This document shows, one piece after another, positions 1 through 64,000 of a stretch of 64,000 nt of DNA. Origin of the DNA: a virus; IMG/VR virus record IMGVR_UViG_3300035703_000078, positions 1 to 64,000 of that record, one strand, 5' to 3'. The notes beneath the pieces are model-generated. The model saw only the letters and a program-made list of their open reading frames with translations. It searched no databases and was not told the DNA's origin. Position numbers and translations under genes: made by a program. Every line of letters starts with the position of its first letter. Positions within the stretch are counted from its first letter, which is position 1.

Positions 1-110
1 CGGATAGCCTCCAAGTGACCGTTGCTGTCTGCACCATGTTCAATGCGGCAGTCAATCTCATTGCGAATTTGACCAATCATAAGTAAAAGCCATTCAGCGG
101 ATGAATTCAT
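1..110 (-). CDS. hypothetical protein, 3' end cut by window edge
   Basis: This is a short gene running off the left edge; 36 complete codons are visible. It begins at an ATG with a strong AAGGAGG ribosome site about 7 nt upstream, and its start overlaps the stop of the preceding gene as ATGA (107-110), so the two are probably translationally coupled. The visible peptide starts MNSSAEWLLLMIGQIRNE. I do not recognise a family and assign no function. Confidence 0.7.
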   Translation of the reverse strand, partial: MNSSAEWLLLMIGQIRNEIDCRIEHGADSNGHLEAI

Positions 111-334
111 TTGCCGTCCTCCTTGTAGCAGTCCCAACGCATTTCTTTTGCAAGTTGCCTTGGGTGGATGTAAGTGCCATTTTCACACCACATTCGCCTA
201 GCCTCATCCCGTTCAGCAGTAAGCCGAACAATGTCCCCATAGGCTTGCTTCATGATGATCTGCTCCATCGTGGAGCCACTTCCACCATCAAGGTACGCTT
301 GAATCATTGCCAGTGTATTAGATTTATTCATCAT
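107..334 (-). CDS. hypothetical protein, 75 aa
   Basis: This is a small soluble protein with no membrane segment. Its middle carries a helical, charged stretch (VRLTAERDEARRMWCENG), a layout often seen in short phage accessory proteins of unknown role. It starts within the last codons of the upstream gene (stop 324-326) and ends in an ATGA overlap with the next gene. Two adjacent ATGs (334 and 331) are possible starts, and neither has a clear ribosome site, so coupling is likely. The function is unknown. Confidence 0.7.
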   Translation of the reverse strand: MMNKSNTLAMIQAYLDGGSGSTMEQIIMKQAYGDIVRLTAERDEARRMWCENGTYIHPRQLAKEMRWDCYKEDGK

Positions 335-665
335 CTATATCACAAGCAAGATAAGTAATACGGAATGGACTATTCTTATAAGTGTTGACAAGATACCGTA
401 TCTGTTCTTTTGTTAATTGAAAGAAAGTAAGATCTCTTTCGAAAGTCATAAGATTATATCCAGTGCTGGGTTCAAGAAGCTTAAACTTCTTAAAAGCACT
501 AGCGCGCTTCTTATTTTTACCGTAGGTACAATCTTTTCCCATGATCCAATCAACAGGGTCATAAAGATCTTGTTCATTGTTTAACTTAAAAGATATACAA
601 AGATGATAATAAACAAAGGGAATCTTAAACTTCTTGACAAACTTTTCATTTGACTTAATAAGCAT
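324..665 (-). CDS. hypothetical protein, 113 aa
   Basis: This is a Lys/Phe/Tyr-rich protein with an acidic C-terminus (CDIDDE). No catalytic motif or membrane helix is visible. It lies directly downstream of the 78-aa gene with one base between them, in the left-hand run of overlapping small genes. That packing and its AT-rich codon use match its neighbours, which supports it as a real gene. I do not recognise the family. Confidence 0.7.
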   Translation of the reverse strand: MLIKSNEKFVKKFKIPFVYYHLCISFKLNNEQDLYDPVDWIMGKDCTYGKNKKRASAFKKFKLLEPSTGYNLMTFERDLTFFQLTKEQIRYLVNTYKNSPFRITYLACDIDDE

Positions 666-902
666 TTAATAAATACTCCTGTTAGCGGTTTGGTATTCAG
701 CGGCTACAAAGTATACGCCGTGAATAAAGTGATCTAGGAAACCGATAGTGGTACGGAGATAAGCAAGATCTTCATCACTAGAGAGCAGGGAATCAGAGTA
801 GATCTTCCAAAGAAGATCACGCTGCTTCTGCATATAGGCAAGATCACAGGGGGCCTGGATAACACAGCGATCCCGATTATTAGGATCAATACCAAAGTTC
901 AT
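666..902 (-). CDS. hypothetical protein, 78 aa
   Basis: I chose the ATG at 902 (MNFGIDPNNRDRC) rather than the longer 914 start. It has GGAG at normal spacing and overlaps the upstream stop as ATGA (899-902). The protein contains a predicted helical segment (LAYMQKQRDLLWKIYSDSLLSSDEDLAYLRTT is the region) and no recognisable active site. It is part of the overlapping small-gene series. The function is unknown. Confidence 0.72.
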   Translation of the reverse strand: MNFGIDPNNRDRCVIQAPCDLAYMQKQRDLLWKIYSDSLLSSDEDLAYLRTTIGFLDHFIHGVYFVAAEYQTANRSIY

Positions 903-1327
903 AGCTGTCTCCATTGTTCTTCAATAATGTTTGCAATTTCTTCAAAGGTAAACTCATGTCCGTATTCACCATCGTTCATACTGGTGAGCAGGCAAGTATC
1001 TTCATCCCTAAAGTATGAAGTATCACGACCTGGGATGGGTTTGTTGTACTTAAACTGTCCATTGTCATCCCCAATACCTGCCCAAATACGAACATCGCTT
1101 GGCAAAGTGCCAGTAGAATCGCCAAAGCATGTGACAATTGAGGTATCACTAAGCATACGTTGATGGCAATAAGAATCTCTATTGTTGTTTTCTTGCACAT
1201 ACAAGTCGCAGAGAACACCAAGGCAGCAATAAGTGTTAGTATCTTGGTTATGCAGTACACTCTTACCTTGCTTATAGTCTCCACTACGCAAAGCAGCAAC
1301 CCACTGTTGAGCAATTAGTTCATTCAT
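899..1327 (-). CDS. conserved phage protein, WxxALRSGxYxQGK / YCCLGVLCDLY type, 142 aa
   Basis: The N-terminal WVAALRSGDYKQGK, the central YCCLGVLCDLY, the later LPSDVRIWAG, the LTSMNDG stretch and the C-terminal FEEIANIIEEQW together match a layout I know from many unrelated phages, where the protein is annotated only as hypothetical. A conserved CCLGVLCD core suggests a structural or metal-binding role, but nothing is established. The gene overlaps the upstream DUF1281-like gene by 8 bases and the downstream gene by 4. Confidence 0.8.
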   Translation of the reverse strand: MNELIAQQWVAALRSGDYKQGKSVLHNQDTNTYCCLGVLCDLYVQENNNRDSYCHQRMLSDTSIVTCFGDSTGTLPSDVRIWAGIGDDNGQFKYNKPIPGRDTSYFRDEDTCLLTSMNDGEYGHEFTFEEIANIIEEQWRQL

Positions 1328-1874
1328 TGTTTAGGTATCCAGCAAATTCCATCATTGGTTCATGGTAAAACCATGAGATATGGCAGTTAGGGTAATTCTT
1401 AGAAAGGAAATGGTAGAACATATCTGGGGGACCCCAGGCAGTATCAAAGTTAATGGTAAAGGTTGCATCATCTGTTGACTTTGCATCTCCTGGATCAGGT
1501 AGTTCAACCTCAACCCAAGCAACATCTGATAGATCCCACTTGACACCCCAGTACTTCATGGCCCAATCATACCAATCATGCGCACCATACTTACGATAGT
1601 TTTCATTGTACCGTTCTGCTTCTTCGGAAGTAATAGCACGGCTAAGCATATCGTTAACTTCTGATACAAGCCAGTTATACTTCTTTGCTTCTGCTAGGAT
1701 TTGTTCTTCAGTCTTTGGCATGGGTGATACAGTATTACGAACTTCATCCGGCATTGGGATAAAGCCATTCATCTTGAACTCTTGATTACTGTAGTAACCA
1801 CACTTAGTTAGCATTTCATGTACTTCCGAGTACGGCCCGGAAATACGCACTTCATTCATACACCAATTAGGCAT
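1320..1874 (-). CDS. DUF1281 / Api92-like ferredoxin-fold protein
   Basis: The start is the ATG at 1874, preceded by AGGA. It gives the signature opening MPNWCMNEVRISGP of the DUF1281 (Api92/YubB-like) family, which has a ferredoxin-like fold. It is 184 aa long. A central YGAHDWYDWAMKYWGVKWD and a later TAWGPPDMFYHFLSKNYP are typical of that family: the Trp-rich segment is followed by the C-terminal strand-rich half. Such proteins are common on phages and plasmids and their biochemical role is not known. An upstream in-frame extension to 1913 lacks a ribosome site. The tRNA gene lies just upstream. Confidence 0.85.
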   Translation of the reverse strand: MPNWCMNEVRISGPYSEVHEMLTKCGYYSNQEFKMNGFIPMPDEVRNTVSPMPKTEEQILAEAKKYNWLVSEVNDMLSRAITSEEAERYNENYRKYGAHDWYDWAMKYWGVKWDLSDVAWVEVELPDPGDAKSTDDATFTINFDTAWGPPDMFYHFLSKNYPNCHISWFYHEPMMEFAGYLNNE

Positions 1875-1925
1875 TGTATTAATTCCTATGAGATAAAAAC
1901 AGGCCAAGAACACCTTGGCCTAAAT

Positions 1926-1998
1926 AGAAGGGGCGGGAGTTGCACCCACATATTCACGCTTATAAGGCATGCGCTCTATCTACTTCAGCCACCCTTCT
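1926..1998 (-). tRNA. tRNA-Ile (anticodon UAU)
   Basis: I read this as a 73-nt cloverleaf on the minus strand. The acceptor AGAAGGG pairs perfectly with CCCTTCT. The anticodon stem CATGC/GCGTG holds a 7-nt loop CTTATAA, giving anticodon TAT. There is a 5-nt variable loop, then a T arm GTGGG / TGCAACT / CCCGC. The D arm has a 3-bp stem and an unusual loop lacking the normal GG. The 3' CCA is not encoded. UAU reads AUA, a codon well used in this AT-rich genome. The arms fit well; the main doubt is the weak D arm. Confidence 0.85.
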
Positions 1999-2021
1999 TC
2001 ATAGGGGATTACTCCCCTACT

Positions 2022-2264
2022 TTAACGTTGCTTCTTCTTCTTGATTGAATCTTCAATACAATTGAAGCGACTGTTGAGAACAGTAAAATCATCTCTGATT
2101 TCAAGAATACGCTTGTAGATGTCATTAACATCTTGGTCTGCATAATCTCTATCGTTCTTAATTTCATTGTTGATCTGTCGGATACGCTTGATTACTTGAT
2201 ACATTAGCACAAGCAATAAAGCAAAACCAACTATACACAACGAGAACATAATTTCAATTAGCAT
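2022..2264 (-). CDS. small membrane protein with coiled coil, 80 aa
   Basis: The start is the ATG at 2264 with AGGAG five bases upstream; the longer reading to 2363 has no ribosome site. Residues 1-22 form a clear membrane helix (MLIEIMFSLCIVGFALLLVLM). It is followed by a charged, heptad-like stretch and a Lys/Arg tail, so the bulk should lie in the cytoplasm. It sits between the tRNA and the deaminase-like gene. The role is unknown; an effector anchored at the membrane is one possibility. Confidence 0.75.
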   Translation of the reverse strand: MLIEIMFSLCIVGFALLLVLMYQVIKRIRQINNEIKNDRDYADQDVNDIYKRILEIRDDFTVLNSRFNCIEDSIKKKKQR

Positions 2265-2277
2265 ATTTACTCCTGAC

Positions 2278-2652
2278 CTAATACTCCAACTGAACAAGTC
2301 CGTTGGGGATTGAATAATAAATTTCTGCGAAGGTGTTGATACACCAAGGCAAACATTTGGCACAAGGCTTGGACAACTTCATATCTCCCTTTGGACCAAA
2401 CCTAAAGTTAATCAACTTAAGATCTTCACCACGCATATGTTGTGGTACTTTCAAGAGTGCATCGAGCTCACTATGGAGTTCATAGTTCCTGTAGCCATAC
2501 TTCATAGCTAGAGGATGGGTCTTTCTCTTGTTAGTTCCAACACCAAGTACACGATTGTCAAGGACAACAATGCTAACGTGGTTATAGTTTCTTAGTTGAT
2601 TGCATTTTAGATATTCTGCGTAGGCAATATCACGATACTTTTCGATGTGCAT
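2278..2652 (-). CDS. cytidine/deoxycytidylate deaminase-like protein
   Basis: The protein has the two zinc motifs of the cytidine deaminase superfamily: HSELDAL (HxE) followed about 45 residues later by KPCAKCLPW (PCxxC). A VLGVGTNKRKTHPL strand lies before them, as is typical for the fold. At about 124 aa it is close to the size of CDA-fold enzymes. It could act on dCMP to supply dUMP for the ThyX encoded at 7.5-8.2 kb, but the substrate cannot be told from sequence. The start at 2652 lies inside the RusA gene end. A TTG 15 bases earlier is an alternative. Confidence 0.65.
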   Translation of the reverse strand: MHIEKYRDIAYAEYLKCNQLRNYNHVSIVVLDNRVLGVGTNKRKTHPLAMKYGYRNYELHSELDALLKVPQHMRGEDLKLINFRFGPKGDMKLSKPCAKCLPWCINTFAEIYYSIPNGLVQLEY

Positions 2653-3031
2653 CTTTGATCTTTTCAAATGTTACGGTAAAGTAACCTTCTTCCCCAGGCT
2701 CTGCCCATTGTTTTGAAATGAATAAAGCCCAGATCTGAGAATCATCTTCCCACAATTTACCATTCAACGAATCTAGAATAGCTTTACTGTAGTTATCTAC
2801 ATCAGCTCTTGGATATTCTAGCTTAGTTGTTTTAGGTCTTGTTATATAGCATCTAATATCTACTGCCAGCTTACCGCTCAGTGGAGTGAAGTTCCGGCCC
2901 AGGACTTGGTTTATTACCTGAGCCGCCAGATGCCGGAACTTCTTATAAGGTCCTGTAAAGTATGCACCAAACTTGCCAACTCTTGGTCGGCTTGCTGCTA
3001 CTGGATTAACAGGGAACTTATACTCCATCAT
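2630..3031 (-). CDS. rusA: RusA-like Holliday junction resolvase
   Basis: RusA-family resolvases cut four-way DNA junctions symmetrically. The sequence has the family N-terminus (PVNPVAASRPRVGKFGAYF) and the catalytic acidic cluster. ADVDN holds D77/D79 followed by KAILDSLNG (D87) and LWEDDSQI (D96/D97); the conserved lysine after them is seen as SKQW. The length (133 aa) is normal. In T7 relatives junction resolution is done by an endonuclease I, so RusA is a plausible replacement used to debranch replicating DNA before packaging. It lies just downstream of the SSB gene. Confidence 0.9.
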   Translation of the reverse strand: MMEYKFPVNPVAASRPRVGKFGAYFTGPYKKFRHLAAQVINQVLGRNFTPLSGKLAVDIRCYITRPKTTKLEYPRADVDNYSKAILDSLNGKLWEDDSQIWALFISKQWAEPGEEGYFTVTFEKIKDAHRKVS

Positions 3032-3044
3032 AAGCAGTCCCTAA

Positions 3045-3515
3045 TTAGAATGGAATATCACTAGCAGGTTCTTCAACAGAGGTAAACTCTGAAGAAGCAC
3101 CAGCATAGTTTCGTTCAATCAACTGGATTGATTCCATGTAGAATGAAACGGAATTATCCCGAGCAATTAGAGCTGGGGTTACCTTGACACGGACTACATC
3201 GGAACCGAATGGTACGGTTTCCGTTGGCTTGGTATCCGGGCCAATGACTGGGAAAGTCTTGATGCCTTCCTTTGCCTTAAGGACATTCTTAAACTTGATG
3301 GTCTTGATACCATCAGCATCCTTTAGGCCATTGATCTTCTTGCCACCTAGTTCCTTGACAGATGATTGAAGTTGCTTCTGCAACTCAGGTGTAAGCTCAA
3401 CAGTTACGGAGTGATTTGGATTTCCGAACTTGTCATCTGGTGACATTAGGTGTGACCACTTAACTGTTACATTACCTGTAACAAAAGGCTTGGCATACTT
3501 ATTCTTCGTTGGCAT
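3045..3515 (-). CDS. single-stranded DNA-binding protein (T7 gp2.5-like position) with DIPF tail
   Basis: The start is the ATG at 3515, preceded by AAGGAG; an extension to 3608 would add a spurious membrane helix that is really part of the next gene's region. The 156-aa protein is strand-rich (YAKPFVTGNVTVKWSHL, VTVELTPELQKQLQ, VRVKVTPALIARDNSVSFYMESIQLI), consistent with an OB-fold SSB of phages. It ends in an acidic tail closing with SVEEPASDIPF. DIPF is the exact tip by which bacterial SSB recruits replication and repair partners. The family assignment is from pattern and context; the tail is seen directly. Confidence 0.75.
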   Translation of the reverse strand: MPTKNKYAKPFVTGNVTVKWSHLMSPDDKFGNPNHSVTVELTPELQKQLQSSVKELGGKKINGLKDADGIKTIKFKNVLKAKEGIKTFPVIGPDTKPTETVPFGSDVVRVKVTPALIARDNSVSFYMESIQLIERNYAGASSEFTSVEEPASDIPF

Positions 3516-3675
3516 TGCTTGATTCTCCTTCTTGCTTAGGCGCAATGTTATTAATATTAGAACGAATGTTGAAGCTAATTGCATCAAGCTGACGATAGAT
3601 GTCAGCAAGGTAATTAACTACAGCATCAACAGGAACAGCTCGTACCTGTTCTGGCTTTGTTTCTACTTCACTCAT
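3499..3675 (-). CDS. hypothetical protein, 58 aa
   Basis: This is a short gene starting MSEVETKPEQVRAVPVDAVV. Its ATG overlaps the stop of the phosphoesterase as TAATG (3673-3677), and its end overlaps the SSB start by 17 bases in another frame. A predicted helix (VNYLADIYRQLDAISFNI) is the only visible element. It is probably made by coupled translation between the two neighbours. The function is unknown. Confidence 0.65.
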   Translation of the reverse strand: MSEVETKPEQVRAVPVDAVVNYLADIYRQLDAISFNIRSNINNIAPKQEGESSNANEE

Positions 3676-4328
3676 TAGTAAATCTCCAAATAGGGTTGTT
3701 TGCCATCAATGATTACTCCACAACTGATGATGGCTTTCTTCAGATGTGACTTTGAATATTGGAATACAGGATTTGATTGGTCAATTCCGGCCCCAACATT
3801 CATACCAAAATACATGGTCTTAGGGCCACGAATCCAGTTAATGCTAGCAATGCTATGGTGATGACCACAAACCACTGATTGTAGTCTAGCTTTTGCAGCA
3901 TTGAACGATGGATACATACCACCCCAGCCATCTCCATGAGTATATAATACTTCATCTACTTCAGATTCTAATACCCAATTCCATCTAGGAGTATTGTATA
4001 GATCTGAGAAAGACTTGAGATACATGCTGGGTATACCATGCTTATTTGATTTACGATGAACTCTAGCATCGTGGTTACCAACGCATACAGTAGCATTTGG
4101 AAATGCCTTGTACCATTCCTTAACCTTTACTAGAGCTGCTTTGTATTCTTCAAGTGGTCCAGGTAAATCTGGATTCTTGTCATGCATGGAGATTGCTTCG
4201 TGATCAATTATATCTCCAATGAATACAGTATTGTTTGTCTTATACTTACGTTGAATTTCTTTACAGAATTCAAGATAAGCCGGATGCACTGCTGGGCAGT
4301 GTAAGTCACCGATTACGAGTGTGCGCAT
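3675..4328 (-). CDS. calcineurin-like metallophosphoesterase
   Basis: The protein carries all five blocks of the binuclear metallophosphoesterase fold in order: GDLH (D8/H10), GDIID (about 38-42), GNHD (84-87), a THGDGW block and GHHH. The length, 217 aa, is that of a stand-alone catalytic domain. Such phage enzymes hydrolyse phosphoesters (protein, nucleotide or nucleic acid); the substrate here is open. It sits in the replication/recombination cluster upstream of the SSB, suggesting a nucleic-acid or nucleotide role. The start overlaps the upstream gene's end by 23 bases. Confidence 0.88.
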   Translation of the reverse strand: MRTLVIGDLHCPAVHPAYLEFCKEIQRKYKTNNTVFIGDIIDHEAISMHDKNPDLPGPLEEYKAALVKVKEWYKAFPNATVCVGNHDARVHRKSNKHGIPSMYLKSFSDLYNTPRWNWVLESEVDEVLYTHGDGWGGMYPSFNAAKARLQSVVCGHHHSIASINWIRGPKTMYFGMNVGAGIDQSNPVFQYSKSHLKKAIISCGVIIDGKQPYLEIY

Positions 4329-4536
4329 TCAATCTCCTTTTAGCATCTTCTTTCCACTGTACAGCTAGGGGAGGAAGCGGCTCTCCCCCATCATCTTGGG
4401 GGATAGGAGCATAGACATCAAACTCTCCCTTTAGGTGTAGTTCCTGCCACTTATTGTAGGTAACTTTTCCTTTGTCTCGCAGCACGACGGGCTTGTTCTC
4501 GTCGTTTCTTTTCTTGCTTGGCTTTGAATTTGTCAT
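4306..4536 (-). CDS. hypothetical basic protein, 76 aa
   Basis: The N-terminus is rich in Lys, Arg and Asn (MTNSKPSKKRNDENKPVVLRD), followed by a short Trp-containing middle and a Pro-rich segment (IPQDDGGEPLPPLAVQW). The ATG is preceded by AAGGATTTT. No known motif is visible. It overlaps the phosphoesterase start, which suggests coupled expression. The function is unknown. Confidence 0.65.
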   Translation of the reverse strand: MTNSKPSKKRNDENKPVVLRDKGKVTYNKWQELHLKGEFDVYAPIPQDDGGEPLPPLAVQWKEDAKRRLNAHTRNR

Positions 4537-4556
4537 AATTAAAATCCTTTGTATCT

Positions 4557-4886
4557 TTACGCCTTATGTTCTTCTGTTCTGCCATAATTTAAATCCTGAA
4601 TCTCAACAATCATTCGCTTTGGGATTTTATTAACTTGTGCTGTTTCATCTGGACCTACAGTATTGGTTACTGCAAAATGATCAGCATCCTCATGTAATAT
4701 AAAACCTACTGTAACCATGATAGGCAAGGGATCTTTAGCATAATTCAAAGCCTTGTTTCTATCAAGCCAGCCTTCACCACCAATAGTTACTGCATCAATC
4801 CAACTAATTAAAACTAACTGAGGGATTGTTGGATATGTAATATTATTAGGCAAAGAAATATTTAGATCCGAGTACTTCGGAAACAT
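4557..4886 (-). CDS. hypothetical protein, 109 aa
   Basis: The ATG at 4886 has GGAGAG upstream and lies inside the last 41 bases of the RNA polymerase gene in another frame. Its core, LISWIDAVTIGGEGWLDRN then LPIMVTVGFILHEDADHFAVT, resembles small phage proteins with a SWxDA...GW...VGF..hED pattern that are annotated only as hypothetical. It looks like a compact beta-rich protein. No active site can be assigned. Confidence 0.72.
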   Translation of the reverse strand: MFPKYSDLNISLPNNITYPTIPQLVLISWIDAVTIGGEGWLDRNKALNYAKDPLPIMVTVGFILHEDADHFAVTNTVGPDETAQVNKIPKRMIVEIQDLNYGRTEEHKA

Positions 4887-7284
4887 CGAACTCTCCGTCT
4901 GGTTTTGGACAGTCGGGAAGGAAGATTTTGTATTTCTTTTCAATTTCTTCTTTGAGGTTTTCAAGCTGATTCTCCTGATGAATTTTAACAAACTGTTCTC
5001 TTAGTATACTGTGCATCTCATCTACATCTGGTGCATATGTTCCAAAGGAATCATGCACCATTGAGAAAGCACACATACCTTGATTAAGCATTTCTCCAAT
5101 TGTCATAAACATATGAGCTGCATCTAGCGCATGGATAAAGTTTGGAGAAATCGCCAGATATTGTGCCTTGCCGTCGAGATCTTCCGTAACAGTTGAGAAT
5201 ACCAACTGCTGCCTGTTGAATAGTTCGGCATAGGAAACCCTTTCTAACACTTGATTGTACACATGATGTACTTCAAACCCGCTGGGAGTTGTCCATACAA
5301 ATGGTTTATTAATACTATTTAGAATGTCTGCAACAGATCGCAACCATTCCTTACCTTTGTTGGGTGACTCCATAGTTTCTCCCAAGCCAGCTTGAATAGC
5401 TCTGCTTAGTTCTACTACAGCACCACCCCTGGATTCCTTTGGAACCCAATCAACATGGCCTTCTTGCTTTACATACTTCTGCATACCATAGAATGTAAGT
5501 CCATAAGCATCACACATAGTAGGACGCTTGGCTACAGCCCTTGGTAGTTTATTATCCCAGTTAAGTAAGAATACCTGATACCAATTATTTTCTTGGTGTT
5601 GCTTCATGTATTCTGTACTGGCATCTGCAACAAACTGATACAAATCTTGAGGAGATTCTGAATCAATTAGGTTTGTAAGTACAGCAAGTTTCTTATTACG
5701 CATAATAGCAGACCAATGTTGACCACCATTATTTGCACCATCCATTTGAATATTGAGCTGTGTCATACCATCAGTACGAGCAAACTCAAAGATAGCAGCA
5801 AGACGTTGGAATGATTTATTCTTTTTCTTTGAGGCATCAATCCATTGCTTGTTTGAATAGGGATCAGATGCTATTGCAATAAGCATTTCAGCATTATCAT
5901 CTACCCATTTAACACGATCTTCAAATGGAATCTTATCCTGATCAAATAGGTTTGCTAGGTGTACCTTTAACCAGAACAAGCCACGCGGTGTCTGCTTGCG
6001 TGGTGAAGCAAAGTGAACAAGTCCACGATCAAAGTCTACACCTTGAGGTGATAGCAATTCACATACTGAATAAGCTCTACCTCTAAAGTCTAGTGTATAT
6101 GGCATGTAAAAGAAGTTCCAATCTAGCATCTTCTTAGCTAGCTGTAGTCTTACAATCATTCTACTTCTAGCTTGTTCTTCTTTATACCATTCACCCCATG
6201 CTTCATTAGATTCCTGCATCCACTTAGCTTGCTCTTCCTTTGTCCCTCCCTCCGGGTATGGCCTACTGAATGCATAGTCTTTAAAAGTAAATGCAGGTAG
6301 GTTAGCAAGCTTGTAGTCATTCTCAAACATAGTCTTCATTACATCATAGACTTGTTTGTTTACTGACCACTCAGTATGGCTGAGGGCATTTAGACCACGG
6401 AGAACTAGTTCACTTGGTCGTGAGTCCCAATCCTTTGGGTTTGCACCAACAGGATGATATCGCTTGATCATCTTCTTACGGATCCAGGGAGATAAGAAAC
6501 CACCATCTTCCTTTGCTGTGTGCTGGATAGGTGGACAGATCATTGGTCGATATACCAGACATGCTGCTTCAAGTAACTCATGTCGCTTGCTTAGTTCCTT
6601 GAGAATCCAAGGAGCAAAACAAACAAGCAATGACTTACGATTCTTTCCATTCCAATGTACCCTACTTACTAGGATATCACTGGATAGAGCAATGCGTAGC
6701 ATGTTATGTCCTAGGTCTTCCTTTTCCTTAGCCTTTAGCTTTGGAATAGATCCGACCTTCTTAGTAAATGCTTTGCACCGCTTGATTGTCCAGTTCTTAA
6801 TGAACTTGGATTGCTTTCTCCAATCTTCTGAGAACTTCTTCTTTGCTTGTTGATAAGATACAATGTTAATAACATCATCTGCAATTAACTTAGCTACTTG
6901 CTGTGCTACTGGTGCATTACTTGGAATGCCCATTGTATCATCGAAGCTTTGAATTGTATTCCTAGTTAGGAATAAGCGCATTACATTTCTAATAGTAATG
7001 TCTGCCATCTTAGCTGCACCAACACAAAGTAATGGTGCTAACCAATCAGGCGACTTACGGTTATTAGAACATGTGTCAATCCACTTTTGATAGAAAGGTG
7101 TAAGATGAATAACTGCGCTTTCAAGTAGTAATTGCTCAGGCTTTCCTTCATCGACAGCACGGTTATATTCCTTCCAGTATTTTTCAATACCATTATCTAG
7201 CAGATCTTCTTCAAATAACTTTTGATTAGTTACTCTAAATTCTTTTTGTTCTGGTGTTAGTTGATTCCAGGTAGTTAGTTTCAC
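4846..7284 (-). CDS. T7-type single-subunit DNA-directed RNA polymerase
   Basis: This 812-aa enzyme should transcribe the phage middle and late genes. The motifs are intact and in order: DFRGR (D399-R403), motif A MDGANNGGQH with catalytic D515, motif B RAVAKRPTMCDAYG with R582/K586/Y594, the NFIHALDAAHM block, and motif C VHDSFG with D745. Length and spacing fit the T7 family (883 aa in T7, from memory). It starts at GTG 7284, overlapping the stop of the zinc-ribbon gene as GTGA, so the two are coupled. It lies about 7.5 kb downstream of a second, divergent polymerase gene. Its promoter sequence cannot be fixed from this window. Confidence 0.97.
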   Translation of the reverse strand: MKLTTWNQLTPEQKEFRVTNQKLFEEDLLDNGIEKYWKEYNRAVDEGKPEQLLLESAVIHLTPFYQKWIDTCSNNRKSPDWLAPLLCVGAAKMADITIRNVMRLFLTRNTIQSFDDTMGIPSNAPVAQQVAKLIADDVINIVSYQQAKKKFSEDWRKQSKFIKNWTIKRCKAFTKKVGSIPKLKAKEKEDLGHNMLRIALSSDILVSRVHWNGKNRKSLLVCFAPWILKELSKRHELLEAACLVYRPMICPPIQHTAKEDGGFLSPWIRKKMIKRYHPVGANPKDWDSRPSELVLRGLNALSHTEWSVNKQVYDVMKTMFENDYKLANLPAFTFKDYAFSRPYPEGGTKEEQAKWMQESNEAWGEWYKEEQARSRMIVRLQLAKKMLDWNFFYMPYTLDFRGRAYSVCELLSPQGVDFDRGLVHFASPRKQTPRGLFWLKVHLANLFDQDKIPFEDRVKWVDDNAEMLIAIASDPYSNKQWIDASKKKNKSFQRLAAIFEFARTDGMTQLNIQMDGANNGGQHWSAIMRNKKLAVLTNLIDSESPQDLYQFVADASTEYMKQHQENNWYQVFLLNWDNKLPRAVAKRPTMCDAYGLTFYGMQKYVKQEGHVDWVPKESRGGAVVELSRAIQAGLGETMESPNKGKEWLRSVADILNSINKPFVWTTPSGFEVHHVYNQVLERVSYAELFNRQQLVFSTVTEDLDGKAQYLAISPNFIHALDAAHMFMTIGEMLNQGMCAFSMVHDSFGTYAPDVDEMHSILREQFVKIHQENQLENLKEEIEKKYKIFLPDCPKPDGEFDVSEVLGSKYFFA

Positions 7285-7436
7285 TCATCATCCTCACAGT
7301 TATCATAGTTGCATTCGTCATTGTACAAATCTTTTGCACAATTATAACAATAAGAACCAGGTTTATAAGGTGTACCATCCACAAAACCACACAGTGGACA
7401 ATCCATTCTATAGTTTTCTTTGTTTTCTTTTTCCAT
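7281..7436 (-). CDS. small zinc-ribbon protein, 51 aa
   Basis: The gene starts at ATG 7436 and ends in a 4-base GTGA overlap with the RNA polymerase start. The peptide has two Cys pairs, CPLC and CYNC, 18 residues apart, which is a zinc-ribbon layout, and an acidic C-terminus with a further Cys pair (ECNYDNCEDDE). The ribosome site is weak (AGAGAAA). Because it is coupled to the polymerase it may be a co-made transcription factor or inhibitor, but that is inference from position only. Confidence 0.75.
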   Translation of the reverse strand: MEKENKENYRMDCPLCGFVDGTPYKPGSYCYNCAKDLYNDECNYDNCEDDE

Positions 7437-7465
7437 GTAGTTTATTTCTCTAGCAATATACTAGG

Positions 7466-8182
7466 TTACTGGGAATCAAGCCAACTTTTCATAGTCAAAG
7501 CACACCATGAGTGCTTCATTAAACTTGGAATAAGAGCATCAATAACTTCAGCATAGACTCTAATTTCTTTTTGAGCATGCTTGCTAACACGCTGTGAATA
7601 GAAACGAGCTAGTGCCGACAGTGATCCAGTCCAATACCATTCAGTATAAGTAGACTGTGGTAGCACAAACCGTGCCTGTTCAGGAGCAATACCAAGTTTA
7701 ATCAAACTATTATAGGCATTGTTAGCTACAGTAATTGCATCTTGATATACAGCCCAAGCTGTATTGTAATCTTCAGTAGTAACATAGCTACCACTACCCT
7801 GCTTTACAGAACCTTCTGGTCGATAAGACCATTCGGGAATAAGGAATTCAGGTTGATCATCTACATATCTACGAGATACTTCATTCTCAACAAAACCAAC
7901 CTTATGCTTGAAGAACTGAGTCCTGATTGGCATAGGTGCTTTGATGTGGAATGTAAGAGAAGTATGAGCAAATGGTGTCCAATGGTTATGCTTGGCTAGA
8001 TAATTAATCAACCTAACATCCTTGTCACATAGATGCATACTACCCATATCACCATATTCCCAAGAGCTTTCCTTGTTAAAGGAAACTCTAGCTGCATTGA
8101 CTACGGATAGATCACTACCCATAAAGTCAACAAGCCGTACAAATCCAGCATTACCAACAGGAATCTTTTTATCTGATTGCAT
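7466..8182 (-). CDS. thyX: flavin-dependent thymidylate synthase ThyX
   Basis: ThyX makes dTMP from dUMP using FAD, NADPH and methylene-tetrahydrofolate. The signature is seen as a KHK variant of RHR followed by NEVSRRY (FKHKVGFVENEVSRRY). Other family stretches are the HWTPFAHTSLTFHIKAPMPIRTQFF segment and EQARFVLPQ..YTEWYWTGSLSALARFYSQR. The length (238 aa) is normal. Together with the class II reductase at 60.9-62.8 kb and the deaminase-like protein it forms a phage nucleotide supply route. It overlaps the preceding gene's end by 14 bases. Confidence 0.95.
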   Translation of the reverse strand: MQSDKKIPVGNAGFVRLVDFMGSDLSVVNAARVSFNKESSWEYGDMGSMHLCDKDVRLINYLAKHNHWTPFAHTSLTFHIKAPMPIRTQFFKHKVGFVENEVSRRYVDDQPEFLIPEWSYRPEGSVKQGSGSYVTTEDYNTAWAVYQDAITVANNAYNSLIKLGIAPEQARFVLPQSTYTEWYWTGSLSALARFYSQRVSKHAQKEIRVYAEVIDALIPSLMKHSWCALTMKSWLDSQ

Positions 8183-8633
8183 CTTCCATCCTTATGTTAT
8201 ACTTCCGCATCATGTCTTCTGCATTGGTAGTAATAACAGGCATATTAAATAGTTTGTTTAGTACAAGAGAACACTTGTGAACACAATCATCCCGCTTAGG
8301 TGGAAAGATAAACCTAGTAACAGAACTAGGCCATCTTAGAAACTTCTTAAACGGAGTCATTGGTGGCAGCGTATTTACATACATAACAATATTACATAGC
8401 TTCTCATCTGTTTCACCAATATAAAAGATAGTAGCAGCATCTTTATCTTTGAATAACATTGATTCACCTTTGAGAGAAACCCAACGGGGAATTTCAAAAT
8501 CATCAAAGCAATGCATTACATTGTTATCAAACTGTAGACTGCAATGATTCCAGCTTGTAAAGAGACTCCAATACCACTGCGAGAATGGACTCAGAGAGTT
8601 GTGTAGATTGTAAATTCTTAGGTAAACTTTCAA
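8169..8633 (-). CDS. hypothetical protein, possible NlpC/P60-like cysteine protein
   Basis: The best start is TTG 8633, with GAAAGG nine bases upstream. It keeps the opening segment (SQWYWSLFTSWNHCSLQFDNN) that resembles the 'W..SHC.L.fdg' strand of phage papain/NlpC-like proteins. A later KRDDCVHKCSLVLNKL helix places a Cys at the position where such proteins have theirs. The catalytic set is not proven. It overlaps the upstream 68-aa frame by 107 bases, which is unusual here. An alternative start at an internal ATG would lose the first motif. Confidence 0.6.
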   Translation of the reverse strand: MKVYLRIYNLHNSLSPFSQWYWSLFTSWNHCSLQFDNNVMHCFDDFEIPRWVSLKGESMLFKDKDAATIFYIGETDEKLCNIVMYVNTLPPMTPFKKFLRWPSSVTRFIFPPKRDDCVHKCSLVLNKLFNMPVITTNAEDMMRKYNIRMEDAIR

Positions 8634-8733
8634 TTGGTATGGCCTTTCTTATTTCTTTGAATGGTAACTGAGGAGCACCATTGATGTAATCTATTTCTCT
8701 AATTGTAATGTCAAGTACGGATATAGTAGGCAT
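8527..8733 (-). CDS. hypothetical protein, 68 aa (doubtful)
   Basis: This frame begins at an ATG directly after the terminator of the DUF932 gene and has no visible ribosome site. Its last third overlaps the next gene in another frame. The sequence (MPTISVLDITIREIDYING) looks protein-like and fills an otherwise empty space, but the overlap and missing ribosome site make it uncertain. No family is recognised. Confidence 0.35.
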   Translation of the reverse strand: MPTISVLDITIREIDYINGAPQLPFKEIRKAIPIESLPKNLQSTQLSESILAVVLESLYKLESLQSTV

Positions 8734-8770
8734 AAATAAAAGGGCTACCCCTAGTTAAAGGAGTAGCCCC
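8734..8770 (-). terminator. rho-independent terminator after the DUF932 gene
   Basis: On the minus strand GGGCTAC (8769-8763) pairs with GTAGCCC (8748-8742) and is followed by TTTTATTT. It lies five bases past the DUF932 stop codon. Confidence 0.8.
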
Positions 8771-8774
8771 TGAA

Positions 8775-9704
8775 TCAAACAAGAGCAAGAGCTGCGTTCA
8801 TAACATCAATCTTGTACTTGGCGCGATTGCCAAAGACAACATCGTTGAACTTATTCTCTGTCTTCTTGTTACCACGATAGATTTGGCCGTGGTCCAGCCA
8901 GTTGGTCACGGCATTAGCCGCATTCCACATATTGTAACCAACCTGTCCAGCTTCTTCATCGAAGGTGTTAGACCATCGAATCATAACAGAAGCAGCACGA
9001 TTGTTGGCATCAACTTCCTTTTCATTTGAAGGGTTGTTGTGGATGTCACCAAACATGTTCATGTAAACCTGAGTCCAGAACTTCTGGACAAACTCAACAG
9101 TAACATTCTTATTGGCAAGATCATTTGCCTTGTTGGCAAAGACTTCAGTAACCTTCTGGAACTGTTGAATACCATCAACCAAGGAGTCAATTCGTTCCTG
9201 AACATTACCCGTGTGCTTGATAGAAATACCCATCTTCCTAGTAGAAAGAGCAAGGTTCAGGGTGTTTTCACAGATAACGCGAACTGAGGTTGGAAGGATA
9301 TCCAAAGCATGCAGACCATTATGACCACTAGTAAATAGTGTATAAGGTCTGACTTCATCATCGCGCTTGCCAACATTGAAGCTGTTGCCACGCATGAGAT
9401 ACCAGACACGCTGACCACCACCGAGACAACCAGCGGTTTCAATCTTAACCTTATCGCTGATTTGTTCAGCCATAAAGCCAAGTTCCTGGTTCTGAATTAC
9501 CTGGTAGTCTGGGCCAACAATACCAAGGATAGTATCATTGTCAGTACGCACAGTAGCAAAGAAACGATTGGTAGTAACAGAGATTCCATTGTTGTCTGCA
9601 ACAATAGGACTCTTGTTAACTGTCCAATTAAGGTCTGCCTTTTCATTGGCTTCGACCAACGATAGACCATTTACATCTGTTCCAAAAGAACTAAAGATTG
9701 ACAT
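8775..9704 (-). CDS. DUF932 family protein
   Basis: This 309-aa protein matches the DUF932 (phage/plasmid-like) family. Seen are the RFFATVRTDNDTILGIVGPDYQVIQNQELGFM segment in its N-terminal half, the central GGGQRVWYLMRG, the GHNGLHALDILPTSVRVICENTLNLAL block and the C-terminal NMWNAANAVTNWLDHG. Family members are common in phages; their molecular role is not established. It is followed by a strong terminator, so it ends a transcription unit. The start overlaps the next upstream gene's last codons by 14 bases. Confidence 0.9.
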   Translation of the reverse strand: MSIFSSFGTDVNGLSLVEANEKADLNWTVNKSPIVADNNGISVTTNRFFATVRTDNDTILGIVGPDYQVIQNQELGFMAEQISDKVKIETAGCLGGGQRVWYLMRGNSFNVGKRDDEVRPYTLFTSGHNGLHALDILPTSVRVICENTLNLALSTRKMGISIKHTGNVQERIDSLVDGIQQFQKVTEVFANKANDLANKNVTVEFVQKFWTQVYMNMFGDIHNNPSNEKEVDANNRAASVMIRWSNTFDEEAGQVGYNMWNAANAVTNWLDHGQIYRGNKKTENKFNDVVFGNRAKYKIDVMNAALALV

Positions 9705-9879
9705 TTATGTTATACCTTTCAATAAAAACTTTTAGTGGCAACCACTCGTTAGTGTTTGCCTGAAGAACCCAACCATCATCGGTGTAATCTACAATCCAAG
9801 TATTCTTTAAAAGATACTCAGCCACCGAAGATTCGTGGGTCTGATTCGACTTCGTTTGGTTCGTCATAGTCTGGGACAT
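9691..9879 (-). CDS. hypothetical protein, 62 aa
   Basis: The ATG at 9879 has GGGAG upstream. The N-terminus is Ser/Thr/Gln/Asn-rich (MSQTMTNQTKSNQ) and the C-terminal half looks folded (WIVDYTDDGWVLQANTNEWLPL). It overlaps a 48-codon frame on the same strand (9818-9964), so either the low-complexity start is read through a shared segment or the true start is further in. The function is unknown. Confidence 0.55.
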   Translation of the reverse strand: MSQTMTNQTKSNQTHESSVAEYLLKNTWIVDYTDDGWVLQANTNEWLPLKVFIERYNINVNL

Positions 9880-9964
9880 TTAGAAACTCCCACCAAACCA
9901 TTTGTTCATCAGTCAGCTGGAGATCGTCCGGCTGCTGGGGGATTTCGGGATTCAAGTTCTGCAT
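9818..9964 (-). CDS. possible small acidic protein, 48 aa
   Basis: This frame, too short for most gene callers, reads LQLTDEQMVWWEFLNVPDYD and ends in PRIFGG. It is a balanced, acidic, Trp-containing sequence that looks coding. It overlaps the ends of both neighbouring genes in other frames, and its ATG (9964) has only a weak ribosome site. It either is a real nested gene or shows that the neighbouring starts are misplaced. Confidence 0.45.
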   Translation of the reverse strand: MQNLNPEIPQQPDDLQLTDEQMVWWEFLNVPDYDEPNEVESDPRIFGG

Positions 9965-10109
9965 TGATTACATCAATTTCAGTAAGATACTGGGATGCTT
10001 CGGATTCTTTGTGAAACTTATGAAACATTTCACGAACCAAGACCAGCTCATCTACCGTAAAGGTAGACAAGTCTGGCCTAGAGTTCGTGGGTATCTTAGA
10101 AGATATCAT
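9909..10109 (-). CDS. hypothetical protein, 66 aa
   Basis: The core is a helical segment (FTVDELVLVREMFHKFHKESEASQYLTEIDVINAELES region), consistent with a short alpha-helical protein. It overlaps the upstream gene's last codons by 14 bases. No motif is recognised. Confidence 0.65.
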   Translation of the reverse strand: MISSKIPTNSRPDLSTFTVDELVLVREMFHKFHKESEASQYLTEIDVINAELESRNPPAAGRSPAD

Positions 10110-10359
10110 CGGTGTCTACACGACCACGATTCATGTTAAGCTCTGAAATGTGTCGCAGAGCATGCCGAAGGTTATCAAACTCAAGTTCGCTCAAACGGAT
10201 AGAGATGTTAGTTTCCTCATCTCCATTGGTTTCCTTTACCTTAAGTTCAAAGACAAAGGGAGAGTTGTACTTACTGTTGCTGTCAACAAACGAGTGCCAG
10301 TTAACAGTGAGCTTAGAGTTGATTTCAGTAGTCTGAGAGAGATTAGTACGAGTAGTCAT
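10096..10359 (-). CDS. hypothetical protein, 87 aa
   Basis: This looks like a beta-rich small protein (KLTVNWHSFVD, FVFELKVKETNGDEETNISIRL) followed by a helix (EFDNLRHALRHISEL). The ATG directly abuts the upstream stop codon. No catalytic residues are seen. It is a member of the small early gene series between the two polymerase genes. The function is unknown. Confidence 0.68.
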   Translation of the reverse strand: MTTRTNLSQTTEINSKLTVNWHSFVDSNSKYNSPFVFELKVKETNGDEETNISIRLSELEFDNLRHALRHISELNMNRGRVDTDDIF

Positions 10360-10719
10360 TTACTTTACATTCTTAAGGTCGATGCATTCCTGCATGTCGG
10401 GACCGCCCCAACATTCAGTAATTTCTTCGTTAACAATTTCATTAATAACATGGGCATAGTTTTTGTCTTCCCGAAGGTTAACAAATTGAATGCCAATGTC
10501 TTCCAGTGCGGCTGCCCACACTGGCCAGTTAGAATCAGTGACTTCCTTCAAAGTGAAACCAGCTTCTTCCAACATCTTTCGATTGGTCGTGATAGGGCTT
10601 GCTTGATCTACTGCAATACAAGCCTCAATGCAACCAAATTCAAGATCATGTTCTTCGCAATACTTGCGAATTTTATTCAGTCGTTCTTCACGCTTTTGTT
10701 CAATAAAGTTATAGTTCAT
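10360..10719 (-). CDS. hypothetical protein, 119 aa
   Basis: I take the ATG at 10719 (MNYNFIEQKREERLNKIRKYCEE) because it follows a purine-rich GGTGG; the longer frame to 10773 adds a Cys-rich stretch that belongs to the neighbouring gene. The protein has a basic helical N-terminus and a mixed remainder with Cys residues but no clear metal site. It lies two bases downstream of the MGLDTYA gene. The function is unknown. Confidence 0.68.
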   Translation of the reverse strand: MNYNFIEQKREERLNKIRKYCEEHDLEFGCIEACIAVDQASPITTNRKMLEEAGFTLKEVTDSNWPVWAAALEDIGIQFVNLREDKNYAHVINEIVNEEITECWGGPDMQECIDLKNVK

Positions 10720-10721
10720 AT

Positions 10722-11090
10722 TTACCACCATCCGCAAACAACACCGTTGTTCTTGGCAACAATTCCAAACCATTCTGCTAGTTCTTTAGCAGTTTGTTTA
10801 TCTATACCATAGATATTACGAGATTCAAACCCAGGTTCAATGACAAACATACGCTCACTAGCAATAGCAAGTTTATCTGCCATTGCCTTAACATCATCTT
10901 CGTCAATGGTTTCTTGATACAATGAAAACCCAGTAACATATTCAATGTAATCATTGTATACTTTACCACGAAATGAGTTACCCATAGTAGACATGATACC
11001 CCCAACCAAATAGTTAGGAACAAACAGGTCTTCATCCATGAGTTTAAACTTATCACCATTCCTGATACATGCGTAAGTGTCAAGACCCAA
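10722..11090 (-). CDS. conserved phage protein of the MGLDxYA type, 122 aa
   Basis: The start is TTG (11090) with GGAGG upstream, giving MGLDTYACIRNGD. An opening of this kind followed by FRGKVYNDYIEYVTGFSLYQETI and a DVKAMADKL helix is typical of a widespread phage protein known only as hypothetical. The non-ATG start is supported by the ribosome site and by the conserved first residues. It overlaps the 46-aa gene by 11 bases. Confidence 0.8.
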   Translation of the reverse strand: MGLDTYACIRNGDKFKLMDEDLFVPNYLVGGIMSTMGNSFRGKVYNDYIEYVTGFSLYQETIDEDDVKAMADKLAIASERMFVIEPGFESRNIYGIDKQTAKELAEWFGIVAKNNGVVCGWW

Positions 11091-11220
11091 GGGAATCTAC
11101 CTCCATAATTTCATCTTCAATTGCTTGAAGCTTGGTAATAATATCCTTAATTGGATATTCTTCTTGGTATTCTTCCATAGTTACCATGAGATCATTGAAC
11201 TTCTTAAAGATTTCTTCCAT
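11080..11220 (-). CDS. small acidic coiled-coil-like protein, 46 aa
   Basis: The ATG at 11220 is preceded by AAAGGA. The peptide is a single charged helix (MEEIFKKFNDLMVTMEEYQEE, then IITKLQAIEDEIME) with a strong acidic bias. It overlaps both neighbours by 11 and 17 bases, and its last codons contain the ribosome site of the next gene. The function is unknown. Confidence 0.7.
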   Translation of the reverse strand: MEEIFKKFNDLMVTMEEYQEEYPIKDIITKLQAIEDEIMEVDSLGS

Positions 11221-11614
11221 TGTTATCCTTTACTAGGGCTTCAAGAATTACTTCCATGATTTTATACTCTGACTCAGCAAAGTCCATACTTGCGTTCCTA
11301 AGAATCTCGGAACTTGTTCTGAAATCCAAAGCTCCAATCTCATATCTATAGCCATCAACAAATGGCTTAAAGATATTATCGGTATTTTCCCCTCTTTCCT
11401 GGACGTTCCAGAATTTTTCTGAGTAAGAATGGAATGTATCACACAAGGCACAAGTGCCTTGGTATACCCAAAGCAAACCATACTTATCTTCCTTCTTCAG
11501 AAGATAGCAATGGGTAGTTTGGTACTCTCCTTCATAGGTATGGGCAATAACCTTGATACCCAGTTCTTTACAAACTTCATTAATTACTTGGGTGTATGAA
11601 TTATACATTGCCAT
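11204..11614 (-). CDS. hypothetical protein, 136 aa
   Basis: This is the first gene of the left-hand operon, 80 bases after a strong terminator. The ribosome site AGGAG is well placed for the second ATG (MYNSYTQVINEVCKELG) and close for the first. The middle has YLLKKEDKYGLLWVYQGTCALCDTF, with a CxxC pair (CALC) that could bind metal alone or as a dimer. No family is recognised. Confidence 0.72.
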   Translation of the reverse strand: MAMYNSYTQVINEVCKELGIKVIAHTYEGEYQTTHCYLLKKEDKYGLLWVYQGTCALCDTFHSYSEKFWNVQERGENTDNIFKPFVDGYRYEIGALDFRTSSEILRNASMDFAESEYKIMEVILEALVKDNNGRNL

Positions 11615-11693
11615 ATACTCCTAGGTATACCTAGGTAATATTAATACTATAGTAATAATAATACCTAGGTTTAACCCCTAGCTATATACTAGG
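11615..11693 (-). promoter_or_regulatory. probable promoter region for the 11.6-0 kb operon
   Basis: This short AT-rich gap lies between a strong terminator and the first gene of a long run of genes, so a promoter is expected here. It holds TACTATAGTA (11645-11654), whose ACTATAG resembles the core of T7-type promoters. It also has several ACCTAGGT palindromes and a 5' AGGAG. No other copy of a full-length promoter motif could be matched, so which polymerase uses it is unknown. Confidence 0.35.
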
Positions 11694-11730
11694 TTAAAAG
11701 GGGTAGCCTAGGGATTAACCTAGGCTACCC
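11694..11730 (-). terminator. rho-independent terminator, 12-bp stem
   Basis: On the minus strand GGGTAGCCTAGG (11730-11719) and CCTAGGCTACCC (11712-11701) form a perfect 12-bp stem with a 6-nt loop, followed by CTTTTAA. It closes the GC-rich early block after the 88-aa gene. Confidence 0.9.
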
Positions 11731-11737
11731 AGTTCAT

Positions 11738-12004
11738 TCAGAACGGAAGAGGAACATTTTCCACAATGTTCACAGTCACACCCTCAACGAGGGGCGGGCG
11801 ATCCAGCTTGGGGCTGGGGCGGCTGATCTTGCCCTTCAGGGCAGGAGCCTTGGGATGGGCAGCATTTTCGTTTGCCCAAACAGAAACGGGAACCTTAACG
11901 GTTTCCTGACCAATCGTGATGGTCACATAACCGTTAAACTTGGGGGCCTGGGGGTTGGTGGTATTCACCACCCACAGGTCAACTCGACACTGATTCACTG
12001 TCAT
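11738..12004 (-). CDS. hypothetical protein, 88 aa
   Basis: The ATG at 12004 (MTVNQCRVDLWVVNTTNPQA) has GAGG ten bases upstream; a longer frame overlaps the 38-aa gene. It reads as a beta-rich N-terminal half (YVTITIGQETVKVPVSVW) and a Pro-rich basic C-terminal half (APALKGKISRPSPKLDRPP). It is the last gene before the 12-bp terminator and overlaps the 38-aa gene by 26 bases. The composition is GC-richer than the genes below 11.6 kb. The function is unknown. Confidence 0.7.
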   Translation of the reverse strand: MTVNQCRVDLWVVNTTNPQAPKFNGYVTITIGQETVKVPVSVWANENAAHPKAPALKGKISRPSPKLDRPPLVEGVTVNIVENVPLPF

Positions 12005-12095
12005 TGTCACTATCCTCAAAAGTTTCTTCGGGAGCCATACCATATTCAGACATCAGCTGCTCCCATTCGCTGACATCATTCCAATTATCAGGCAT
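11979..12095 (-). CDS. very small acidic protein, 38 aa
   Basis: The ATG at 12095 has a perfect AGGAGG site directly after the 3' hairpin of the structured RNA region. The peptide (MPDNWNDVSEWEQLMSEYGM, then an Asp/Glu/Ser-rich tail) is strongly acidic, like small phage inhibitors that mimic nucleic acid. That role is only a suggestion. Its last 26 bases overlap the next gene in another frame. Confidence 0.68.
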   Translation of the reverse strand: MPDNWNDVSEWEQLMSEYGMAPEETFEDSDNDSESVSS

Positions 12096-12105
12096 TTGTG
12101 CCTCC

Positions 12106-12681
12106 TGAGAAAGACAGTCTACAGGTTTCCCCATAGACTGCCTAGTAACCCTATTAGCTTGCTCTAGGCCAGGGTGGGTTAGGTCCTTAGCCTAGGTTAT
12201 TACTACCCCTTATTTACTTTATATCGGGGTCAGCCTACTATAGTAGGGTAACAGTTTGAACAAGCGGTCAGGACTGTTCACTTTACCTGACGTAGCCTAC
12301 CCAGCTTTGTGGGACTGTTAGTAAACCAAGACGCTACAGTTTGTTGCGCAACAAAACCGTAGCCGCACTATGCCTAATTTCTATTTATACTCGCATAGTC
12401 GAGTAATCTAATATATGCCTTAGTATAAACCTTAGATTAGCGGGTTTATACTTATGATCCTGTCTAGTTGGATCCCAGGCGTATTACCACAGGGTAGACA
12501 ACTCCCAGGGCGTTTACTGGATAGGTTGCGGCCTACCCAGTATCCTATTGCGGTCTACCGTCTACCGTCTGCAACGGCTCCGCCAATGAGTTTGTGAGTA
12601 GTTTCTAGTCATGCTCAGGACTACGAGTCGGGCAACCCGCATGCTGTCCTCTAGGACTATCCGGTTGCTTGCCCCGTTGTG
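12106..12681 (-). ncRNA. candidate large structured non-coding RNA (about 0.57 kb)
   Basis: No open frame covers this stretch, but it is packed with stems. Seen are a 15-bp stem with a one-base bulge (12333-12363), a 10-11 bp stem (12515-12542), and a perfect 14-bp palindrome (12234-12247). Three hairpins have loops that pair with sequence just downstream: 10+8 bp at 12404-12452, 6+6 bp at 12250-12291, 6+7 bp at 12367-12405. A 9-bp stem ends it, followed on the minus strand by TTTCTC (12106-12142). In three stems the only mismatch is A-C on the plus strand and G-U on the minus, so the RNA is probably minus-sense. It is not a tRNA. Size and pseudoknots recall phage GOLLD/ROOL RNAs, but no match is claimed. 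Confidence 0.6.
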
Positions 12682-13014
12682 TCATCGGTGTTGGCCGTAG
12701 TAGGCCTGTTCCTCCTGGCGGTAACACCTACACAGCTGATCAAGTTCTTCTACCCGCTTTTCGAGCTTCCTGATCTTTTCTGTAATCCCCACTGAACTGA
12801 TGGGGAACTGCTTGACCTTTAGATACTGCTTGGAGGATCTAAAGGTCATCCCAAGGTCGTTGTTGTGGTCAATGACCACCTGCTCTCCGGGCTCAAAATA
12901 CCGGTCGAACACAAACAACTTAAGTAGTTCCTCTCCCGAGAGTCCCTTTTCAACTACCAAGTACGGTCTAAGGGGAGCATCAGAATACTCCCCAATTTCG
13001 ATTAGAACTAACAT
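12682..13014 (-). CDS. hypothetical protein, 110 aa, C-terminal coiled coil
   Basis: The ATG at 13014 has AAAGGGG upstream. The N-terminal two thirds is mixed (LVLIEIGEYSDAPLRPYLVVEKG, then FEPGEQVVIDHNNDLGMTF), and the C-terminus is a helix of heptad type (ITEKIRKLEKRVEELDQLCRCY). It is the first gene upstream of the structured RNA region and 15 bases downstream of a small membrane protein gene. The function is unknown. Confidence 0.75.
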   Translation of the reverse strand: MLVLIEIGEYSDAPLRPYLVVEKGLSGEELLKLFVFDRYFEPGEQVVIDHNNDLGMTFRSSKQYLKVKQFPISSVGITEKIRKLEKRVEELDQLCRCYRQEEQAYYGQHR

Positions 13015-13029
13015 TTTATTCCCCTTTGA

Positions 13030-13209
13030 TCAGTGCGGATACCCAAACTTGCGAAGACAAGTGAGAACCAACGCCATGATTACTGGCATTGCCACCAAGC
13101 AAGTGGGAATGACAAGAAACGGTTCGTTTGTCACAGCAAGGGTGACAAGAAGGAACCCCGTCAAGAATGCCGATAAGTACGCTATCGGCCAGCACACCTG
13201 GTACTTCAT
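13030..13209 (-). CDS. small two-helix membrane protein, 59 aa
   Basis: The gene is read from ATG 13209 with AGAGAGG upstream. Two hydrophobic segments, about residues 7-27 and 30-52, are joined by a short polar turn (VTNEP), with a basic C-terminus (CLRKFGYPH). This hairpin topology is that of small phage membrane proteins such as holins or superinfection-exclusion factors. Its early position argues more for a membrane effector than for lysis, but neither is shown. Confidence 0.75.
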   Translation of the reverse strand: MKYQVCWPIAYLSAFLTGFLLVTLAVTNEPFLVIPTCLVAMPVIMALVLTCLRKFGYPH

Positions 13210-13484
13210 TTTTGACCTCTCTTTGGAAAGAAATGAGGTTTTAACTAGGTTATCCTCTACCTAGGCCAATAATCCAAACCGTAAGTACTTGCCTGTGACA
13301 TAGGCTTTCCGTAGCTGTATTCCCTGCAAGGCAATACAGCGGTTATTATGTGTGTCCCCCTATTTATATACCGCCTAGGGGAGGTTGCTTGCGGTTCTAT
13401 GGTGGTTGCAGCCACCGTTATACCCCGTTTGGGGTATTAGAAATCGCCACCCGTAGGTTTCCCCAGGGGTGGGAGGATCTGGAT
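13210..13484 (-). other. non-coding leader with several hairpins
   Basis: No gene is seen in this stretch. On the minus strand, read toward the membrane protein gene, it has ATACCCC/GGGGTAT (13422-13439), GGTGG/CCACC (about 13401-13416), a CCCCTA/TAGGGG pair (about 13355-13386) and a perfect 8-bp GCTGTATT/AATACAGC stem (13313-13339). The end next to the 88-aa gene resembles the local terminators (CCACCC/GGGTGG then ATTTC). It may be a structured 5' leader or a separate small RNA. Confidence 0.45.
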
Positions 13485-13751
13485 TTACTGTCCCAGTTCA
13501 GCCAGTTGGTTCTGGATTACCGTCGCCTTGGCCACAGCTGCGGAGATTGTGGCCTCCGTAGCCTTGGGATTCAAGATGACTCCTCCAACCAAGCCGTTGA
13601 GCTTGAGCTTGAGCCTGTCCTGTTCCGACAGGGCCTCGCGCCGGGCTTGGCGAGCTTCCGCCTTGGCGAAGTGCTCGCTCACGTTGGTGGTGATTCCGAG
13701 GGAAGCCAGAGCTTCCTGTCGGCTCTTCAACTCTGCATCAGACAAAGGCAT
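13485..13751 (-). CDS. hypothetical helical protein, 88 aa
   Basis: The ATG at 13751 (MPLSDAELKSRQEALASLGI) has AAGGAGG five bases upstream; a longer frame to 13841 has no ribosome site and a Trp/Cys-rich start. The protein is Ala/Glu/Lys-rich and almost wholly helical, with a possible coiled coil (AKAEARQARREALSEQDRLK). It is GC-rich, like its block. The function is unknown. Confidence 0.72.
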   Translation of the reverse strand: MPLSDAELKSRQEALASLGITTNVSEHFAKAEARQARREALSEQDRLKLKLNGLVGGVILNPKATEATISAAVAKATVIQNQLAELGQ

Positions 13752-14153
13752 GAATGCCTCCTTGTATTGGGGATGGTTAGGGGTATGCAACAAGCACAAC
13801 CAAAGCCAACCCCGACAATGAAAACTTCCGTTTTCACCCACGACACACGAAGTGTGGCGCGAGCTTTAGGGTATTCGTGGGAAAAAAGCAGGTACACCCA
13901 GGTTCATGGGTAAATTTCGGTAAATCCCATTAGAAGCCAGGTAGATTTGGGGCTACCGCAGGGCCTTTTAGGTATTCCGTGGCTTCCTAGGGCATCCTAG
14001 GCCCCTTAGCGTAGGCCCAGGTACTCAGGCTACCCACCATCTAGGTACAAACCGTAGGCCCCCTACTGTAGAACTAGTTAACATCTAGGTACTACTTGGG
14101 GTACTGGTAGGTACGGATGGGTAGGTACAGGTTACCAGGGGGTAATAATAACC
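13752..14153 (-). other. non-coding stretch with hairpins and an AGGTAC array
   Basis: No convincing gene is seen in about 400 bases. On the minus strand there is GAAAAC-GGAA-GTTTTC (13820-13835), a stem capped by a GNRA-type loop. Beside it is a 7-bp CCCACGA/TCGTGGG stem (13837-13881). The plus-strand hexamer AGGTAC occurs six times (13890, 14019, 14043, 14087, 14109, 14123), five of them within 110 bases, two as an 11-bp direct repeat CATCTAGGTAC. This could be a second structured RNA, an operator array, or both. Confidence 0.4.
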
Positions 14154-14186
14154 AAATAGAAAACCCCCCAGGTATTACCTAGGGGG
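14154..14186 (-). terminator. rho-independent terminator after the 174-aa gene
   Basis: On the minus strand an 11-position stem around CCCCCTAGGTA/TACCTGGGGGG has one G-U pair (14186-14164) and is followed by TTTTCTATTT. It begins 17 bases after the stop codon of the 174-aa gene. Confidence 0.85.
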
Positions 14187-14202
14187 TAGGGAGAACGGAA
14201 CA

Positions 14203-14727
14203 TCAGACCAGAACAGTGAATTCTGGCATGCGATGACCGTTCTTGGAGGGAACGATGCGGTGAGCCGGGTACTCCAGTTCCACGGCACGCTTGTTCCATG
14301 CCGCTGACCAGTAGGCTTCTGCTTCTGCGGGAGTCTGACCCCATTCTCGCAGGCAGGCAGTCAGGTTCCGTTCCCGGCACGGAGCCAGAAAGAACCTCGA
14401 CCGAAGCACCAACCTGCCTTCGGCCATCCAGGGAGGAGTGGACCCGCTAGGGTCACGGCTGATGGTAACCCCATTGCTGAGGTACACCCAACCGTCCAGA
14501 TCCGCTCCGTAGCGGGTCTGCATCTCCTGGTGGATCTTGACACCGAACCCCATCTGGATAATGTCCAGGTGGGTGAACTTCGTGCGGTGTCCACGCACGT
14601 CCACGCGCCAGCTGGTGGAGTTGGTCCACACCCGATAGGCGTGTTCCCCCGTGCTGAAGAACATGGGGGCGGAACCCTTGGTAGGGACGAACTCGACTGA
14701 GCCAAGCACAAACTGTGAAGTTGTCAT
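14203..14727 (-). CDS. hypothetical protein, 174 aa
   Basis: The ATG at 14727 (MTTSQFVLGSVEFVPTKGSA) has GGAGAT eight bases upstream; a TTG extension to 14769 runs into the leader. The protein is rich in Trp, Arg and aromatic residues (YRVWTNSTSWRVDVRGHRTKF), with a helical C-terminal part (PAEAEAYWSAAWNKRAVELE). Codon use is GC-rich, unlike the late genes. It is a single-gene unit with its own terminator, directly downstream of the second polymerase gene. I do not recognise the family. Confidence 0.75.
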   Translation of the reverse strand: MTTSQFVLGSVEFVPTKGSAPMFFSTGEHAYRVWTNSTSWRVDVRGHRTKFTHLDIIQMGFGVKIHQEMQTRYGADLDGWVYLSNGVTISRDPSGSTPPWMAEGRLVLRSRFFLAPCRERNLTACLREWGQTPAEAEAYWSAAWNKRAVELEYPAHRIVPSKNGHRMPEFTVLV

Positions 14728-14786
14728 ATGACATCTCCATATACTAGGTTTAAGGTTATTGGGATACAAACCTAGATAAACTTTCC

Positions 14787-14821
14787 CATAAGAAATCCCC
14801 CCTAGGGATTACCTAGGGGGG
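14787..14821 (-). terminator. CCTAGG-core terminator after the second polymerase gene
   Basis: On the minus strand CCCCCCTAGG (14821-14812) pairs with CCTAGGGGGG (14806-14797) across a 5-nt loop and is followed by ATTTCTTATG. It belongs to the same family as the terminators at 16811, 17357 and 17559. Confidence 0.88.
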
Positions 14822-14836
14822 AAGTTGCGGGTAGTA

Positions 14837-16714
14837 TCAGCGGAAGATGTTCTTGGCAGCAGAAACAAACTGCTCTTCCGTCACGTCCTCAGTGATGTTG
14901 GGGAACAACTTTCCCAACTCTTCCTGAAGGACCTGACGGTAGTTGCCAACACACTCGCGGTACATATGACGAGTGTACACTTCCTGCACCGTCCTCAAGG
15001 CTGGACCAATGCGAACAGTGATCGCATCGTGCCGCGTGGTCGCCACCTGTCCATCCATCTCGTTGATGGTGTTAGTCAGGACATTGCCATCCTGACAAGT
15101 GGTAACTGCAACCAAGGACCCGTTCGGGGTATCAACCCGATTGGGTTCTCCGCTGTCTGACCACGGCACAACAGGCCCGTTGTCATCAGTGAAGCCCTTG
15201 GTGAACGGAGCCATACGCGGCTGGAAGCGCGTAGGCCATCCGTTCTTCTTGCACAGATCCAGCACCGAATGAGGCAGGGACACGGAGATCTGAGGCAGAT
15301 CCCGCATCTTGGTAGCCTCATCAACCGGGAACCATGAGAGCGCGGGTGCGATCTTGAAGTGAGGGAACGTAATCCCACCGTAGGTGTATGAGAACACCTC
15401 CTCCTTCGCCTTCTGGTGAGCCAACCACAGGTCACCAAACTTGAACAGCTTGCTGTCGTAGCGAAGGGCCGCGTTCACCGACATGGCAGAAACAGATGCT
15501 GCCAGTTCCTTGATCTTGGACTGGGGCCAGTCCTTGATCAGCTCCAGACCAGAGCGGAGCTTGTCAACCTTGATCACAGCATTTGCAAGGTTGAACGGAG
15601 CGAGGACAGAACCATCCTCGTCCTCCAGCTCTCCGCCCATCCCGTAGAGGAACACCTGGCCCAACACACGCCCGGTGTAGTTCGTCACGGTAAGGACATT
15701 CTTAGCCCACTCGCGTGAACGAACAAACGACTCAACCTCTGACGGCACGATGCCAAGGCACTCCGTAATGCCTTCGTAGACCTTCCGACCCATCATAACA
15801 TCCCGACAGGTGCGGCTCCCACCGATGGCCAAGGAGGTAGCCACCGGACCCTGTGCATGGGCATCATATCCAATATGCCCATGAGACACGCCGGAAGCAA
15901 CAGCGTCACTGATGTGGTAGCAGTTTTGGATGAACCGCAGCACGTTACGCTTCTTGCTTCCAACTGACTTCAGCTTGCCGATTGGGTTGGAAAACAAACC
16001 CAGAGCAAACTCGCGGTCAGTTGCCACGCGGAACATCTCTTCCCGCGTGACACCGTACTCCTTCTCGACCAGGGTAGACCACAGCTCAATGTCTTCCTTG
16101 GTGACAGGGTTGCCTTCTGCTAGCTGATAGAGAGCGCACACATCTCCATCGTACATCGTGGGCAGAACCAGACCGTCGCGGTTGTACGCATAGAAGCGAC
16201 CGCCACGACGATCTGACGAGTGCCAGAACTTGATCTCGCTTCCCGAAGGAAGCTTGGCCAGGTTCTCGATCTGCCACTTGGCAAGGTACTCCATCAGGAA
16301 CACAGGTTCAATCACGGTGTTTGAACGACCGTTGTGAACCACCTCATAGGGCTTCTTGCCCAGCAGACAGGCAGCATCAATGGCCAGGTTGAACATGCGC
16401 TCATCGCGCACCCAGGTAACCTTGTCCATTGCGGCCATGCCACTTGCGTGGCTAGACCAGCTGCGACACTCAGGCATGAGCTTCAGGATGTCCTCAGCCT
16501 GCCGCCGAAGCGTCCAAGCCTTGAACACCTGAGATCCACCGCGAACAACCTCGCAGTGCATCTTGTAAGCTCCCGTTGACAGCATCTTACCAATGATGCC
16601 GCCAACAACTGAGAACGATGCCGGGTCGATCCCCGCAAGGACCGCATCCGGCTGAATGAGTGTCACCAGGTCGTGAACAGTGTACTCACCCTTACCCAAG
16701 AATGGAATGTTCAT
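14837..16714 (-). CDS. second, divergent single-subunit RNA polymerase (625 aa)
   Basis: This protein aligns by eye with the T7 RNA polymerase core. A DRRGGRFYAY block (R173) stands for DWRGRVY and is followed by an LAEGNPVTKEDIELW stretch like the T7 LAKGKPIGKE. Motif A GYDAHAQGPVATSLAI has D284, motif B VTNYTGRVLGQVFLYGMGGE has Y357/G358, and motif C TRHDAITVRIG has D563. Spacings R173-D284 (111) and D284-D563 (279) are close to T7's 112 and 275. The motif B lysine of T7 is Arg (R349) and the upstream Arg is Asn (N345). It is smaller than T7-type enzymes and could be an early polymerase of N4 RNAP-II-like role, or an inactive relative. The gene is GC-rich and is a single-gene unit. Confidence 0.75.
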   Translation of the reverse strand: MNIPFLGKGEYTVHDLVTLIQPDAVLAGIDPASFSVVGGIIGKMLSTGAYKMHCEVVRGGSQVFKAWTLRRQAEDILKLMPECRSWSSHASGMAAMDKVTWVRDERMFNLAIDAACLLGKKPYEVVHNGRSNTVIEPVFLMEYLAKWQIENLAKLPSGSEIKFWHSSDRRGGRFYAYNRDGLVLPTMYDGDVCALYQLAEGNPVTKEDIELWSTLVEKEYGVTREEMFRVATDREFALGLFSNPIGKLKSVGSKKRNVLRFIQNCYHISDAVASGVSHGHIGYDAHAQGPVATSLAIGGSRTCRDVMMGRKVYEGITECLGIVPSEVESFVRSREWAKNVLTVTNYTGRVLGQVFLYGMGGELEDEDGSVLAPFNLANAVIKVDKLRSGLELIKDWPQSKIKELAASVSAMSVNAALRYDSKLFKFGDLWLAHQKAKEEVFSYTYGGITFPHFKIAPALSWFPVDEATKMRDLPQISVSLPHSVLDLCKKNGWPTRFQPRMAPFTKGFTDDNGPVVPWSDSGEPNRVDTPNGSLVAVTTCQDGNVLTNTINEMDGQVATTRHDAITVRIGPALRTVQEVYTRHMYRECVGNYRQVLQEELGKLFPNITEDVTEEQFVSAAKNIFR

Positions 16715-16800
16715 TGGGTGGTTTCCTCTCTATAAGAAGGAGTTAGGGCTTGACTTATATAGCTCTAGCCATGAGCTTGCCCAACAGTTGGGCTTGGGTT
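16715..16800 (-). promoter_or_regulatory. possible promoter/leader of the second polymerase gene
   Basis: On the minus strand TTGGGC, a 17-base gap and TATATA (overlapping TATAAG) resemble a weak bacterial sigma-70 promoter. The TTGGGC is the right arm of a GCCCAA-CTG-TTGGGC hairpin (16778-16792), which could act as an operator or leader stem. The region lies between the previous unit's terminator and a GAGAGGA ribosome site. It is a candidate only. Confidence 0.35.
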
Positions 16801-16810
16801 ACATTTAACC

Positions 16811-16845
16811 CATAAAGAAATCCCCCTAGGTTTTATCCTAGGGGG
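16811..16845 (-). terminator. CCTAGG-core terminator after the 137-aa gene
   Basis: On the minus strand CCCCCTAGG (16845-16837) pairs with CCTAGGGGG (16830-16822) across a 6-nt loop and is followed by ATTTCTTTATG. The element and its flanks are identical over about 40 bases to the copy at 17559-17593. Confidence 0.9.
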
Positions 16846-16866
16846 AAAGAGGAGGATTCAATCGCC

Positions 16867-17280
16867 TTAAATCTCGTTAAAGATTCGGCGATAATTGCCA
16901 GTACCTCCGCCGGTGTCGTAGAGCGTAACGCTCCAAACCTCTTCGTAGGTTGGGGCACGCTGACCCAGGTAGTCGCAAATCAAGGAATTTCCGTTAACCG
17001 ACCTAAACTCAAATCGCGACATTGTGCCACGCTTGTAGTAAAGGACATTGTGAAGCCAGTCAACAGAGTTCTCTTGATTGTAGGACTCAAGAAGAGCGGG
17101 AACTTCTTCCGTCAAGGGACCTTCCACGCCAGGACGCGGGAAAACTTCGCGTCCGCCAAATGAGGAAAAGGAGACAGGACACAAACATTCTGTTCCCTTA
17201 GTGTCCCAAATCTGGTCGGTAAATGCATGCCCAATAGCACACACCGCCTCCCAGCGAACAAGCTTGGTGCTGATCTTCAT
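16867..17280 (-). CDS. hypothetical protein, 137 aa
   Basis: The ATG at 17280 follows AGAAAGG in the conserved leader repeat, which sets the start. The protein (MKISTKLVRWEAVCAIGHAF, then TKGTECLCPVSFSSFGGREV) contains a CxC and several scattered Cys. Its C-terminal part is beta-rich (SRFEFRSVNGNSLICDYLGQ, YEEVWSVTLYDTGGGTGNYR). It is a single-gene unit with its own leader and terminator. I do not recognise a family. Confidence 0.75.
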   Translation of the reverse strand: MKISTKLVRWEAVCAIGHAFTDQIWDTKGTECLCPVSFSSFGGREVFPRPGVEGPLTEEVPALLESYNQENSVDWLHNVLYYKRGTMSRFEFRSVNGNSLICDYLGQRAPTYEEVWSVTLYDTGGGTGNYRRIFNEI

Positions 17281-17286
17281 ACCACT

Positions 17287-17344
17287 AACCTTTCTGGTCC
17301 ATAGGACCTAGAGTTCACTGAGCCCCAGTGATAGGGTTAGGTAG
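17287..17344 (-). repeat. 58-bp leader repeat, copy 1 (two hairpins plus ribosome site)
   Basis: This copy is identical to the one at 17855-17912 except for one base. On the minus strand it gives TCACTG-GGGCT-CAGTGA, then GGTCC-TAT-GGACC, directly followed by AGAAAGG, the ribosome site of the 137-aa gene. The ribosome site begins one base after the second stem, so the stems are most likely part of the mRNA leader. Confidence 0.85.
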
Positions 17345-17356
17345 TAAGTCTACCCA

Positions 17357-17387
17357 TAAAAAAATCCCCCAGGGATTAACCTGGGGG
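17357..17387 (-). terminator. terminator after the 45-aa gene
   Basis: On the minus strand CCCCCAGG (17387-17380) pairs with CCTGGGGG (17373-17366) across a 6-nt loop and is followed by ATTTTTTTA. It begins seven bases past the stop codon of the 45-aa gene. Confidence 0.9.
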
Positions 17388-17393
17388 ACTTGG

Positions 17394-17531
17394 TCACCAC
17401 GGGTTGCCAATGATGGCCAGGGGCTGATGCTCTTTAATGAGCTTAGCCTTTGCTGCATCTTGGCTATTCGCCGTGATGGTCACAGTAACTTCGTTACCGT
17501 GACGATCCACAATCCTGAAGTTATACTTCAT
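17394..17531 (-). CDS. small protein, 45 aa
   Basis: The ATG at 17531 has AGAAAGGAG upstream, directly after a 12-bp palindrome GGGTATATACCC (17548-17559). The peptide begins MKYNFRIVDRHGNEVTVTI: two strands with a DRHGNE turn, then a helix (SQDAAKAKLIKEH). It sits between two terminators as a single-gene unit, with almost no room for a promoter of its own. The function is unknown. Confidence 0.75.
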   Translation of the reverse strand: MKYNFRIVDRHGNEVTVTITANSQDAAKAKLIKEHQPLAIIGNPW

Positions 17532-17558
17532 GTGGAATCTCCTTTCTGGGTATATACC

Positions 17559-17593
17559 CATAAAGAAATCCCCCTAGGTTTTATCCTAGGGGG
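17559..17593 (-). terminator. CCTAGG-core terminator after the 79-aa gene
   Basis: On the minus strand CCCCCTAGG (17593-17585) pairs with CCTAGGGGG (17578-17570) and is followed by ATTTCTTTATG. It is a 40-base identical copy of the element at 16811-16845, which shows duplication of the intergenic unit. Confidence 0.9.
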
Positions 17594-17608
17594 AATGTGG
17601 TTCAGTAC

Positions 17609-17848
17609 TCAGCTGTTGTTCTTAACAACTGTCAGAGTGACTGAAAGGTCATCCTCGCTACGCCACGCATAAGCAACAAGGACGCCGTCACCAAGCTCAT
17701 TGCACTCCCACAGCTCCCAGTTGCGATCCGAACAGGTGTATGCTGCGTTAAACAGCCACTGAAGAGCTTCGTACCAGTTCTTTGTCTTGAGCGGGCGGTA
17801 TTCCCACTCCTGTCCGTGGATGTAAGTGAATCGAGTTTGATTTGCCAC
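17609..17848 (-). CDS. hypothetical protein, 79 aa, first early gene
   Basis: The start is GTG 17848, fixed by AGAAAGG in the leader repeat. The protein is Trp- and Tyr-rich (FTYIHGQEWEYRPLKTKNWY, WNELWECNELG-like middle) with a beta-rich C-terminus (LVAYAWRSEDDLSVTLTVV). It is the first gene after the late-region terminator and palindromic junction, the position where T7-like phages keep host-takeover genes. The function is unknown. Confidence 0.75.
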   Translation of the reverse strand: MANQTRFTYIHGQEWEYRPLKTKNWYEALQWLFNAAYTCSDRNWELWECNELGDGVLVAYAWRSEDDLSVTLTVVKNNS

Positions 17849-17854
17849 AGTACA

Positions 17855-17912
17855 AACCTTTCTGGTCCATAGGACCTAGAGTTCACTGAGCCCCAGTGAT
17901 AGGGATAGGTAG
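17855..17912 (-). repeat. 58-bp leader repeat, copy 2 (two hairpins plus ribosome site)
   Basis: This matches copy 1 (17287-17344) at 57 of 58 positions. Both hairpins and the AGAAAGG ribosome site are identical. It precedes the GTG-started 79-aa gene. Conservation of a non-coding leader next to unrelated genes points to a shared control element. Confidence 0.85.
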
Positions 17913-17924
17913 GGAATCTACCTG

Positions 17925-17961
17925 GGAAAAAAACAACCAGAGAATTATTAGTTCTCTGGTT
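17925..17961 (-). terminator. strong terminator closing the late region
   Basis: CAACCAGAGAA and TTCTCTGGTTG form a perfect 11-bp stem with a 7-nt loop. On the minus strand it is followed by TTTTTTT. It lies about 90 bases beyond the stop codon of the giant virion protein gene and separates late from early transcription. Confidence 0.92.
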
Positions 17962-17973
17962 GCTTTGTTTGAT

Positions 17974-18040
17974 TGGGGGGGGGATAGAGGGGGATATCCA
18001 CCCTCTAATTCCTTACATAACCCCTCAGAAATTTCTGACC
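17974..18040. repeat. palindrome-rich late/early junction
   Basis: Packed between the giant gene and the terminator are a run of nine G (17975-17983), an inverted repeat TAGAGGG-GGATATCC-A-CCCTCTA (17985-18007; 11 bp with one bulged A) and a perfect 14-bp palindrome TCAGAAATTTCTGA (18025-18038) flanked by CCCCT and ACCCCT. In T7-like phages the genome ends lie between the last late gene and the first early gene, so this is a candidate end or concatemer-processing site. That role is inferred from position only. Confidence 0.5.
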
Positions 18041-18051
18041 CCTAAGTCGAT

Positions 18052-21000
18052 TTACTTCAGTGAGTCTGGAGCTTTAATTGGTGTTGTTGCTTCTTTTTGT
18101 AGAGATGAACTTGTGCTTGGCTTAGGTCCAACCATGACTTCGCTGGTAGAGGTTGTTTCTACTGGCTTCTCTGGTACTGGAGTTTCTGGAGCTGTTAGAC
18201 CTAGGTTTGGCATTTGTTTCTTTTTAAACTGATGCATGTATTGCTGAAGTTTATTATTCATTTCAGTTTGATACAATGACTTAAGTATAGCCTGTGCTAT
18301 ATTGTTTGGCGTAGGTAGTTGCATGTTTTCGTATTCAGCATAAGCTGTAGCAAATGCTGTATTCATTGGTCTACCTTCGCTATTGCGTCTTCCAGAATCA
18401 AAGGAACCCATTGTTTGTTTCTTTGCTTCTGTAGCTAGGCCCTGATTAATTAAAGTTTTAAACCAAGCTTGATTTAGAATTGGTAGTAAATATAATCCAC
18501 CATTGTAAGCTGACTTAATTCTTTCTTCATCTGACTGTGCATTGATAAAGGTATTGGTATTGGTTGCTAGGTTCTTTAGTAATCGTACCATAGCAGTAAC
18601 ACCTAGCGGTGCAATCTCTGGTTCTAATCCCTTGTTACCAGCAACTGTATCTGCCAAGAACAAGGAAGTATCCAACAAGAAGTTGCCCTGTAAAGTAAAC
18701 ATGGGGTTTCTTACTGCTGCTTTAGCAATAAGTTTAATTGTCTTTTCAGATGGTTCACCCCTTAGTAATCTTTCAATTTCGTCCCCAGCAAGGAACCCGC
18801 TGGCTGCTGCAAGCATAGTTTGATACATGATATCGGTAATGGTGTATACCAACATGAGTCCAGCCATCTTTGATGTAGACATTCTGGCACTGTTTCGTAG
18901 TAACATCTGACCAGCAAATAGAATTGAATATGATCTATACAAGCTTAAGAACTTGCTTAATGGGGAGTCATCTGTTACACCATCAAAAGCTGAAGAAGAT
19001 ATTAATGACTGTTTAACTGCCAAGTCTTGGAACTTTTCAATAGCTCCTACAGCTTGTATTAGCATTTGTTTATTTACGGTAACACCATCTACATTAACGC
19101 TAAAGTCTTTATCAAGATCTAGGATTTTGTCCATATACTGAGAAATACTAATTGGTCCTGATTGCTTTAAGAACTTAAGGCTTTCGATAACCCCAACCTC
19201 AAACATACCAGCAGCTTTCATTCGTAGGATTGTTTCAGGTGAAGATAGCTTTCTAAAACCGTTGTTCTTTAGCTTCTTCATCAGAGTTACATATCCTCTA
19301 TAGTTACCAGATTCCAATTCACCATCAATAAGCATACGTCTTACTTCTTCTAGGTTGTTAGTATTTAGTTGTCTATTGAGTTGTACTAATGCAGTTTTAG
19401 CCAAAGCTGTTCTTGCAGAGATAGATGTTGACATATTTAGTGCTTGGTTAAAGCTTAAGAATCTACTAGCCAGTCTTCCGGTTTTTCTAGTAAAGTCTAC
19501 TTCACCATATAACTTTTCCCATGACTCAACAAAGTTACTGTTAGTATCCCAGAGTATTTCTGCAAAGTCGGCAAAGTCACCACGAACCTGGGTTTGTTTC
19601 CATCCATCACTAAATGCACCAAAGCTTAATCTAAGTACATCTCCAATGTATCTGCCATAGAAACCAAGTACACCACCAGCACCGCCCAGCATCATAGCAC
19701 CAACAGCTGCTGCTGAAGAGTCTACAAGAATACCAGCGGCAATCTGGTTACCACCCCAGATTAGGTGGGCAGCTTGTGTTGTAAACTTAATTGCATTCTT
19801 ACCAATGGCATCACCAGATACGGCAGAACGCATGTTCCACATATACTGATACTTGTGCTCCAATACTGTTAAGGCATCACTAAGTAACTTGACTTCTGCT
19901 TGTGATAGGGGTTTAGCTCTTACGCCTTGTTCGGTTCTTTCAAACTGACCCTGTGATATATGAGATCCAGTTGGTCTATTGGCTCCATCAACATATGCCT
20001 TTAGAATCCTAATTAGTTTAAGAACATCATACCCCTGTACCCCAGTCATCTTGTAAATCAATGAACTTGATACAGCTTGCTGACCTAGGCCAGATCCAAT
20101 TGATTTAATAATAGATCTTATGTCTCTGGAGAAGCCACTACGGATAGATCTCATTTCTTCTACGCCTAGTACTTCAGTAAAGTTATCACCAAAGATATCA
20201 TCTACTGTTAGGTTAATGTCATCCTTATAAGTAATAGCAGCAGAAGAACCAATAGTATTTAAGAAGTCTATTGCTAGTAGTTCTGGAATTGTATTTGTAG
20301 ATGCACTAAAGATATTTCTTTCTTCTTTGATCTTAATTGGGAATCTCTCAGAACGCATAGCTTGAAGCTTTGCTTTCATATTAGGTGGATTGCCAATATC
20401 AGAAGTAATGGTATTCTTTATTGCATTCTGGATTATCTTTACCTGTTCTGGGGTAATACCGGAAGAATGGGCTGTAAGCAATCCAGTTACAGTAGCTGTT
20501 CTACTGGTGCTTGCTTCTAGTAAAGCCTTGTAGCCTTTCTTTAAATCTTTCAATGCAACCGAGTTTCCAACAGTTGCACCCGATCTAATCAGATCCTTTT
20601 TAGTTGCTAGATCAACAGATCCTTCTTTAACTTGAGCAGCATAAGAAAGAATAGAGTTAAATATAATAGCCTCTACTGAATTTGGATTAGTAGATCCACT
20701 TGCGTTTCTTTCAATAAAACTAATAAACTCTTGTTCTGAAGACATGTCTGATGAGTTAGATGTCTTAAGTGTTGGTAACCCGGAAGTCAACATAAATGTA
20801 ACCGGATGTACTCTATCAAGATCTTGTAACTGTGAAAGTTGTTTTGCTCTGATTAAAGAAGATACAGATTGAATAAACTGCGTTCTTCTTGTTTGATAAC
20901 CAGCTTTATTCTTTTCTTCTCTAAACTGATCAATATCTAACTTAAATGCAAGGTAGCTATCATGGAATGGTCTTGATCTATCTTTTAGATTAGCATCTGT

Positions 21001-24000
21001 AATTATTCCATGTAATAGTTCTGAAGACTTACGATATGTATCTCCAAGTCTACGGATAGCAGCTTGTTCCTTTTCATTGAATGAAGGATCAATCTTACCG
21101 CTGGCTAGGTAACTAAATGACTCTAGGATAATATCTCCAGATCTATTAGTTGCGCCTGGTACTGGGATTGCTGAAGAAAACTCTGAAACAATTTGGTTAT
21201 AAACAGAAGATACTTGATTAACCAATAGATTTACTTGGTATTGGTTTTGTTTAATACCATCCAATCCACCGTTACCTTCAAAGTATGAATCTACTGTTTG
21301 TGCTTCGGCATCAATTAAGTGCGCTAATGATACAATAATACCAAAGGCAGAGTTATAGGTTTGGCCAGATTGATTACCAGTTACAAGATAAACAGAAGTA
21401 GAAATCTTCTGTAGTGTTTGGATTAATCTATTTCTTGCATGTCCATCGTCTTGCATAGACACAGTGCCTGAGAATAGATTCATCATTTGTCTAGCTAGAT
21501 AAGCAGCTGTACCTGGGCTATCGACACGCTTGCCACGAATTTCTGACAGCCTTCTAATAATATGATCTGCCAGTACAATCTCTTCTTCTGTTGTTTCTGC
21601 ATAATCAAACTCACGACCTACAACATCATTTCTGTTGCGTAGCCTAGTTAATGTATCATAGTATAGTTCATCAGAGATACCTAAGTGGTCTACATTGTTC
21701 TGCCACTTATCTCTAATAGAGTCTAGTTCTCGTTTAACTCTAGCATATTCTGCCGAGTTTGGATCCAGTGTACTAAGCTCTTGAGTTAATCTTCTGTACT
21801 GATTCTGATTTCTTTCTTGCTCTTCAAGATAAGTAGTACGCTCAGCCAATGTTGAACCGGGATTATAATATACATCCGCATTTGAGATAATAAAACTTTC
21901 TTCAAGTACATCATCATATACAGCTTTGTCTTCCATTCTAAGATCTGAAGTAGCATCAAAGAATCCGTTAAAGACTCTGTTTACTTTGTCGGATACACCA
22001 ACAAATCTACTACCAGTCATTTCATCTAAGAATGTAACTAGATTATTTACAAAGTATTCAATGGATTTAAAGGTTCTCTTCCACCAAGAATTAACCTTAC
22101 TAGCTATATTGTTTTCTTCCTCTATAGTCTTTAGCTCAACACGATCTTTACCCATTGCTCTTGTAATAAGCATTTGGCTTCCCCACATAACCAAAGCTTC
22201 TTCCAAGTTTTGTTGATAGTAAGAAACTAGTTTAGTGATTTCATTTCTAGTTAGCACCCCACCAGCAAAAGCATTAGTAACCATTTTTTCTATTGCTTCT
22301 TGCCCGGTGTCTGTCATTAAGCTTTCAATTGCTTCTTCATAACCAATCCTATCTCTAATCTTAGAATAGTTTAAAGCAATATGAGATAGCTCATGTGCTA
22401 TTACTTCAATAGCTTGTTCAGTTGTTTTGCCAGCAACTGCTGCTTTAATTGTATCTGGAGACTTGGCAAAGACAATATTAAATACATCGTTAACCTTACG
22501 GATTTTAGCTAATCTATTTCCTTCAACACTATCTATGCTAATAGTCAAGTGACCTTCAAGTTCTGGATGCTTATGTAAAATAAATCCAACCATAGCTCTA
22601 TACATCTGTTCTGTCAATGCATCCAACCCTAAAGACTTAATTTGATTATTTAATTGTTCACCTGAATTTACAAATGTAGACAAGAATATTGTTTCATTGC
22701 CAAACTTATTGGCTGATTCTTTTGGTCCAGTTCCATAGAATGAAAGACTTAATTGAGAATCTTCTTTTAAGTTTTTAATAGAGTGAGAAACAGCTAGTCT
22801 AACTTTATTCTGTTGTTCTGCATTTAGTTTTTTACCTTTTTCTTCCTGATTAGCAATAAACCGAACAGTAGCATCTAGTTCATTTAGTTGATCAGTTGGA
22901 ATATCTAACTGCTGTAAGAAAGCTCTAACTGGTGTATAAAACTCATTAGACTGTGGATCTGTAATGCTTCTAACTACATTTAGAATAATTTGGATATCAC
23001 TAGTTAAAGCATCAACCTTAGCTTTTGAAATACCCTCTCTACTAAACGTGTAATCAACAAGAGCTCTAATAGCATTGAGTTCCATTGTTGGCTTTGATAT
23101 AGCCAATGAAATAATTGGAAGTAGTTGTCTAATCTCTTGAGCATTATTATTTAAAGTACTGTTAATAGTATTTAAAGCAGACTTAAGATTGTTATTTTCA
23201 GCAATTGCTATAGCTCTTTGAAGTGGCATAAGCAAAGCTAGTTCATATGCTTTTACAGTAAATGGTGTAGATCGACTATCTAAATACTTAGTAGAAATTA
23301 GATTAAAGTTTTCTTTAGCTAAGTATCTAATAGAGTCTAAGATTTCATACTGAACATTATATCGAGCATCATACATACCACCATCTAAAGTATACAGTGG
23401 AGATAGTCCAGCATGAAGAGCCGAGAAAACTGTAGCTTCATCGGCTTTTAATTCTCTAGCCCCATTGTAATATTCTAATGTTCTTTGCAGATTGCCACGC
23501 TCTAGGTTTGATTTCTTTTGACCAATTGATTTATTAGTAGCATAAGCAAGTTCAGCCTGGTTTAGTATAACAGAGTTTCGTAGCGCAAGTAACAATGAGT
23601 TTAACATTTCTGGTGTGAACGCATACTTTGTTTTACTATCATTAACATTTACTTGTGGAACTGGACCAATGGCTGTTTGAATATCCATTGTATTAGGTGT
23701 TGGTGTATCTACAACAAGTTCAGCTGTATTTTGATACTCATTATAAAGTACATATAGTCCTACGGATCTTATGTCAGCTTCTGTAAACTCTGGTCTACTT
23801 AGAATTTCTGGTAGCAATGTAACTGCTGCGTTTGCTGGAATTGATTCCGGTATTACCTGACCAGCAGGATCAAACTCGACACCAGCAATATTTCTAGCCT
23901 TGACAAGTTCAGTGGCTACTTGTTTTACTTTTGTTAGGTTGTAAAGAATAAATACAAGGTTAACAGCATCCATAGCTTGTACGGTTACTGGTAGTGTTCT

Positions 24001-27000
24001 TGTGTTTTCGTCAATAGGTTGCGAGTCGGGTCCTGCTACTCTAGTTCTTGATGAAACAGTAAGACCATACTTAAGACTTCCTAATTGTTCTGATGCATCA
24101 GACAACATTGTAAGAAGGTTGTAATATGTGGGACTTCCACGCATGCCCTTAAACATCTTTGGATTAAACCCACCAAAGTAATTAAAGTCTAGCTGTGTTA
24201 CATCCTTATCCATTGTATTGTGTTGATACTCAATGATATCAAACATGGATGTTAAGAACTTTGATACACCTAAGTTATATTCAGATACTAAAGTATTTTC
24301 ATCTGCATTATAAACCTTACCAAGTTTTCTTAGTAGTGGGTAACCACCTCGGACATGAGCCATTCTAATGAAATGAACAGCAGCCCAGTTTTCTCTACCT
24401 CGCGGTAAGAGATGCATTAATCCATTTTGCTTTGCAAACCTATAAAGTCTGCTTTGAATTCTAGCTTGCTCAACGGCAAGTTTAGTTGATACATCTGTTA
24501 GATTAGTAAGTAAACCCAGTGACATAAGTTCTCTTGGAACATATGGTAAAGATTCTGGGTTTACTGTATGAGTGTAACCTATAGCTTGTTCTGGAATAAT
24601 ATCTGTTACAGAACTTGGTGCTTTATTCTTCTTACTTGCCCTTACCCAGTTTTCATTTTCTTTATCAATACGGCGTTCAATAGCCAATTCTGCTAAAGCG
24701 TAAATAGGTAGATCTGTAATATCAATATCGGCAGTCTTGGGTCTAAATGCAAATATACCCATCTTTTGATTAGACTCTTCAAATGCTTTACTGGTATCCC
24801 CAATAACTCGGGATGGAGAAGCAAGGTATCTTAATCCCTGCTCTAGTAGCAAGCCGCGCTTACGGGCTTCTTTAATCCAGTTCTTGGCGTTAGGTCTTGC
24901 ACCACCGGGTGTAACAACGGATTCAATCTGAGCCTCTGCCTGGGCTGTTCTTAGGGTTTCTATACTACGCCGTCTGGCATAGAATTCTCTTTCCTTTTTA
25001 CTAATGCGCGACCAATCTTCTAGGAATCTTTCAGGTGTCTCTAAAGTTTTATCATTATAGTCATTAGCCATATACTCAGTAGCCAACCGTAATTCATATT
25101 GCTGTAGGACTAATTGAGTAATGTATCTACGGGCTTCTTCTGGATTTTCTCTTGCTAGTCTAGCAAAAGAAAACTCGTCAATTTCCCATAAAGCTGTAGT
25201 GTTTACATCGGCTGGATCAAAAGGAGCTGGGGTAGCAACTTGAGAATAAGAAGGACCCTGGTATGAAATACCAGATGGTGTTGTGTACATACGACCACCA
25301 GCCAAGTCTCTGGCTAAACTCTGGAAGAAAAGATAGTTCCCAGAATTACCAAGATAGTCATTTACATTAACACCAAACTCTTCTGTAGCTTCTCTAATAG
25401 CTTCTTCTCTAATCCTAAGTGGTGTTCTATTAGCAGTGTTTATAGCAGCCAATAGCGGTAAGTCTTTCCAAGCCTGGGGATCTCTACCCATAATCTCAGC
25501 TAGCTTAATATATTCTCCACGGGTTGTAAGAGTACCACCCTTAGTTCTTACATACTCTCGACCCGCGTTAATTCGGTCAGCCCACAATTTAGCAAGACGT
25601 TGTTTCTTATTATTAATAGCTGACTCTAAAGATCCAAACTGCATAATATCACTAGGTTTTACCAACATTCTTGCAGCTGCATCAATACGAAGATTGATAA
25701 GATTAGTTAGTGTTGTATCATCAATGATACCGCGACCAAACTCTGTAGATCTTCCCATTTCTTCAAGAACTGCATGATGTCTTTGTATACCATCTTTGTA
25801 GAAAAGTTTTTTGTTCCACTCATCTAGTTGTTGTTTTAGTTTAGTTCTACCTTCGACCGAAATATTTATTGTTTCGTCTATTAACTTAATTAATCCAATA
25901 ACGCCGCTAAACTCAGCATCCTTTAACAAAAAATTAATATCAGCATTGTTAATAACAATAGATGGGAATGTTTCTTTAAACTCTGGATCTTGAGTTTTTT
26001 CAAATAGAGCTTGTGAAATACTAGGAATACCGCCCTGATACAAACGAGGTAATACAGCAGCTTTAAAGAAATCTCTAAAGGTTCTCTTAGATCCTGTTTC
26101 ATCCATGCTGTTTAAAATAGCATTCCACTTTTCTAATGAATCAAACTTAGCTTGTTCATCTTTAGTTAGCGGTGCTGTTTGTTTTCTTTCAGATAGTTTA
26201 ACATACTGCTCTGCAATATTCTTTTGGACTTGAAGAGATACTTGAGTATAAAAGTCATCCTTGTTAGCATCTACAGTTGACCACCATTCAGAAAGATTTA
26301 GATTTTTTATAAGGTTTGCTACACCTCTAGTACCTACGTCGTTTGGAATATTGTAAGCCAACATTAACATTAACATGTGGTGAATACCGTTAAAGTCAAA
26401 GTCAAAGTAATCTATATTCTTTAATTGCAGTTTACCAGCTTGAATACCCTTAGCTGTTTCTTCAAGTGATGTTTGAATAGCACCATCAGTAATACCATAT
26501 GTTTGATACCAACCCAACTGAGCTACAAGTTGACCGTTGATAATTGATCGTGCAGACCAAGCACCAGGTGATGCTTCTAGTCTGGAGAATTTTAAACTCT
26601 TACCATCATTATCTACAACTACTTTTGTTCTTAAGAATACAGAGTCATGCACTACAGCAACACCAATTGCTGGTAAGTCTAGTAAGGTTTCTAGAGTTCT
26701 ATCTAGTGTATCTTCAATTGTTGGAAGCTCATTAAATAACTGTCTGTTATTTACCGTAGGGGTAATATCGGGAATTATTGTTGTTGACTTAGCTAATACA
26801 GAAACTCTACGCATATACTCAGCCCCACGAATGTCGGCTAGTTTCTTTCGTAGTTCTTCTTCTGACAATCCTTTGTATCTATCACCGTTTAGAATATGGT
26901 TTATTCTTTGCCGTAAAGCCCAGTCATTGTATACTTCTTCATATTGCTTAAGAGATATTGGAGCAAACATAGATACATTTTTTCTATGTGGTTGTCTAAC

Positions 27001-30000
27001 TTTTATAGACTCAGATAGATTCTTTGCATTGTTTTCCAGGTCATTCATTGTAGATAGTGGAGTAACAAATGCTTGCTCTTCAATAAATCTAGAATCCATA
27101 ATACCATCTCGCCTACCCATTGCAATCTGAGCTATAGCATATCCTACATTCCAAGCAGGAGCATAATCAGTATTACCATTACCAAAGTCTGTTATAGCTT
27201 TTGCTTTAACTGATGGCAAGATTACTTCGTTAATAAAAGCTTTAATGTAGTCTGCTTGGGTTTCTGATCCAGTCTTTTCTCTAAATCCATACTCAACAAT
27301 CTTTTCATTCATTCGAGAAACTATCTGATCGGCTGGTACTTTATCCCCTGCCATATCTAAGTAGAACTGATTAAATGCTTCAATTACTGCTGCTTCATAC
27401 TGAGACTCAGCTGTTGTACTGGTAGTTGCTTCAATATATTTTGGTTCGCCTTCAATGATTGAAAGAATAAACTTTGGTTCTCCATCAGAACCAAGTAAAG
27501 CTTTCTTTGCTTCAATACCAGCTTGTCTATGTGTTCTCATTAACTTCATCTGAGTAACAAGAACTTCTTGTTCTTTTTTAGTAAGTCTTTCGGCTTCTTT
27601 AATTAAAGTTTCTCCAACTACAGCTGTATCTGGATCTGCTCTTAAAGATAAAGACATATGCAATAGCAACTGATCTCTAACTGCCTCTGTATTAAATAGC
27701 AGTCTAGATGTTCTTTCAGCATTATTAGATTCACCAACAAAGTTATTTATTGCTGGTTGTACTCCAGGTGCATTGTACTCTGAAAAAAATCCATTAAAGT
27801 TACTATTTGTGTTACTGTGGAAAATAGCAAGTTGCCACGTTTGAAGTGGATTACTTAAACTTAAATTTACAGTACTCTTATCTACATTGTTTACATTAAC
27901 AGTAAGATTTCGTGATGGGTTTGATTTTAGGTTTTCAATAATCTCAAATACCAAATCAGAGTCGTTTCTAGAATACTCTAGTGCCTTTAAAGTTTCTTCT
28001 TCTGTTTTTGCTGCAAGTAAAAGATCTACTACACTTGTGCCAGTTACGCCTTTAATCTTTCCTCGACCAAGTGTTGCTGTTGCAAGGTTGTCTAAATTAA
28101 CAGTAGCTCCATATTGCATCTTAATCCAAGCGTACATATCGTATGATCTTAAAGCAACCCGAGCGGCTAGATTTGATGATTCTTCTGTACCGATAGATTT
28201 AGCAATACGAGCTAAATCAAATCCAACATTATTAAATCCAGCAACCTTCCATCCCATATTTTGCATTAATTCTAAAGAGCGTAAGAATCGCAGTAGATCT
28301 TCTTTTGAATAAGCAGTAAAGTTACCAATAGAACCCTTAGCTGGATTTGAAACAAGCTGTTCAATAGAAGGATCAAGTCTTTCTTCTGTTGCTGAGTGTC
28401 TAATAGAAATCATAAAGATCTCATCACCCCTTGTTTCAATATCAAATGAAATAACTCTATCCCAGTTTCTTGCGTACTCATCTGGGTTTGCTACTTCAGG
28501 TAAACCCTTAATTGCCCTTGGATCCATACCTAAATTAGCAAAAGCTTTTTCTAATGCTGGCGGTACAGGTAAGCTAGATAAAGCCGGAGCTGTTAGTCGT
28601 GCTACAGATGTTGCAGTTACAACAGCACTACTAAAATAGATGTCTGGATTTAGTAGGTGTAACTGTGGTCCTAGGGCTGCTAAAACCATATCTCTTGACA
28701 TGTGCTCTGAGAACTGTGGTAGTTTTCTCAGTGTTTCTACACGCTCTAAGGCTTGCTTTAACATTACATAAAGCTTCTTAAAATCAGTGCCTTCTTTAAA
28801 CTCTTTAATCTTTTGTTCTCTAGTACTAAGAGTTTCTTCCTTAGCTTTGCTGGCTGTTCTAGCCTTTGGCATAACAGTATCGTTATTTACCTGGTCTTCG
28901 TTTTCAATATCCATGTTATTGCTAGCTGCTTTTAGATTATCTGCTAACATTTGATCTTCTGGTGAAAACTCAAAACCTAAAGCAATGCCATTTGAAAAAG
29001 CCTGATCTATTGCTAGATTAGCTAATGTATTAAAGATAGAAGATAGTGTATTGTTATCTAGTTCAGTGCTTCCCTTTAAGGACTTTGCTTTTTCTTTTGG
29101 ATTAACTTTATTGTGGGTATCAATAATTAATTGATCAATAGAAACACCCAAGTCTCCAATTACTGCTTTTAGTTCTGCTACAGTAACTTTGCCGCCCTTT
29201 TCTTTTCTAATAGCATCCAACAAAGCCTTACTTGTATTAAGCACCTGAATACCCTGTTTGGCTAATTCAAACAATTGCTTATCATGTTCTAGGGTATTAC
29301 GAGAATCAATTAGTTCATTTAGAGCAAGGCGGTATGTAGATGAGTTTTTATCAATCTCAGAACTAAGTTCTTTAACTGCTTCATATAGAGATATTTGACC
29401 AGCTGAGTCTGCTTTCTGTTGCTTTCTAAATGCCTTACTTAATAAGATTTCATTTGTTTTTGTGGTAGTTTCTTTGACATTCTCATCAATCTTTTTTTGA
29501 ATTTCTTTTTTCTTTTCTGGGTCTGTTTCTCTTTGAAGCTCACCAACTAAAGCAAATCTAGTATTGTTTAGTTGTTTAATTGTCTCATTGTTTGAAGCCT
29601 CAAATTCATAAGACGCATTAACAGCATTAAGTAAAGCTTTAGTTTTTTCTAGTCTACCTTCAAACTCTATGTTCCTAATAAATCTACCAGCATTTCTATT
29701 CTGATTTTCGGTTGCTTCTATTTTTCTAATTAATCTATTAAGTGTTCTTGCTTCTTTAATTTTACCTTCACTAAGGAACTTACTCTCTAGCTTTCTTAGT
29801 TTTTTCTTTAGTTCTAGAGTTTCCTTTGTTTTGAATCCCTCGGCAATAAGTACTTTACCTTCCATATAAGCTTGCCACTTAGACCATAAAAAAGTAAATT
29901 CAGACAGATCATCATTAGTAACTTTAGTTATATCACCCCTAGCTCTTCTAAACTTTGAAATTAGTTTATTAAGCTTATCAATATCTGAAGTTGTAAATAA

Positions 30001-30159
30001 AGAATTAGTAAGGGTTTTTGATACCAAGTCGGCAGATGCATCGGTTTCAACAGACTTTTCAAATAAAGAAACAACAGTATCAATTGTTTCAGGTTCTGCA
30101 CCACTTGACTTTAATTCTTCTCGTATCTTGTTTAAAACCTCTTCGCTGCATTTGCCCAT
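18052..30159 (-). CDS. giant internal virion protein, 4035 aa, with exonuclease, polymerase-like and zincin motifs
   Basis: This is the last gene of the late block. The first ~500 residues are helical and coiled-coil-rich. A DEDD 3'-5' exonuclease signature follows: FDIETRG (D573/E575), VAGFNNVGFDLARI, then YSRND (Y729/D733). Three polymerase-like motifs come next: VAVVHDSVFL (D1172), FDFDFNGIHHMLMLML (D1253/D1255) and RDFFKAAVLPRLYQGG (R1362, K1366, Y1374). Their spacing inside the last matches the R-x3-K-x7-Y of A-family DNA and T7-type RNA polymerases, but the motif C-like HDS comes first. AHELSH (H2589-H2593) is a zinc-protease motif. The C-terminus is Pro/Thr/Ser-rich. By position it replaces T7 gp16; like N4 virion RNA polymerase it may be ejected. 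The exonuclease and zincin motifs are clear; polymerase activity is a hypothesis. Confidence 0.9.
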   Translation of the reverse strand: MGKCSEEVLNKIREELKSSGAEPETIDTVVSLFEKSVETDASADLVSKTLTNSLFTTSDIDKLNKLISKFRRARGDITKVTNDDLSEFTFLWSKWQAYMEGKVLIAEGFKTKETLELKKKLRKLESKFLSEGKIKEARTLNRLIRKIEATENQNRNAGRFIRNIEFEGRLEKTKALLNAVNASYEFEASNNETIKQLNNTRFALVGELQRETDPEKKKEIQKKIDENVKETTTKTNEILLSKAFRKQQKADSAGQISLYEAVKELSSEIDKNSSTYRLALNELIDSRNTLEHDKQLFELAKQGIQVLNTSKALLDAIRKEKGGKVTVAELKAVIGDLGVSIDQLIIDTHNKVNPKEKAKSLKGSTELDNNTLSSIFNTLANLAIDQAFSNGIALGFEFSPEDQMLADNLKAASNNMDIENEDQVNNDTVMPKARTASKAKEETLSTREQKIKEFKEGTDFKKLYVMLKQALERVETLRKLPQFSEHMSRDMVLAALGPQLHLLNPDIYFSSAVVTATSVARLTAPALSSLPVPPALEKAFANLGMDPRAIKGLPEVANPDEYARNWDRVISFDIETRGDEIFMISIRHSATEERLDPSIEQLVSNPAKGSIGNFTAYSKEDLLRFLRSLELMQNMGWKVAGFNNVGFDLARIAKSIGTEESSNLAARVALRSYDMYAWIKMQYGATVNLDNLATATLGRGKIKGVTGTSVVDLLLAAKTEEETLKALEYSRNDSDLVFEIIENLKSNPSRNLTVNVNNVDKSTVNLSLSNPLQTWQLAIFHSNTNSNFNGFFSEYNAPGVQPAINNFVGESNNAERTSRLLFNTEAVRDQLLLHMSLSLRADPDTAVVGETLIKEAERLTKKEQEVLVTQMKLMRTHRQAGIEAKKALLGSDGEPKFILSIIEGEPKYIEATTSTTAESQYEAAVIEAFNQFYLDMAGDKVPADQIVSRMNEKIVEYGFREKTGSETQADYIKAFINEVILPSVKAKAITDFGNGNTDYAPAWNVGYAIAQIAMGRRDGIMDSRFIEEQAFVTPLSTMNDLENNAKNLSESIKVRQPHRKNVSMFAPISLKQYEEVYNDWALRQRINHILNGDRYKGLSEEELRKKLADIRGAEYMRRVSVLAKSTTIIPDITPTVNNRQLFNELPTIEDTLDRTLETLLDLPAIGVAVVHDSVFLRTKVVVDNDGKSLKFSRLEASPGAWSARSIINGQLVAQLGWYQTYGITDGAIQTSLEETAKGIQAGKLQLKNIDYFDFDFNGIHHMLMLMLAYNIPNDVGTRGVANLIKNLNLSEWWSTVDANKDDFYTQVSLQVQKNIAEQYVKLSERKQTAPLTKDEQAKFDSLEKWNAILNSMDETGSKRTFRDFFKAAVLPRLYQGGIPSISQALFEKTQDPEFKETFPSIVINNADINFLLKDAEFSGVIGLIKLIDETINISVEGRTKLKQQLDEWNKKLFYKDGIQRHHAVLEEMGRSTEFGRGIIDDTTLTNLINLRIDAAARMLVKPSDIMQFGSLESAINNKKQRLAKLWADRINAGREYVRTKGGTLTTRGEYIKLAEIMGRDPQAWKDLPLLAAINTANRTPLRIREEAIREATEEFGVNVNDYLGNSGNYLFFQSLARDLAGGRMYTTPSGISYQGPSYSQVATPAPFDPADVNTTALWEIDEFSFARLARENPEEARRYITQLVLQQYELRLATEYMANDYNDKTLETPERFLEDWSRISKKEREFYARRRSIETLRTAQAEAQIESVVTPGGARPNAKNWIKEARKRGLLLEQGLRYLASPSRVIGDTSKAFEESNQKMGIFAFRPKTADIDITDLPIYALAELAIERRIDKENENWVRASKKNKAPSSVTDIIPEQAIGYTHTVNPESLPYVPRELMSLGLLTNLTDVSTKLAVEQARIQSRLYRFAKQNGLMHLLPRGRENWAAVHFIRMAHVRGGYPLLRKLGKVYNADENTLVSEYNLGVSKFLTSMFDIIEYQHNTMDKDVTQLDFNYFGGFNPKMFKGMRGSPTYYNLLTMLSDASEQLGSLKYGLTVSSRTRVAGPDSQPIDENTRTLPVTVQAMDAVNLVFILYNLTKVKQVATELVKARNIAGVEFDPAGQVIPESIPANAAVTLLPEILSRPEFTEADIRSVGLYVLYNEYQNTAELVVDTPTPNTMDIQTAIGPVPQVNVNDSKTKYAFTPEMLNSLLLALRNSVILNQAELAYATNKSIGQKKSNLERGNLQRTLEYYNGARELKADEATVFSALHAGLSPLYTLDGGMYDARYNVQYEILDSIRYLAKENFNLISTKYLDSRSTPFTVKAYELALLMPLQRAIAIAENNNLKSALNTINSTLNNNAQEIRQLLPIISLAISKPTMELNAIRALVDYTFSREGISKAKVDALTSDIQIILNVVRSITDPQSNEFYTPVRAFLQQLDIPTDQLNELDATVRFIANQEEKGKKLNAEQQNKVRLAVSHSIKNLKEDSQLSLSFYGTGPKESANKFGNETIFLSTFVNSGEQLNNQIKSLGLDALTEQMYRAMVGFILHKHPELEGHLTISIDSVEGNRLAKIRKVNDVFNIVFAKSPDTIKAAVAGKTTEQAIEVIAHELSHIALNYSKIRDRIGYEEAIESLMTDTGQEAIEKMVTNAFAGGVLTRNEITKLVSYYQQNLEEALVMWGSQMLITRAMGKDRVELKTIEEENNIASKVNSWWKRTFKSIEYFVNNLVTFLDEMTGSRFVGVSDKVNRVFNGFFDATSDLRMEDKAVYDDVLEESFIISNADVYYNPGSTLAERTTYLEEQERNQNQYRRLTQELSTLDPNSAEYARVKRELDSIRDKWQNNVDHLGISDELYYDTLTRLRNRNDVVGREFDYAETTEEEIVLADHIIRRLSEIRGKRVDSPGTAAYLARQMMNLFSGTVSMQDDGHARNRLIQTLQKISTSVYLVTGNQSGQTYNSAFGIIVSLAHLIDAEAQTVDSYFEGNGGLDGIKQNQYQVNLLVNQVSSVYNQIVSEFSSAIPVPGATNRSGDIILESFSYLASGKIDPSFNEKEQAAIRRLGDTYRKSSELLHGIITDANLKDRSRPFHDSYLAFKLDIDQFREEKNKAGYQTRRTQFIQSVSSLIRAKQLSQLQDLDRVHPVTFMLTSGLPTLKTSNSSDMSSEQEFISFIERNASGSTNPNSVEAIIFNSILSYAAQVKEGSVDLATKKDLIRSGATVGNSVALKDLKKGYKALLEASTSRTATVTGLLTAHSSGITPEQVKIIQNAIKNTITSDIGNPPNMKAKLQAMRSERFPIKIKEERNIFSASTNTIPELLAIDFLNTIGSSAAITYKDDINLTVDDIFGDNFTEVLGVEEMRSIRSGFSRDIRSIIKSIGSGLGQQAVSSSLIYKMTGVQGYDVLKLIRILKAYVDGANRPTGSHISQGQFERTEQGVRAKPLSQAEVKLLSDALTVLEHKYQYMWNMRSAVSGDAIGKNAIKFTTQAAHLIWGGNQIAAGILVDSSAAAVGAMMLGGAGGVLGFYGRYIGDVLRLSFGAFSDGWKQTQVRGDFADFAEILWDTNSNFVESWEKLYGEVDFTRKTGRLASRFLSFNQALNMSTSISARTALAKTALVQLNRQLNTNNLEEVRRMLIDGELESGNYRGYVTLMKKLKNNGFRKLSSPETILRMKAAGMFEVGVIESLKFLKQSGPISISQYMDKILDLDKDFSVNVDGVTVNKQMLIQAVGAIEKFQDLAVKQSLISSSAFDGVTDDSPLSKFLSLYRSYSILFAGQMLLRNSARMSTSKMAGLMLVYTITDIMYQTMLAAASGFLAGDEIERLLRGEPSEKTIKLIAKAAVRNPMFTLQGNFLLDTSLFLADTVAGNKGLEPEIAPLGVTAMVRLLKNLATNTNTFINAQSDEERIKSAYNGGLYLLPILNQAWFKTLINQGLATEAKKQTMGSFDSGRRNSEGRPMNTAFATAYAEYENMQLPTPNNIAQAILKSLYQTEMNNKLQQYMHQFKKKQMPNLGLTAPETPVPEKPVETTSTSEVMVGPKPSTSSSLQKEATTPIKAPDSLK

Positions 30160-30170
30160 TTGTATTCTCC

Positions 30171-32927
30171 TTATTTACATGCGTCTTTGTATTTTTGTAA
30201 TATATTATTGAATAGATATACTCTATCAATAGTCTTTAGTCTACCAATAATTTCAGTAAGCACGGCTTCTGGGGTAGATTCTATAACCTCGGTTGAAGGT
30301 GCTACAGCAGGTTCAGCTGCTACAGTTTCAATAGCTTCTTCTGTTATTGGAGCAGCCTCTGTTACAGGGGCAGCTTCAACTGCTGGAACTACTTCAGCTA
30401 CGGGAGCGGCTTCCATTGCTGGTGCTGCTGGTTGGCTGACAGAAGCCGCAGCAACGCTTAAAGCCCCAGCTGTAGCCACACCAAGATCACGGGGAAGGCC
30501 GGACTCTACCTCAGATTCTGCCATTGCTTGTATTACTTCTGGAGCTGAAGCACCTAAGTCAGTAGCAACTTGTTGCATTTCTTCGGGAGATAGTAGTTCA
30601 GTTGTTGCAGCTACGGTTGCTGATGGATTGATTAAACCCAATAAAGTTTTAACTCTTTCTCTCTTACCTTTACGCCATTCGTAAAGCTTTGTAGCTAACT
30701 CTTCTGCTGACATGTTTTCTACCGTCTTAGCTGAACTTTGTAATGTTTCTAGTTCCGAGGTTTTAATAGCAATCTTAGAAGTCCTATCATCTATTTCTAC
30801 TTGAAGAATATCTTTTTCTACTTGAGAAATCTTTTTTGATCTTTTGGCTAGTTGTTCTACAAGATCTAGTTTTTGATCTTCTAAGTCTGATATTTCTTTT
30901 TGTTTGGTTTCAATTTCTGGAGTACTTCTAAACTCACGATTAAATTGTTCACGCTCAATGCTGTTCCAGAGATTAAAGATTCTTTCCTGTGTATCTGGAT
31001 TAACTCTAGAATCGCTAAGCATAGCAGATAATAGCATATTAGATACATACATATCTTGATCTTCGTCTGTTAATACTTCAGTAGATCCACTATCTTGCAG
31101 TTCTTTTTTCTTTCTAGCAAACTCTTCTTTAGCTGTTTTCAAGGTGGTGTTGGCTTTTTCTGCACTTAGTCTACTAGTAGCTACACCCCAAGCAGCTGCT
31201 GTTCTAAAGTTTAGGGTTGGATTTTTTGGGTCAATAACACCAGCAGTACGCATAGCATACATCATAACAACTGAATCAGTATATAACTGTAATTCATAGT
31301 TATTCATATCGCCCATGTTACCAACTCTAGCTAAAGATGCAGAAGCTTTTAGTACTTCTTTTAGTTCTGTTGGAAGCTTTTCAAATTGCTTCTTGGCTGC
31401 TTTACCAACATAAGATCCAGTGCCTTTGTCTATTAAACCACCTAGCTTAAAGACACCAGCCTGTGCCATAGTGGCTGCACCACCCAATCCAAGTTCACCA
31501 ACTATTTCTAATGCAATATCGTGAGCTAGGTTTTCTGTACTCCAGCGATATGTATCATCATTATCCATATTATTTAACTGGTTATTTATATTATACCAAG
31601 CACCAGTAATAATACCATTACCAACACTGGTTCCGACATAGCTAGCGGTTTTACCGGTTATTGATGTAGCGTTTTTAGCAAACCTACCCGCTATATTATG
31701 AGGTAACCAAGAAGTAACAACCTCAGCACCCTTCCTAAATCGCTGGACTGCATTCAATGTTTTTAAACTTGTTGATCCAATTTTACCAGCCATTAGTGCC
31801 GTTCTTGCCCCAACTAAAGCAGCCGTACTAGTACCAGCAGTTAGAGTACCAAGGCCAACAGTCACTGCAATATCTAGAGGAGCATCTACTGAAGCAAACG
31901 AATCTCTAACTAATGGTAATACTGTTGTCTTCCAAGCATATCCAGCAGAACTCATTTGTTCTATATCTGATGACATAATGCGTTGGAAAGCATTTGTATC
32001 AATAAATTCATTTAGTTCATAAAAGAAATCTAATTCATGCCTAGTATCCTTTAATCTAGATTGAACATTAAATCCATTTGTTTCAAACCAGGCTGCTGCG
32101 CCTGGGTTTGTTTTAGTAAAAGCTTCCCATGCTTTGTTATAGTTCCAGTTAGGATTAGCTGGCAGGTTAGCGGCTAAATCAAATGGATCAGACGAATAAT
32201 AGTTTCTTCCAAATGTATTAAATCCTTTATACCCAAATACATTTAATACTTCTTCCGCTGCATTAAACCGATCCTCTGGATCTACGCCAGGAAGAAACTG
32301 AACCCAGTTAGCAAGAGCACCATACTCAGCCCACCCTGCCATTCCCTTTAATCTTTCTAATGTTTGCTTTCTTTTTTCTGGATCTAATGACATGTTAAGC
32401 TTGTTTAATTCTTCATAGAAAGAATCTGTATTAAACTCAGAACCCATCATTCGTAAAGCAACTTGACCAAGGGCTGTATTCTCAAACCCAAAGATACCTT
32501 CTACATTATCCCTACCCTGTGATACCGTCCACTGTAGTTCATCTCTTGCTGGCTGACCGAATAATAATTTACCAGTAACATTGTTTCTAAATACCATTGG
32601 ACCTATGTTATTTAATTCTCTGCTTCTAACTGTAGCTTCATCTGCCAGTTGATCTGTAGAACTAGGATCTCTACCTAAAGAAGATTGCCACTCTTTAGCT
32701 GCTTGCTTTTTCTTTTCTTCTTCTGCACTTTCATCTACTGGTTTAATGTAAGACTCTTTTATATAAGAGTTAATATAATCGTACAACTGAATATCATTAG
32801 AGTATTCGTTGTATGCTTTTATATCTGCTCTTACTAATTCATTGTCTTCATCCTTAACTACTGGTATAAGTAAAGAAGAAAAATCTTTAGGATTAAAGGA
32901 CTCACCTAATAAGTTGTACTGGTTCAT
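30171..32927 (-). CDS. internal virion protein, 918 aa
   Basis: The protein lies between two giant internal proteins, with an ATGA overlap upstream and 11 bases to the 4035-aa gene. It is mostly helical with a coiled coil (about residues 660-780, EQLAKRSKKISQVEKDILQVE region) and a hydrophobic Ala/Gly-rich middle (LDIAVTVGLGTLTAGTSTAAL) that could cross the membrane during ejection. The C-terminal 120 residues are Ala/Pro/Glu-rich and low in complexity. No enzyme motif is seen. By position it belongs to the T7 gp14-gp15-gp16 ejection set. Confidence 0.8.
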   Translation of the reverse strand: MNQYNLLGESFNPKDFSSLLIPVVKDEDNELVRADIKAYNEYSNDIQLYDYINSYIKESYIKPVDESAEEEKKKQAAKEWQSSLGRDPSSTDQLADEATVRSRELNNIGPMVFRNNVTGKLLFGQPARDELQWTVSQGRDNVEGIFGFENTALGQVALRMMGSEFNTDSFYEELNKLNMSLDPEKRKQTLERLKGMAGWAEYGALANWVQFLPGVDPEDRFNAAEEVLNVFGYKGFNTFGRNYYSSDPFDLAANLPANPNWNYNKAWEAFTKTNPGAAAWFETNGFNVQSRLKDTRHELDFFYELNEFIDTNAFQRIMSSDIEQMSSAGYAWKTTVLPLVRDSFASVDAPLDIAVTVGLGTLTAGTSTAALVGARTALMAGKIGSTSLKTLNAVQRFRKGAEVVTSWLPHNIAGRFAKNATSITGKTASYVGTSVGNGIITGAWYNINNQLNNMDNDDTYRWSTENLAHDIALEIVGELGLGGAATMAQAGVFKLGGLIDKGTGSYVGKAAKKQFEKLPTELKEVLKASASLARVGNMGDMNNYELQLYTDSVVMMYAMRTAGVIDPKNPTLNFRTAAAWGVATSRLSAEKANTTLKTAKEEFARKKKELQDSGSTEVLTDEDQDMYVSNMLLSAMLSDSRVNPDTQERIFNLWNSIEREQFNREFRSTPEIETKQKEISDLEDQKLDLVEQLAKRSKKISQVEKDILQVEIDDRTSKIAIKTSELETLQSSAKTVENMSAEELATKLYEWRKGKRERVKTLLGLINPSATVAATTELLSPEEMQQVATDLGASAPEVIQAMAESEVESGLPRDLGVATAGALSVAAASVSQPAAPAMEAAPVAEVVPAVEAAPVTEAAPITEEAIETVAAEPAVAPSTEVIESTPEAVLTEIIGRLKTIDRVYLFNNILQKYKDACK

Positions 32928-35900
32928 TTATTACTGTCTCCCTTAAAGTGAATCCAAGGATGGCCATAATTAGGATGGCCACGTTCGTGGATAAAGTTTT
33001 CTCTAATGAAATCAAGTTGTCTTTGCATATTCTTTAATTGAATTTGGCTAGCAAAAGAACCAGTTAGTTCTACAGGAAACATACTAGGATCAAAAGCAAT
33101 TCTATAACTTACCGGAAATGGTGTTCCATCCTCTGTTGAAACTAGTTGTGTAACTTTAGCATCTTTACCAAAGTTAATTTTAAATGTTGATGTATCTCTG
33201 TTTGATGCAACATCACTAAATATGCCATTACCTACAGCAAATAAATCATCTGGTAGTATTTTAAACCCACTACCTAAAATATCATTAGCAGTCATTAAAA
33301 CCATAGCATTTGTTTTTGATCTTGCATCTGAACCACCAGCAAGTCTACTAGCGGAATCATTAATTTTAGCTATAGTTGACGGATCAAGTTTCTGGCCATT
33401 TAAAGCTGAAGTAATAATTTTTGTTAGATCTTCTTTAAAAGCGTCTTCACTTAATCTATTTTTAGAGCGTTCTCCAAATAACCAGATAGTAGCATAAGTA
33501 GATTCCTTACCGCGCATGCCCGGAATATAACGTTCATCATCAAAAAGAGGATTATCTTTTCTGTCTTCTTCAATAGTATTAGATTCAGTAAAAGAACCAG
33601 GAACGGCTTGAATTGAATCTGGAACAGCCAGCATAGGCATTCTATATTTTTCGTGCTCTGCTGGAATAATTATATTACCTGCTTCCGCTACCATTGCCGG
33701 GTCTGTTCCCCAGTTTAAAGTCTTCCAAGAACCAACCTCATAACTTCTATAGTTTGGAATTACGATATTTCCCCTACTACTACCAAAGAAAGAATCATAG
33801 TCTTGCCAAGTTGATAGGACTTCTACTAGGTTTGTGCTGTTTGGTTCAACGGTACGATGAGCTTCTAAGAAACTAGTAAAGTCCCTATTAGTAGAAAGAG
33901 ATCCTGTTAAGGTTTCTACAATAAATCCAAAGTTATCATTTGTTAGTTCTACTAAACTTAGATTTCTACTATCATCATAAGTTGTCATATACAACGATAC
34001 AATACCATCTTTATTAACATCAACAGGCATACCAGAAGCATTAGCTAATGCTACTACAATAGCTGTTTGTTTTTCTGTTTCTGAATTACCTGGAATTTTC
34101 CATCCAGATTGTTCCCAATATCCCAAAACAGCATTGCCATCATCTCGTATACTAATAGATGCTTCATCGTTTATAAGTGTTCTAACATTAAATGGAGCTA
34201 ACAAACCAGCAGTAGTAATAAAATCTTGCGTACCCGACCCTCCCCATGAAGTTGATTGTGGTAGCTTGGTAAGATCCATTCCCTTACCTCTTATGTTATC
34301 TTCCGTATGAAGCATTAAAGATTTAAATAAATATTTAGCTACTTTATCAAGCCTGCTTTGTTCTGCTGTCATTTTATCTGTTAAAGTTTTTTTAGCTGTA
34401 CCAGTTAATCTAGCAAATGTATCGTTTGGATTACTAGGAATAAATCTAATACCATTTGTTTTACCAAACTCTGGATTGTCAGCTAACTTAAGTTCTACTA
34501 GTTTTCTAAGAGTTGGTCTATATGAACTTAAATCAGATCCTACTAAAAGTTGATTAATTCTAGTTTGTACTCTTTGTAACATAACATAAGGATCACCTTT
34601 AGACTCAATAGTAGCTTTTGCTGCAATGCCATCTGCAACCGCAAATAAATACATCATCTCTTGTTTTGCTGTTTCCATTGTTAATTGAGCGTTACCATTA
34701 TTAGAACCCAAGGCTGTAAATGCTTTTCGTAATGTTGGTAAAAACTGTGAATTGCTATCAGATGTTCCACTAGTTACTCTATACACAAGTCTTGCATAAT
34801 TTTCTGTATTTGTATTACCTGCTCCATCAACTAATTGAATTGTTGCAACATCGTTATCACCCATGATAGGCGATAAAAAGGGTTCTTTTGGACTTATGTT
34901 ACTTGATCTAAATAAAGCAGCATACTCATCTTGAGTTCTTAATATAGTCTCTACCACTTGCCTTAATGCAGCTTGCTGTGATGCTAACTCTTCTGGTTTG
35001 TTTCCTACTATAGACGGATTGTTAGAAGCCTCCATTAATACCATTTCTTGAACAGCCAAAGTATTGAGTTCAGCCCTAATATCATTTAGTTTAGCTCTGT
35101 ATGCAATTGGAGATTCTTTTAATAAGGCATCTAATTCTTTTTGCCTCATATCCGCTATTTCTTTTAGTCTTTCAGTTAGTTGTTTTGGTAAAGGAATTCC
35201 ACCAACTCCTTGAGGTATTTCAAAACTATACTGATTATTACCTATTGTTTTACCATAAGTAAATCTACTAGCAGCTTCTACGGTTCTTTGTGCAATTGAA
35301 GCTAAAGCAGGATTATCATGTACAAGCTTAAATACAACTCCCGATCTTTCAGGAAAATTATTGGCTGCTGTAGTTAAATCTCTAAAATGATTTTTTTCAA
35401 ACACACCAGAAAAAGTAGGTCCTCCCGTTTTTGCTACAGCCCTTACAACACTATCTATTGTTTCATTTATTTTTTTATTTAAACTCTGAGTTAGCTTATC
35501 ACCTTTAGATACAGAGTCTGATATAGCTTTCATTTCTTCTGTTAAAGAAGGAAGTTTTCCGTACTTAGCAATGACAGCATTCATTTCTGGTGTTCTAGCA
35601 ACACCATCGGTATTAGCTGCAATAAATAGTTCATAGTCTTCTGGAGGTAATCCTAAACCAAGTGTCCAGATTTGCAATCCATTTTCACCCCGTAGTCTAT
35701 TGCTTGTATTACTAGATCGCAAAGCTTCTAGTCTTAAGAATGCTGGAGAATTGCCACTCATACCAAGTTGTTTAACCGTAGCATCTAAAGCAACAGCTAA
35801 ACCATAGGCTGATTGAGGACCTTCAATTTGCAATGTTTCAAATGGAGCAGTAGCAGCAGTTAGTTGTTCGGAAACACCCTTTGCAAATCTATCATTAGAA

Positions 35901-37282
35901 GATAAAACACCAGTAACAGCTAGTTCAATCTTATCTCTATTGGTTGATGCAAAGCTAGGTTGATCGTATATCTTTTTTAAATCTTCAGGAGAAATTGCTG
36001 GTGGTGTGGGAACAAAACCCATCTGGCTTAATATTCTTCTTTGAGCTGGTGTAGCCGTTTCCCAAACCTTAATAACTAGATCGGTACTAAATGTTGTTGC
36101 TTGGTTATAATTAAATCTATTTGCTTCCGCGGTTGTTACTAATGAACTTATTAATGCAGCTGTTGCTTCGTTGCGATCTTTGCCATCTAATGGATTTATG
36201 GTTGCAAGCAAAGCTGTTACTTCGGCTCCATTTTTACTAGGATCTACATTTAATGGAGTCTGGCTAAATGACATTCTAGTATAAGCTTTATTTGTTTCTT
36301 CTTGAACCGCAGTAGCTTTAGCCATTTTTAAACCATACTCTCTTGACAATTGAGTTGATTTAGCTGTAATCAAGTTAGACATTGTTTGATCAAATGGAGA
36401 AAAGATTTCAGAGCTTGAGTTGATATTAAGATTACTTAATAAAACACTTTGAATAACATCTGCTGATGCTCTATTTTCTCTGATTAACTGAGCTTGACCG
36501 AGGGTTTGTTCAAACTGTGGTAATGACCCCTCAGCTTCAGCTTGCCTTCTAAGTTCTTGCATTGGTATGTTATCACCAAGTTCTTCTGAAAGCATAGCAT
36601 CTAAAACATCATTTATATATCCGCTATTTCTTTCTAAAGCTAGTTTACCCTGTGTAATAGCATTTTCATTATTGAAATTTATTACATCTCTTTCATAGCC
36701 CAGTCTGGTAGAAACAGCTTGTTCATTTCCATAGGATAATTCGTATTTAAAAGTATCTTCAAATTGTCTAAGTCTATCTTCTGGTGATAGTGTTAGTGTT
36801 TCTTGTTGAAAAGTAGTATAGGCTGATTGAAAAATTCCTGTTGAATCTGGATCTTGGTCTAACCAATCACCATAAAGTTGTGCTTTTCTTGTTTTATTTG
36901 CACCATTGCTGGGAGCTTCATCTAATATTTTAATTAGTTGATTCCTTTTTTCTTCTGCGCTTAAGTCAGAATTATCAAGTATTGCTCTTCTTTTACTTTT
37001 ATCCCCTTCCCATGCATCAGCATACCACTCTTGCCAGCTAACATTATTATTAAACTCTACAAGCTGTGCCATGTTTTGTGCTGTATTTACAACACCACCA
37101 GCAATAATAGAAAGATTAGCATATAAAGCTTCATCTCCGCTAGGACCAACGGCTGTTTGTGGAGCACCAACTTGGTATCTACCTCCAACCGTTCTACCGG
37201 GTTCTGCAACAGAGCCTGGAGTTACATTTAAATCCAAACCACGATTACCACCAATTTTTAAAATGTTAGGATCTATAGCCAT
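32924..37282 (-). CDS. internal virion protein, 1452 aa (T7 gp15-like position)
   Basis: The protein starts MAIDPNILKIGGNRGLDLNV and is soluble and largely helical, with no membrane segment or catalytic motif that I recognise. It is twice the length of T7 gp15. It follows the gp14-like gene and precedes the 918-aa and 4035-aa proteins, so it is most likely a core or ejected protein that lines the channel. The C-terminus (HERGHPNYGHPWIHFKGDSNK region) is basic and histidine-rich. The assignment rests on context and size. Confidence 0.78.
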   Translation of the reverse strand: MAIDPNILKIGGNRGLDLNVTPGSVAEPGRTVGGRYQVGAPQTAVGPSGDEALYANLSIIAGGVVNTAQNMAQLVEFNNNVSWQEWYADAWEGDKSKRRAILDNSDLSAEEKRNQLIKILDEAPSNGANKTRKAQLYGDWLDQDPDSTGIFQSAYTTFQQETLTLSPEDRLRQFEDTFKYELSYGNEQAVSTRLGYERDVINFNNENAITQGKLALERNSGYINDVLDAMLSEELGDNIPMQELRRQAEAEGSLPQFEQTLGQAQLIRENRASADVIQSVLLSNLNINSSSEIFSPFDQTMSNLITAKSTQLSREYGLKMAKATAVQEETNKAYTRMSFSQTPLNVDPSKNGAEVTALLATINPLDGKDRNEATAALISSLVTTAEANRFNYNQATTFSTDLVIKVWETATPAQRRILSQMGFVPTPPAISPEDLKKIYDQPSFASTNRDKIELAVTGVLSSNDRFAKGVSEQLTAATAPFETLQIEGPQSAYGLAVALDATVKQLGMSGNSPAFLRLEALRSSNTSNRLRGENGLQIWTLGLGLPPEDYELFIAANTDGVARTPEMNAVIAKYGKLPSLTEEMKAISDSVSKGDKLTQSLNKKINETIDSVVRAVAKTGGPTFSGVFEKNHFRDLTTAANNFPERSGVVFKLVHDNPALASIAQRTVEAASRFTYGKTIGNNQYSFEIPQGVGGIPLPKQLTERLKEIADMRQKELDALLKESPIAYRAKLNDIRAELNTLAVQEMVLMEASNNPSIVGNKPEELASQQAALRQVVETILRTQDEYAALFRSSNISPKEPFLSPIMGDNDVATIQLVDGAGNTNTENYARLVYRVTSGTSDSNSQFLPTLRKAFTALGSNNGNAQLTMETAKQEMMYLFAVADGIAAKATIESKGDPYVMLQRVQTRINQLLVGSDLSSYRPTLRKLVELKLADNPEFGKTNGIRFIPSNPNDTFARLTGTAKKTLTDKMTAEQSRLDKVAKYLFKSLMLHTEDNIRGKGMDLTKLPQSTSWGGSGTQDFITTAGLLAPFNVRTLINDEASISIRDDGNAVLGYWEQSGWKIPGNSETEKQTAIVVALANASGMPVDVNKDGIVSLYMTTYDDSRNLSLVELTNDNFGFIVETLTGSLSTNRDFTSFLEAHRTVEPNSTNLVEVLSTWQDYDSFFGSSRGNIVIPNYRSYEVGSWKTLNWGTDPAMVAEAGNIIIPAEHEKYRMPMLAVPDSIQAVPGSFTESNTIEEDRKDNPLFDDERYIPGMRGKESTYATIWLFGERSKNRLSEDAFKEDLTKIITSALNGQKLDPSTIAKINDSASRLAGGSDARSKTNAMVLMTANDILGSGFKILPDDLFAVGNGIFSDVASNRDTSTFKINFGKDAKVTQLVSTEDGTPFPVSYRIAFDPSMFPVELTGSFASQIQLKNMQRQLDFIRENFIHERGHPNYGHPWIHFKGDSNK

Positions 37283-37300
37283 TATTAACCTCCAGGTTTA

Positions 37301-38077
37301 TTATCCTAAAATACCACCACTCATACCAAACAATCCACCTATACCACCACTACCCATAGCATTAGAAAGCTGTGCGCCACCTAGCATACCGCCAAATGCT
37401 CCAGAAACACCGGACATAATGCCTTCAAGCAATGGAGAACCAGTATCCTGTAGCTGTGGAGCCGCATCATAACCCTGGAAATCAGCAATAAATACATTCT
37501 CTGTTCTATTGTTTAGCATATTCTTTGTTTGGGTATTGATATTCTTAACTTGCTGGGCAAATTCCATTTCTTGTCTACCATTTTCTTCCATCAAAGACTT
37601 GGCTTGAGCCATTAACATAGCTGTAGTAGATCCTGATTTAGCAGCTAAACCTCTAGCACCAACTGACGCAGTTAAAGATGCTCTTTGTGCTGCTGCAAGA
37701 TTATATGTCTGCTCTTGTTTCATTGTATTAGCAACCTTAGCAGCACCCATTGCATCATAGTTATAAGCAAAAGCTGTTTCGGATATTTGTCTATTCTTTT
37801 TAAGTTGGTTTTCAAACTGCTGTACGGCTTCTAGCTGAGCTTTAGAATTATTCCAAGCTTTCTGTACAGTTGCTGCACCCCATTTAGCTAGGGCTTCTTC
37901 GTTTTCTCTTTCCGCCTTTGCTTGCTTTGCCATTCCGCCCATAACACCCTGAGCTAATGACATAGCTCCAAGGGCAATAGGCAAGAAGCAAAGATTTTCC
38001 GAAGGGAATAAATAATTAACAAGTGAAACAATAGAAATAAACAATACTGAAGCAATAAATTCTTTTACCATCCCCAT
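37301..38077 (-). CDS. internal virion protein, T7 gp14-like
   Basis: This is a 258-aa protein. The N-terminal 40 residues hold two hydrophobic segments. A long Ala/Gln/Glu/Lys-rich helical body follows (AERENEEALAKWGAATVQKAW, then LAAAQRASLTASVGARGLAA), and the tail is Gly-rich (GGMLGGAQLSNAMGSGGIGG). This composition and its place right after the large terminase are those of T7-like gp14 proteins, which form part of the ejection tube in the host envelope. The start overlaps the terminase stop by 13 bases with AAAGG upstream. Confidence 0.82.
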   Translation of the reverse strand: MGMVKEFIASVLFISIVSLVNYLFPSENLCFLPIALGAMSLAQGVMGGMAKQAKAERENEEALAKWGAATVQKAWNNSKAQLEAVQQFENQLKKNRQISETAFAYNYDAMGAAKVANTMKQEQTYNLAAAQRASLTASVGARGLAAKSGSTTAMLMAQAKSLMEENGRQEMEFAQQVKNINTQTKNMLNNRTENVFIADFQGYDAAPQLQDTGSPLLEGIMSGVSGAFGGMLGGAQLSNAMGSGGIGGLFGMSGGILG

Positions 38078-39729
38078 TGACTTTTACCTTTCTTTTTAGG
38101 TTTATGATTGGTTGCAATTAACTTGGTAGCTCCGCTATTGGGATAATAGTCACCAGCTCTAAAGTTTTCAGACCAATTCTTTACTCTCTTTTGCCAAGCT
38201 TTCTTTTCTAAATCCTTGGCTGTTTTCTCTGTATCCATTGACATATGGCTTTTATAAAAATCTACAGCAGCAGATAAAGCATCAACACGGTCATCGTGAC
38301 GCAAAGCACCGCGACCACGGTGTAGTCTTGTAATCTGCATTTGATTTTGCTCATCTTTAATAGCCTTTCGGGCTATAACTAATCTATGCATAGCCATAAC
38401 AGGTTCTAAGGTTTCTATAATTCTCAGTTCCTTTTGGCCAGTCACTTTGAATTCTTCTACTCCAACTTTACCACAATGCTCTATTAAGAATGGAATTAAT
38501 ACCTTAGTAAACAAGCCATCACCAAAGTTAGACTCAACACGAACTAATGGTATTTTATATTCCTTTACTAACTTTGCAATCTTTAACAGAGTAGCATCGC
38601 TGTACCCACCCTCTATTCCAAGAAGTTCATGTACAAATATCATACCACTTAGAACAGAGGCTATACAAACTCCGGTTTGGTCTGTGCCTCTGCCGGAAGG
38701 ATCTATAGTTAAATGCATATGTTGCCACGGCATATAAGAACTAGACACATGCATTGGCTCGGGAATTAAGTCGCCAGAAATACCAAACATGGGCATACCC
38801 TGTAATCCATTCTGCCCTTGCCATACTAACCTATCCGGCCCTACTTCCGGGTCTATGTCTATAACTAATAGGTCCCGTAACTTAAGTGGGTATCTATCAG
38901 CATCAGCTAGGCTAGTTATCAGACGATACTGTAGGGCATAGGCACTAGGCCCCATTTTAGCCTGTCTGGCGGCTAGCTCGTTTCGGTCGAACCGCTCTGG
39001 CTGTGTAGCGTCCCCTGGCTCTATATCCAAATCTAGGACCCAGGGAGCCACGTCCTCGACCTCATGGGGTATGGTTATATTTGGCATCTCTGCTGGGTAC
39101 TTAATCATGGGATAAGAACCCTTAAGGACATTGTAAATAGAGTCCTGATAATGGGGTGTACCTAGGAAGATAACCCTTGATGGTTTGTTACGAATAGATT
39201 CAAGTTCGTTTAACTTCTTCAGTAGGTTCTCTTTACCTATTGGAGTCTCGTTCTTACCAGCAATCTCGATGTCATCTAAGATAATACGATCAGCGTGAAG
39301 ACCTGTAATCTGCCCTGTAATACCTCTGGCAGCGCAGCTTAAGTCCTGTGTAAACTTGGTTCTAATGGCTACATTAAAACCAAGGGCATTGTCCTTATCC
39401 GTATCTCCGGGGATTAGATGTACACAATAAGGAACAACAGATAGAATTTTTCTAGCCTGAGAAACAAAGTCAATGGCTTTGCCCTGAGTATTAGACAGTA
39501 CAAGGAAAGTACAGTTGGGGTTTTTTAACCACTCCCAACTAGCCAAGCAAGCGGTAATGGTAGACTTACCAGTACCACGGCCTGCCGCAATGATCTGATC
39601 ATCGGGGCCTTCTTGTATCTGTCTGGCTAACTCATATTGGATTCGTGTTGGTTCTCCCAGTCCAAGATGTTTAAAACAAAAGTATAGGTGATTTCTAAAA
39701 TCGTCAGTTACTTCCTGGGGAACACGCAT
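38065..39729 (-). CDS. terminase large subunit (T7 gp19-like)
   Basis: This is the packaging motor. The Walker A motif IIAAGRGTGKS is at residues 46-56, the Walker B motif DRIILDDIE has D152/D153, and a coupling-type GTPHYQDSIYNV follows. The nuclease half begins at LTIDPSGRGTDQTGV (D343), with later acidic residues in the RHDDRVDALSAAVDFY block. The length of 554 aa is normal for T7-type enzymes. It sits directly downstream of the small subunit, as in T7, and just before the internal virion genes. Confidence 0.96.
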   Translation of the reverse strand: MRVPQEVTDDFRNHLYFCFKHLGLGEPTRIQYELARQIQEGPDDQIIAAGRGTGKSTITACLASWEWLKNPNCTFLVLSNTQGKAIDFVSQARKILSVVPYCVHLIPGDTDKDNALGFNVAIRTKFTQDLSCAARGITGQITGLHADRIILDDIEIAGKNETPIGKENLLKKLNELESIRNKPSRVIFLGTPHYQDSIYNVLKGSYPMIKYPAEMPNITIPHEVEDVAPWVLDLDIEPGDATQPERFDRNELAARQAKMGPSAYALQYRLITSLADADRYPLKLRDLLVIDIDPEVGPDRLVWQGQNGLQGMPMFGISGDLIPEPMHVSSSYMPWQHMHLTIDPSGRGTDQTGVCIASVLSGMIFVHELLGIEGGYSDATLLKIAKLVKEYKIPLVRVESNFGDGLFTKVLIPFLIEHCGKVGVEEFKVTGQKELRIIETLEPVMAMHRLVIARKAIKDEQNQMQITRLHRGRGALRHDDRVDALSAAVDFYKSHMSMDTEKTAKDLEKKAWQKRVKNWSENFRAGDYYPNSGATKLIATNHKPKKKGKSQWGW

Positions 39730-39741
39730 CCTTATCTCCTA

Positions 39742-39963
39742 TTAATAAGCAGCCTTATTCATCTTAAACGGGGCTGCATTCTTCATGGCTAGTTCTACGG
39801 CTTCAATAGATTCACTAGGAATCTTATTGACCTGATCCTTATGATCACTAAGGATACCGCGAACTACAGTATAGAAACCAGGAGTACACTTGGATTCATC
39901 GCCAAAGTCGGCAATCAATCTGTCAATTAATAACTCCTGTAGCTTACTTAGTTGTTCTTTCAT
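39742..39963 (-). CDS. terminase small subunit
   Basis: The start at 39963 gives MKEQLSKLQELLIDRLIADF, a helical N-terminus followed by KCTPGFYTVVRGILSDHKDQ and a C-terminal PFKMNKAAY. The layout and the place immediately before the large terminase are those of T7 gp18-type small subunits. It is 73 aa, a little shorter than T7 gp18. A longer frame to 40038 would add a membrane helix that belongs to the neighbouring small gene. It recognises DNA for packaging and hands it to the large subunit. Confidence 0.8.
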   Translation of the reverse strand: MKEQLSKLQELLIDRLIADFGDESKCTPGFYTVVRGILSDHKDQVNKIPSESIEAVELAMKNAAPFKMNKAAY

Positions 39964-39964
39964 A

Positions 39965-40066
39965 TTACTTGCTACCAAACTTGCTGATTGGGAAAATGTG
40001 ACCGAGAACATAACCAACAACAAAAGCCATACCAGCAAACCAAAGACTACCTAAAAATGATTCCAT
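39965..40066 (-). CDS. tiny membrane protein, 33 aa
   Basis: The gene has AAGGAG upstream of ATG 40066. The peptide begins MESFLGSLWFAGMAFVVGYV: one membrane helix with a short basic end (ISKFGSK). Such tiny membrane proteins sit next to the terminase or lysis genes in many T7-like phages. It could be a holin or helper of lysis, but this is context only. Confidence 0.75.
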   Translation of the reverse strand: MESFLGSLWFAGMAFVVGYVLGHIFPISKFGSK

Positions 40067-40067
40067 G

Positions 40068-40613
40068 TTATTTCTCCTTACTTAATTTAGTGTAAGCTGC
40101 ATCAAAAGCTTTATCAGATGCCCGTAATGCAGCAACCATTTCCCTAGGGGTAACTGGATCAGACTCATCTAGCGTTTTCTTAGCTAGCTCAGCCTGCTCT
40201 AGTTTAGCTTTAGGAATAAATAAACCTAAAGAATAGAATATACTCTTAAGTAATGATCCTAACCCAGTATACCATAGTATAAAACATATAGCTATAATAC
40301 TAAGTGCTACCATTATATAAGATAATAAACTAGCCCACCAAGGAACCTCGTCTTCTACTTTAGTTAACGAAACTAATGTAGACTTTGTTAAACCAACTAT
40401 AGTATCTTGTTCATCCATACCAGCCGAGCATTCAGACTGGATCGATGCAACATCTATAACCTTGGTTTTTGTGGCTTCATCAATCCTAGTAAATCTTTCT
40501 TTAGATGATTGAGCTAAAGTTGATACTTCATTAGCATCCTTAGCAATCTGCGCAGTAGGTGATTTACAACCTACAGTAAATAATAAACAAAAAAGTAGTA
40601 TTAGTCTATTCAT
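40068..40613 (-). CDS. lipoprotein-like membrane protein, possible spanin or lysis factor
   Basis: The N-terminus is a signal with a lipobox (LLFCLLFTVGCKSPT; Cys at 16), so the protein is probably a lipoprotein or periplasmic. A second hydrophobic stretch (SLLSYIMVALSIIAICFILWY) lies in the middle, with a helical C-terminal third. The place between the membrane/coiled-coil gene and the tiny membrane protein, just after the tail fibre, is where T7-like phages keep lysis genes. It could be a spanin-like protein; no amidase or lysozyme motif is seen. The stop codon overlaps the upstream gene. Confidence 0.62.
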   Translation of the reverse strand: MNRLILLFCLLFTVGCKSPTAQIAKDANEVSTLAQSSKERFTRIDEATKTKVIDVASIQSECSAGMDEQDTIVGLTKSTLVSLTKVEDEVPWWASLLSYIMVALSIIAICFILWYTGLGSLLKSIFYSLGLFIPKAKLEQAELAKKTLDESDPVTPREMVAALRASDKAFDAAYTKLSKEK

Positions 40614-40876
40614 TATCGCCTTCTTTCTAGTTCTACAACCCGTGATTTAAGATCTTCTAACATGGCTTTATGTGTGGCATCATTAGATGAAATCTGAATC
40701 TGAGCTTTAACTAGATCTTGGACAATAACCTTTAGTTCTAATAAATCCTGGTTTTGTTTGTCGAGTTGTTGTGTTCGTTTGCCAATATCAACAAAGAATC
40801 CACCAACACCAACACTAAGAACTACCAATTGAATCCACTGAATTACTGATGAAACATTTGGCTTTTCGTTTTCCAT
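40613..40876 (-). CDS. membrane-anchored coiled-coil protein, 87 aa
   Basis: The ATG at 40876 has GAGGAG upstream. The protein has an N-terminal membrane helix (VIQWIQLVVLSVGVGGFFVD) and then a regular coiled coil (TQQLDKQNQDLLELKVIVQD, ending in LKSRVVELERRR). The topology resembles holin-like or i-spanin-like proteins of T7 relatives (T7 gp17.5/18.5 occupy this place). The exact role is not shown. Confidence 0.7.
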   Translation of the reverse strand: MENEKPNVSSVIQWIQLVVLSVGVGGFFVDIGKRTQQLDKQNQDLLELKVIVQDLVKAQIQISSNDATHKAMLEDLKSRVVELERRR

Positions 40877-40880
40877 GTTA

Positions 40881-43800
40881 TTACTCCTCTGTAAAATCAC
40901 TAAAGTTAAGATTATCTGGGTCTAAGCTAACAAGTAAACGCTCACATGGATCTGATGTAAGTACAGACAATCTAATCCATAGATTACCAGGAATACCAGC
41001 TCTTGTAAACTTAACTGCACATTCATTTCTACCAGAAATCATAGGAGCAATTGAAGAAATTCTAGTAGTTCCTAAATCACCCTCAACTGAATCCATTGTA
41101 CCATCACCAAAAGATACAATATCAGCATCAAAAATAGTAGGAGGAATAGGACCAGGTGGTTCGGTATATAACTCAGTTCCAGTAGTTGTAGATGTATTCC
41201 TAAAGTCTATTAAACTAAAGTTCCAAGGACCACCATCTTTTTCAGAATCAGTTCCATTATCATTCCAATTTGGGTAATCTAAATTTAAATTCTGTGATGT
41301 AAATCTTCTAAATACTTTTGAATAACCAATTGATTTAATTCTTGGTGTTTGAATAGCAAGGGTTATAACATATCTAAAAGTACCGTTATGATTTTCTATT
41401 TGTTCATTTTTAATATATACCTTTAACTTAGAATAATCATATCTTGAAGATGCTCTAAGAGCTTCTATGTCACTTGTGTCTGCAAATATATCTGCAACAC
41501 TTGAAATAACCTTTGTTGTTCCAGATCCTGGTTGGTTGTTAAGACCCCACTCTAGAATAACAGAGCTGTTTAATACTTCTTTATTAGGATCTCTAACTAG
41601 AGAAGCCACCTCTCCCTTAGAAATAATTCTAAAAACATATTCATCTACGGGATCTGGAATAAAATTAGAAGCCTGTGAGAACAAACAATTAGCATCAATA
41701 TTTAAAAGATGTGTTCCTTGATATCCATGAGTGTCATTAATATGGAATGCTTGCGGCCCACTGGCTGTAGAGGGGTGATCAACATGTAATTCATTTGATC
41801 TATATAACCAAGGTACAAAATATTTACCCTTTATTTGCGATAACTGATTAGCCGCAGCAGATATATTAGATAATGGTGGCATTTTATTCCAAGTATTATA
41901 ATAAGAATTAGTACTTGGTGGGTTAACAGTAATTTGATTATTAAATGAACTTAGATTTGTTTTTTGTATAAACCAATCAATGCAAGCTTCATTAAAAAAT
42001 GAATGTTCTAGTGTTCTTGGATTTTGAAAATCTGAATCTCCATCAATAAGTTCAGACCAATTTCTAGACCATGCTTCCCAAAAGGTATCAGCTTTAAAGT
42101 ATAATCCCCCCTGATCACCACCAAATGCTTTAGGTGATACAGTGTCGGCTAATACATTAAATCTTGTACCTCTAACATTGTCTAGATAAGAATCACTAAC
42201 ACCAGCAGGTTCATCAATGTTATAAATAAAATGCCGTGAAAGACCCTGGAATCTAACATCTTTTTTTGCATCATCTAATGTGGAACTTCCTATTGGATCA
42301 ATTCCAAGAGCTAAAGCAATTTCATTATAATAAATTATTTGTTCAGGTATTCTAAAAGTAATTGGCTTTATAGTTTCATTTGGTATTTCTAATCGTCTAA
42401 ATCCGGTGGGATATGAAGGATCGCTACTTATAAAAGTATTCCACCCAGAATAATCTGCTTTTATAGCTCCGGCTTTATAGTACCTACTTAAAGTATCTCT
42501 ATATTGTTTTGTATTTAAACTAACATCATTCTTGAATTGGAACAACTGTCGAGCACCAGCAAAAGCCATATCGCGTAAACCAAGCAAATAAAAATCACAG
42601 TATGTTCTAGGTGTTCCTATTGCAGTAATAGTTTGCGGATCATTAGGTTCCCAAGAAGAACCTAGTTTATTAATCTCATCAATTACGGTTTGTTTATTAA
42701 CTCCAGTAATATCCTGAAAATAAAAATATTCAGTTGTCGATCCTGGTAAAAATACTGGTAATTTTAGAGTTGATGTATTACACTGTGGGATGCTTAAATA
42801 AAATGACTTAATACCATAACCATGAACTTTAGATTTATGGTATATAATACTGTTATCTATATCTTCTAAATCAAAGTCAGTTGGCTCTGGAAAAGAAGTA
42901 GCACCGCTTTCAGTTCTACCTACACCATATACCCAAGGATTGTCAAATCTATGCTTTGTAGAAGTAAAAATAGACCCAAACATATCTTGAATTTGATCAT
43001 CCAATCTCTCTTGAATAATAGCGCACCAAAGTGATTGTTGGCTAGAAAATCTACTAAAGTCGTTATAATCGGCAAAAAATGGAACATGAATATACCCATA
43101 CGGAGAATAAAACTCACAGGGATGATCCCAAAACTGTGTATTCTGGCAATTTAGTGGATGGTTTCTGGCTAATTTACATAAGTTGCTACCAGATGAAGCA
43201 CTAGCTTCTCTTTGGTATGCTTGTCTATCTAAGCCAAGATTCCAATAGAATTTCATCTTGGTAGGATTGCCAGTATCGATTATAATATCTTCTAAAGTTT
43301 CTTGAACCCAGTTAAACCACACTTCTGGATCATCGTGAACTTGGCCAGCTGGTATTAATGTCTTGACTAAATGATATCCAGTAGGGGCATCTAAAAGAAC
43401 CCACTGTAATCCTGGTGAAGCAGACTTAAATCTTGTTAAGAAAGACTTACTACTAACATCAATACTTGTAGAATCAGAAGTATATGATAAGTCATTACCA
43501 ATAGTTCTATTCTTGTAAAATACCCTATCTTTAAAGATAAGATTATCTACTGTAATATCTACCGTAGGAACAACATTACGCCATTGGAGGGGAATTCCAC
43601 TTACAACCAAGATGCTACCAGGTTCAATTGGGGTTGTAAGAACTGGAAGGAATGTACTGCTTCCACCACCGCCACCACTTGAACCAGGAACAAACTTATC
43701 ACCCTGCCATATTAAAGTATCACCAATAGCAATACTATCTAAATCGAAAACTAAAGGACTAACGCCACCTTCTACAGTAAGACCACCAGTTGAAAAGTAT

Positions 43801-44204
43801 GAAATCTTATCACTTGCGAATTCTTTTTCCTGTATGGCAAACAAAAGTTGGTGGAAAGAAGTATTAAGCTGTTCTGCTGTAAGCTTAGCACCATCTACAA
43901 ACCTAAATAACATTCTATCAGATGGTGTACTTCTTCTAATAACAACCTGACCCGATGTTGGAGCAGTATTGAAAACAATATTGTTATTGTCTACATCAAA
44001 AACATAGTCTGTATTTTCAATTAACTGAGTCTCTTCAGCTCCAGCAGAAGCTCTAGTATAAACCTTTAGTTGGGAAGTAACAGGAAACTCACAAATCCAG
44101 TTGATGTCTGAAAAGGAGTAAGTTGCTCCACTAGCTGAATAAACTTTTTCTATGTTGTCGGCATAAAATACGGGATTACCGTCACTGTAACTATAGCAGG
44201 GCAT
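40881..44204 (-). CDS. tail fibre protein with T7-type N-terminal domain
   Basis: The first ~130 residues match the T7 gp17 tail-attachment domain: a PVTSQLKVYTRASAG-type segment, ENTDYVFDVDNNNIVFNTAP, VVIRRSTPSDRMLFRFVDGA and LTAEQLNTSFHQLLFAIQE. The rest (to residue 1107) shows no collagen-like or enzyme motif that I know and is beta-rich with many aromatic residues. The host-binding part is probably unique to this phage. It is about twice the length of T7 gp17. It follows tail tube B, as expected. Confidence 0.92.
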   Translation of the reverse strand: MPCYSYSDGNPVFYADNIEKVYSASGATYSFSDINWICEFPVTSQLKVYTRASAGAEETQLIENTDYVFDVDNNNIVFNTAPTSGQVVIRRSTPSDRMLFRFVDGAKLTAEQLNTSFHQLLFAIQEKEFASDKISYFSTGGLTVEGGVSPLVFDLDSIAIGDTLIWQGDKFVPGSSGGGGGSSTFLPVLTTPIEPGSILVVSGIPLQWRNVVPTVDITVDNLIFKDRVFYKNRTIGNDLSYTSDSTSIDVSSKSFLTRFKSASPGLQWVLLDAPTGYHLVKTLIPAGQVHDDPEVWFNWVQETLEDIIIDTGNPTKMKFYWNLGLDRQAYQREASASSGSNLCKLARNHPLNCQNTQFWDHPCEFYSPYGYIHVPFFADYNDFSRFSSQQSLWCAIIQERLDDQIQDMFGSIFTSTKHRFDNPWVYGVGRTESGATSFPEPTDFDLEDIDNSIIYHKSKVHGYGIKSFYLSIPQCNTSTLKLPVFLPGSTTEYFYFQDITGVNKQTVIDEINKLGSSWEPNDPQTITAIGTPRTYCDFYLLGLRDMAFAGARQLFQFKNDVSLNTKQYRDTLSRYYKAGAIKADYSGWNTFISSDPSYPTGFRRLEIPNETIKPITFRIPEQIIYYNEIALALGIDPIGSSTLDDAKKDVRFQGLSRHFIYNIDEPAGVSDSYLDNVRGTRFNVLADTVSPKAFGGDQGGLYFKADTFWEAWSRNWSELIDGDSDFQNPRTLEHSFFNEACIDWFIQKTNLSSFNNQITVNPPSTNSYYNTWNKMPPLSNISAAANQLSQIKGKYFVPWLYRSNELHVDHPSTASGPQAFHINDTHGYQGTHLLNIDANCLFSQASNFIPDPVDEYVFRIISKGEVASLVRDPNKEVLNSSVILEWGLNNQPGSGTTKVISSVADIFADTSDIEALRASSRYDYSKLKVYIKNEQIENHNGTFRYVITLAIQTPRIKSIGYSKVFRRFTSQNLNLDYPNWNDNGTDSEKDGGPWNFSLIDFRNTSTTTGTELYTEPPGPIPPTIFDADIVSFGDGTMDSVEGDLGTTRISSIAPMISGRNECAVKFTRAGIPGNLWIRLSVLTSDPCERLLVSLDPDNLNFSDFTEE

Positions 44205-44213
44205 TTTTTCTCC

Positions 44214-47102
44214 TTATTCAATACTGGTATTTCTTGGTCTAAATGTACCAAGTACTTCGATATTTGTTATATTACATGGTGTTGGGTAGGGTGATTGTAT
44301 AAAAATACTGAGGTTTTCTGAGAACGCAAGAACCTTAGTAAAGTGCTCCCCAACTTCTGATATCTTTAGATTACCTATTGGTGTTAAAGGATTATTAAGA
44401 TCCAATGGATTGAAAGTTGTAACAGACTGAGCTCTATTCTTCCTTGCAATTATAACATCATAGTTACCTGTATTAAAGTGCCTAGTTGTCAGTCTCTTAA
44501 TATTTAACACACCTTCGCTAACAGATGAAGAATCATCTGATGATCTAGCAATCAGTGGAGATAGCTCAACATTCATCAAATAAGATCTACCTATCCAAAC
44601 AGCGTTTTCTGATATATCACCAGTAACCTTGATTTTGGTTTGACCAGTAATAGGATCAGCAAAGTTTTCTGTAACCTCATAGGCATTATAGGCATCATTA
44701 CCCCAATCTTCGTGAAGGACTACATAATCAATTAGTGGGTCATATACGGGTAAGGTAATTGTAGATTCTTCAGAAATTGAATCATAGAAAATACTTGGTG
44801 ATTCAATCTTCTGTAACCAATCTATCATGGGTGTGGTTACTGGAACAGACTCTAAGGATACATAGTAAACAGCCAATCCTTCAGCTGGACTTAGGCTTGA
44901 AGTCTGTCTCTTAGAGATAATGTACATATCTTTTTCATAAGTATTCATAGCAACAACCTTATCATTTTCAGATAGAATCCACCTATGGAATGCATTCTGA
45001 GCTATTGCATTATTATTAACTCTAAAGGTATGAACATATATTTCATTCTTATTTGCACTGTCTACGGCAAATATAGAATTTGTAGCTGAGCTTGCAGTAA
45101 TTGCTGAGATAGCATCTGGCAAGTATCCCCTACAATGGAAGCTTACATCTTGACTGGTTGAATACTCATCTCCCATTGATCCACCAGAAACATAAAGATA
45201 GCTTTTCCCATTATCCATAAAGAAAATACTTGTTGCCATCTTTTGGGGAGCAACCAGCTTGGAAGTACTGAAGTAAGATGTGGGTCTAAACTCTACATTA
45301 AATGCAGATATGTTGGTATCTAAAGATCCACCACGAACTTCAAACTGAGTAGATCCAGAGCTAAGAGCAAGCATGATATTCTGATATGGTACAATATGAC
45401 TTAGCTTGTTGTAGGATCCAACGCTTGCTTGAATATCAATAGGATCTGTTTCTGTTATGTTATTAACATCATCAATCCAAAAGTTAAAGAAAGAATTGGT
45501 TTTACTGGCTAATAGATTATTATTAGTAGCAAACCATAATCTATTTTTCCAAATAGCCATAGATTGAATCTTTTCTTTTTTATTAACACAGGATGGACCT
45601 GGGTTATTTAAGGATGTTCCAGATCGTCGCGGGAATAAAGGTAAGTGCTTGACGCGCCACTGTCCATCTGTAGCTGTATCCTTATAAATAATTAAGGGGA
45701 ATCTTCTGTGATCAAATACTGTATTTGGGCCTTCAGATCTTACCCGCTCAAAGTAAGGATTCTTCTTATATCTGGTTGCTCTATAGAAACCAGCGGGGAA
45801 TGTAAGGTATGGGCTTCTAGCATTGAACACCTTACCAAATCCCCAGTAACTTGTTTCTCCATCACGATCTTCTTGTGGTAATGGTGAGGTTCTATGATAA
45901 TGATCTTTAGTCCAGTCAATTACTTCAATACCATCAACCAATGGAATAGGAATATTCCGTGGATTATCTAAATAATGATGGAACATTCTTACAGCCTGCC
46001 AACCATTAGGATCTCTTACAGCATCTGATACACTTGTTTCTGAAGAACCAAGAGAAACTATTTGAGGAATATTACCAAAGTTTTCTCTACTTTGTCCTTT
46101 TTCCACTTCTTCATATAACTCGTTTGATGAATCTACTTCAAATATAATATCATCTCTAACATTATCCCAATAGAAAGGATTTTCCTCAAACTCCCCACTG
46201 GTATTAAATGAACCTAAGATATCTTCTTGGATAGCTGGGGCTGTAACATTTTCACCATTGTAAGCGGGTGGTCTAGCAGAAATCTTATAATTAATTACAT
46301 CTCCAGAGTGAATATATTCATTGTTAGGAATGTTTGAATAAAAAGTAGGGCTTTTAAAACCACCACCACTAGATTCTAAGCTTGCATTGTTAGGCATAAA
46401 ATCCAATGGAACTAGTTTATTCCATAGAATAATACCAACATCATAATCAATAGCACCAAATGTATCTTTCATTGGAGTAGAGCTTGATATTTGAATTTCT
46501 TGGTTTGCCATTTTATAAGAAGCAAGACCAGTTTTATTACCAAATGTCAAGTACTCAAATACACTTCGGTTAAATCCACTTGTATTATTTACTCCTGCAC
46601 TATTGTCTACTGTTTCTTTAATCCACTCGGTTGGTTCAATTCTATAAACAGAAATAAAATCATCTAGTTTTATATCTATCATTACTCCAAACCCAGCTGG
46701 TTCATAATGAAAACTATTTACAGCAACTGGATCAAACTTATAAGCAGCTCTATTAATAATAATACAATAACGATTAAATCCATCTATATCCAAGAAATGG
46801 AAAAACAAATTATCAGTATTAAAGTTTGTTAAAGGACCATCTTGATTTGGGTCAAGAGGATCCAAGAAGTTAGTAAGCGGTGTAGAATTCTTAACACTAA
46901 GTGGAGAATTCTCTGTTTGACCAAGATATGGTGAACCAGCTTCACAACTAACTTTAGTAAGTGGTGGCCGCTTTTCAACAGACTTCTCTAATGTAACCAG
47001 ACAATTATCAATGTTTTGCGCTTCTGACATTAAGCGTTTTGTTGGTGCTTGTCTGCCAACACCACCGCTAAGTGAATTAATAGGAAGTCTGATAAACGGC
47101 AT
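44214..47102 (-). CDS. tail tubular protein B (T7 gp12-like)
   Basis: The opening MPFIRLPINSLSGGVGRQAP, followed by NIDNCLVTLEKSVEKRPPL, is typical of the T7 gp12 family, in which the N-terminus begins with a variant of 'GGVSQQ..lR'. The central VRMFHHYLDNPRN, IYKDTATDGQWRVKHLPLFPRR and MAIWKNRLWFATNNNLLASK blocks also fit. It forms the nozzle of the tail. It is 962 aa against roughly 800 in T7. It lies directly downstream of tail tube A. Confidence 0.9.
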   Translation of the reverse strand: MPFIRLPINSLSGGVGRQAPTKRLMSEAQNIDNCLVTLEKSVEKRPPLTKVSCEAGSPYLGQTENSPLSVKNSTPLTNFLDPLDPNQDGPLTNFNTDNLFFHFLDIDGFNRYCIIINRAAYKFDPVAVNSFHYEPAGFGVMIDIKLDDFISVYRIEPTEWIKETVDNSAGVNNTSGFNRSVFEYLTFGNKTGLASYKMANQEIQISSSTPMKDTFGAIDYDVGIILWNKLVPLDFMPNNASLESSGGGFKSPTFYSNIPNNEYIHSGDVINYKISARPPAYNGENVTAPAIQEDILGSFNTSGEFEENPFYWDNVRDDIIFEVDSSNELYEEVEKGQSRENFGNIPQIVSLGSSETSVSDAVRDPNGWQAVRMFHHYLDNPRNIPIPLVDGIEVIDWTKDHYHRTSPLPQEDRDGETSYWGFGKVFNARSPYLTFPAGFYRATRYKKNPYFERVRSEGPNTVFDHRRFPLIIYKDTATDGQWRVKHLPLFPRRSGTSLNNPGPSCVNKKEKIQSMAIWKNRLWFATNNNLLASKTNSFFNFWIDDVNNITETDPIDIQASVGSYNKLSHIVPYQNIMLALSSGSTQFEVRGGSLDTNISAFNVEFRPTSYFSTSKLVAPQKMATSIFFMDNGKSYLYVSGGSMGDEYSTSQDVSFHCRGYLPDAISAITASSATNSIFAVDSANKNEIYVHTFRVNNNAIAQNAFHRWILSENDKVVAMNTYEKDMYIISKRQTSSLSPAEGLAVYYVSLESVPVTTPMIDWLQKIESPSIFYDSISEESTITLPVYDPLIDYVVLHEDWGNDAYNAYEVTENFADPITGQTKIKVTGDISENAVWIGRSYLMNVELSPLIARSSDDSSSVSEGVLNIKRLTTRHFNTGNYDVIIARKNRAQSVTTFNPLDLNNPLTPIGNLKISEVGEHFTKVLAFSENLSIFIQSPYPTPCNITNIEVLGTFRPRNTSIE

Positions 47103-47105
47103 AAA

Positions 47106-47774
47106 TTAAAACCTCGTTCTTGTAAAGTAAGGATCGTTACTTAGTATACCACGGCGATCTACAGCTGCTTTAGTACCTGGATCACCACCAAATATACTAC
47201 GACGCTTCTTTGAGATATCAGAAGCTCTACCTCTAGCTACATGGAATTGCTCTCTGCTAGCTAAGTACTGATCTACACCAGGATCACCCTGCGTTACTGC
47301 TTGATATTCTCTTGCTGCGGTTTCCATTATACCGCGCTGCAATGGAGAATCAATATCATTCCATCCATAAGGATTGGATATGCTAGAAGGATCACCTAGT
47401 AGAACAATTACTTCGACCTTTAAAGCCTTGTCAAATACATCTGTCTGCTTGGTAATGTTGAAAAGCCGAGGTGGATTGGACTTAATAGTAGTATGGATCA
47501 CCTCCCCCGTCGTAGAATCAAACAACGGCTCGACAACCTGTGCATAGCAAGCATTAGCTGGCAAAAGAATTTTACCATCGACTTCAGGCTCATATGTATC
47601 TACAAACCTATTATTTGCTATACCCCTCATTGTTGCAGACTTGATGGCTTGGTTAAGTATAAACTGAGCTACACTTGTATCTACGCCTGACTCAGTTTCA
47701 ATATCACTAACCAGATGCTCACCGGAAGCAAGTAACATGTGGTTTATAGCATCCGTGTACGAATACAAACCCAT
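47106..47774 (-). CDS. tail tubular protein A (T7 gp11-like)
   Basis: The opening MGLYSYTDAINHMLLASGEH, a VDTSVAQFILNQAIKS helix and the C-terminal DPGVDQYLASREQFHVARGR region match the T7 gp11 family, which links the portal to the nozzle. It is 222 aa, near the normal size. The ATG overlaps the stop of the 53-aa gene as TAATG. It is followed at once by tail tube B. Confidence 0.92.
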   Translation of the reverse strand: MGLYSYTDAINHMLLASGEHLVSDIETESGVDTSVAQFILNQAIKSATMRGIANNRFVDTYEPEVDGKILLPANACYAQVVEPLFDSTTGEVIHTTIKSNPPRLFNITKQTDVFDKALKVEVIVLLGDPSSISNPYGWNDIDSPLQRGIMETAAREYQAVTQGDPGVDQYLASREQFHVARGRASDISKKRRSIFGGDPGTKAAVDRRGILSNDPYFTRTRF

Positions 47775-47935
47775 TACTTTGATCCTTTCTTATAGGGTAC
47801 TAACTTATTCAGCATTTCTTGTCTCTTCTCGCAACCACAACCAGGCTTCTTATCTACACCTAGTTTTTTTAAAACCTTAGCTACGGAATCGCCAAGTCCT
47901 CTAGACGATTGTTGAATTGGATTATATGGTTTCAT
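47774..47935 (-). CDS. small Cys/Lys-rich protein, 53 aa
   Basis: The ATG at 47935 has AAAGGAGG upstream. The peptide starts MKPYNPIQQSSRGLGDSVAK and has a KKLGVDKKPGCGCEKRQEML block with a CxC. A short protein of this kind between capsid and tail tube A is known from other T7-like phages, without an assigned role. It is basic, and could bind DNA or a metal. The stop overlaps the next start as TAATG. Confidence 0.75.
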   Translation of the reverse strand: MKPYNPIQQSSRGLGDSVAKVLKKLGVDKKPGCGCEKRQEMLNKLVPYKKGSK

Positions 47936-47948
47936 AAATCCTCCTTTA

Positions 47949-47983
47949 GAAAAATACCTAGGGAATCTTTCGACTCCCTAGGC
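47949..47983 (-). terminator. terminator after the capsid gene
   Basis: On the minus strand CCTAGGGA (47982-47975) pairs with TCCCTAGG (47964-47957), followed by TATTTTTC. It is about 25 bases past the capsid stop codon, like T-phi after gene 10 in T7, and would make capsid mRNA more abundant than the tail genes. Confidence 0.88.
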
Positions 47984-48007
47984 ATGAGTTGTTAGCTAAA
48001 CGCTAGA

Positions 48008-49354
48008 TTAATCAACAGTGTAAGTACCCTGGATTGCGCCGCAGAGTTCTGGGCGTAGGATACCTGCGCCACCCATGATGCTGCTGACGGTGAAGAATGT
48101 ACCTCTACGGACATCCTTAACAGTCTCAACCTTCATGCCTTGTAGACGCATTGAGCATACAGCATTTCGCTGCCAAATTAGAGCCTTGACAGGCTTTAAT
48201 GTGTCGCCAGATGCTAGTACGCCGTCAGAAGCTAGAACGCCTGAGCTAGACTGAGCAAAGTTAAAGTTATACTTAGCATCGCCAAGATCGGTAACAATAC
48301 CAATTTCGTCACCGTCTGCACCAATACCAGTTACTGGAATATCCTTAACATTGGCAGTACCAGCGGTGTTTACCCAAGTATGATCAAGCTGGCCAAGGTG
48401 GTTGCTCTTAACAATCTTAACACCCATGTATTCAAGAGTATCACTTAGACCAAACATACCGGCATTTAGTGGTGAACCAAGACCACCAGCTTCGGCAACG
48501 CCACCGAAGAATGGACGGCCAGCGCCACCAGCTAGATCACCAGCAACTCTAGCAATACCTAGAGCGCGGATGTCGTGGAAAGCCTGTGGTGTTACGGCGC
48601 AGTATACTTCACCGCCCATAACATCAATTTCCTGTAAGTGAACCATGTAACGCTCAAGATAATCTAGAAGTAATAGAGCAGCATTGGTTCTATTTGTTCT
48701 AGCTACAGTTGCGTCTGGATCATTCTTGGTGTTACCGAGAGCATTGAATGTTGCATCGGGTGGTAGAATAAGGTTGCTGCTGTTGTTCATACCAGCATAA
48801 CCAGTACCGAAAGGATTGCGGTTATCGGCAAATGCGCCTTGAGCAATCATGCAAGCAATCTGCTTGTCACGGACATTAGCTAGAGCAAGGCCAGCCTGAC
48901 GGGCTAGTTCTGCTCTATAGTCCCACTGAGTAAGCATGAGGTGGATATCATCAAGCTCAAAGAAAGCGCACATAGGACGCTGATCGAGTGAGATATCGAA
49001 CCAACCTGGGGTTGAAATACCAGTATCACCTAGTAGTTCTTCGCCTGCTTCCCATACACCCTTGTGACCAACGGTTCCGGTAATTGGGAAACGCTTGGTA
49101 GTACCTGATTCAATGGTTTCAGTTACAACCATTGGCTCAAAGATGTTGTACTGATCATAAGCGTGAATAACTTCACCGCTCCAAATAGGAAGCCAGTAAT
49201 CGGGATTTGCAGTACCTGAAACTGCTGGAATAGAAGTACCTGAAGCTGCTTGACCGCCCTGTGGCCATAGATTATTAGCGATTGAAAATGAACCGCCATC
49301 TGGACCTGAATCAAGCGGGAAAATTGATGTAATATTGTCACCTGGAATTGGCAT
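48008..49354 (-). CDS. major capsid protein (T7 gp10-like)
   Basis: The protein is 448 aa. Seen are FEPMVVTETIESGTTKRFPITG, a stretch of the HK97-type fold with a conserved VREVxxGxSxxFPxxG-like pattern. RAELARQAGLALANVRDKQI, TNRTNAALLLLDYLERYMVHLQEIDVMGGEVYCAVTPQAF and the C-terminal IWQRNAVCSMRLQGMKVETV are the other capsid blocks. Scaffold lies upstream and a terminator follows. The length is larger than T7 gp10A (345 aa). Confidence 0.95.
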   Translation of the reverse strand: MPIPGDNITSIFPLDSGPDGGSFSIANNLWPQGGQAASGTSIPAVSGTANPDYWLPIWSGEVIHAYDQYNIFEPMVVTETIESGTTKRFPITGTVGHKGVWEAGEELLGDTGISTPGWFDISLDQRPMCAFFELDDIHLMLTQWDYRAELARQAGLALANVRDKQIACMIAQGAFADNRNPFGTGYAGMNNSSNLILPPDATFNALGNTKNDPDATVARTNRTNAALLLLDYLERYMVHLQEIDVMGGEVYCAVTPQAFHDIRALGIARVAGDLAGGAGRPFFGGVAEAGGLGSPLNAGMFGLSDTLEYMGVKIVKSNHLGQLDHTWVNTAGTANVKDIPVTGIGADGDEIGIVTDLGDAKYNFNFAQSSSGVLASDGVLASGDTLKPVKALIWQRNAVCSMRLQGMKVETVKDVRRGTFFTVSSIMGGAGILRPELCGAIQGTYTVD

Positions 49355-49443
49355 TTTTGTTTCTCCTTAATTAAAGTTTCTCTCATAATAAATATACATT
49401 GGAGAAACCATTAGTTATTCCGTGTCCATTGGATTATACGGAG

Positions 49444-50379
49444 TTAACGATTTCTAAACCCATACCGTGAAGTATTAATAAGCATTTGCTCAACAGCCCG
49501 TCTGAAATTAGCATCAGTACGATAACGGGGGTCAGCTACAGCAGCTTTTTGTTCTGCCATATTCTTAAATACTTGCACTTGTTGTGGAACCTGGGAGGGA
49601 TTAACCCTGTTCTGCAAAGCCTGTGGTTCCTTACTTACTGGCTTTGCTGGTGTAGTTTCAGATTCAAATCTAGCCTTTAAGCCTAGCAAAACATTTCTGT
49701 ATGCATTGGTCTGCAAGGCACGGTTTGTGGCATCAACCTCTTCCTTAGAAAGATTGGTTTGCGCCCACTTGAACAATCGCTTTAGGTTGTCTCCTCCTCC
49801 TACAACCGAAGCTGCATCGTCCCATGATTGTTTGGCTAATGCCTTACGACCACGGATCATTTGTTCAATAATCACATCATCAGCACCCATCTTATCCTTA
49901 ATTTCCTTACGGGTAGTAGCACTTACGGAACCAGTAGAGTCAATTTCTTTACCCCACTTAGCCCAATCTTCTGTACTAATCCGAGAATTTACAGGAGGCT
50001 TGGAAGCATCTTGCATTGTGATTTTGAGATCTTCTGGAATACCAGAAAGGTCTTCTGACTTAGGTTCTTCTTGAACCTGATCGACTACACCGGATGGCTG
50101 GTAAGCAGGGTTGCTAACGCCATTCTCATTGTACTGCTTCTTCAGGGCAGCTACTTCCTGCCTTGCCTGTGTAAAGCCTTTACGGGCTTCTAACAGGCTG
50201 TTAAACCACGCATCCGCATCCTTGAAGTTAGATGGGATCTTCTGACCCTGATCCTTAACGTACTTGTTAAACATAGCACGTTCATGTGTTGTAACAGGAT
50301 CTTCAGCTGGGGTTGTATTAACTAATTCCGGCTGAGTCTCGACAGGCTGAGATTGTTCAGCATTATTTTGTTCTAACAT
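49444..50379 (-). CDS. scaffold protein
   Basis: This 311-aa protein is acidic and helical, low in hydrophobics and without Cys (none seen). The N-terminal ~90 residues are Glu/Gln-rich, and a coiled coil follows (FTQARQEVAALKKQYNENGV). The C-terminal end is basic (NTSRYGFRNR), which fits scaffold proteins that bind the capsid through their C-terminus. The place between portal and capsid is that of T7 gp9. A gap of about 90 bases precedes the capsid gene. Confidence 0.85.
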   Translation of the reverse strand: MLEQNNAEQSQPVETQPELVNTTPAEDPVTTHERAMFNKYVKDQGQKIPSNFKDADAWFNSLLEARKGFTQARQEVAALKKQYNENGVSNPAYQPSGVVDQVQEEPKSEDLSGIPEDLKITMQDASKPPVNSRISTEDWAKWGKEIDSTGSVSATTRKEIKDKMGADDVIIEQMIRGRKALAKQSWDDAASVVGGGDNLKRLFKWAQTNLSKEEVDATNRALQTNAYRNVLLGLKARFESETTPAKPVSKEPQALQNRVNPSQVPQQVQVFKNMAEQKAAVADPRYRTDANFRRAVEQMLINTSRYGFRNR

Positions 50380-50405
50380 TTATCTCTCCTTACTAAGATT
50401 ATTGA

Positions 50406-50510
50406 TCACTTACGACCAGTCTTAGGTTTGATTTTTGGTTGAGGTTTCTTAGTATCTGGTTTAGGACCAGTCCTTGTTTTGATATAATCTACATTAACTT
50501 TAGGTTTCAT
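50406..50510 (-). CDS. very small basic protein, 34 aa
   Basis: The ATG at 50510 overlaps the stop of the 78-aa gene as ATGA. The peptide, starting MKPKVNVDYIKTRTGPKPDT, is almost all Lys, Pro, Thr and Arg, ending KPKTGRK. It has no fold of its own and probably binds DNA or a capsid surface. The function is unknown. Confidence 0.65.
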   Translation of the reverse strand: MKPKVNVDYIKTRTGPKPDTKKPQPKIKPKTGRK

Positions 50511-50743
50511 TTTGTTGTTATTTTACCCCCAAAGCCAAGTTTATCGTTTGGACCAAGCTGCATTTTTTTTCTAAGCTTTCTAGAAATCTTCTGTGGACTA
50601 TTGCTATTACCACCTAAAGCAAATTTACCAGTAGATTCACTAGTTCCTGGGCCTTGGTTGCTTTGCATATTGGGACGAGTTTTACCACTACCCATACCTG
50701 GTTTCTTTTCGGTATTACCTTGTCTTGCAGAATTGTTCATCAT
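50507..50743 (-). CDS. small basic, disordered protein, 78 aa
   Basis: The N-terminal half is rich in Gly/Asn/Ser/Gln (MMNNSARQGNTEKKPGMGSG). A basic segment (SPQKISRKLRKKMQLGPNDK) lies in the C-terminal half. No Cys and few hydrophobics are seen, so the protein is likely disordered. It overlaps both neighbours by ATGA-type joins. A head-located DNA-binding role is a guess from charge and position. Confidence 0.65.
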   Translation of the reverse strand: MMNNSARQGNTEKKPGMGSGKTRPNMQSNQGPGTSESTGKFALGGNSNSPQKISRKLRKKMQLGPNDKLGFGGKITTK

Positions 50744-50967
50744 TGGGGCTTTACTCCAGTAGATCTTTCTGCCATCTTTTTCTTTCTAAGACTCTTTGAT
50801 TCTGCTCTACTAGCATTCATTTCTGCTTTTCTAGTAGCCATGGATTTCTTAGGAACTTCGGTTCTTTCTACTTTAATCTTTTTTAATGATTCCATTAGAG
50901 ATGGTTTACCGACTCCTTGAGGACCAGGACCAGCAGCAGCTGCTTTCTTTTTCTTTCTTGCTCCCAT
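50740..50967 (-). CDS. small basic protein, 75 aa
   Basis: The opening MGARKKKKAAAAGPGPQGVG is Lys/Ala/Gly-rich. A KKIKVERTEVPKKSMATRKA segment and an EMNASRAESKSLRKKKMAER helix follow. The strong positive charge suggests binding to nucleic acid. It is made with its neighbours in the head region (4-base overlap downstream). The family is not recognised. Confidence 0.68.
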   Translation of the reverse strand: MGARKKKKAAAAGPGPQGVGKPSLMESLKKIKVERTEVPKKSMATRKAEMNASRAESKSLRKKKMAERSTGVKPQ

Positions 50968-50976
50968 ATATACTCC

Positions 50977-52338
50977 TTACTTCTTAAGTTTATTCTGTAA
51001 AATCATACCAGCTTTTTGGTATCCAATTTCCCAAGCATCTAATAGTGAATCTTTATTTATAGAACCGCCGTATACAGAAGCTAAAGATTCTACAGTAGTT
51101 CCAGTAATATCAAGAATATTTGTTTTTGTAAAAGCAGAAGAAACACCAGTAATACTAGAAATTGTAGTTTTATCTAGCTTATAACAGAATATTGATAGAT
51201 CTAAGCTACCTAAAGTATTTTCTGCTGGTAATCCAGTTACCTCACCGCTGCCTGTATTTGGAACATACTCTAAATAAGAAGCATCATTTTCATCAGAGCT
51301 TCCTGGTATTTCAAATAAATTCAAATGTTGTCCAAATGATGTAGTTCCCATAAGTACAAGATCGAGAGTAATGGTTCTAGGAACTGATGTATCCTCAATA
51401 ATTGGTGCTGGATCATTTCCACCATCAAATAAACTTGAAGAAGCTACATCTAAGTAGAACTCAAAGTTAACTACACCGCTTACTGGGTCAATAGACGTCT
51501 GCTGTAATACTATCTTGCCATTGTTAATTAATGGATTGACAATACCGACTGTGCCAGTATTAACTATTGTTACTGAGTCACCATCAATAAACAAATCATT
51601 AAGTAAATTTGTAAATGAGCACGTTGGATGCTCATTTAATGTAGCACTTGGTCCCCAAATTCCCCTACAAAGAGTTGTTTTTAATTCTGTATTGGTATCT
51701 AATGCAGCTAATACTGAATCAAAACCTGGTCTTTTATTAAGAGCAAACTTATGACCACGCCATTGGCTTTTAAAAAATGGCATTTTAAAACCAGGAGTAA
51801 TAGGAACAGCTGTAATTCTTACAGTAATTGCTGATTTTCCTGTTCCACCAAAGCTTACATCTGCATCTCTAAAATATACAGTAGAACTTATATCTTGTAT
51901 TTTTAATTTAATTTCTGGATTTATTTCTTCAATTATTGTATTTGCTCTATAAATGTCATTAGAAACTGAATCATCTTCTACTACAGTATTACCTACCTGA
52001 GGAAGTGTTTCTACTGAAAGTACATCTCTAGCAAATATAAATCTTGATCCAAGCGTATGACCTACTGAATTTAGCGTAGCTACGTCAGTAATTGTTTTAT
52101 CGCCTTCACTTAAGTTTACAGTGGTTGTTGGATCAACTAAAGTAAAAATTGAAACAAGACTTTCAGTAGCACCTTCACTATCAATTGGAACTGTAATTGA
52201 TTCATTTAATGGTAGCGGGGCATTTAAAACTACGCTGGAGTTTGCTTCTACTGGATTAAATGGAATTAACTGGTTGGTTTCAACGCTATAAAATAAACCT
52301 CTAGCTAGTGCAAGTTGTTGCTGTGTTGTAATTGACAT
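50977..52338 (-). CDS. probable virion surface protein, 453 aa, related ends to the 1007-aa protein
   Basis: The protein is beta-rich and Thr/Ser/Val-rich without Cys clusters. The N-terminus (QQLALARGLFYS..LIPFNPVEANS) and C-terminus (YQKAGMILQNKLKK) resemble the N-terminus (QQALALSKGLNYY..ITFEPIEFNA) and C-terminus (HYTGMKILKKLK) of the next gene product. The middles do not resemble each other. A shared anchor module with different displayed parts is the simplest reading; both could be head decoration or fibres. No family is known to me. Confidence 0.7.
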   Translation of the reverse strand: MSITTQQQLALARGLFYSVETNQLIPFNPVEANSSVVLNAPLPLNESITVPIDSEGATESLVSIFTLVDPTTTVNLSEGDKTITDVATLNSVGHTLGSRFIFARDVLSVETLPQVGNTVVEDDSVSNDIYRANTIIEEINPEIKLKIQDISSTVYFRDADVSFGGTGKSAITVRITAVPITPGFKMPFFKSQWRGHKFALNKRPGFDSVLAALDTNTELKTTLCRGIWGPSATLNEHPTCSFTNLLNDLFIDGDSVTIVNTGTVGIVNPLINNGKIVLQQTSIDPVSGVVNFEFYLDVASSSLFDGGNDPAPIIEDTSVPRTITLDLVLMGTTSFGQHLNLFEIPGSSDENDASYLEYVPNTGSGEVTGLPAENTLGSLDLSIFCYKLDKTTISSITGVSSAFTKTNILDITGTTVESLASVYGGSINKDSLLDAWEIGYQKAGMILQNKLKK

Positions 52339-52345
52339 AAATACC

Positions 52346-55300
52346 TCACTTTAATTTTTTAAGAATTTTCATTCCGGTATAGTGCAACTGTTTTTCAACT
52401 TCAGTTAATTCACCATCCAGATTAAAATCGCCACCGGAAATACCAGTAGATGTTTGGTTAATTTCAAACTGCTGCAAACCGCTTGGTGTTTGATCAAAAC
52501 TTAAACCAGGAATAACTATAAAACCACTAGCTGTACCTGTTTGTAAATCTACAAAGACAGGCTCTGATGGATCAGCTCCTGGTGGAAGAAAGCCTGGTTT
52601 ATAAAACTTTAGTGGTGTTGCATTTGATGTAACACTATTAAAAATTCTACTCTTTTTTGTTAGACTTTCTAAGTTTCCATTTGTTTTAACAAATCCAAGA
52701 ACTGCTTGATCAGATGTTATTGTAGTAGTATTTCTAGCAAAGGATGGATTTACAAAAAAATCACCTTTACTTCCACCAATAACAGTAAAGTTACCATTAT
52801 TACCTAAAATAACTAAAGATTGATTAGTACCAAATCCAGCAGCAGTTAAGCTATCAAACATAGCTCGGCATGTAGTCACAGAAACAGGAGGAACATAAAC
52901 ATAAGTACTATCACCACCACCCTTACCCTCATTAACATAAGCAAAGATGTTGTTATATAGATCCCTATTAAAAAGGCTATTAGTACCATATGTATAAGTA
53001 CCAGTACCTAGTGGATCTGGGCCAGTCAAAGATCTTTGTTGGATTTTTTTTAACATGTTTTCTAGTATTGTATTGCTTCCCAAAACTGAATCGGCAAAGC
53101 TTACAATCTCTACTTCTTGATATGGAGCAAGATCTGTAGTTTCTCCATTATATCGTGGATTTACAGCAACGCATCCACCAACAGTTTGATAACCACCAAA
53201 CATAGAAATAACTTTAAATCTCTGGCCAGAGGATGATTTTGGAATCTTATTTAATAGTGTCTTAATAAAGTTTCTACCGCCACCAGATGTTGGTGTTTGC
53301 CAAGTATTTGGTAAATGAGTTCTGTATACTTGAGCTAAACCAGAAGCATTTTTACCAAAGTTAGCATCAAGTGGTGCTTTAGTATTTATTGTCAGTGGAT
53401 TAAGATCACCAACAACACTGGATACTAACTCGATACCATACAGTTCTCCTGTTTCATGTAAACACCAAACAACAGTTGGAGTTCCACCATAACCACCAGT
53501 TGCACATATATCTACATAGTTTTCATTTGGAATTGTAACAGGCAAGCCCTCATCATCTGTTAGATAGCCAGCTTCTAAATCTTCTTTAGTAAAGTAAACC
53601 CACTTTTTTAACCCAACATCGCTATTGTTAGCAACATTACCATTCATAAAAAGAATACGAACAGATCCATTAGAATCTAAAGTAGCAAGTACTACATCGC
53701 CACTTAAATCAACTGATTCAAAGTCAACAGCAACACTGTCAGCTACTCCATCATCATCTAAATCATTTGTAAAAAGCTCACGCATTTGTACGGAGTTAGT
53801 AACGGAATCTATTAAGTTAGGATTTGTAGCAAGAATGGTTGAATTGTTATACTGTTTTCTTACCAACTTAGTAACATTTATCATTGTATTTGGGTTGTTA
53901 GCATTTGAGTAGACTGTCTGGGGAGCATCAATCTTACCAGAAACATCAACCTGCAATGCTGTAAAGAATCCAGCTGCAATTCTTTTTTTATTACATCCCT
54001 TTACTACACCATCAATAAAATCAAAGTAAGCACATTTATAAGTTTCTATTGGCTTGACTTGACCGAATGTGCCTGCTGGAGATTGAGCTGATCTACGTTG
54101 TGTATCAACTAAATCATACATTGAACCAGGAGAGTTTGAAAATATAGTAGAATACTGGTTAGCAACTGTTACATTTTTAGCACTAAGCTGAGACTGGAAT
54201 GTAGAATTGTCATTTCTTCCATCAATAAATATACCAGCCTGACCGGATACAGCTACTGAGTTAGCCAAACCCTGTTCCCAGTATTGGGTTGTAGCGTTTT
54301 TAAGAATAGTAAGAGTTCCATCTAATCCGCCAAAGTCATTAAATTTATTTTCAATGCTTCCAGTAGCTTTTGAGTATGGGTAGAAAGGATAAATATTATC
54401 TATGCTATTAGCATCACTGCAACGTAAAAATATGTTTGTATAGATATCAACATCAAATGTTCTAAATAGTGGCAACGAAATAGGACCACTTGTATACTCA
54501 TAGTTAGTATCTGAAAGCGTTGTAATACCAGAAGTAACTACATTTTCATCATCAATCCATAAACCAAGTGGAAACATATCAACAATTCTTAAATCATAAT
54601 TAACTGGTTTAAGATCTTCGTAGTCAGTACCGATGTTATTAAGTCTTCCGCTTGGATATACTGGTCCATTAAATGGATCAAATATAAAACTATCACATTC
54701 CGCAAATCTAGTACCAAGAATATCAATAGCACCATTTGCTTTTTCTATTAGTAAATTATCTCCACTGGCAAAAGCGTATGCTATAAACCCATCAGACTCT
54801 GTGCTTAAATCTGGATTGCCAAGAGATAGAATAGTAATTGTATTATAGCCATCTCCACTAAGGTGTTCGCCTGTATTTAAATCATAAACACTGTTAAAGC
54901 AGAAGATATTAACTATATGATCATTATTTATGTAGTTTTTTTCTACTTGCATCCAAGGTTCTGGAGCAAATTCACCATCTTCAGTATTAAAAAACTCACC
55001 CTGTTGTACAGAAGATCTGTTAAAAAAGCCTGGATCTCCAAAGTAATCATAGTAACTAAACTTGAATGCATTATTAATGGTACTGTCGTTGCATTTTTTA
55101 ATATTGTAAATTGAAGGATATTCTCCACCAACTTTTACAGGATTACCAAATCCATATCGCAATTTACCATAACCAATACTGGCAGCTGATTCCCAAAGTT
55201 GAATTTGAAGACCGGCCTTACCGGCTAAAACAATTCCAGTTTCAGATGTTAGTGCATTAAACTCAATTGGTTCAAATGTTATTGGGGTAGAAATACCATC

Positions 55301-55369
55301 AGTAGTAAAGTAGTAGTTTAAACCTTTACTTAAAGCTAATGCTTGTTGAAAAGAAATTGGATTAGCCAT
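52346..55369 (-). CDS. large probable virion surface protein, 1007 aa
   Basis: The protein is long and beta-rich, with many Gly/Asn/Asp/Thr. It has a central set of repeat-like segments with VDICATGGYGGTPTVVWCLH and DLAPYQEVEIVSFADSVLG strands that resemble propeller or carbohydrate-binding folds. The end modules match those of the 453-aa neighbour. FDFNGP-type Asp/Asn loops could bind calcium. It lies in the head gene cluster rather than near the tail fibre, so capsid or collar fibre is favoured over tail fibre. The function is unproven. Confidence 0.7.
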   Translation of the reverse strand: MANPISFQQALALSKGLNYYFTTDGISTPITFEPIEFNALTSETGIVLAGKAGLQIQLWESAASIGYGKLRYGFGNPVKVGGEYPSIYNIKKCNDSTINNAFKFSYYDYFGDPGFFNRSSVQQGEFFNTEDGEFAPEPWMQVEKNYINNDHIVNIFCFNSVYDLNTGEHLSGDGYNTITILSLGNPDLSTESDGFIAYAFASGDNLLIEKANGAIDILGTRFAECDSFIFDPFNGPVYPSGRLNNIGTDYEDLKPVNYDLRIVDMFPLGLWIDDENVVTSGITTLSDTNYEYTSGPISLPLFRTFDVDIYTNIFLRCSDANSIDNIYPFYPYSKATGSIENKFNDFGGLDGTLTILKNATTQYWEQGLANSVAVSGQAGIFIDGRNDNSTFQSQLSAKNVTVANQYSTIFSNSPGSMYDLVDTQRRSAQSPAGTFGQVKPIETYKCAYFDFIDGVVKGCNKKRIAAGFFTALQVDVSGKIDAPQTVYSNANNPNTMINVTKLVRKQYNNSTILATNPNLIDSVTNSVQMRELFTNDLDDDGVADSVAVDFESVDLSGDVVLATLDSNGSVRILFMNGNVANNSDVGLKKWVYFTKEDLEAGYLTDDEGLPVTIPNENYVDICATGGYGGTPTVVWCLHETGELYGIELVSSVVGDLNPLTINTKAPLDANFGKNASGLAQVYRTHLPNTWQTPTSGGGRNFIKTLLNKIPKSSSGQRFKVISMFGGYQTVGGCVAVNPRYNGETTDLAPYQEVEIVSFADSVLGSNTILENMLKKIQQRSLTGPDPLGTGTYTYGTNSLFNRDLYNNIFAYVNEGKGGGDSTYVYVPPVSVTTCRAMFDSLTAAGFGTNQSLVILGNNGNFTVIGGSKGDFFVNPSFARNTTTITSDQAVLGFVKTNGNLESLTKKSRIFNSVTSNATPLKFYKPGFLPPGADPSEPVFVDLQTGTASGFIVIPGLSFDQTPSGLQQFEINQTSTGISGGDFNLDGELTEVEKQLHYTGMKILKKLK

Positions 55370-55379
55370 TAGTTCTCCT

Positions 55380-55679
55380 TTATATCATTATCTGTGCGAA
55401 TGTTACGGCTTCAGCATCCAAGTCAGAACCCTGTATGGCTGTAGTGCCAGCAACTAAATTACTAAGAGCAATAAATACATTTGTTGGTAAAGCAATATCG
55501 GCTAAAACTGGATCTTCATCTCCTATTTCTTCATAGATGTCAAGATGAGCATGACCTAAATCAGCCTGTGATGAGTGATTTGCTGTTAACATAATATGGG
55601 TAGTTCCTAAAGGAACTAAGGTTTTTACAGCAAGGGTTCCATTACTAATTATTTTAAAGCTTCCATTTGGAGGAATCAT
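55380..55679 (-). CDS. hypothetical protein, 99 aa
   Basis: This is a small beta-rich protein without membrane helix (SFKIISNGTLAVKTLVPLGT, then HIMLTANHSSQADLGHAHLD). It has one ATG with GGAGG upstream; the stop of the previous tiny gene overlaps it as ATGA. The His/Asp-rich stretch could bind metal. It may be another surface or fibre-associated protein, judged by its neighbours only. Confidence 0.65.
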   Translation of the reverse strand: MIPPNGSFKIISNGTLAVKTLVPLGTTHIMLTANHSSQADLGHAHLDIYEEIGDEDPVLADIALPTNVFIALSNLVAGTTAIQGSDLDAEAVTFAQIMI

Positions 55680-55747
55680 TTCTTACCTCCACAACCACAG
55701 GACATCTTCTTTGATTTACCAGATTTCTTTGATTTCTTCTTAGCCAT
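55676..55747 (-). CDS. tiny Lys/Cys-rich peptide, 23 aa
   Basis: The frame starts MAKKKSKKSGKSKKMSCGCG and ends GKK. The ATG at 55747 overlaps the stop of the DUF5872-like gene as TAATG, and the TGA overlaps the next ATG. The CGCG end resembles the GCGC stretch of the 53-aa gene at 47.8 kb. Such a short peptide is only supported by coupling and composition. Confidence 0.5.
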   Translation of the reverse strand: MAKKKSKKSGKSKKMSCGCGGKK

Positions 55748-55983
55748 TACTTCTTTCCTTTCTTGGAAGACCCCCACCGTACTGGCTTAGAGCTTTTCTT
55801 AGCCTTGACACCCTTGGAGGTACATTGTGCTTTGGTTGGTCGGCAAGCGGGATAAGAGCCGCCAGAGCTGGCAGATTTCCGACCACAGGGGCCACCAGTC
55901 TTGCAATTAATCCAGCCCTTACCATTGTTCCGCTTGAACCAACCATGTAATCCGTACTTCTTTTCCTGAGAAAAGTCAGCCAT
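55747..55983 (-). CDS. DUF5872-like small Cys-rich protein, 78 aa
   Basis: The sequence FSQEKKYGLHGWFKRNNGKG then WINCKTGGPCGRKSASSGGS and YPACRPTKAQC is the DUF5872 pattern: a YGLHGWF(K/R)RN motif followed by Cys-containing Gly/Ser loops. Members occur in phages and giant viruses, and the role is unknown. A basic tail follows. A different reading frame over the same bases (55740-55946) is a shadow. Confidence 0.82.
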   Translation of the reverse strand: MADFSQEKKYGLHGWFKRNNGKGWINCKTGGPCGRKSASSGGSYPACRPTKAQCTSKGVKAKKSSKPVRWGSSKKGKK

Positions 55984-56090
55984 TACTTCATACCCTTTGT
56001 CATCTTCTTCCCGGTCTTCTTAGCAACGGTCTTGGCCATAGCCTTGCCCTTAGCTGTGTATGGGAATGTCTTCTTACCTACCTTTGGCAT
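55983..56090 (-). CDS. small Lys-rich protein, 35 aa
   Basis: The peptide starts MPKVGKKTFPYTAKGKAMAK and continues TVAKKTGKK, almost wholly Lys/Thr/Ala. An ATG at 56090 and a TAATG join with the DUF5872-like gene support it. The YTAKG segment followed by a short amphipathic helix resembles tiny basic proteins found in the head clusters of many phages. It probably binds DNA or capsid. Confidence 0.68.
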   Translation of the reverse strand: MPKVGKKTFPYTAKGKAMAKTVAKKTGKKMTKGMK

Positions 56091-56091
56091 A

Positions 56092-56232
56092 TTACTTTCC
56101 TCCTTTCTTGGTCTTATTGCCCCAGTTTTTGGCCCCTACCTTACGGCATTTGACCATTGCGCCTGAAGCATATGCGCTGTGTTTTCCTTTATATCTACTC
56201 ATTACTTTATTGTAACATGCATCTTTTGGCAT
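56092..56232 (-). CDS. small basic Cys-containing protein of the MPKDACYxKVxxRYK type, 46 aa
   Basis: The ATG at 56232 has CAGGAG upstream, which sets the start 30 bases above the more obvious internal ATG. The sequence MPKDACYNKVMSRYKGKHSA then YASGAMVKCRKVGAKNWGNK is a pattern I know from many phages (MPKDACYHKVKSRY...SAYASGALVKCR), with no function assigned. It is part of the run of tiny Lys/Cys-rich head-region genes. Confidence 0.8.
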   Translation of the reverse strand: MPKDACYNKVMSRYKGKHSAYASGAMVKCRKVGAKNWGNKTKKGGK

Positions 56233-56263
56233 ATAATCTCCTGAATAGATTCTAACTGCTAGG

Positions 56264-56431
56264 TTATTTGAAAGACTTAAGAGTTTTAGCCAAGCTGCAT
56301 TGACGCTTTGTTCTTGTGTCTAGCTTGCCACTCTTGCAGTATTGAGTAATAGATTTACCAGCAGCCTTGGCTTTCTTAGTAAGTGCTCCTGGTCTTTTAA
56401 TTGCGCTCTTAATCCAATTTTTCTTAGCCAT
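56264..56431 (-). CDS. small basic protein, 55 aa
   Basis: The ATG at 56431 (MAKKNWIKSAIKRPGALTKK) has AAGGAG upstream. The protein has the pattern K..IKSAIKRPGALTKKAKAAGKSI then YCKSGKLDTRTKRQCSLAKT, as in other phage 'IKRPGALT' proteins of unknown function. Two Cys lie in the C-terminal half. A Lys-rich, probably nucleic-acid-binding role is inferred. Confidence 0.75.
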   Translation of the reverse strand: MAKKNWIKSAIKRPGALTKKAKAAGKSITQYCKSGKLDTRTKRQCSLAKTLKSFK

Positions 56432-56439
56432 AACTCTCC

Positions 56440-58092
56440 TTAACTCCAAGGACCAACAGCAGTCATTGTGTCGGAACCATAGGGTATAAATGAAATAAAA
56501 GATCCCATATTAATAGAATTAGTTCCACCTGGGTTTGCACTAAATGCTATTTGAGGGGTAATTGTAACCGAGTCTACAGTCTTAATCATACCTGTAATAA
56601 CGGCGGTATAAGTATTGTTTGATATAGTAGAACCTGTCATATTACCGCCAGCGGTTGTAGTAAATGACGCACTGTCTTGAGTTCTTGTAGCCCCACCATT
56701 TGTGCTTGGTGTACCTAACACATTAAAACATATTGTTGGTGGGTTAGAAGAAACACTTTCACTAAACCTAAGTGCAATATTTCTAGCAGCTGTAGTACCC
56801 ATTGTTAAATGAAGATAACCACGAATAAGATATGTGGTGTTTGCTGCCAGTGTAATAACATCTTGTGGTGTACCGAATATATTCTGGTTGCCCGTAGAAG
56901 CACTGATGGTTCTAGAAGATGTTAATAAACTTGTTTGTTCTGTTACCATTACACCACGACCAGAAGCCGTGTTTGCATAGGTAACTTGACCATCATATTC
57001 TAAAGCACCACCAACTGACGAACTAAGAGTTATTGTAGTCAAGGTAAACTTAGGTGCTTGGAATTCAACTAGGGATTCTAAAACGCCAGAACTAAGGGTT
57101 GTACCTTGGATGGTTGTTAGTCTTGTTCCTGTACCTTTACTTGTCATATCAACTGATAAACCAAAACTACTTGTAGTAGGCGATGGAGCTAAGTCTACTC
57201 TACCATTTACAGTATTCCTAATGCTTTCATTATTCTGTAAAGTAATATTACCAGTAGTATTTAATGTACCAGTTACCAAGTCACCAGTCTGCCATTCAAA
57301 AGCAGAACCATCAATAGTTCCATTAGTTGCATCAATATAAAAATCTAAAGTACCATTGCCTAAAGTAACATCAGCAGAGCTAATAACAACACTACCAACT
57401 CCGTTGTCAATAGATAAAATGCCGGATCCCGGACCATCAATAGAACCAGTAACATCTAAACCAGCATCAAAGCTTTGTTTAAATGTAAATGTATTTACTT
57501 GATCAACCAATACCGGAGAATACCATACAAGCTGTGCTACTCTACTTACTACAGATTGAATCATTAAAGCATTTTTAGCTATTCCCATTGTAGTAGGCCA
57601 AATATATTCATGGTCATTAGCTAAACTAGAAGGACAAGAGTGAGCTACGTTTACAGAGTTTGTAAGATTAAAAAGCTTAAGCTTACCTAAACTTTTTACA
57701 GAAATTTCATCAGCTTCCAAGGTTTCTACTATAACATCATCTGGCAACCCAATCTGGTAGTTATTAACGGATAGCACATCTACAGTAACTTCATTGGTTG
57801 TCCCACTTATAGACACCGGAGAGAAGGTTGCTTCTAGATTTTGTAATCTAAACTCCCAGCTATTAGGATCGCTTGTATCAAACTGAGCATTAAGCGTATT
57901 TGTTACCTTGGATAAACCAAGATTAATAACTTTTAGCTGCGAATTAATAGAAGATACATTAGTATTTGTTAAAGTTTTAAAGGATTGAAGATCATTATTT
58001 AAACTACTAATTACTAAGCTTACTGTATCACTAACATTTACAGCAAGTCTTCTAGCTACCGCAGATTGTTTTCTTTTTTCTAGGTCACTCAT
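56440..58092 (-). CDS. fibre-like protein, 550 aa
   Basis: The N-terminal ~90 residues are a helical, coiled-coil-like region (LVISSLNNDLQSFKTLTNTN and on). A long beta-rich shaft follows with Thr/Ser/Gly/Asn-rich repeats. The C-terminal ~150 residues look like a globular sandwich of the TNF/C1q type (NTTYLIRGYLHLTMGTTAARNIALRF). This is the plan of head or tail fibres with a knob. It is in the head cluster close to the portal, so a head fibre is favoured. The receptor is unknown. Confidence 0.72.
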   Translation of the reverse strand: MSDLEKRKQSAVARRLAVNVSDTVSLVISSLNNDLQSFKTLTNTNVSSINSQLKVINLGLSKVTNTLNAQFDTSDPNSWEFRLQNLEATFSPVSISGTTNEVTVDVLSVNNYQIGLPDDVIVETLEADEISVKSLGKLKLFNLTNSVNVAHSCPSSLANDHEYIWPTTMGIAKNALMIQSVVSRVAQLVWYSPVLVDQVNTFTFKQSFDAGLDVTGSIDGPGSGILSIDNGVGSVVISSADVTLGNGTLDFYIDATNGTIDGSAFEWQTGDLVTGTLNTTGNITLQNNESIRNTVNGRVDLAPSPTTSSFGLSVDMTSKGTGTRLTTIQGTTLSSGVLESLVEFQAPKFTLTTITLSSSVGGALEYDGQVTYANTASGRGVMVTEQTSLLTSSRTISASTGNQNIFGTPQDVITLAANTTYLIRGYLHLTMGTTAARNIALRFSESVSSNPPTICFNVLGTPSTNGGATRTQDSASFTTTAGGNMTGSTISNNTYTAVITGMIKTVDSVTITPQIAFSANPGGTNSINMGSFISFIPYGSDTMTAVGPWS

Positions 58093-58388
58093 CCCTTACA
58101 CTTTCTACCTTTAGGGCAGCTTTGCTTAGATCCACCGGGGCCAGCCCATAGGTTCTTACAAGCCCAGTATTTGGCAGAAAGTTTATTGGTTGCACCAGCG
58201 CAGTTGTGCCTAGCTTTAAAACTCTTTCTGGCTTCTGGTGAATAGTTATGACCATATCCCTTAGCACCAAAGTGAATAATCTTTTCTTGTCCACCAGAAC
58301 AAGCTTTAACCATTCTCTTTTTACCGGGGGATGTAGAGGATCTAGGTTTATTACAAGGCATTGATTTTTTATCTACTCTCTTAGCCAT
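58089..58388 (-). CDS. small basic Cys-rich protein, 99 aa
   Basis: The middle KRMVKACSGGQEKIIHFGAKG, then RKSFKARHNCAGATNKLSAKYWA, matches short phage proteins with a K.C.GG.EKII.FG...R.SFKARH...LSA.YWA pattern of unknown role. It is strongly basic, with six to eight Cys. A frame-shifted reading over the same bases is a shadow. It sits between the portal and the fibre-like protein. Confidence 0.78.
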   Translation of the reverse strand: MAKRVDKKSMPCNKPRSSTSPGKKRMVKACSGGQEKIIHFGAKGYGHNYSPEARKSFKARHNCAGATNKLSAKYWACKNLWAGPGGSKQSCPKGRKCKG

Positions 58389-58389
58389 A

Positions 58390-59994
58390 TTATACTCCTA
58401 AGCTTGGACCTAGAATTTTAAGAGCTTGCTCACCAAACTGTGGTGGAATATTCTTACCACCATTTTGTACAAGATCTTGTTGAGCAGCACCGCTAACTGT
58501 ATTAAGAGCAGACTGAGCATACATCTTTTGCATTTCCATTTGCTGCTGCCTGTCTGCTGCTTCCATTTCTTCTTTACGCAATTCTTCTTCACTCTTTACC
58601 CAGTTACTAGGATCAAACCCAAGCGAAGTAATTAATGCTCTAGCATATGATTCCCACTTGAAAGAACTGGCTGCATCTGGTGGTAGATTTCTAACCATCT
58701 CACCCATCTGCAATAGTTTAGTTAAATCAGATTCTCTTGATAAAGATTGAAGACCTGTTAAAATTTCAATATTAAGAATACCATTGGTTTCATCAAACTG
58801 TTCACGCATTCCTGGATCAATCTCATTGTTTTGCAACATTAAATAGATTGTTCTCTTAACTACAGGAACCATGAAGTCTCTGGCAATAGCTGAGAATGTA
58901 CCGCCTAAGATTGTTTCTAGCTCGTTACCAACAGCACGAACAGCAGTAGCTGTTACTCTGTCACCCGTAGGCATAGATGCGGTCTGTAGTAGGAAGCCTT
59001 GCCCTACTTCTTTACGCATAGATTCTACGGCTGCATTGCCAACTTGTAGTTGTGGATTGATGGTATCACCGGGAGATATAGTAAAGACCTCATTCTTACG
59101 GGCAGCTACCCATTGACCGTTAACGGCTACGGATAGGTCATCTAGTTCTGTAATACCAGCTGGGTCAACACCCATAAAGAAGGTAGAACCTGCACCCATG
59201 CCTTGAATTAAAGCTCTTGTGTAAGCCTCTAGTGTTTTAATATCTGAATAGATATCTTCTACATGTGCTCTGCCATAATCTTCACCAGCCACGCTTGACC
59301 AGCGAAGAATAACATATGGCAATACATCGTAGTAACCAACATCAATTATCTCTCCGTCTAGTTCTTTTTCTACTTTCCAGTTGTTATCTTCTGTTTGTGA
59401 AACACGAATATAAACTGTCTTGTATCCGCTTTGATGTTCCTCACCAGCCATAAAGTCATATGCACTAGCTGGTTCTTCATTGCTTGGTGAAATAAACTCT
59501 AAGTAAATAAACTCTTTTACAGAACCGTTAACATCTCTACGAATAACAAACTGATCTAATCTAACAACTCGATAAGAGAAATCGTTCTCCATTATAATAA
59601 GAACATCACCAACAACAATTAGATGTTGCATAGCAAGGTAAGAAGCTTCTCTTAGGTTGTTTGAAATTAGTTTCCGATAGACCTGATAGGATAGCTTGTC
59701 TAGATATTCAGCAACCTCTGGGCTAGGTTCTCTACCATTTTTTAACCCAAATGAAAAGAAGGGTGTATCATTTAGTGGTATAAGAACACTAAGGATTTTA
59801 CTAGCCAAGGAAGTAACTCCACGGGATTGAACAGAGGAATAAGTCTGAAACAGATTATCCTGCTGAGACATTGACTGGTAAGGCAATAAAGAGGGAACTG
59901 TTATTGCCGAACAAGCCCTAGCTTTGTTTAACTTGGTGTCTCTCTTAGCATGTAAGACAAGCCACCTATCTTTTATGGTCTTTTCGGATTTCAT
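58390..59994 (-). CDS. portal / head-tail connector protein (T7 gp8-like)
   Basis: This is a 534-aa protein. Seen are the N-terminal ACSAITVPSLLPYQ, YSSVQSRGVTSLASKILSVLIPLNDTPFF-type segment in the first 100 residues, LQVGNAAVESMRKEVGQGFL in the stem, and a Gln/Met-rich C-terminal helix (AADRQQQMEMQKMYAQSALN). These are the blocks of the T7 collar family. The ring threads DNA into the head with the terminase. The start has AAGGAG. It opens the structural block, as gene 8 does in T7. Confidence 0.95.
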   Translation of the reverse strand: MKSEKTIKDRWLVLHAKRDTKLNKARACSAITVPSLLPYQSMSQQDNLFQTYSSVQSRGVTSLASKILSVLIPLNDTPFFSFGLKNGREPSPEVAEYLDKLSYQVYRKLISNNLREASYLAMQHLIVVGDVLIIMENDFSYRVVRLDQFVIRRDVNGSVKEFIYLEFISPSNEEPASAYDFMAGEEHQSGYKTVYIRVSQTEDNNWKVEKELDGEIIDVGYYDVLPYVILRWSSVAGEDYGRAHVEDIYSDIKTLEAYTRALIQGMGAGSTFFMGVDPAGITELDDLSVAVNGQWVAARKNEVFTISPGDTINPQLQVGNAAVESMRKEVGQGFLLQTASMPTGDRVTATAVRAVGNELETILGGTFSAIARDFMVPVVKRTIYLMLQNNEIDPGMREQFDETNGILNIEILTGLQSLSRESDLTKLLQMGEMVRNLPPDAASSFKWESYARALITSLGFDPSNWVKSEEELRKEEMEAADRQQQMEMQKMYAQSALNTVSGAAQQDLVQNGGKNIPPQFGEQALKILGPSLGV

Positions 59995-60003
59995 TTACTC
60001 TCC

Positions 60004-60357
60004 TTATTCTGGTCTTGTTTCTTGTTCGTACTCTGGTCTTTCAATTGTTGGAGCATCTAGATTAAAGCCCATGCCTTCATCGTTTGATTCTTCTCCAACC
60101 TGACCAGTCATTTCAGCAAAGACAGCTGCTTCTTGTTCTTCTTGAGCACGGAGTTCTTCTTCCTTAGCAAGAGCAGCTTCTTGTCTACGTTCTGCTTCTT
60201 CTTCCTTTTCCTGCTCTCGCTGTACTCTTAGTCGTTCTTCAGCTTCAAGTTGCATTTGCTTTTGTGCTTCTAATGCTTCTCTTTGCATGTCTCTTTGAAA
60301 TTGTGTTTGTTGTTCCCAGCTGGGACCACGACTACCACCTTTACCACCACCACCCAT
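60004..60357 (-). CDS. Glu/Gln-rich coiled-coil protein, 117 aa
   Basis: The opening MGGGGKGGSRGPSWEQQTQF leads into a long charged helix with runs of Glu, Arg and Gln (EEERLRVQREQEKEEEAERR is the type). The acidic C-terminal tail ends in EYEQETRPE. It is immediately upstream of the portal gene. In T7-like phages a small protein often precedes the portal, with an uncertain role in head assembly. No function is assigned. Confidence 0.7.
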   Translation of the reverse strand: MGGGGKGGSRGPSWEQQTQFQRDMQREALEAQKQMQLEAEERLRVQREQEKEEEAERRQEAALAKEEELRAQEEQEAAVFAEMTGQVGEESNDEGMGFNLDAPTIERPEYEQETRPE

Positions 60358-60378
60358 AGTTACTTCCTTTCTTGAGCT

Positions 60379-60645
60379 TCATAAAGAACCTTGATCTTCT
60401 GGACTATTTCTAGCTGTCCGTTTTTTACCCCTCTGTCGTAGTCCTTTAGTTTTAGATCGCTCGTCTGTAGAGTTATTATTCTTTCCAAGTACTGAACTAG
60501 TTCCTTGGATATCCTTAGATTTTCTTTCATTTGTTACATTCCTATAATCATTAATAACACTCAATGCTAAATAGAGATCGGGATCACGAATGATCCCTAA
60601 TCTCCATTGCGATAAAAGAATCTCAAGTCTGTTCATCTGATTCAT
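60379..60645 (-). CDS. hypothetical protein, 88 aa
   Basis: The first 40 residues look folded (LEILLSQWRLGIIRDPDLYL, then ALSVINDYR). The rest is polar and basic (GKNNNSTDERSKTKGLRQRG then KKRTARN). The start overlaps the end of the 76-aa gene by 23 bases. No family is recognised. Confidence 0.62.
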   Translation of the reverse strand: MNQMNRLEILLSQWRLGIIRDPDLYLALSVINDYRNVTNERKSKDIQGTSSVLGKNNNSTDERSKTKGLRQRGKKRTARNSPEDQGSL

Positions 60646-60853
60646 TTATCATTATGTTTAGCATAAAATTCTTAGGACCTGGTTCTATGTGGTTTTCATG
60701 TATTGCTTGATGGAAATTATCAAGAAAAATCTTTACCATCTTTTTATTATGAAACCCTACATCAAGAGTTGAGTCAGTTAGCTTGACTAGATTAACCGCT
60801 TCTTTAACAACCTCATCCATGTCATATTCTGACTCTATAAATCTTGTTGGCAT
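60623..60853 (-). CDS. hypothetical acidic protein, 76 aa
   Basis: This is a short helical protein (YDMDEVVKEAVNLVKLTDST, then MVKIFLDNFHQAIHENHIEP) with an acidic C-terminus (MINESDEQT). It lies nine bases downstream of the reductase gene in the same direction, with GGAGG upstream. No motif is recognised. Confidence 0.66.
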   Translation of the reverse strand: MPTRFIESEYDMDEVVKEAVNLVKLTDSTLDVGFHNKKMVKIFLDNFHQAIHENHIEPGPKNFMLNIMINESDEQT

Positions 60854-60862
60854 AAACCCTCC

Positions 60863-62779
60863 TTATGTAAGTTCACAGCCATTAGCAGTGCATGCCATAG
60901 CGTGTGAAGCTTTTGTTGAATCTTCTAATTCATATTTGGATAGTAAGCTCCAGTTTACAGACTTAGGCATAACAGCATCCATCTTCTCGTACTCAGATAA
61001 AGTAATAGATTCAAATGGAGCTTGTTGATAAACATGATCCTCTGATGGTAGGAAAGAAACTCCTGAAACTAGATTCCAGTTTTCCCATAGCCAACCACCA
61101 ACAACAAGGAAATCATCATCTTTGTAGTTAACTGTAACGCTTGGCTTATGATCACAATACCATAACTGATATGCTAACCATAAATTTAAATGGCCAAGTG
61201 CATTGATTTCTTTCTGTGTTACACCAAAATCTGCTTTGATTGGGAATGAAAACACAGCAATATGATCAGGCTTCATTACACAAGGCTCGTTTGGAATACC
61301 AGAATCACGCATGAAATTAGCCATAGGTGAATTGTTTTCCATACGAATTCTTCTTATGTAATAGTGATCATATCTTGGGTGCAGTCCACTAGCAGATCCA
61401 GCTACACAGGAAGTAGTTCCTTCTGGCTTGATGCATGTAATAGACTTGCTTTCTTCAATCTGAAGTACACTGGCCCATGCTTTGTTAATACCGTGTGATA
61501 CAAATCGTAGGGCTTCAAGTAGTTTCTTTAACTCAGGAGCACCTTGTCCACCATTTGTTAGGGCATTATCAAAGATACCAGTCATACTTACACCTAGTAA
61601 TCTTTCTTCCTTACAGTTATTTTCAAACTCGTAGTTGTTATTACTGCGGAAGTAAGTAAAGTTTGTCATTGCTGATTGAATAGTACCAAGGATTGTAGCC
61701 AACTTAATCTTTTCAATTAGCTGGGGAGCTTGATCATTTGGTTTAACTACTACTGTACTTAGATTACAGAATTGATTTGGTCTTAGAATAATTTCAGAAC
61801 ATGGGTTAGTTCCAAACTTATAGTCTGGATTTCTACCAGCCTTAGCTGCAATGTTCTTCATTGATTCTCTATTACAAATACCACGCTCACCTGAACGTGA
61901 ATCATAAAGAGAAGACCACTCTTTTAGGAATGTACCCATGTCTGGCTTGGATTCAAATACAGCAGAGTTATTAGCTAAAGATCTTCTGCCATTCTTTTCC
62001 CACCAAGGACCACTCTTAGCATGGGCCATCTCGTAATCACTAAGATCTGAGAGACTGATTAAAGCTGATCGTCTTACGCCACCGCTAATAATACTATCAG
62101 CAATCTGACAAACAAGATCATGTACTTCAATAGGCTTTAACTTACGACCGCCAGCATTATTAAAGATGTTAGCAGTAAACTTGATGAGTCTAACAAATGG
62201 CTCAGGGCCACTGGCTCTGCCACCAAATGTCTTAAGTCTAGCACCAGCTGGCCGTACTTTACTTACGTCAACAGTAAAATGATTACCGTTGTATAGTTCT
62301 GTAATAAAACATTTGTAAGCTTCAGCCCAGCCTTCTCTGGAATCTTCAACAACAATAGATTCAGATAACTTATTGATTGTTTTTGGAACTGGGGGTAGTT
62401 TGTTTACTTCTTCAGCTTCTACTGAAAAGCCAACCCCAGTACCACAAGCTAATGTATACAGGATATTAGAGAAAGATTCAACTGAGTTAACGGCAACATA
62501 ACAGCAGTTGTATGCGGCAACATCGTCCTTATCTAAGGCCGAACCAGCTGTCATTAAAGCTCGCATTGATCCAAAGATTTCGCGGTTTATCATCATCTGT
62601 TTGGCTTTCTTAAGATCCTCTTTCATTGCAAGTGGGAGGATCTTATTAAGATCAAACCGATGTGTTAAGTAGTCAAAGTATCTATTAACAGCTTCTTCCC
62701 AAGACTCTCTACGGTTAAGCTCGGGTATCCAACGGCAATACTTGTCTACTGCCACAAAGTCTTCAAATATCTTACTCAT
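60863..62779 (-). CDS. adenosylcobalamin-dependent (class II) ribonucleotide reductase
   Basis: The enzyme makes deoxynucleotides without oxygen, using coenzyme B12. Family blocks are clear: NCCYVAVNSVESFSNILYTL (Cys at about 92), ACGTGVGFSVEAEEV, GGVRRSALISLSDL, GTNPCSEIILRPNQFCNLST (C327, E329 and C338), CIKPEGTTSCVAGSASGLHP and IRRIRMENNSPM. It ends in a mobile Cys pair, ACTANGCEL (C630/C635), used for re-reduction. At 638 aa it is shorter than many monomeric relatives. It overlaps the exonuclease gene by four bases. Confidence 0.95.
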   Translation of the reverse strand: MSKIFEDFVAVDKYCRWIPELNRRESWEEAVNRYFDYLTHRFDLNKILPLAMKEDLKKAKQMMINREIFGSMRALMTAGSALDKDDVAAYNCCYVAVNSVESFSNILYTLACGTGVGFSVEAEEVNKLPPVPKTINKLSESIVVEDSREGWAEAYKCFITELYNGNHFTVDVSKVRPAGARLKTFGGRASGPEPFVRLIKFTANIFNNAGGRKLKPIEVHDLVCQIADSIISGGVRRSALISLSDLSDYEMAHAKSGPWWEKNGRRSLANNSAVFESKPDMGTFLKEWSSLYDSRSGERGICNRESMKNIAAKAGRNPDYKFGTNPCSEIILRPNQFCNLSTVVVKPNDQAPQLIEKIKLATILGTIQSAMTNFTYFRSNNNYEFENNCKEERLLGVSMTGIFDNALTNGGQGAPELKKLLEALRFVSHGINKAWASVLQIEESKSITCIKPEGTTSCVAGSASGLHPRYDHYYIRRIRMENNSPMANFMRDSGIPNEPCVMKPDHIAVFSFPIKADFGVTQKEINALGHLNLWLAYQLWYCDHKPSVTVNYKDDDFLVVGGWLWENWNLVSGVSFLPSEDHVYQQAPFESITLSEYEKMDAVMPKSVNWSLLSKYELEDSTKASHAMACTANGCELT

Positions 62780-63570
62780 TCTTTCTCCTTCTGTAAGTCT
62801 AAAATGTTTCTATCAGTTAGGTTATTAGGACTCCACAAGGTAATTTGCTGTGTTTCCTTATTATAATCGCCACTTCTTAGAATCCTAACACACCTTGCTT
62901 GAGCCAAAGCAAACTCTTCTCTGGTCATTCCTTCTGGTATTTTATTATCAGGTCTTTTGCCCCAGTCTTCGTTTCTATAAAGATCCATAATCACAGAATC
63001 CCAAGTTTCCTTGGGGTTGTTTTCTAAAATCTTCTTTGCTTTGGCTGGACCAAACTTCCAAAGACCCCAAATGTTATCAGTAGAATCTCCAGTAATCCAT
63101 TGCTGATAGAAATAAGTATCAGCATCTTCCTCTAAAATCAGGACTGATTCTGGTTCTTTGTCAGGATTCCAGTGCCATCCAGGAATCTGACGTAGATCCT
63201 TATCTACCGTAACACCAATACAACGACCCTCTGAAACAAGCATACCTATTAGGTCATCTGCTTCAAGCCTGTCTACACAACGAGTAGTTAGTTGAGTTTC
63301 ATAGATACACTCAAGGGCATACTTCATTGAGTCAGGCGGCTTGACATCTTCTCTATGCTTCTTATACTCAGACCAGAAAAGCCTTCGATAGTTCTTTTCT
63401 CTGGGGCATGACATAGCAATATAAACCTTGTCCATACCAGGGGGAGTCCAGTTACGGATGTCTTGGTCGATTCTTTCTTGCAATGCATCAATGCCTTCCT
63501 GGTCTGCCCAGAAAGCGGCACGGTAGGCCAGAATATCTCCGTCAAGGATTGCTTCATTTGGCTTATTCAT
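62776..63570 (-). CDS. 5'-3' exonuclease of the T7 gp6 / FEN type
   Basis: The start at 63570 (MNKPNEAILDGDILAYRAAF) keeps the first catalytic Asp; an earlier TTG (63597) is possible. Blocks are LDGDILAYR, a RLEADDLIGMLV acidic pair, VTVDKDLRQIPG and DSTDNIWGLWKFGPAKAKKI, i.e. the FEN fold with the helix-hairpin region. It degrades RNA primers and, in T7, host DNA ends for recycling. It overlaps the reductase gene by four bases and the upstream kinase-like gene by eight, so the three nucleotide genes form one unit. Confidence 0.92.
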   Translation of the reverse strand: MNKPNEAILDGDILAYRAAFWADQEGIDALQERIDQDIRNWTPPGMDKVYIAMSCPREKNYRRLFWSEYKKHREDVKPPDSMKYALECIYETQLTTRCVDRLEADDLIGMLVSEGRCIGVTVDKDLRQIPGWHWNPDKEPESVLILEEDADTYFYQQWITGDSTDNIWGLWKFGPAKAKKILENNPKETWDSVIMDLYRNEDWGKRPDNKIPEGMTREEFALAQARCVRILRSGDYNKETQQITLWSPNNLTDRNILDLQKEKE

Positions 63571-64000
63571 CCTCTTCTGTCCAATCCATTTCTTCAATTT
63601 CTAATTTACCGAGTTCAATCCAAGCATCAAAGTCAGAGTTAATATCTTCCTTTAGATGCTCAATAGTAGAACCATTGAATAGAATAATATCAAACAAGTC
63701 TTCATAGTTGCTGTTGATATTACCAAATGATTCTTCAGCTTTGTTAGCAAGCTCTTCGCTTTCGTGGTTTCTCCACTCAGCTTCATGCTCTGGCAGTAAA
63801 CGACCACCAGAGTCAATGAAGATTTGAATAGCAGCAAGCTCACGACCTAATGCAATCTCATTCATGTAGCGTACATCATCTTGAATAATAACATACTCCC
63901 AGAATTCCTTGCCTTCCATTTGATTATCTACTTCCTTTAACATATAGTTTTGAATAGATTCAAATGTTTTATTGATCCAGTAATTAGGATCTTCCTTACG
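63563..64000 (-). CDS. probable deoxynucleoside monophosphate kinase, 5' end cut by window edge
   Basis: The frame is open to the window edge (a further 19 codons above the first ATG at 63943), so only the C-terminal part is seen. It has the pattern of the T4 gp1-type dNMP kinase C-terminal half: RKEDPNYWINKTF, then YVIIQDDVRYMNEIALGREL, SGGRLLPEHEAEWRNHESE and a late FDIILFNGSTIEHL. The P-loop would lie beyond the edge and is not seen. It would supply dNTP precursors together with the reductase. Confidence 0.6.
   Translation of the reverse strand, partial: RKEDPNYWINKTFESIQNYMLKEVDNQMEGKEFWEYVIIQDDVRYMNEIALGRELAAIQIFIDSGGRLLPEHEAEWRNHESEELANKAEESFGNINSNYEDLFDIILFNGSTIEHLKEDINSDFDAWIELGKLEIEEMDWTEEDE

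What the first reader, a model, noticed from the sequence alone, without database searches (positions are those of the whole stretch)
12106..12681. Candidate large minus-strand structured RNA with three pseudoknots
About 0.57 kb without a gene folds on paper into many stems. Three hairpins have loops that pair with bases just downstream: GTCAGG/CCTGAC with AACAGT to ACTGTT (12250-12291), TACTCG/CGAGTA with loop ACTATG to CATAGT (12367-12405), and AGTATAAACC/GGTTTATACT with loop TAATCTAA to TTAGATTA (12404-12452). Three independent stems (12113-12142, 12333-12363, 12515-12542) each have one A-C mismatch on the plus strand that is a G-U pair on the minus strand. That is the trace expected if the transcribed strand is under selection. 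A terminal 9-bp stem with TTTCTC would end it right before the next ribosome site. It may be a new phage RNA or a relative of the large ornate phage RNAs (GOLLD, ROOL).
Basis: partly seen in the sequence, partly recalled or inferred. Interest (0 to 1): 0.88.

Follow-up and report, generated by a model that had tools for sequence, protein, structure and literature searches.

The report
Ribozyme-cut pseudoknot RNA in a phage
A stretch of phage DNA without genes encodes a known self-cutting RNA (a Pistol ribozyme) joined to a knot-rich RNA that related phages also carry and that the RNA family library does not list, which suggests that these phages use the ribozyme to trim a structured RNA out of a longer transcript.

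Summary
The structure is real and on the minus strand, but it is not a GOLLD/ROOL-like RNA. The middle pseudoknot (12404-12366) is a Pistol self-cleaving ribozyme: Rfam RF02679, 43 bits, gathering score 34.5. P1, the six-pair pseudoknot, P3 and the G-U cleavage step are present; P2 is weak. Predicted cleavage is between G12332 and U12331. Upstream, a second pseudoknot abuts P1.

Searching viral contigs for the 3' end alone returned 9 contigs; 9 of 9 have a Pistol upstream. A covariance model of the 3' RNA from seven phages finds three further phages strongly (63-66 bits) and the window moderately (40 bits, largely from the terminator). Stems and, between groups, loop pairings covary. No other RNA family reaches its Rfam 15 threshold there, and my paper searches found no description.

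Best reading: the ribozyme cuts the transcript to release a ~220-nt, 5'-OH, double-pseudoknot RNA ending at a terminator. Activity, existence of the RNA in infected cells and function are untested.

The parts
12516..12541 (-). hairpin ACUGGGUAGG/CCUAUCCAGU of the 5' domain; one G-U pair
   Evidence: sequence; the same place in L005 carries AUUACCUAGG/CCUAGGUAAU (10 of 10 pairs) and in L002 AUUACUUAAG/CCUAGGUAAU (9 of 10) (alignment, pairing read by eye)
12404..12452 (-). PK0: H-type pseudoknot abutting Pistol P1 (stem AGUAUAAACC/GGUUUAUACU; loop UAAUCUAA pairs UUAGAUUA; its last base, 12404, is also the first of P1)
   Evidence: loop pairing of the same kind with other letters in L001, L002, L009, L010, L012, L032, L035, L037 (picked by eye; L010 7 of 9 pairs). 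Not found in L008, ambiguous in L007, none seen in L034 and L039
12333..12404 (-). Pistol self-cleaving ribozyme: P1 12404-12400/12393-12389, pseudoknot 12399-12394/12372-12367, linker 12388-12373, GCG 12366-12364, P3 12363-12333
   Evidence: Rfam RF02679, 43 bits, gathering score 34.5; anatomy table. Rfam's own fit stops at 12352 because it skips the long P3
12331..12332 (-). predicted Pistol cleavage dinucleotide G12332|U12331 between P3 and P2
   Evidence: position by analogy with the Pistol fold (PMC4604425); not tested
12246..12302 (-). helix H1 GGGUA/UACCC enclosing PK2
   Evidence: same place AGCCGG/UCGGUU in group A and (A/G)CCGU/ACGG(U/C) in group B
12257..12291 (-). PK2: stem GUCAGG/CCUGAC, loop UGAACA pairs UGUUCA
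   Evidence: matching place UGAAAC/GUUUCA with covarying stems in groups A and B
12146..12195 (-).
   Evidence: the main matching part of the CM hit besides the terminator
12113..12142 (-). terminal hairpin followed by UUUCUC, terminator-like
   Evidence: GUCUUU at this place in all 12 aligned members (three of the 12 were found through a GTCTTTT pattern)
12109..12331 (-). predicted mature 3' RNA (~220 nt, 5'-OH)
   Evidence: CM built from seven other phages hits 12262-12111, 40.4 bits

Best explanation
A Pistol ribozyme sits inside a long minus-strand non-coding stretch of the phage's transcript. After folding (P1, six-pair pseudoknot, long P3, short P2) it is expected to cut between G12332 and U12331, leaving a 2',3'-cyclic phosphate on the upstream RNA and a 5'-OH on the downstream RNA. 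The downstream product, about 220 nt, is a discrete structured RNA: a helix enclosing one H-type pseudoknot, a second H-type pseudoknot, and a terminator-like hairpin that defines its 3' end. The most likely role is a ribozyme-processed, nuclease-resistant phage RNA (5'-OH and knots at one end, hairpin at the other); whether it then acts in trans or only keeps the ends of the neighbouring mRNAs stable is open. Shown: Pistol homology, conserved architecture, covariation, linkage of the two parts. Inferred: cleavage, a separate RNA in cells, stability, function.
For: Rfam Pistol above its gathering score in the window, in 8 of 8 contigs found by the exact P1/pseudoknot pattern, in 18 of 19 newly fetched loci of a relaxed pattern (L013 not) and in 7 of 8 loci (L038 not). 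Purine-32, G33, G40, C41 and G42, named as catalytic or structural in PMC6154101 (passages), fall on G, G, G, C, G in the window (my mapping). A search for the 3' end only (no Pistol letters) returned 9 contigs, and 9 of 9 carry a Pistol upstream; six of the nine were already known from the Pistol pattern. CM R1 from seven B phages: group A (three phages, not in the model) 63-66 bits, window 40.4, L001 38.5. Group B alignment: 12 pairs changed on both sides against 3.3 in shuffles (0 of 500), 95.2% paired against 21-42% when slid. Strands pair with their own partner at 92-100% and with other members' partners at 35-59%. L002 and the window hold this RNA at the same locus between orthologous genes. 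In L034 and L039 the Pistol starts within 7 nt after the stop codon of an open frame, so the conserved unit is Pistol plus downstream RNA.
Against: The window's P2 (GAAA/CUUG) has an A-C mismatch next to the cleavage step and only two Watson-Crick pairs; several relatives also have poor P2, so cleavage may be slow or lost. Without the terminator the window's CM score is only 11.5 bits (R1) or 4.1 bits (R2), and terminator-only stretches in L038 and L039 reach 23-30 bits. The whole-record search with R1 reported 10 of 19 records, seven of which built the model, and reported none for the window's own record or L001. Within group B the PK2 loop pairing (6 pairs) never varies and 4 of 5 PK3 loop pairs never vary, so their covariation rests on comparison between groups; one of five measures, further pair types, is not outstanding (33 of 500 shuffles). 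Helices were picked by eye. No expression data.
Confidence: 0.6

Rival explanations
1. mRNA processing and insulation only: the Pistol, pseudoknots and hairpin are cis elements that cut a polycistronic phage transcript and protect its ends, as RNase III sites do in T7 (recalled). No free RNA with a job of its own is made.
For: In L023 and L028 Pistols stand in series before successive genes; of the nine tested there, eight have an open frame of 60 aa or more starting 18-38 nt after the Pistol hit. Stem + UUUCU hairpins recur between genes of the window. A start codon (of a 38-aa frame) lies 17 nt after the hairpin, with AGGAGG before it.
Against: In groups A, B and C the stretch after the Pistol is a domain of about 170-220 nt with two pseudoknots, far more than an end cap needs.
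Confidence: 0.3
2. One large ornate RNA of ~0.57 kb or more (GOLLD/ROOL-like in kind), not cut or cut and held together by its fold.
For: The 5' domain is also shared by groups C and A with hairpins that keep pairing. In L001 about 0.9 kb (-445 to +479 around the Pistol) holds only a 45-aa frame on the transcribed strand (an antisense frame of 185 aa overlaps its start).
Against: It contains a self-cleaving ribozyme. No GOLLD or ROOL match. L034 and L039 have the ribozyme and 3' RNA without the 5' part.
Confidence: 0.12
3. A decayed Pistol kept as a non-cutting structural pseudoknot.
For: Weak P2 in the window, L001 and some relatives.
Against: P3, the two-base junction (GU in the window) and the purine-32/G40/G42 positions are kept. 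Relatives have local P2 pairs: L037 GGGU/ACCC (four), L032 GGGG/CCCG (three), L033 GAGG/CCGA (two).
Confidence: 0.15
4. A DNA element such as an origin or packaging site whose inverted repeats look like RNA stems.
For: The plus strand has as many pseudoknot-like repeats.
Against: G-U pairs on minus where plus has A-C; minus folds better (z -4.17 against -2.36); Rfam ribozyme on the minus strand; pair changes include G-U steps.
Confidence: 0.03

Closest known systems
Pistol ribozyme (Rfam RF02679)
   Same: P1, six-pair pseudoknot between the P1 loop and the strand before P3, AUAAAUA linker, GCG, P3, G-U junction; phage setting as described in PMC4604425 (parts 1-2 of 4 read).
   Different: Long 31-nt P3, weak P2, an extra H-type pseudoknot abutting P1, and a conserved double-pseudoknot RNA downstream that is not part of the family.
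GOLLD and ROOL RNAs
   Same: Large, pseudoknot-rich non-coding RNAs of phages (PMC12286853, passages).
   Different: No match to their Rfam 15 models; contains a ribozyme; shorter predicted product; no tRNA island beside it in the window (only one tRNA, at 1925-1998).
Theta ribozymes beside phage tRNAs
   Same: Small phage ribozyme placed to trim the end of a structured RNA (PMC10879173, abstract and outline).
   Different: HDV-like fold and tRNA partner there; Pistol fold and a different, pseudoknotted RNA here.

Membership tests
Pistol ribozyme | Rfam covariance model above gathering score | tested here: met
   43 bits against 34.5
Pistol ribozyme | P1 and six-base-pair pseudoknot | tested here: met
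   5-bp P1, loop ACUAUG with CAUAGU 6/6
Pistol ribozyme | P3 directly after GCG | tested here: met
   31-nt hairpin 12363-12333
Pistol ribozyme | two-nucleotide junction (GU) between P3 and P2 | tested here: met
   G12332 U12331
Pistol ribozyme | P2 stem | tested here: inconclusive
   GAAA/CUUG: two A-U pairs, an A-C and a G-G
Pistol ribozyme | self-cleavage | not testable with these tools
   needs in vitro transcription
GOLLD / ROOL | match to the Rfam models | tested here: not met
   none at gathering threshold in the window, none at E up to 10 in 11600-13500
GOLLD / ROOL | homo-oligomeric nanocage | not testable with these tools
   needs cryo-EM
Pistol-linked double-pseudoknot RNA (named here; groups A, B, C) | PK2, PK3 and terminal hairpin with GUCUUU, in this order, downstream of a Pistol | tested here: met
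   anatomy
Pistol-linked double-pseudoknot RNA (named here; groups A, B, C) | match to the covariance model of the 3' RNA | tested here: inconclusive
   window 40.4 bits with R1 and 31.5 with R2, but 11.5 and 4.1 bits without the terminator and no report

The most novel reading that the evidence does not exclude
A new class of phage non-coding RNA whose 5' end is made by its own Pistol ribozyme: a roughly 170-220-nt double-pseudoknot RNA, released from the transcript and acting in trans during infection (for example by binding host ribosomes, RNases or a defence protein), with the upstream pseudoknots as an independently folding partner.
Probability: 0.3. Interest if true: 0.78.

Novelty: new variant of a known kind. 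Interest (0 to 1): 0.62.

Why it matters
What small self-cleaving ribozymes do in phages is mostly unknown. Here a Pistol is tied to one particular RNA: in seven phages from which the model was built, in three more that the model finds strongly, and in the window and L001 by order of parts, position and a weaker match. That gives a concrete and testable job: making the 5' end of a structured phage RNA. The 3' RNA matches no Rfam 15 family and would be a new one.

Tried and rejected
1) Distal-P2 idea: I first thought the invariant GUCUUU at the 3' end was the Pistol's own cleavage site and P2 strand, so that the whole 220-nt domain was a giant P3. Rejected: L032 (GGGG/CCCG), L033 (GAGG/CCGA) and L037 (GGGU/ACCC) have local P2 pairing, and GUCUUU belongs to a terminator-like hairpin of a kind that recurs in these phages.

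2) The motif GGTATATAAATAG (13375 and downstream) as a phage promoter: set aside, not excluded, because its flanks can form a pseudoknot whose letters change together (read by eye).

3) Host genomes: the 3'-end pattern gave 31 stretches in genome contigs; none of the 31 has the PK2 loop pair upstream, so I take them as chance.

4) Blastn in the phage collection found nothing for the window or L005; L012 hit only 45 bases, in the Pistol of Cellulosimicrobium phage DS1, whose downstream RNA looks different.

5) AlphaFold of the 625-aa neighbour failed (pLDDT 31), so its resemblance to single-subunit RNA polymerases rests on motifs read by eye. 6) search for related loci with alignment A1 gave only the L002 contig again. 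7) Weak Rfam matches (RAGATH-22, mir-754, IMES-4 over 12084-12149, mir-624, STnc400) are all far below their gathering scores; I treat them as chance.

Rows dropped: one search left out L003, L004, L006, L011 (duplicates) and L018, L022, L024, L027, L030 (near-identical to shown ones). One search gives each helix only for some members. PK0 was not found in L008 and is ambiguous in L007. In one search the hairpin scan lists 47 hits, many of them inside genes or on the plus strand; I cite only intergenic minus-strand ones.

Full report
What is there. The window belongs to a 68,287-base virus record whose long reading frames are mostly on the minus strand. Between an ORF ending at 12682 and a start codon at 12095 lies about 0.58 kb without a real gene. 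The minus strand folds better than its shuffles (z = -4.17, 0 of 100) and better than the plus strand (z = -2.36, 2 of 100). An automatic scan finds 7 H-type pseudoknots where shuffles give 2.2 +/- 0.9; the plus strand scores 7 as well, so the scan does not choose the strand. Folded without pseudoknots, the 200 nt after the Rfam hit are only at z = -1.6.

A Pistol ribozyme. Scanning the window against all Rfam 15 families gave two matches: a tRNA at 1925-1998 and a Pistol ribozyme at 12404-12352, 43 bits with a gathering score of 34.5 (alignment). Rfam's fit squeezes P3 into six bases; the fuller reading is a 31-nt P3 hairpin at 12363-12333, then GU, then the P2 strand. Purine-32, G33, G40, C41 and G42, named for activity or the active-site triple in PMC6154101 (passages), fall on G, G, G, C, G here (my mapping). 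P2 is the weak point: GAAA faces CUUG, with an A-C pair next to the cleavage step. Cleavage is therefore likely by family, not shown.

Relatives. Blastn found no relative of 11700-13300 in 50,697 phage records, but the exact P1/loop pattern found 8 viral contigs, 8 of 8 over the Pistol score. A relaxed pattern found 27, of which 19 were new; 18 of these 19 have a Pistol. A pattern of the 3' end alone (TACATGGGAC, 22 bases, GTCTTTT) found 9 contigs: L005, L006, L007, L008, L010 and L012, already known, and the new L032, L033, L034; 9 of 9 have a Pistol upstream. The same pattern in bacterial and archaeal genomes gave 31 stretches, 0 of 31 with the PK2 loop pair upstream. I sort the members into group C (window, L001), group A (L002, L005, L008) and group B (L007, L010, L012, L032, L033, L034, L039). 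L002 lies at the same locus as the window: its 625-aa gene upstream is 64% identical, and the gene downstream and the small gene upstream are also related.

Anatomy of the downstream RNA. From the cut to the 3' end the order is the same in all three groups: helix H1 closing PK2, then PK3, then a hairpin with GUCUUU. Loops and stems differ but pair: the PK2 loop is UGAACA/UGUUCA in the window, AUGAAAC/GUUUCAU in A and UUGAAAC/GUUUCAA in B; PK3 is UAACCC/GGGUUA, AGGUCU/AGACCU and AACCC/GGGUU. In the seven-member B alignment the structure (45 pairs) is 95.2% paired, with 12 pairs changed on both sides (3.3 expected from shuffles), and falls to 21-42% when partners are slid by 1-3 columns. In the same call the PK2 loop pairing never varies, 4 of 5 PK3 loop pairs never vary, and the count of further pair types is not outstanding (33 of 500 shuffles reach it), so within B the covariation lies in the stems. 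Across groups, strands pair with their own partner in 92-100% of positions and with other members' partners in 35-59%; these helices were chosen by eye, which inflates the first figure. A covariance model from B alone finds A at 63-66 bits and the window and L001 at 40.4 and 38.5 bits. The window's score leans on the terminator: without it 11.5 bits remain (E = 0.00018 for 255 bases), and 4.1 bits with model R2 from A and B (31.5 with the terminator). Terminator-only stretches in L038 and L039 reach 23-30 bits. The whole-record search with R1 reported 10 of 19 records, seven of them the source of the model, and none for the window's own record or L001; I do not know why it passed over the place that one search scored. 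So A and B form one family firmly; the window joins by position, order of parts and a moderate score.

The 3' hairpin is best read as a terminator: hairpins of 10-13 pairs (one mismatch allowed) followed by UUUCU or a similar tail recur on the minus strand between genes of the window (17596-17567, 17391-17362, 16846-16821, 14822-14796, 14187-14163, 11731-11700, whose 47 hits also include many inside genes). I had considered GUCUUU as the Pistol's own distal P2 strand and rejected it when L032, L033 and L037 showed local P2 pairing.

The upstream part. PK0 abuts P1 in several members with different letters and the same kind of pairing, but L034 and L039 have the Pistol within 7 nt of a stop codon, and I found none in L008. 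The 5' domain (12590-12453) is shared by groups C and A with hairpins that keep pairing. In the window, about 660 bases with the ORF 12682-13014 interrupt the non-coding stretch that is about 0.9 kb in L001.

Mechanism. Shown: a Pistol by homology, linked to one conserved structured RNA. In 14 of 15 records searched there is exactly one Pistol; L028's record has eight. Inferred: cleavage at G12332|U12331, a 5'-OH RNA of about 220 nt ending at the hairpin near 12109. A 5'-OH and knots should resist enzymes that prefer 5'-monophosphate ends (general knowledge, recalled). Whether the RNA acts in trans or merely protects mRNA ends is undecided; L023 and L028, where Pistols stand in series before genes, show that mRNA processing is a real alternative.

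Novelty. Pistol ribozymes in phages are known (PMC4604425). Searches for Pistol with phage, RAGATH, structured RNA, viral genomes and metagenomes, for ribozymes with ROOL and pseudoknots, and for pseudoknots in phage intergenic regions listed no paper whose title or abstract start describes this downstream RNA; the listings were cut at 20 of 226 and 15 of 34 papers, and most subscription journals and all preprints lie outside that library. No Rfam family other than Pistol and tRNA reaches its gathering score in the window.

Noticed in passing
window 13395-13353 (-); L007, L010, L012, L035-L039: A second pseudoknot element, ACCGCAAGCAACC..UAGGCGGUAUAUAAAUAG..GGAC. By eye, loop and 3' strand change together (CCCC/GGGG, CCUG/CAGG, CCCA/UGGG; stem AUCCC/GGGAU in L002). 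Eight viral contigs by pattern, seven of them with a Pistol in the fetched stretch, L038 not. No Rfam match at gathering score.
   Followed up: partly
window 11613-11731 (-): Chain of CCTAGG-rich hairpins before the 136-aa gene; an 86-base part (11613-11696) is 94% identical to L002 although the 625-aa protein is 64% identical.
   Followed up: no
window 13438-13478 (-): 41 bases 97.6% identical to L002, containing a hairpin with a GGGGAAACCU apex similar to the one at 12142-12113.
   Followed up: no
L028 (8 Pistols in the record), L023 (6 Pistols in the fetched stretch): Pistol ribozymes in series; of the nine tested, eight stand 18-38 nt before an open frame of 60 aa or more, as if gene after gene were cut out of the transcript.
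   Followed up: partly
L014, L017, L018, L024, L026: Pistol 165-196 nt upstream of a tRNA; four of these five stretches are tRNA arrays with a tmRNA (not L018's).
   Followed up: no
L012:687 +, L032 (three places), L033:770 -, L071:1908 +: Tiny recurrent pseudoknot: NNN-CUGRGCAN-complement..AAACU-GCYC; stem and loop pairs both vary.
   Followed up: partly
window 14837-16714 (-): 625-aa protein without Pfam or PHROG match. Its C-terminus resembles that of single-subunit RNA polymerases by eye only; L005, L008 and L010 carry a PF00940 protein upstream of the RNA. The window has a separate PF00940 RNA polymerase at 4846-7284.
   Followed up: partly
window 18052-30159 (-): Single ORF of 4,035 aa, unusually large for a phage record of this size.
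   Followed up: no
L071 (Cellulosimicrobium phage DS1, MW590223): A named phage with a Pistol (66 bits) starting at a stop codon and about 0.5 kb without an annotated gene after it.
   Followed up: partly
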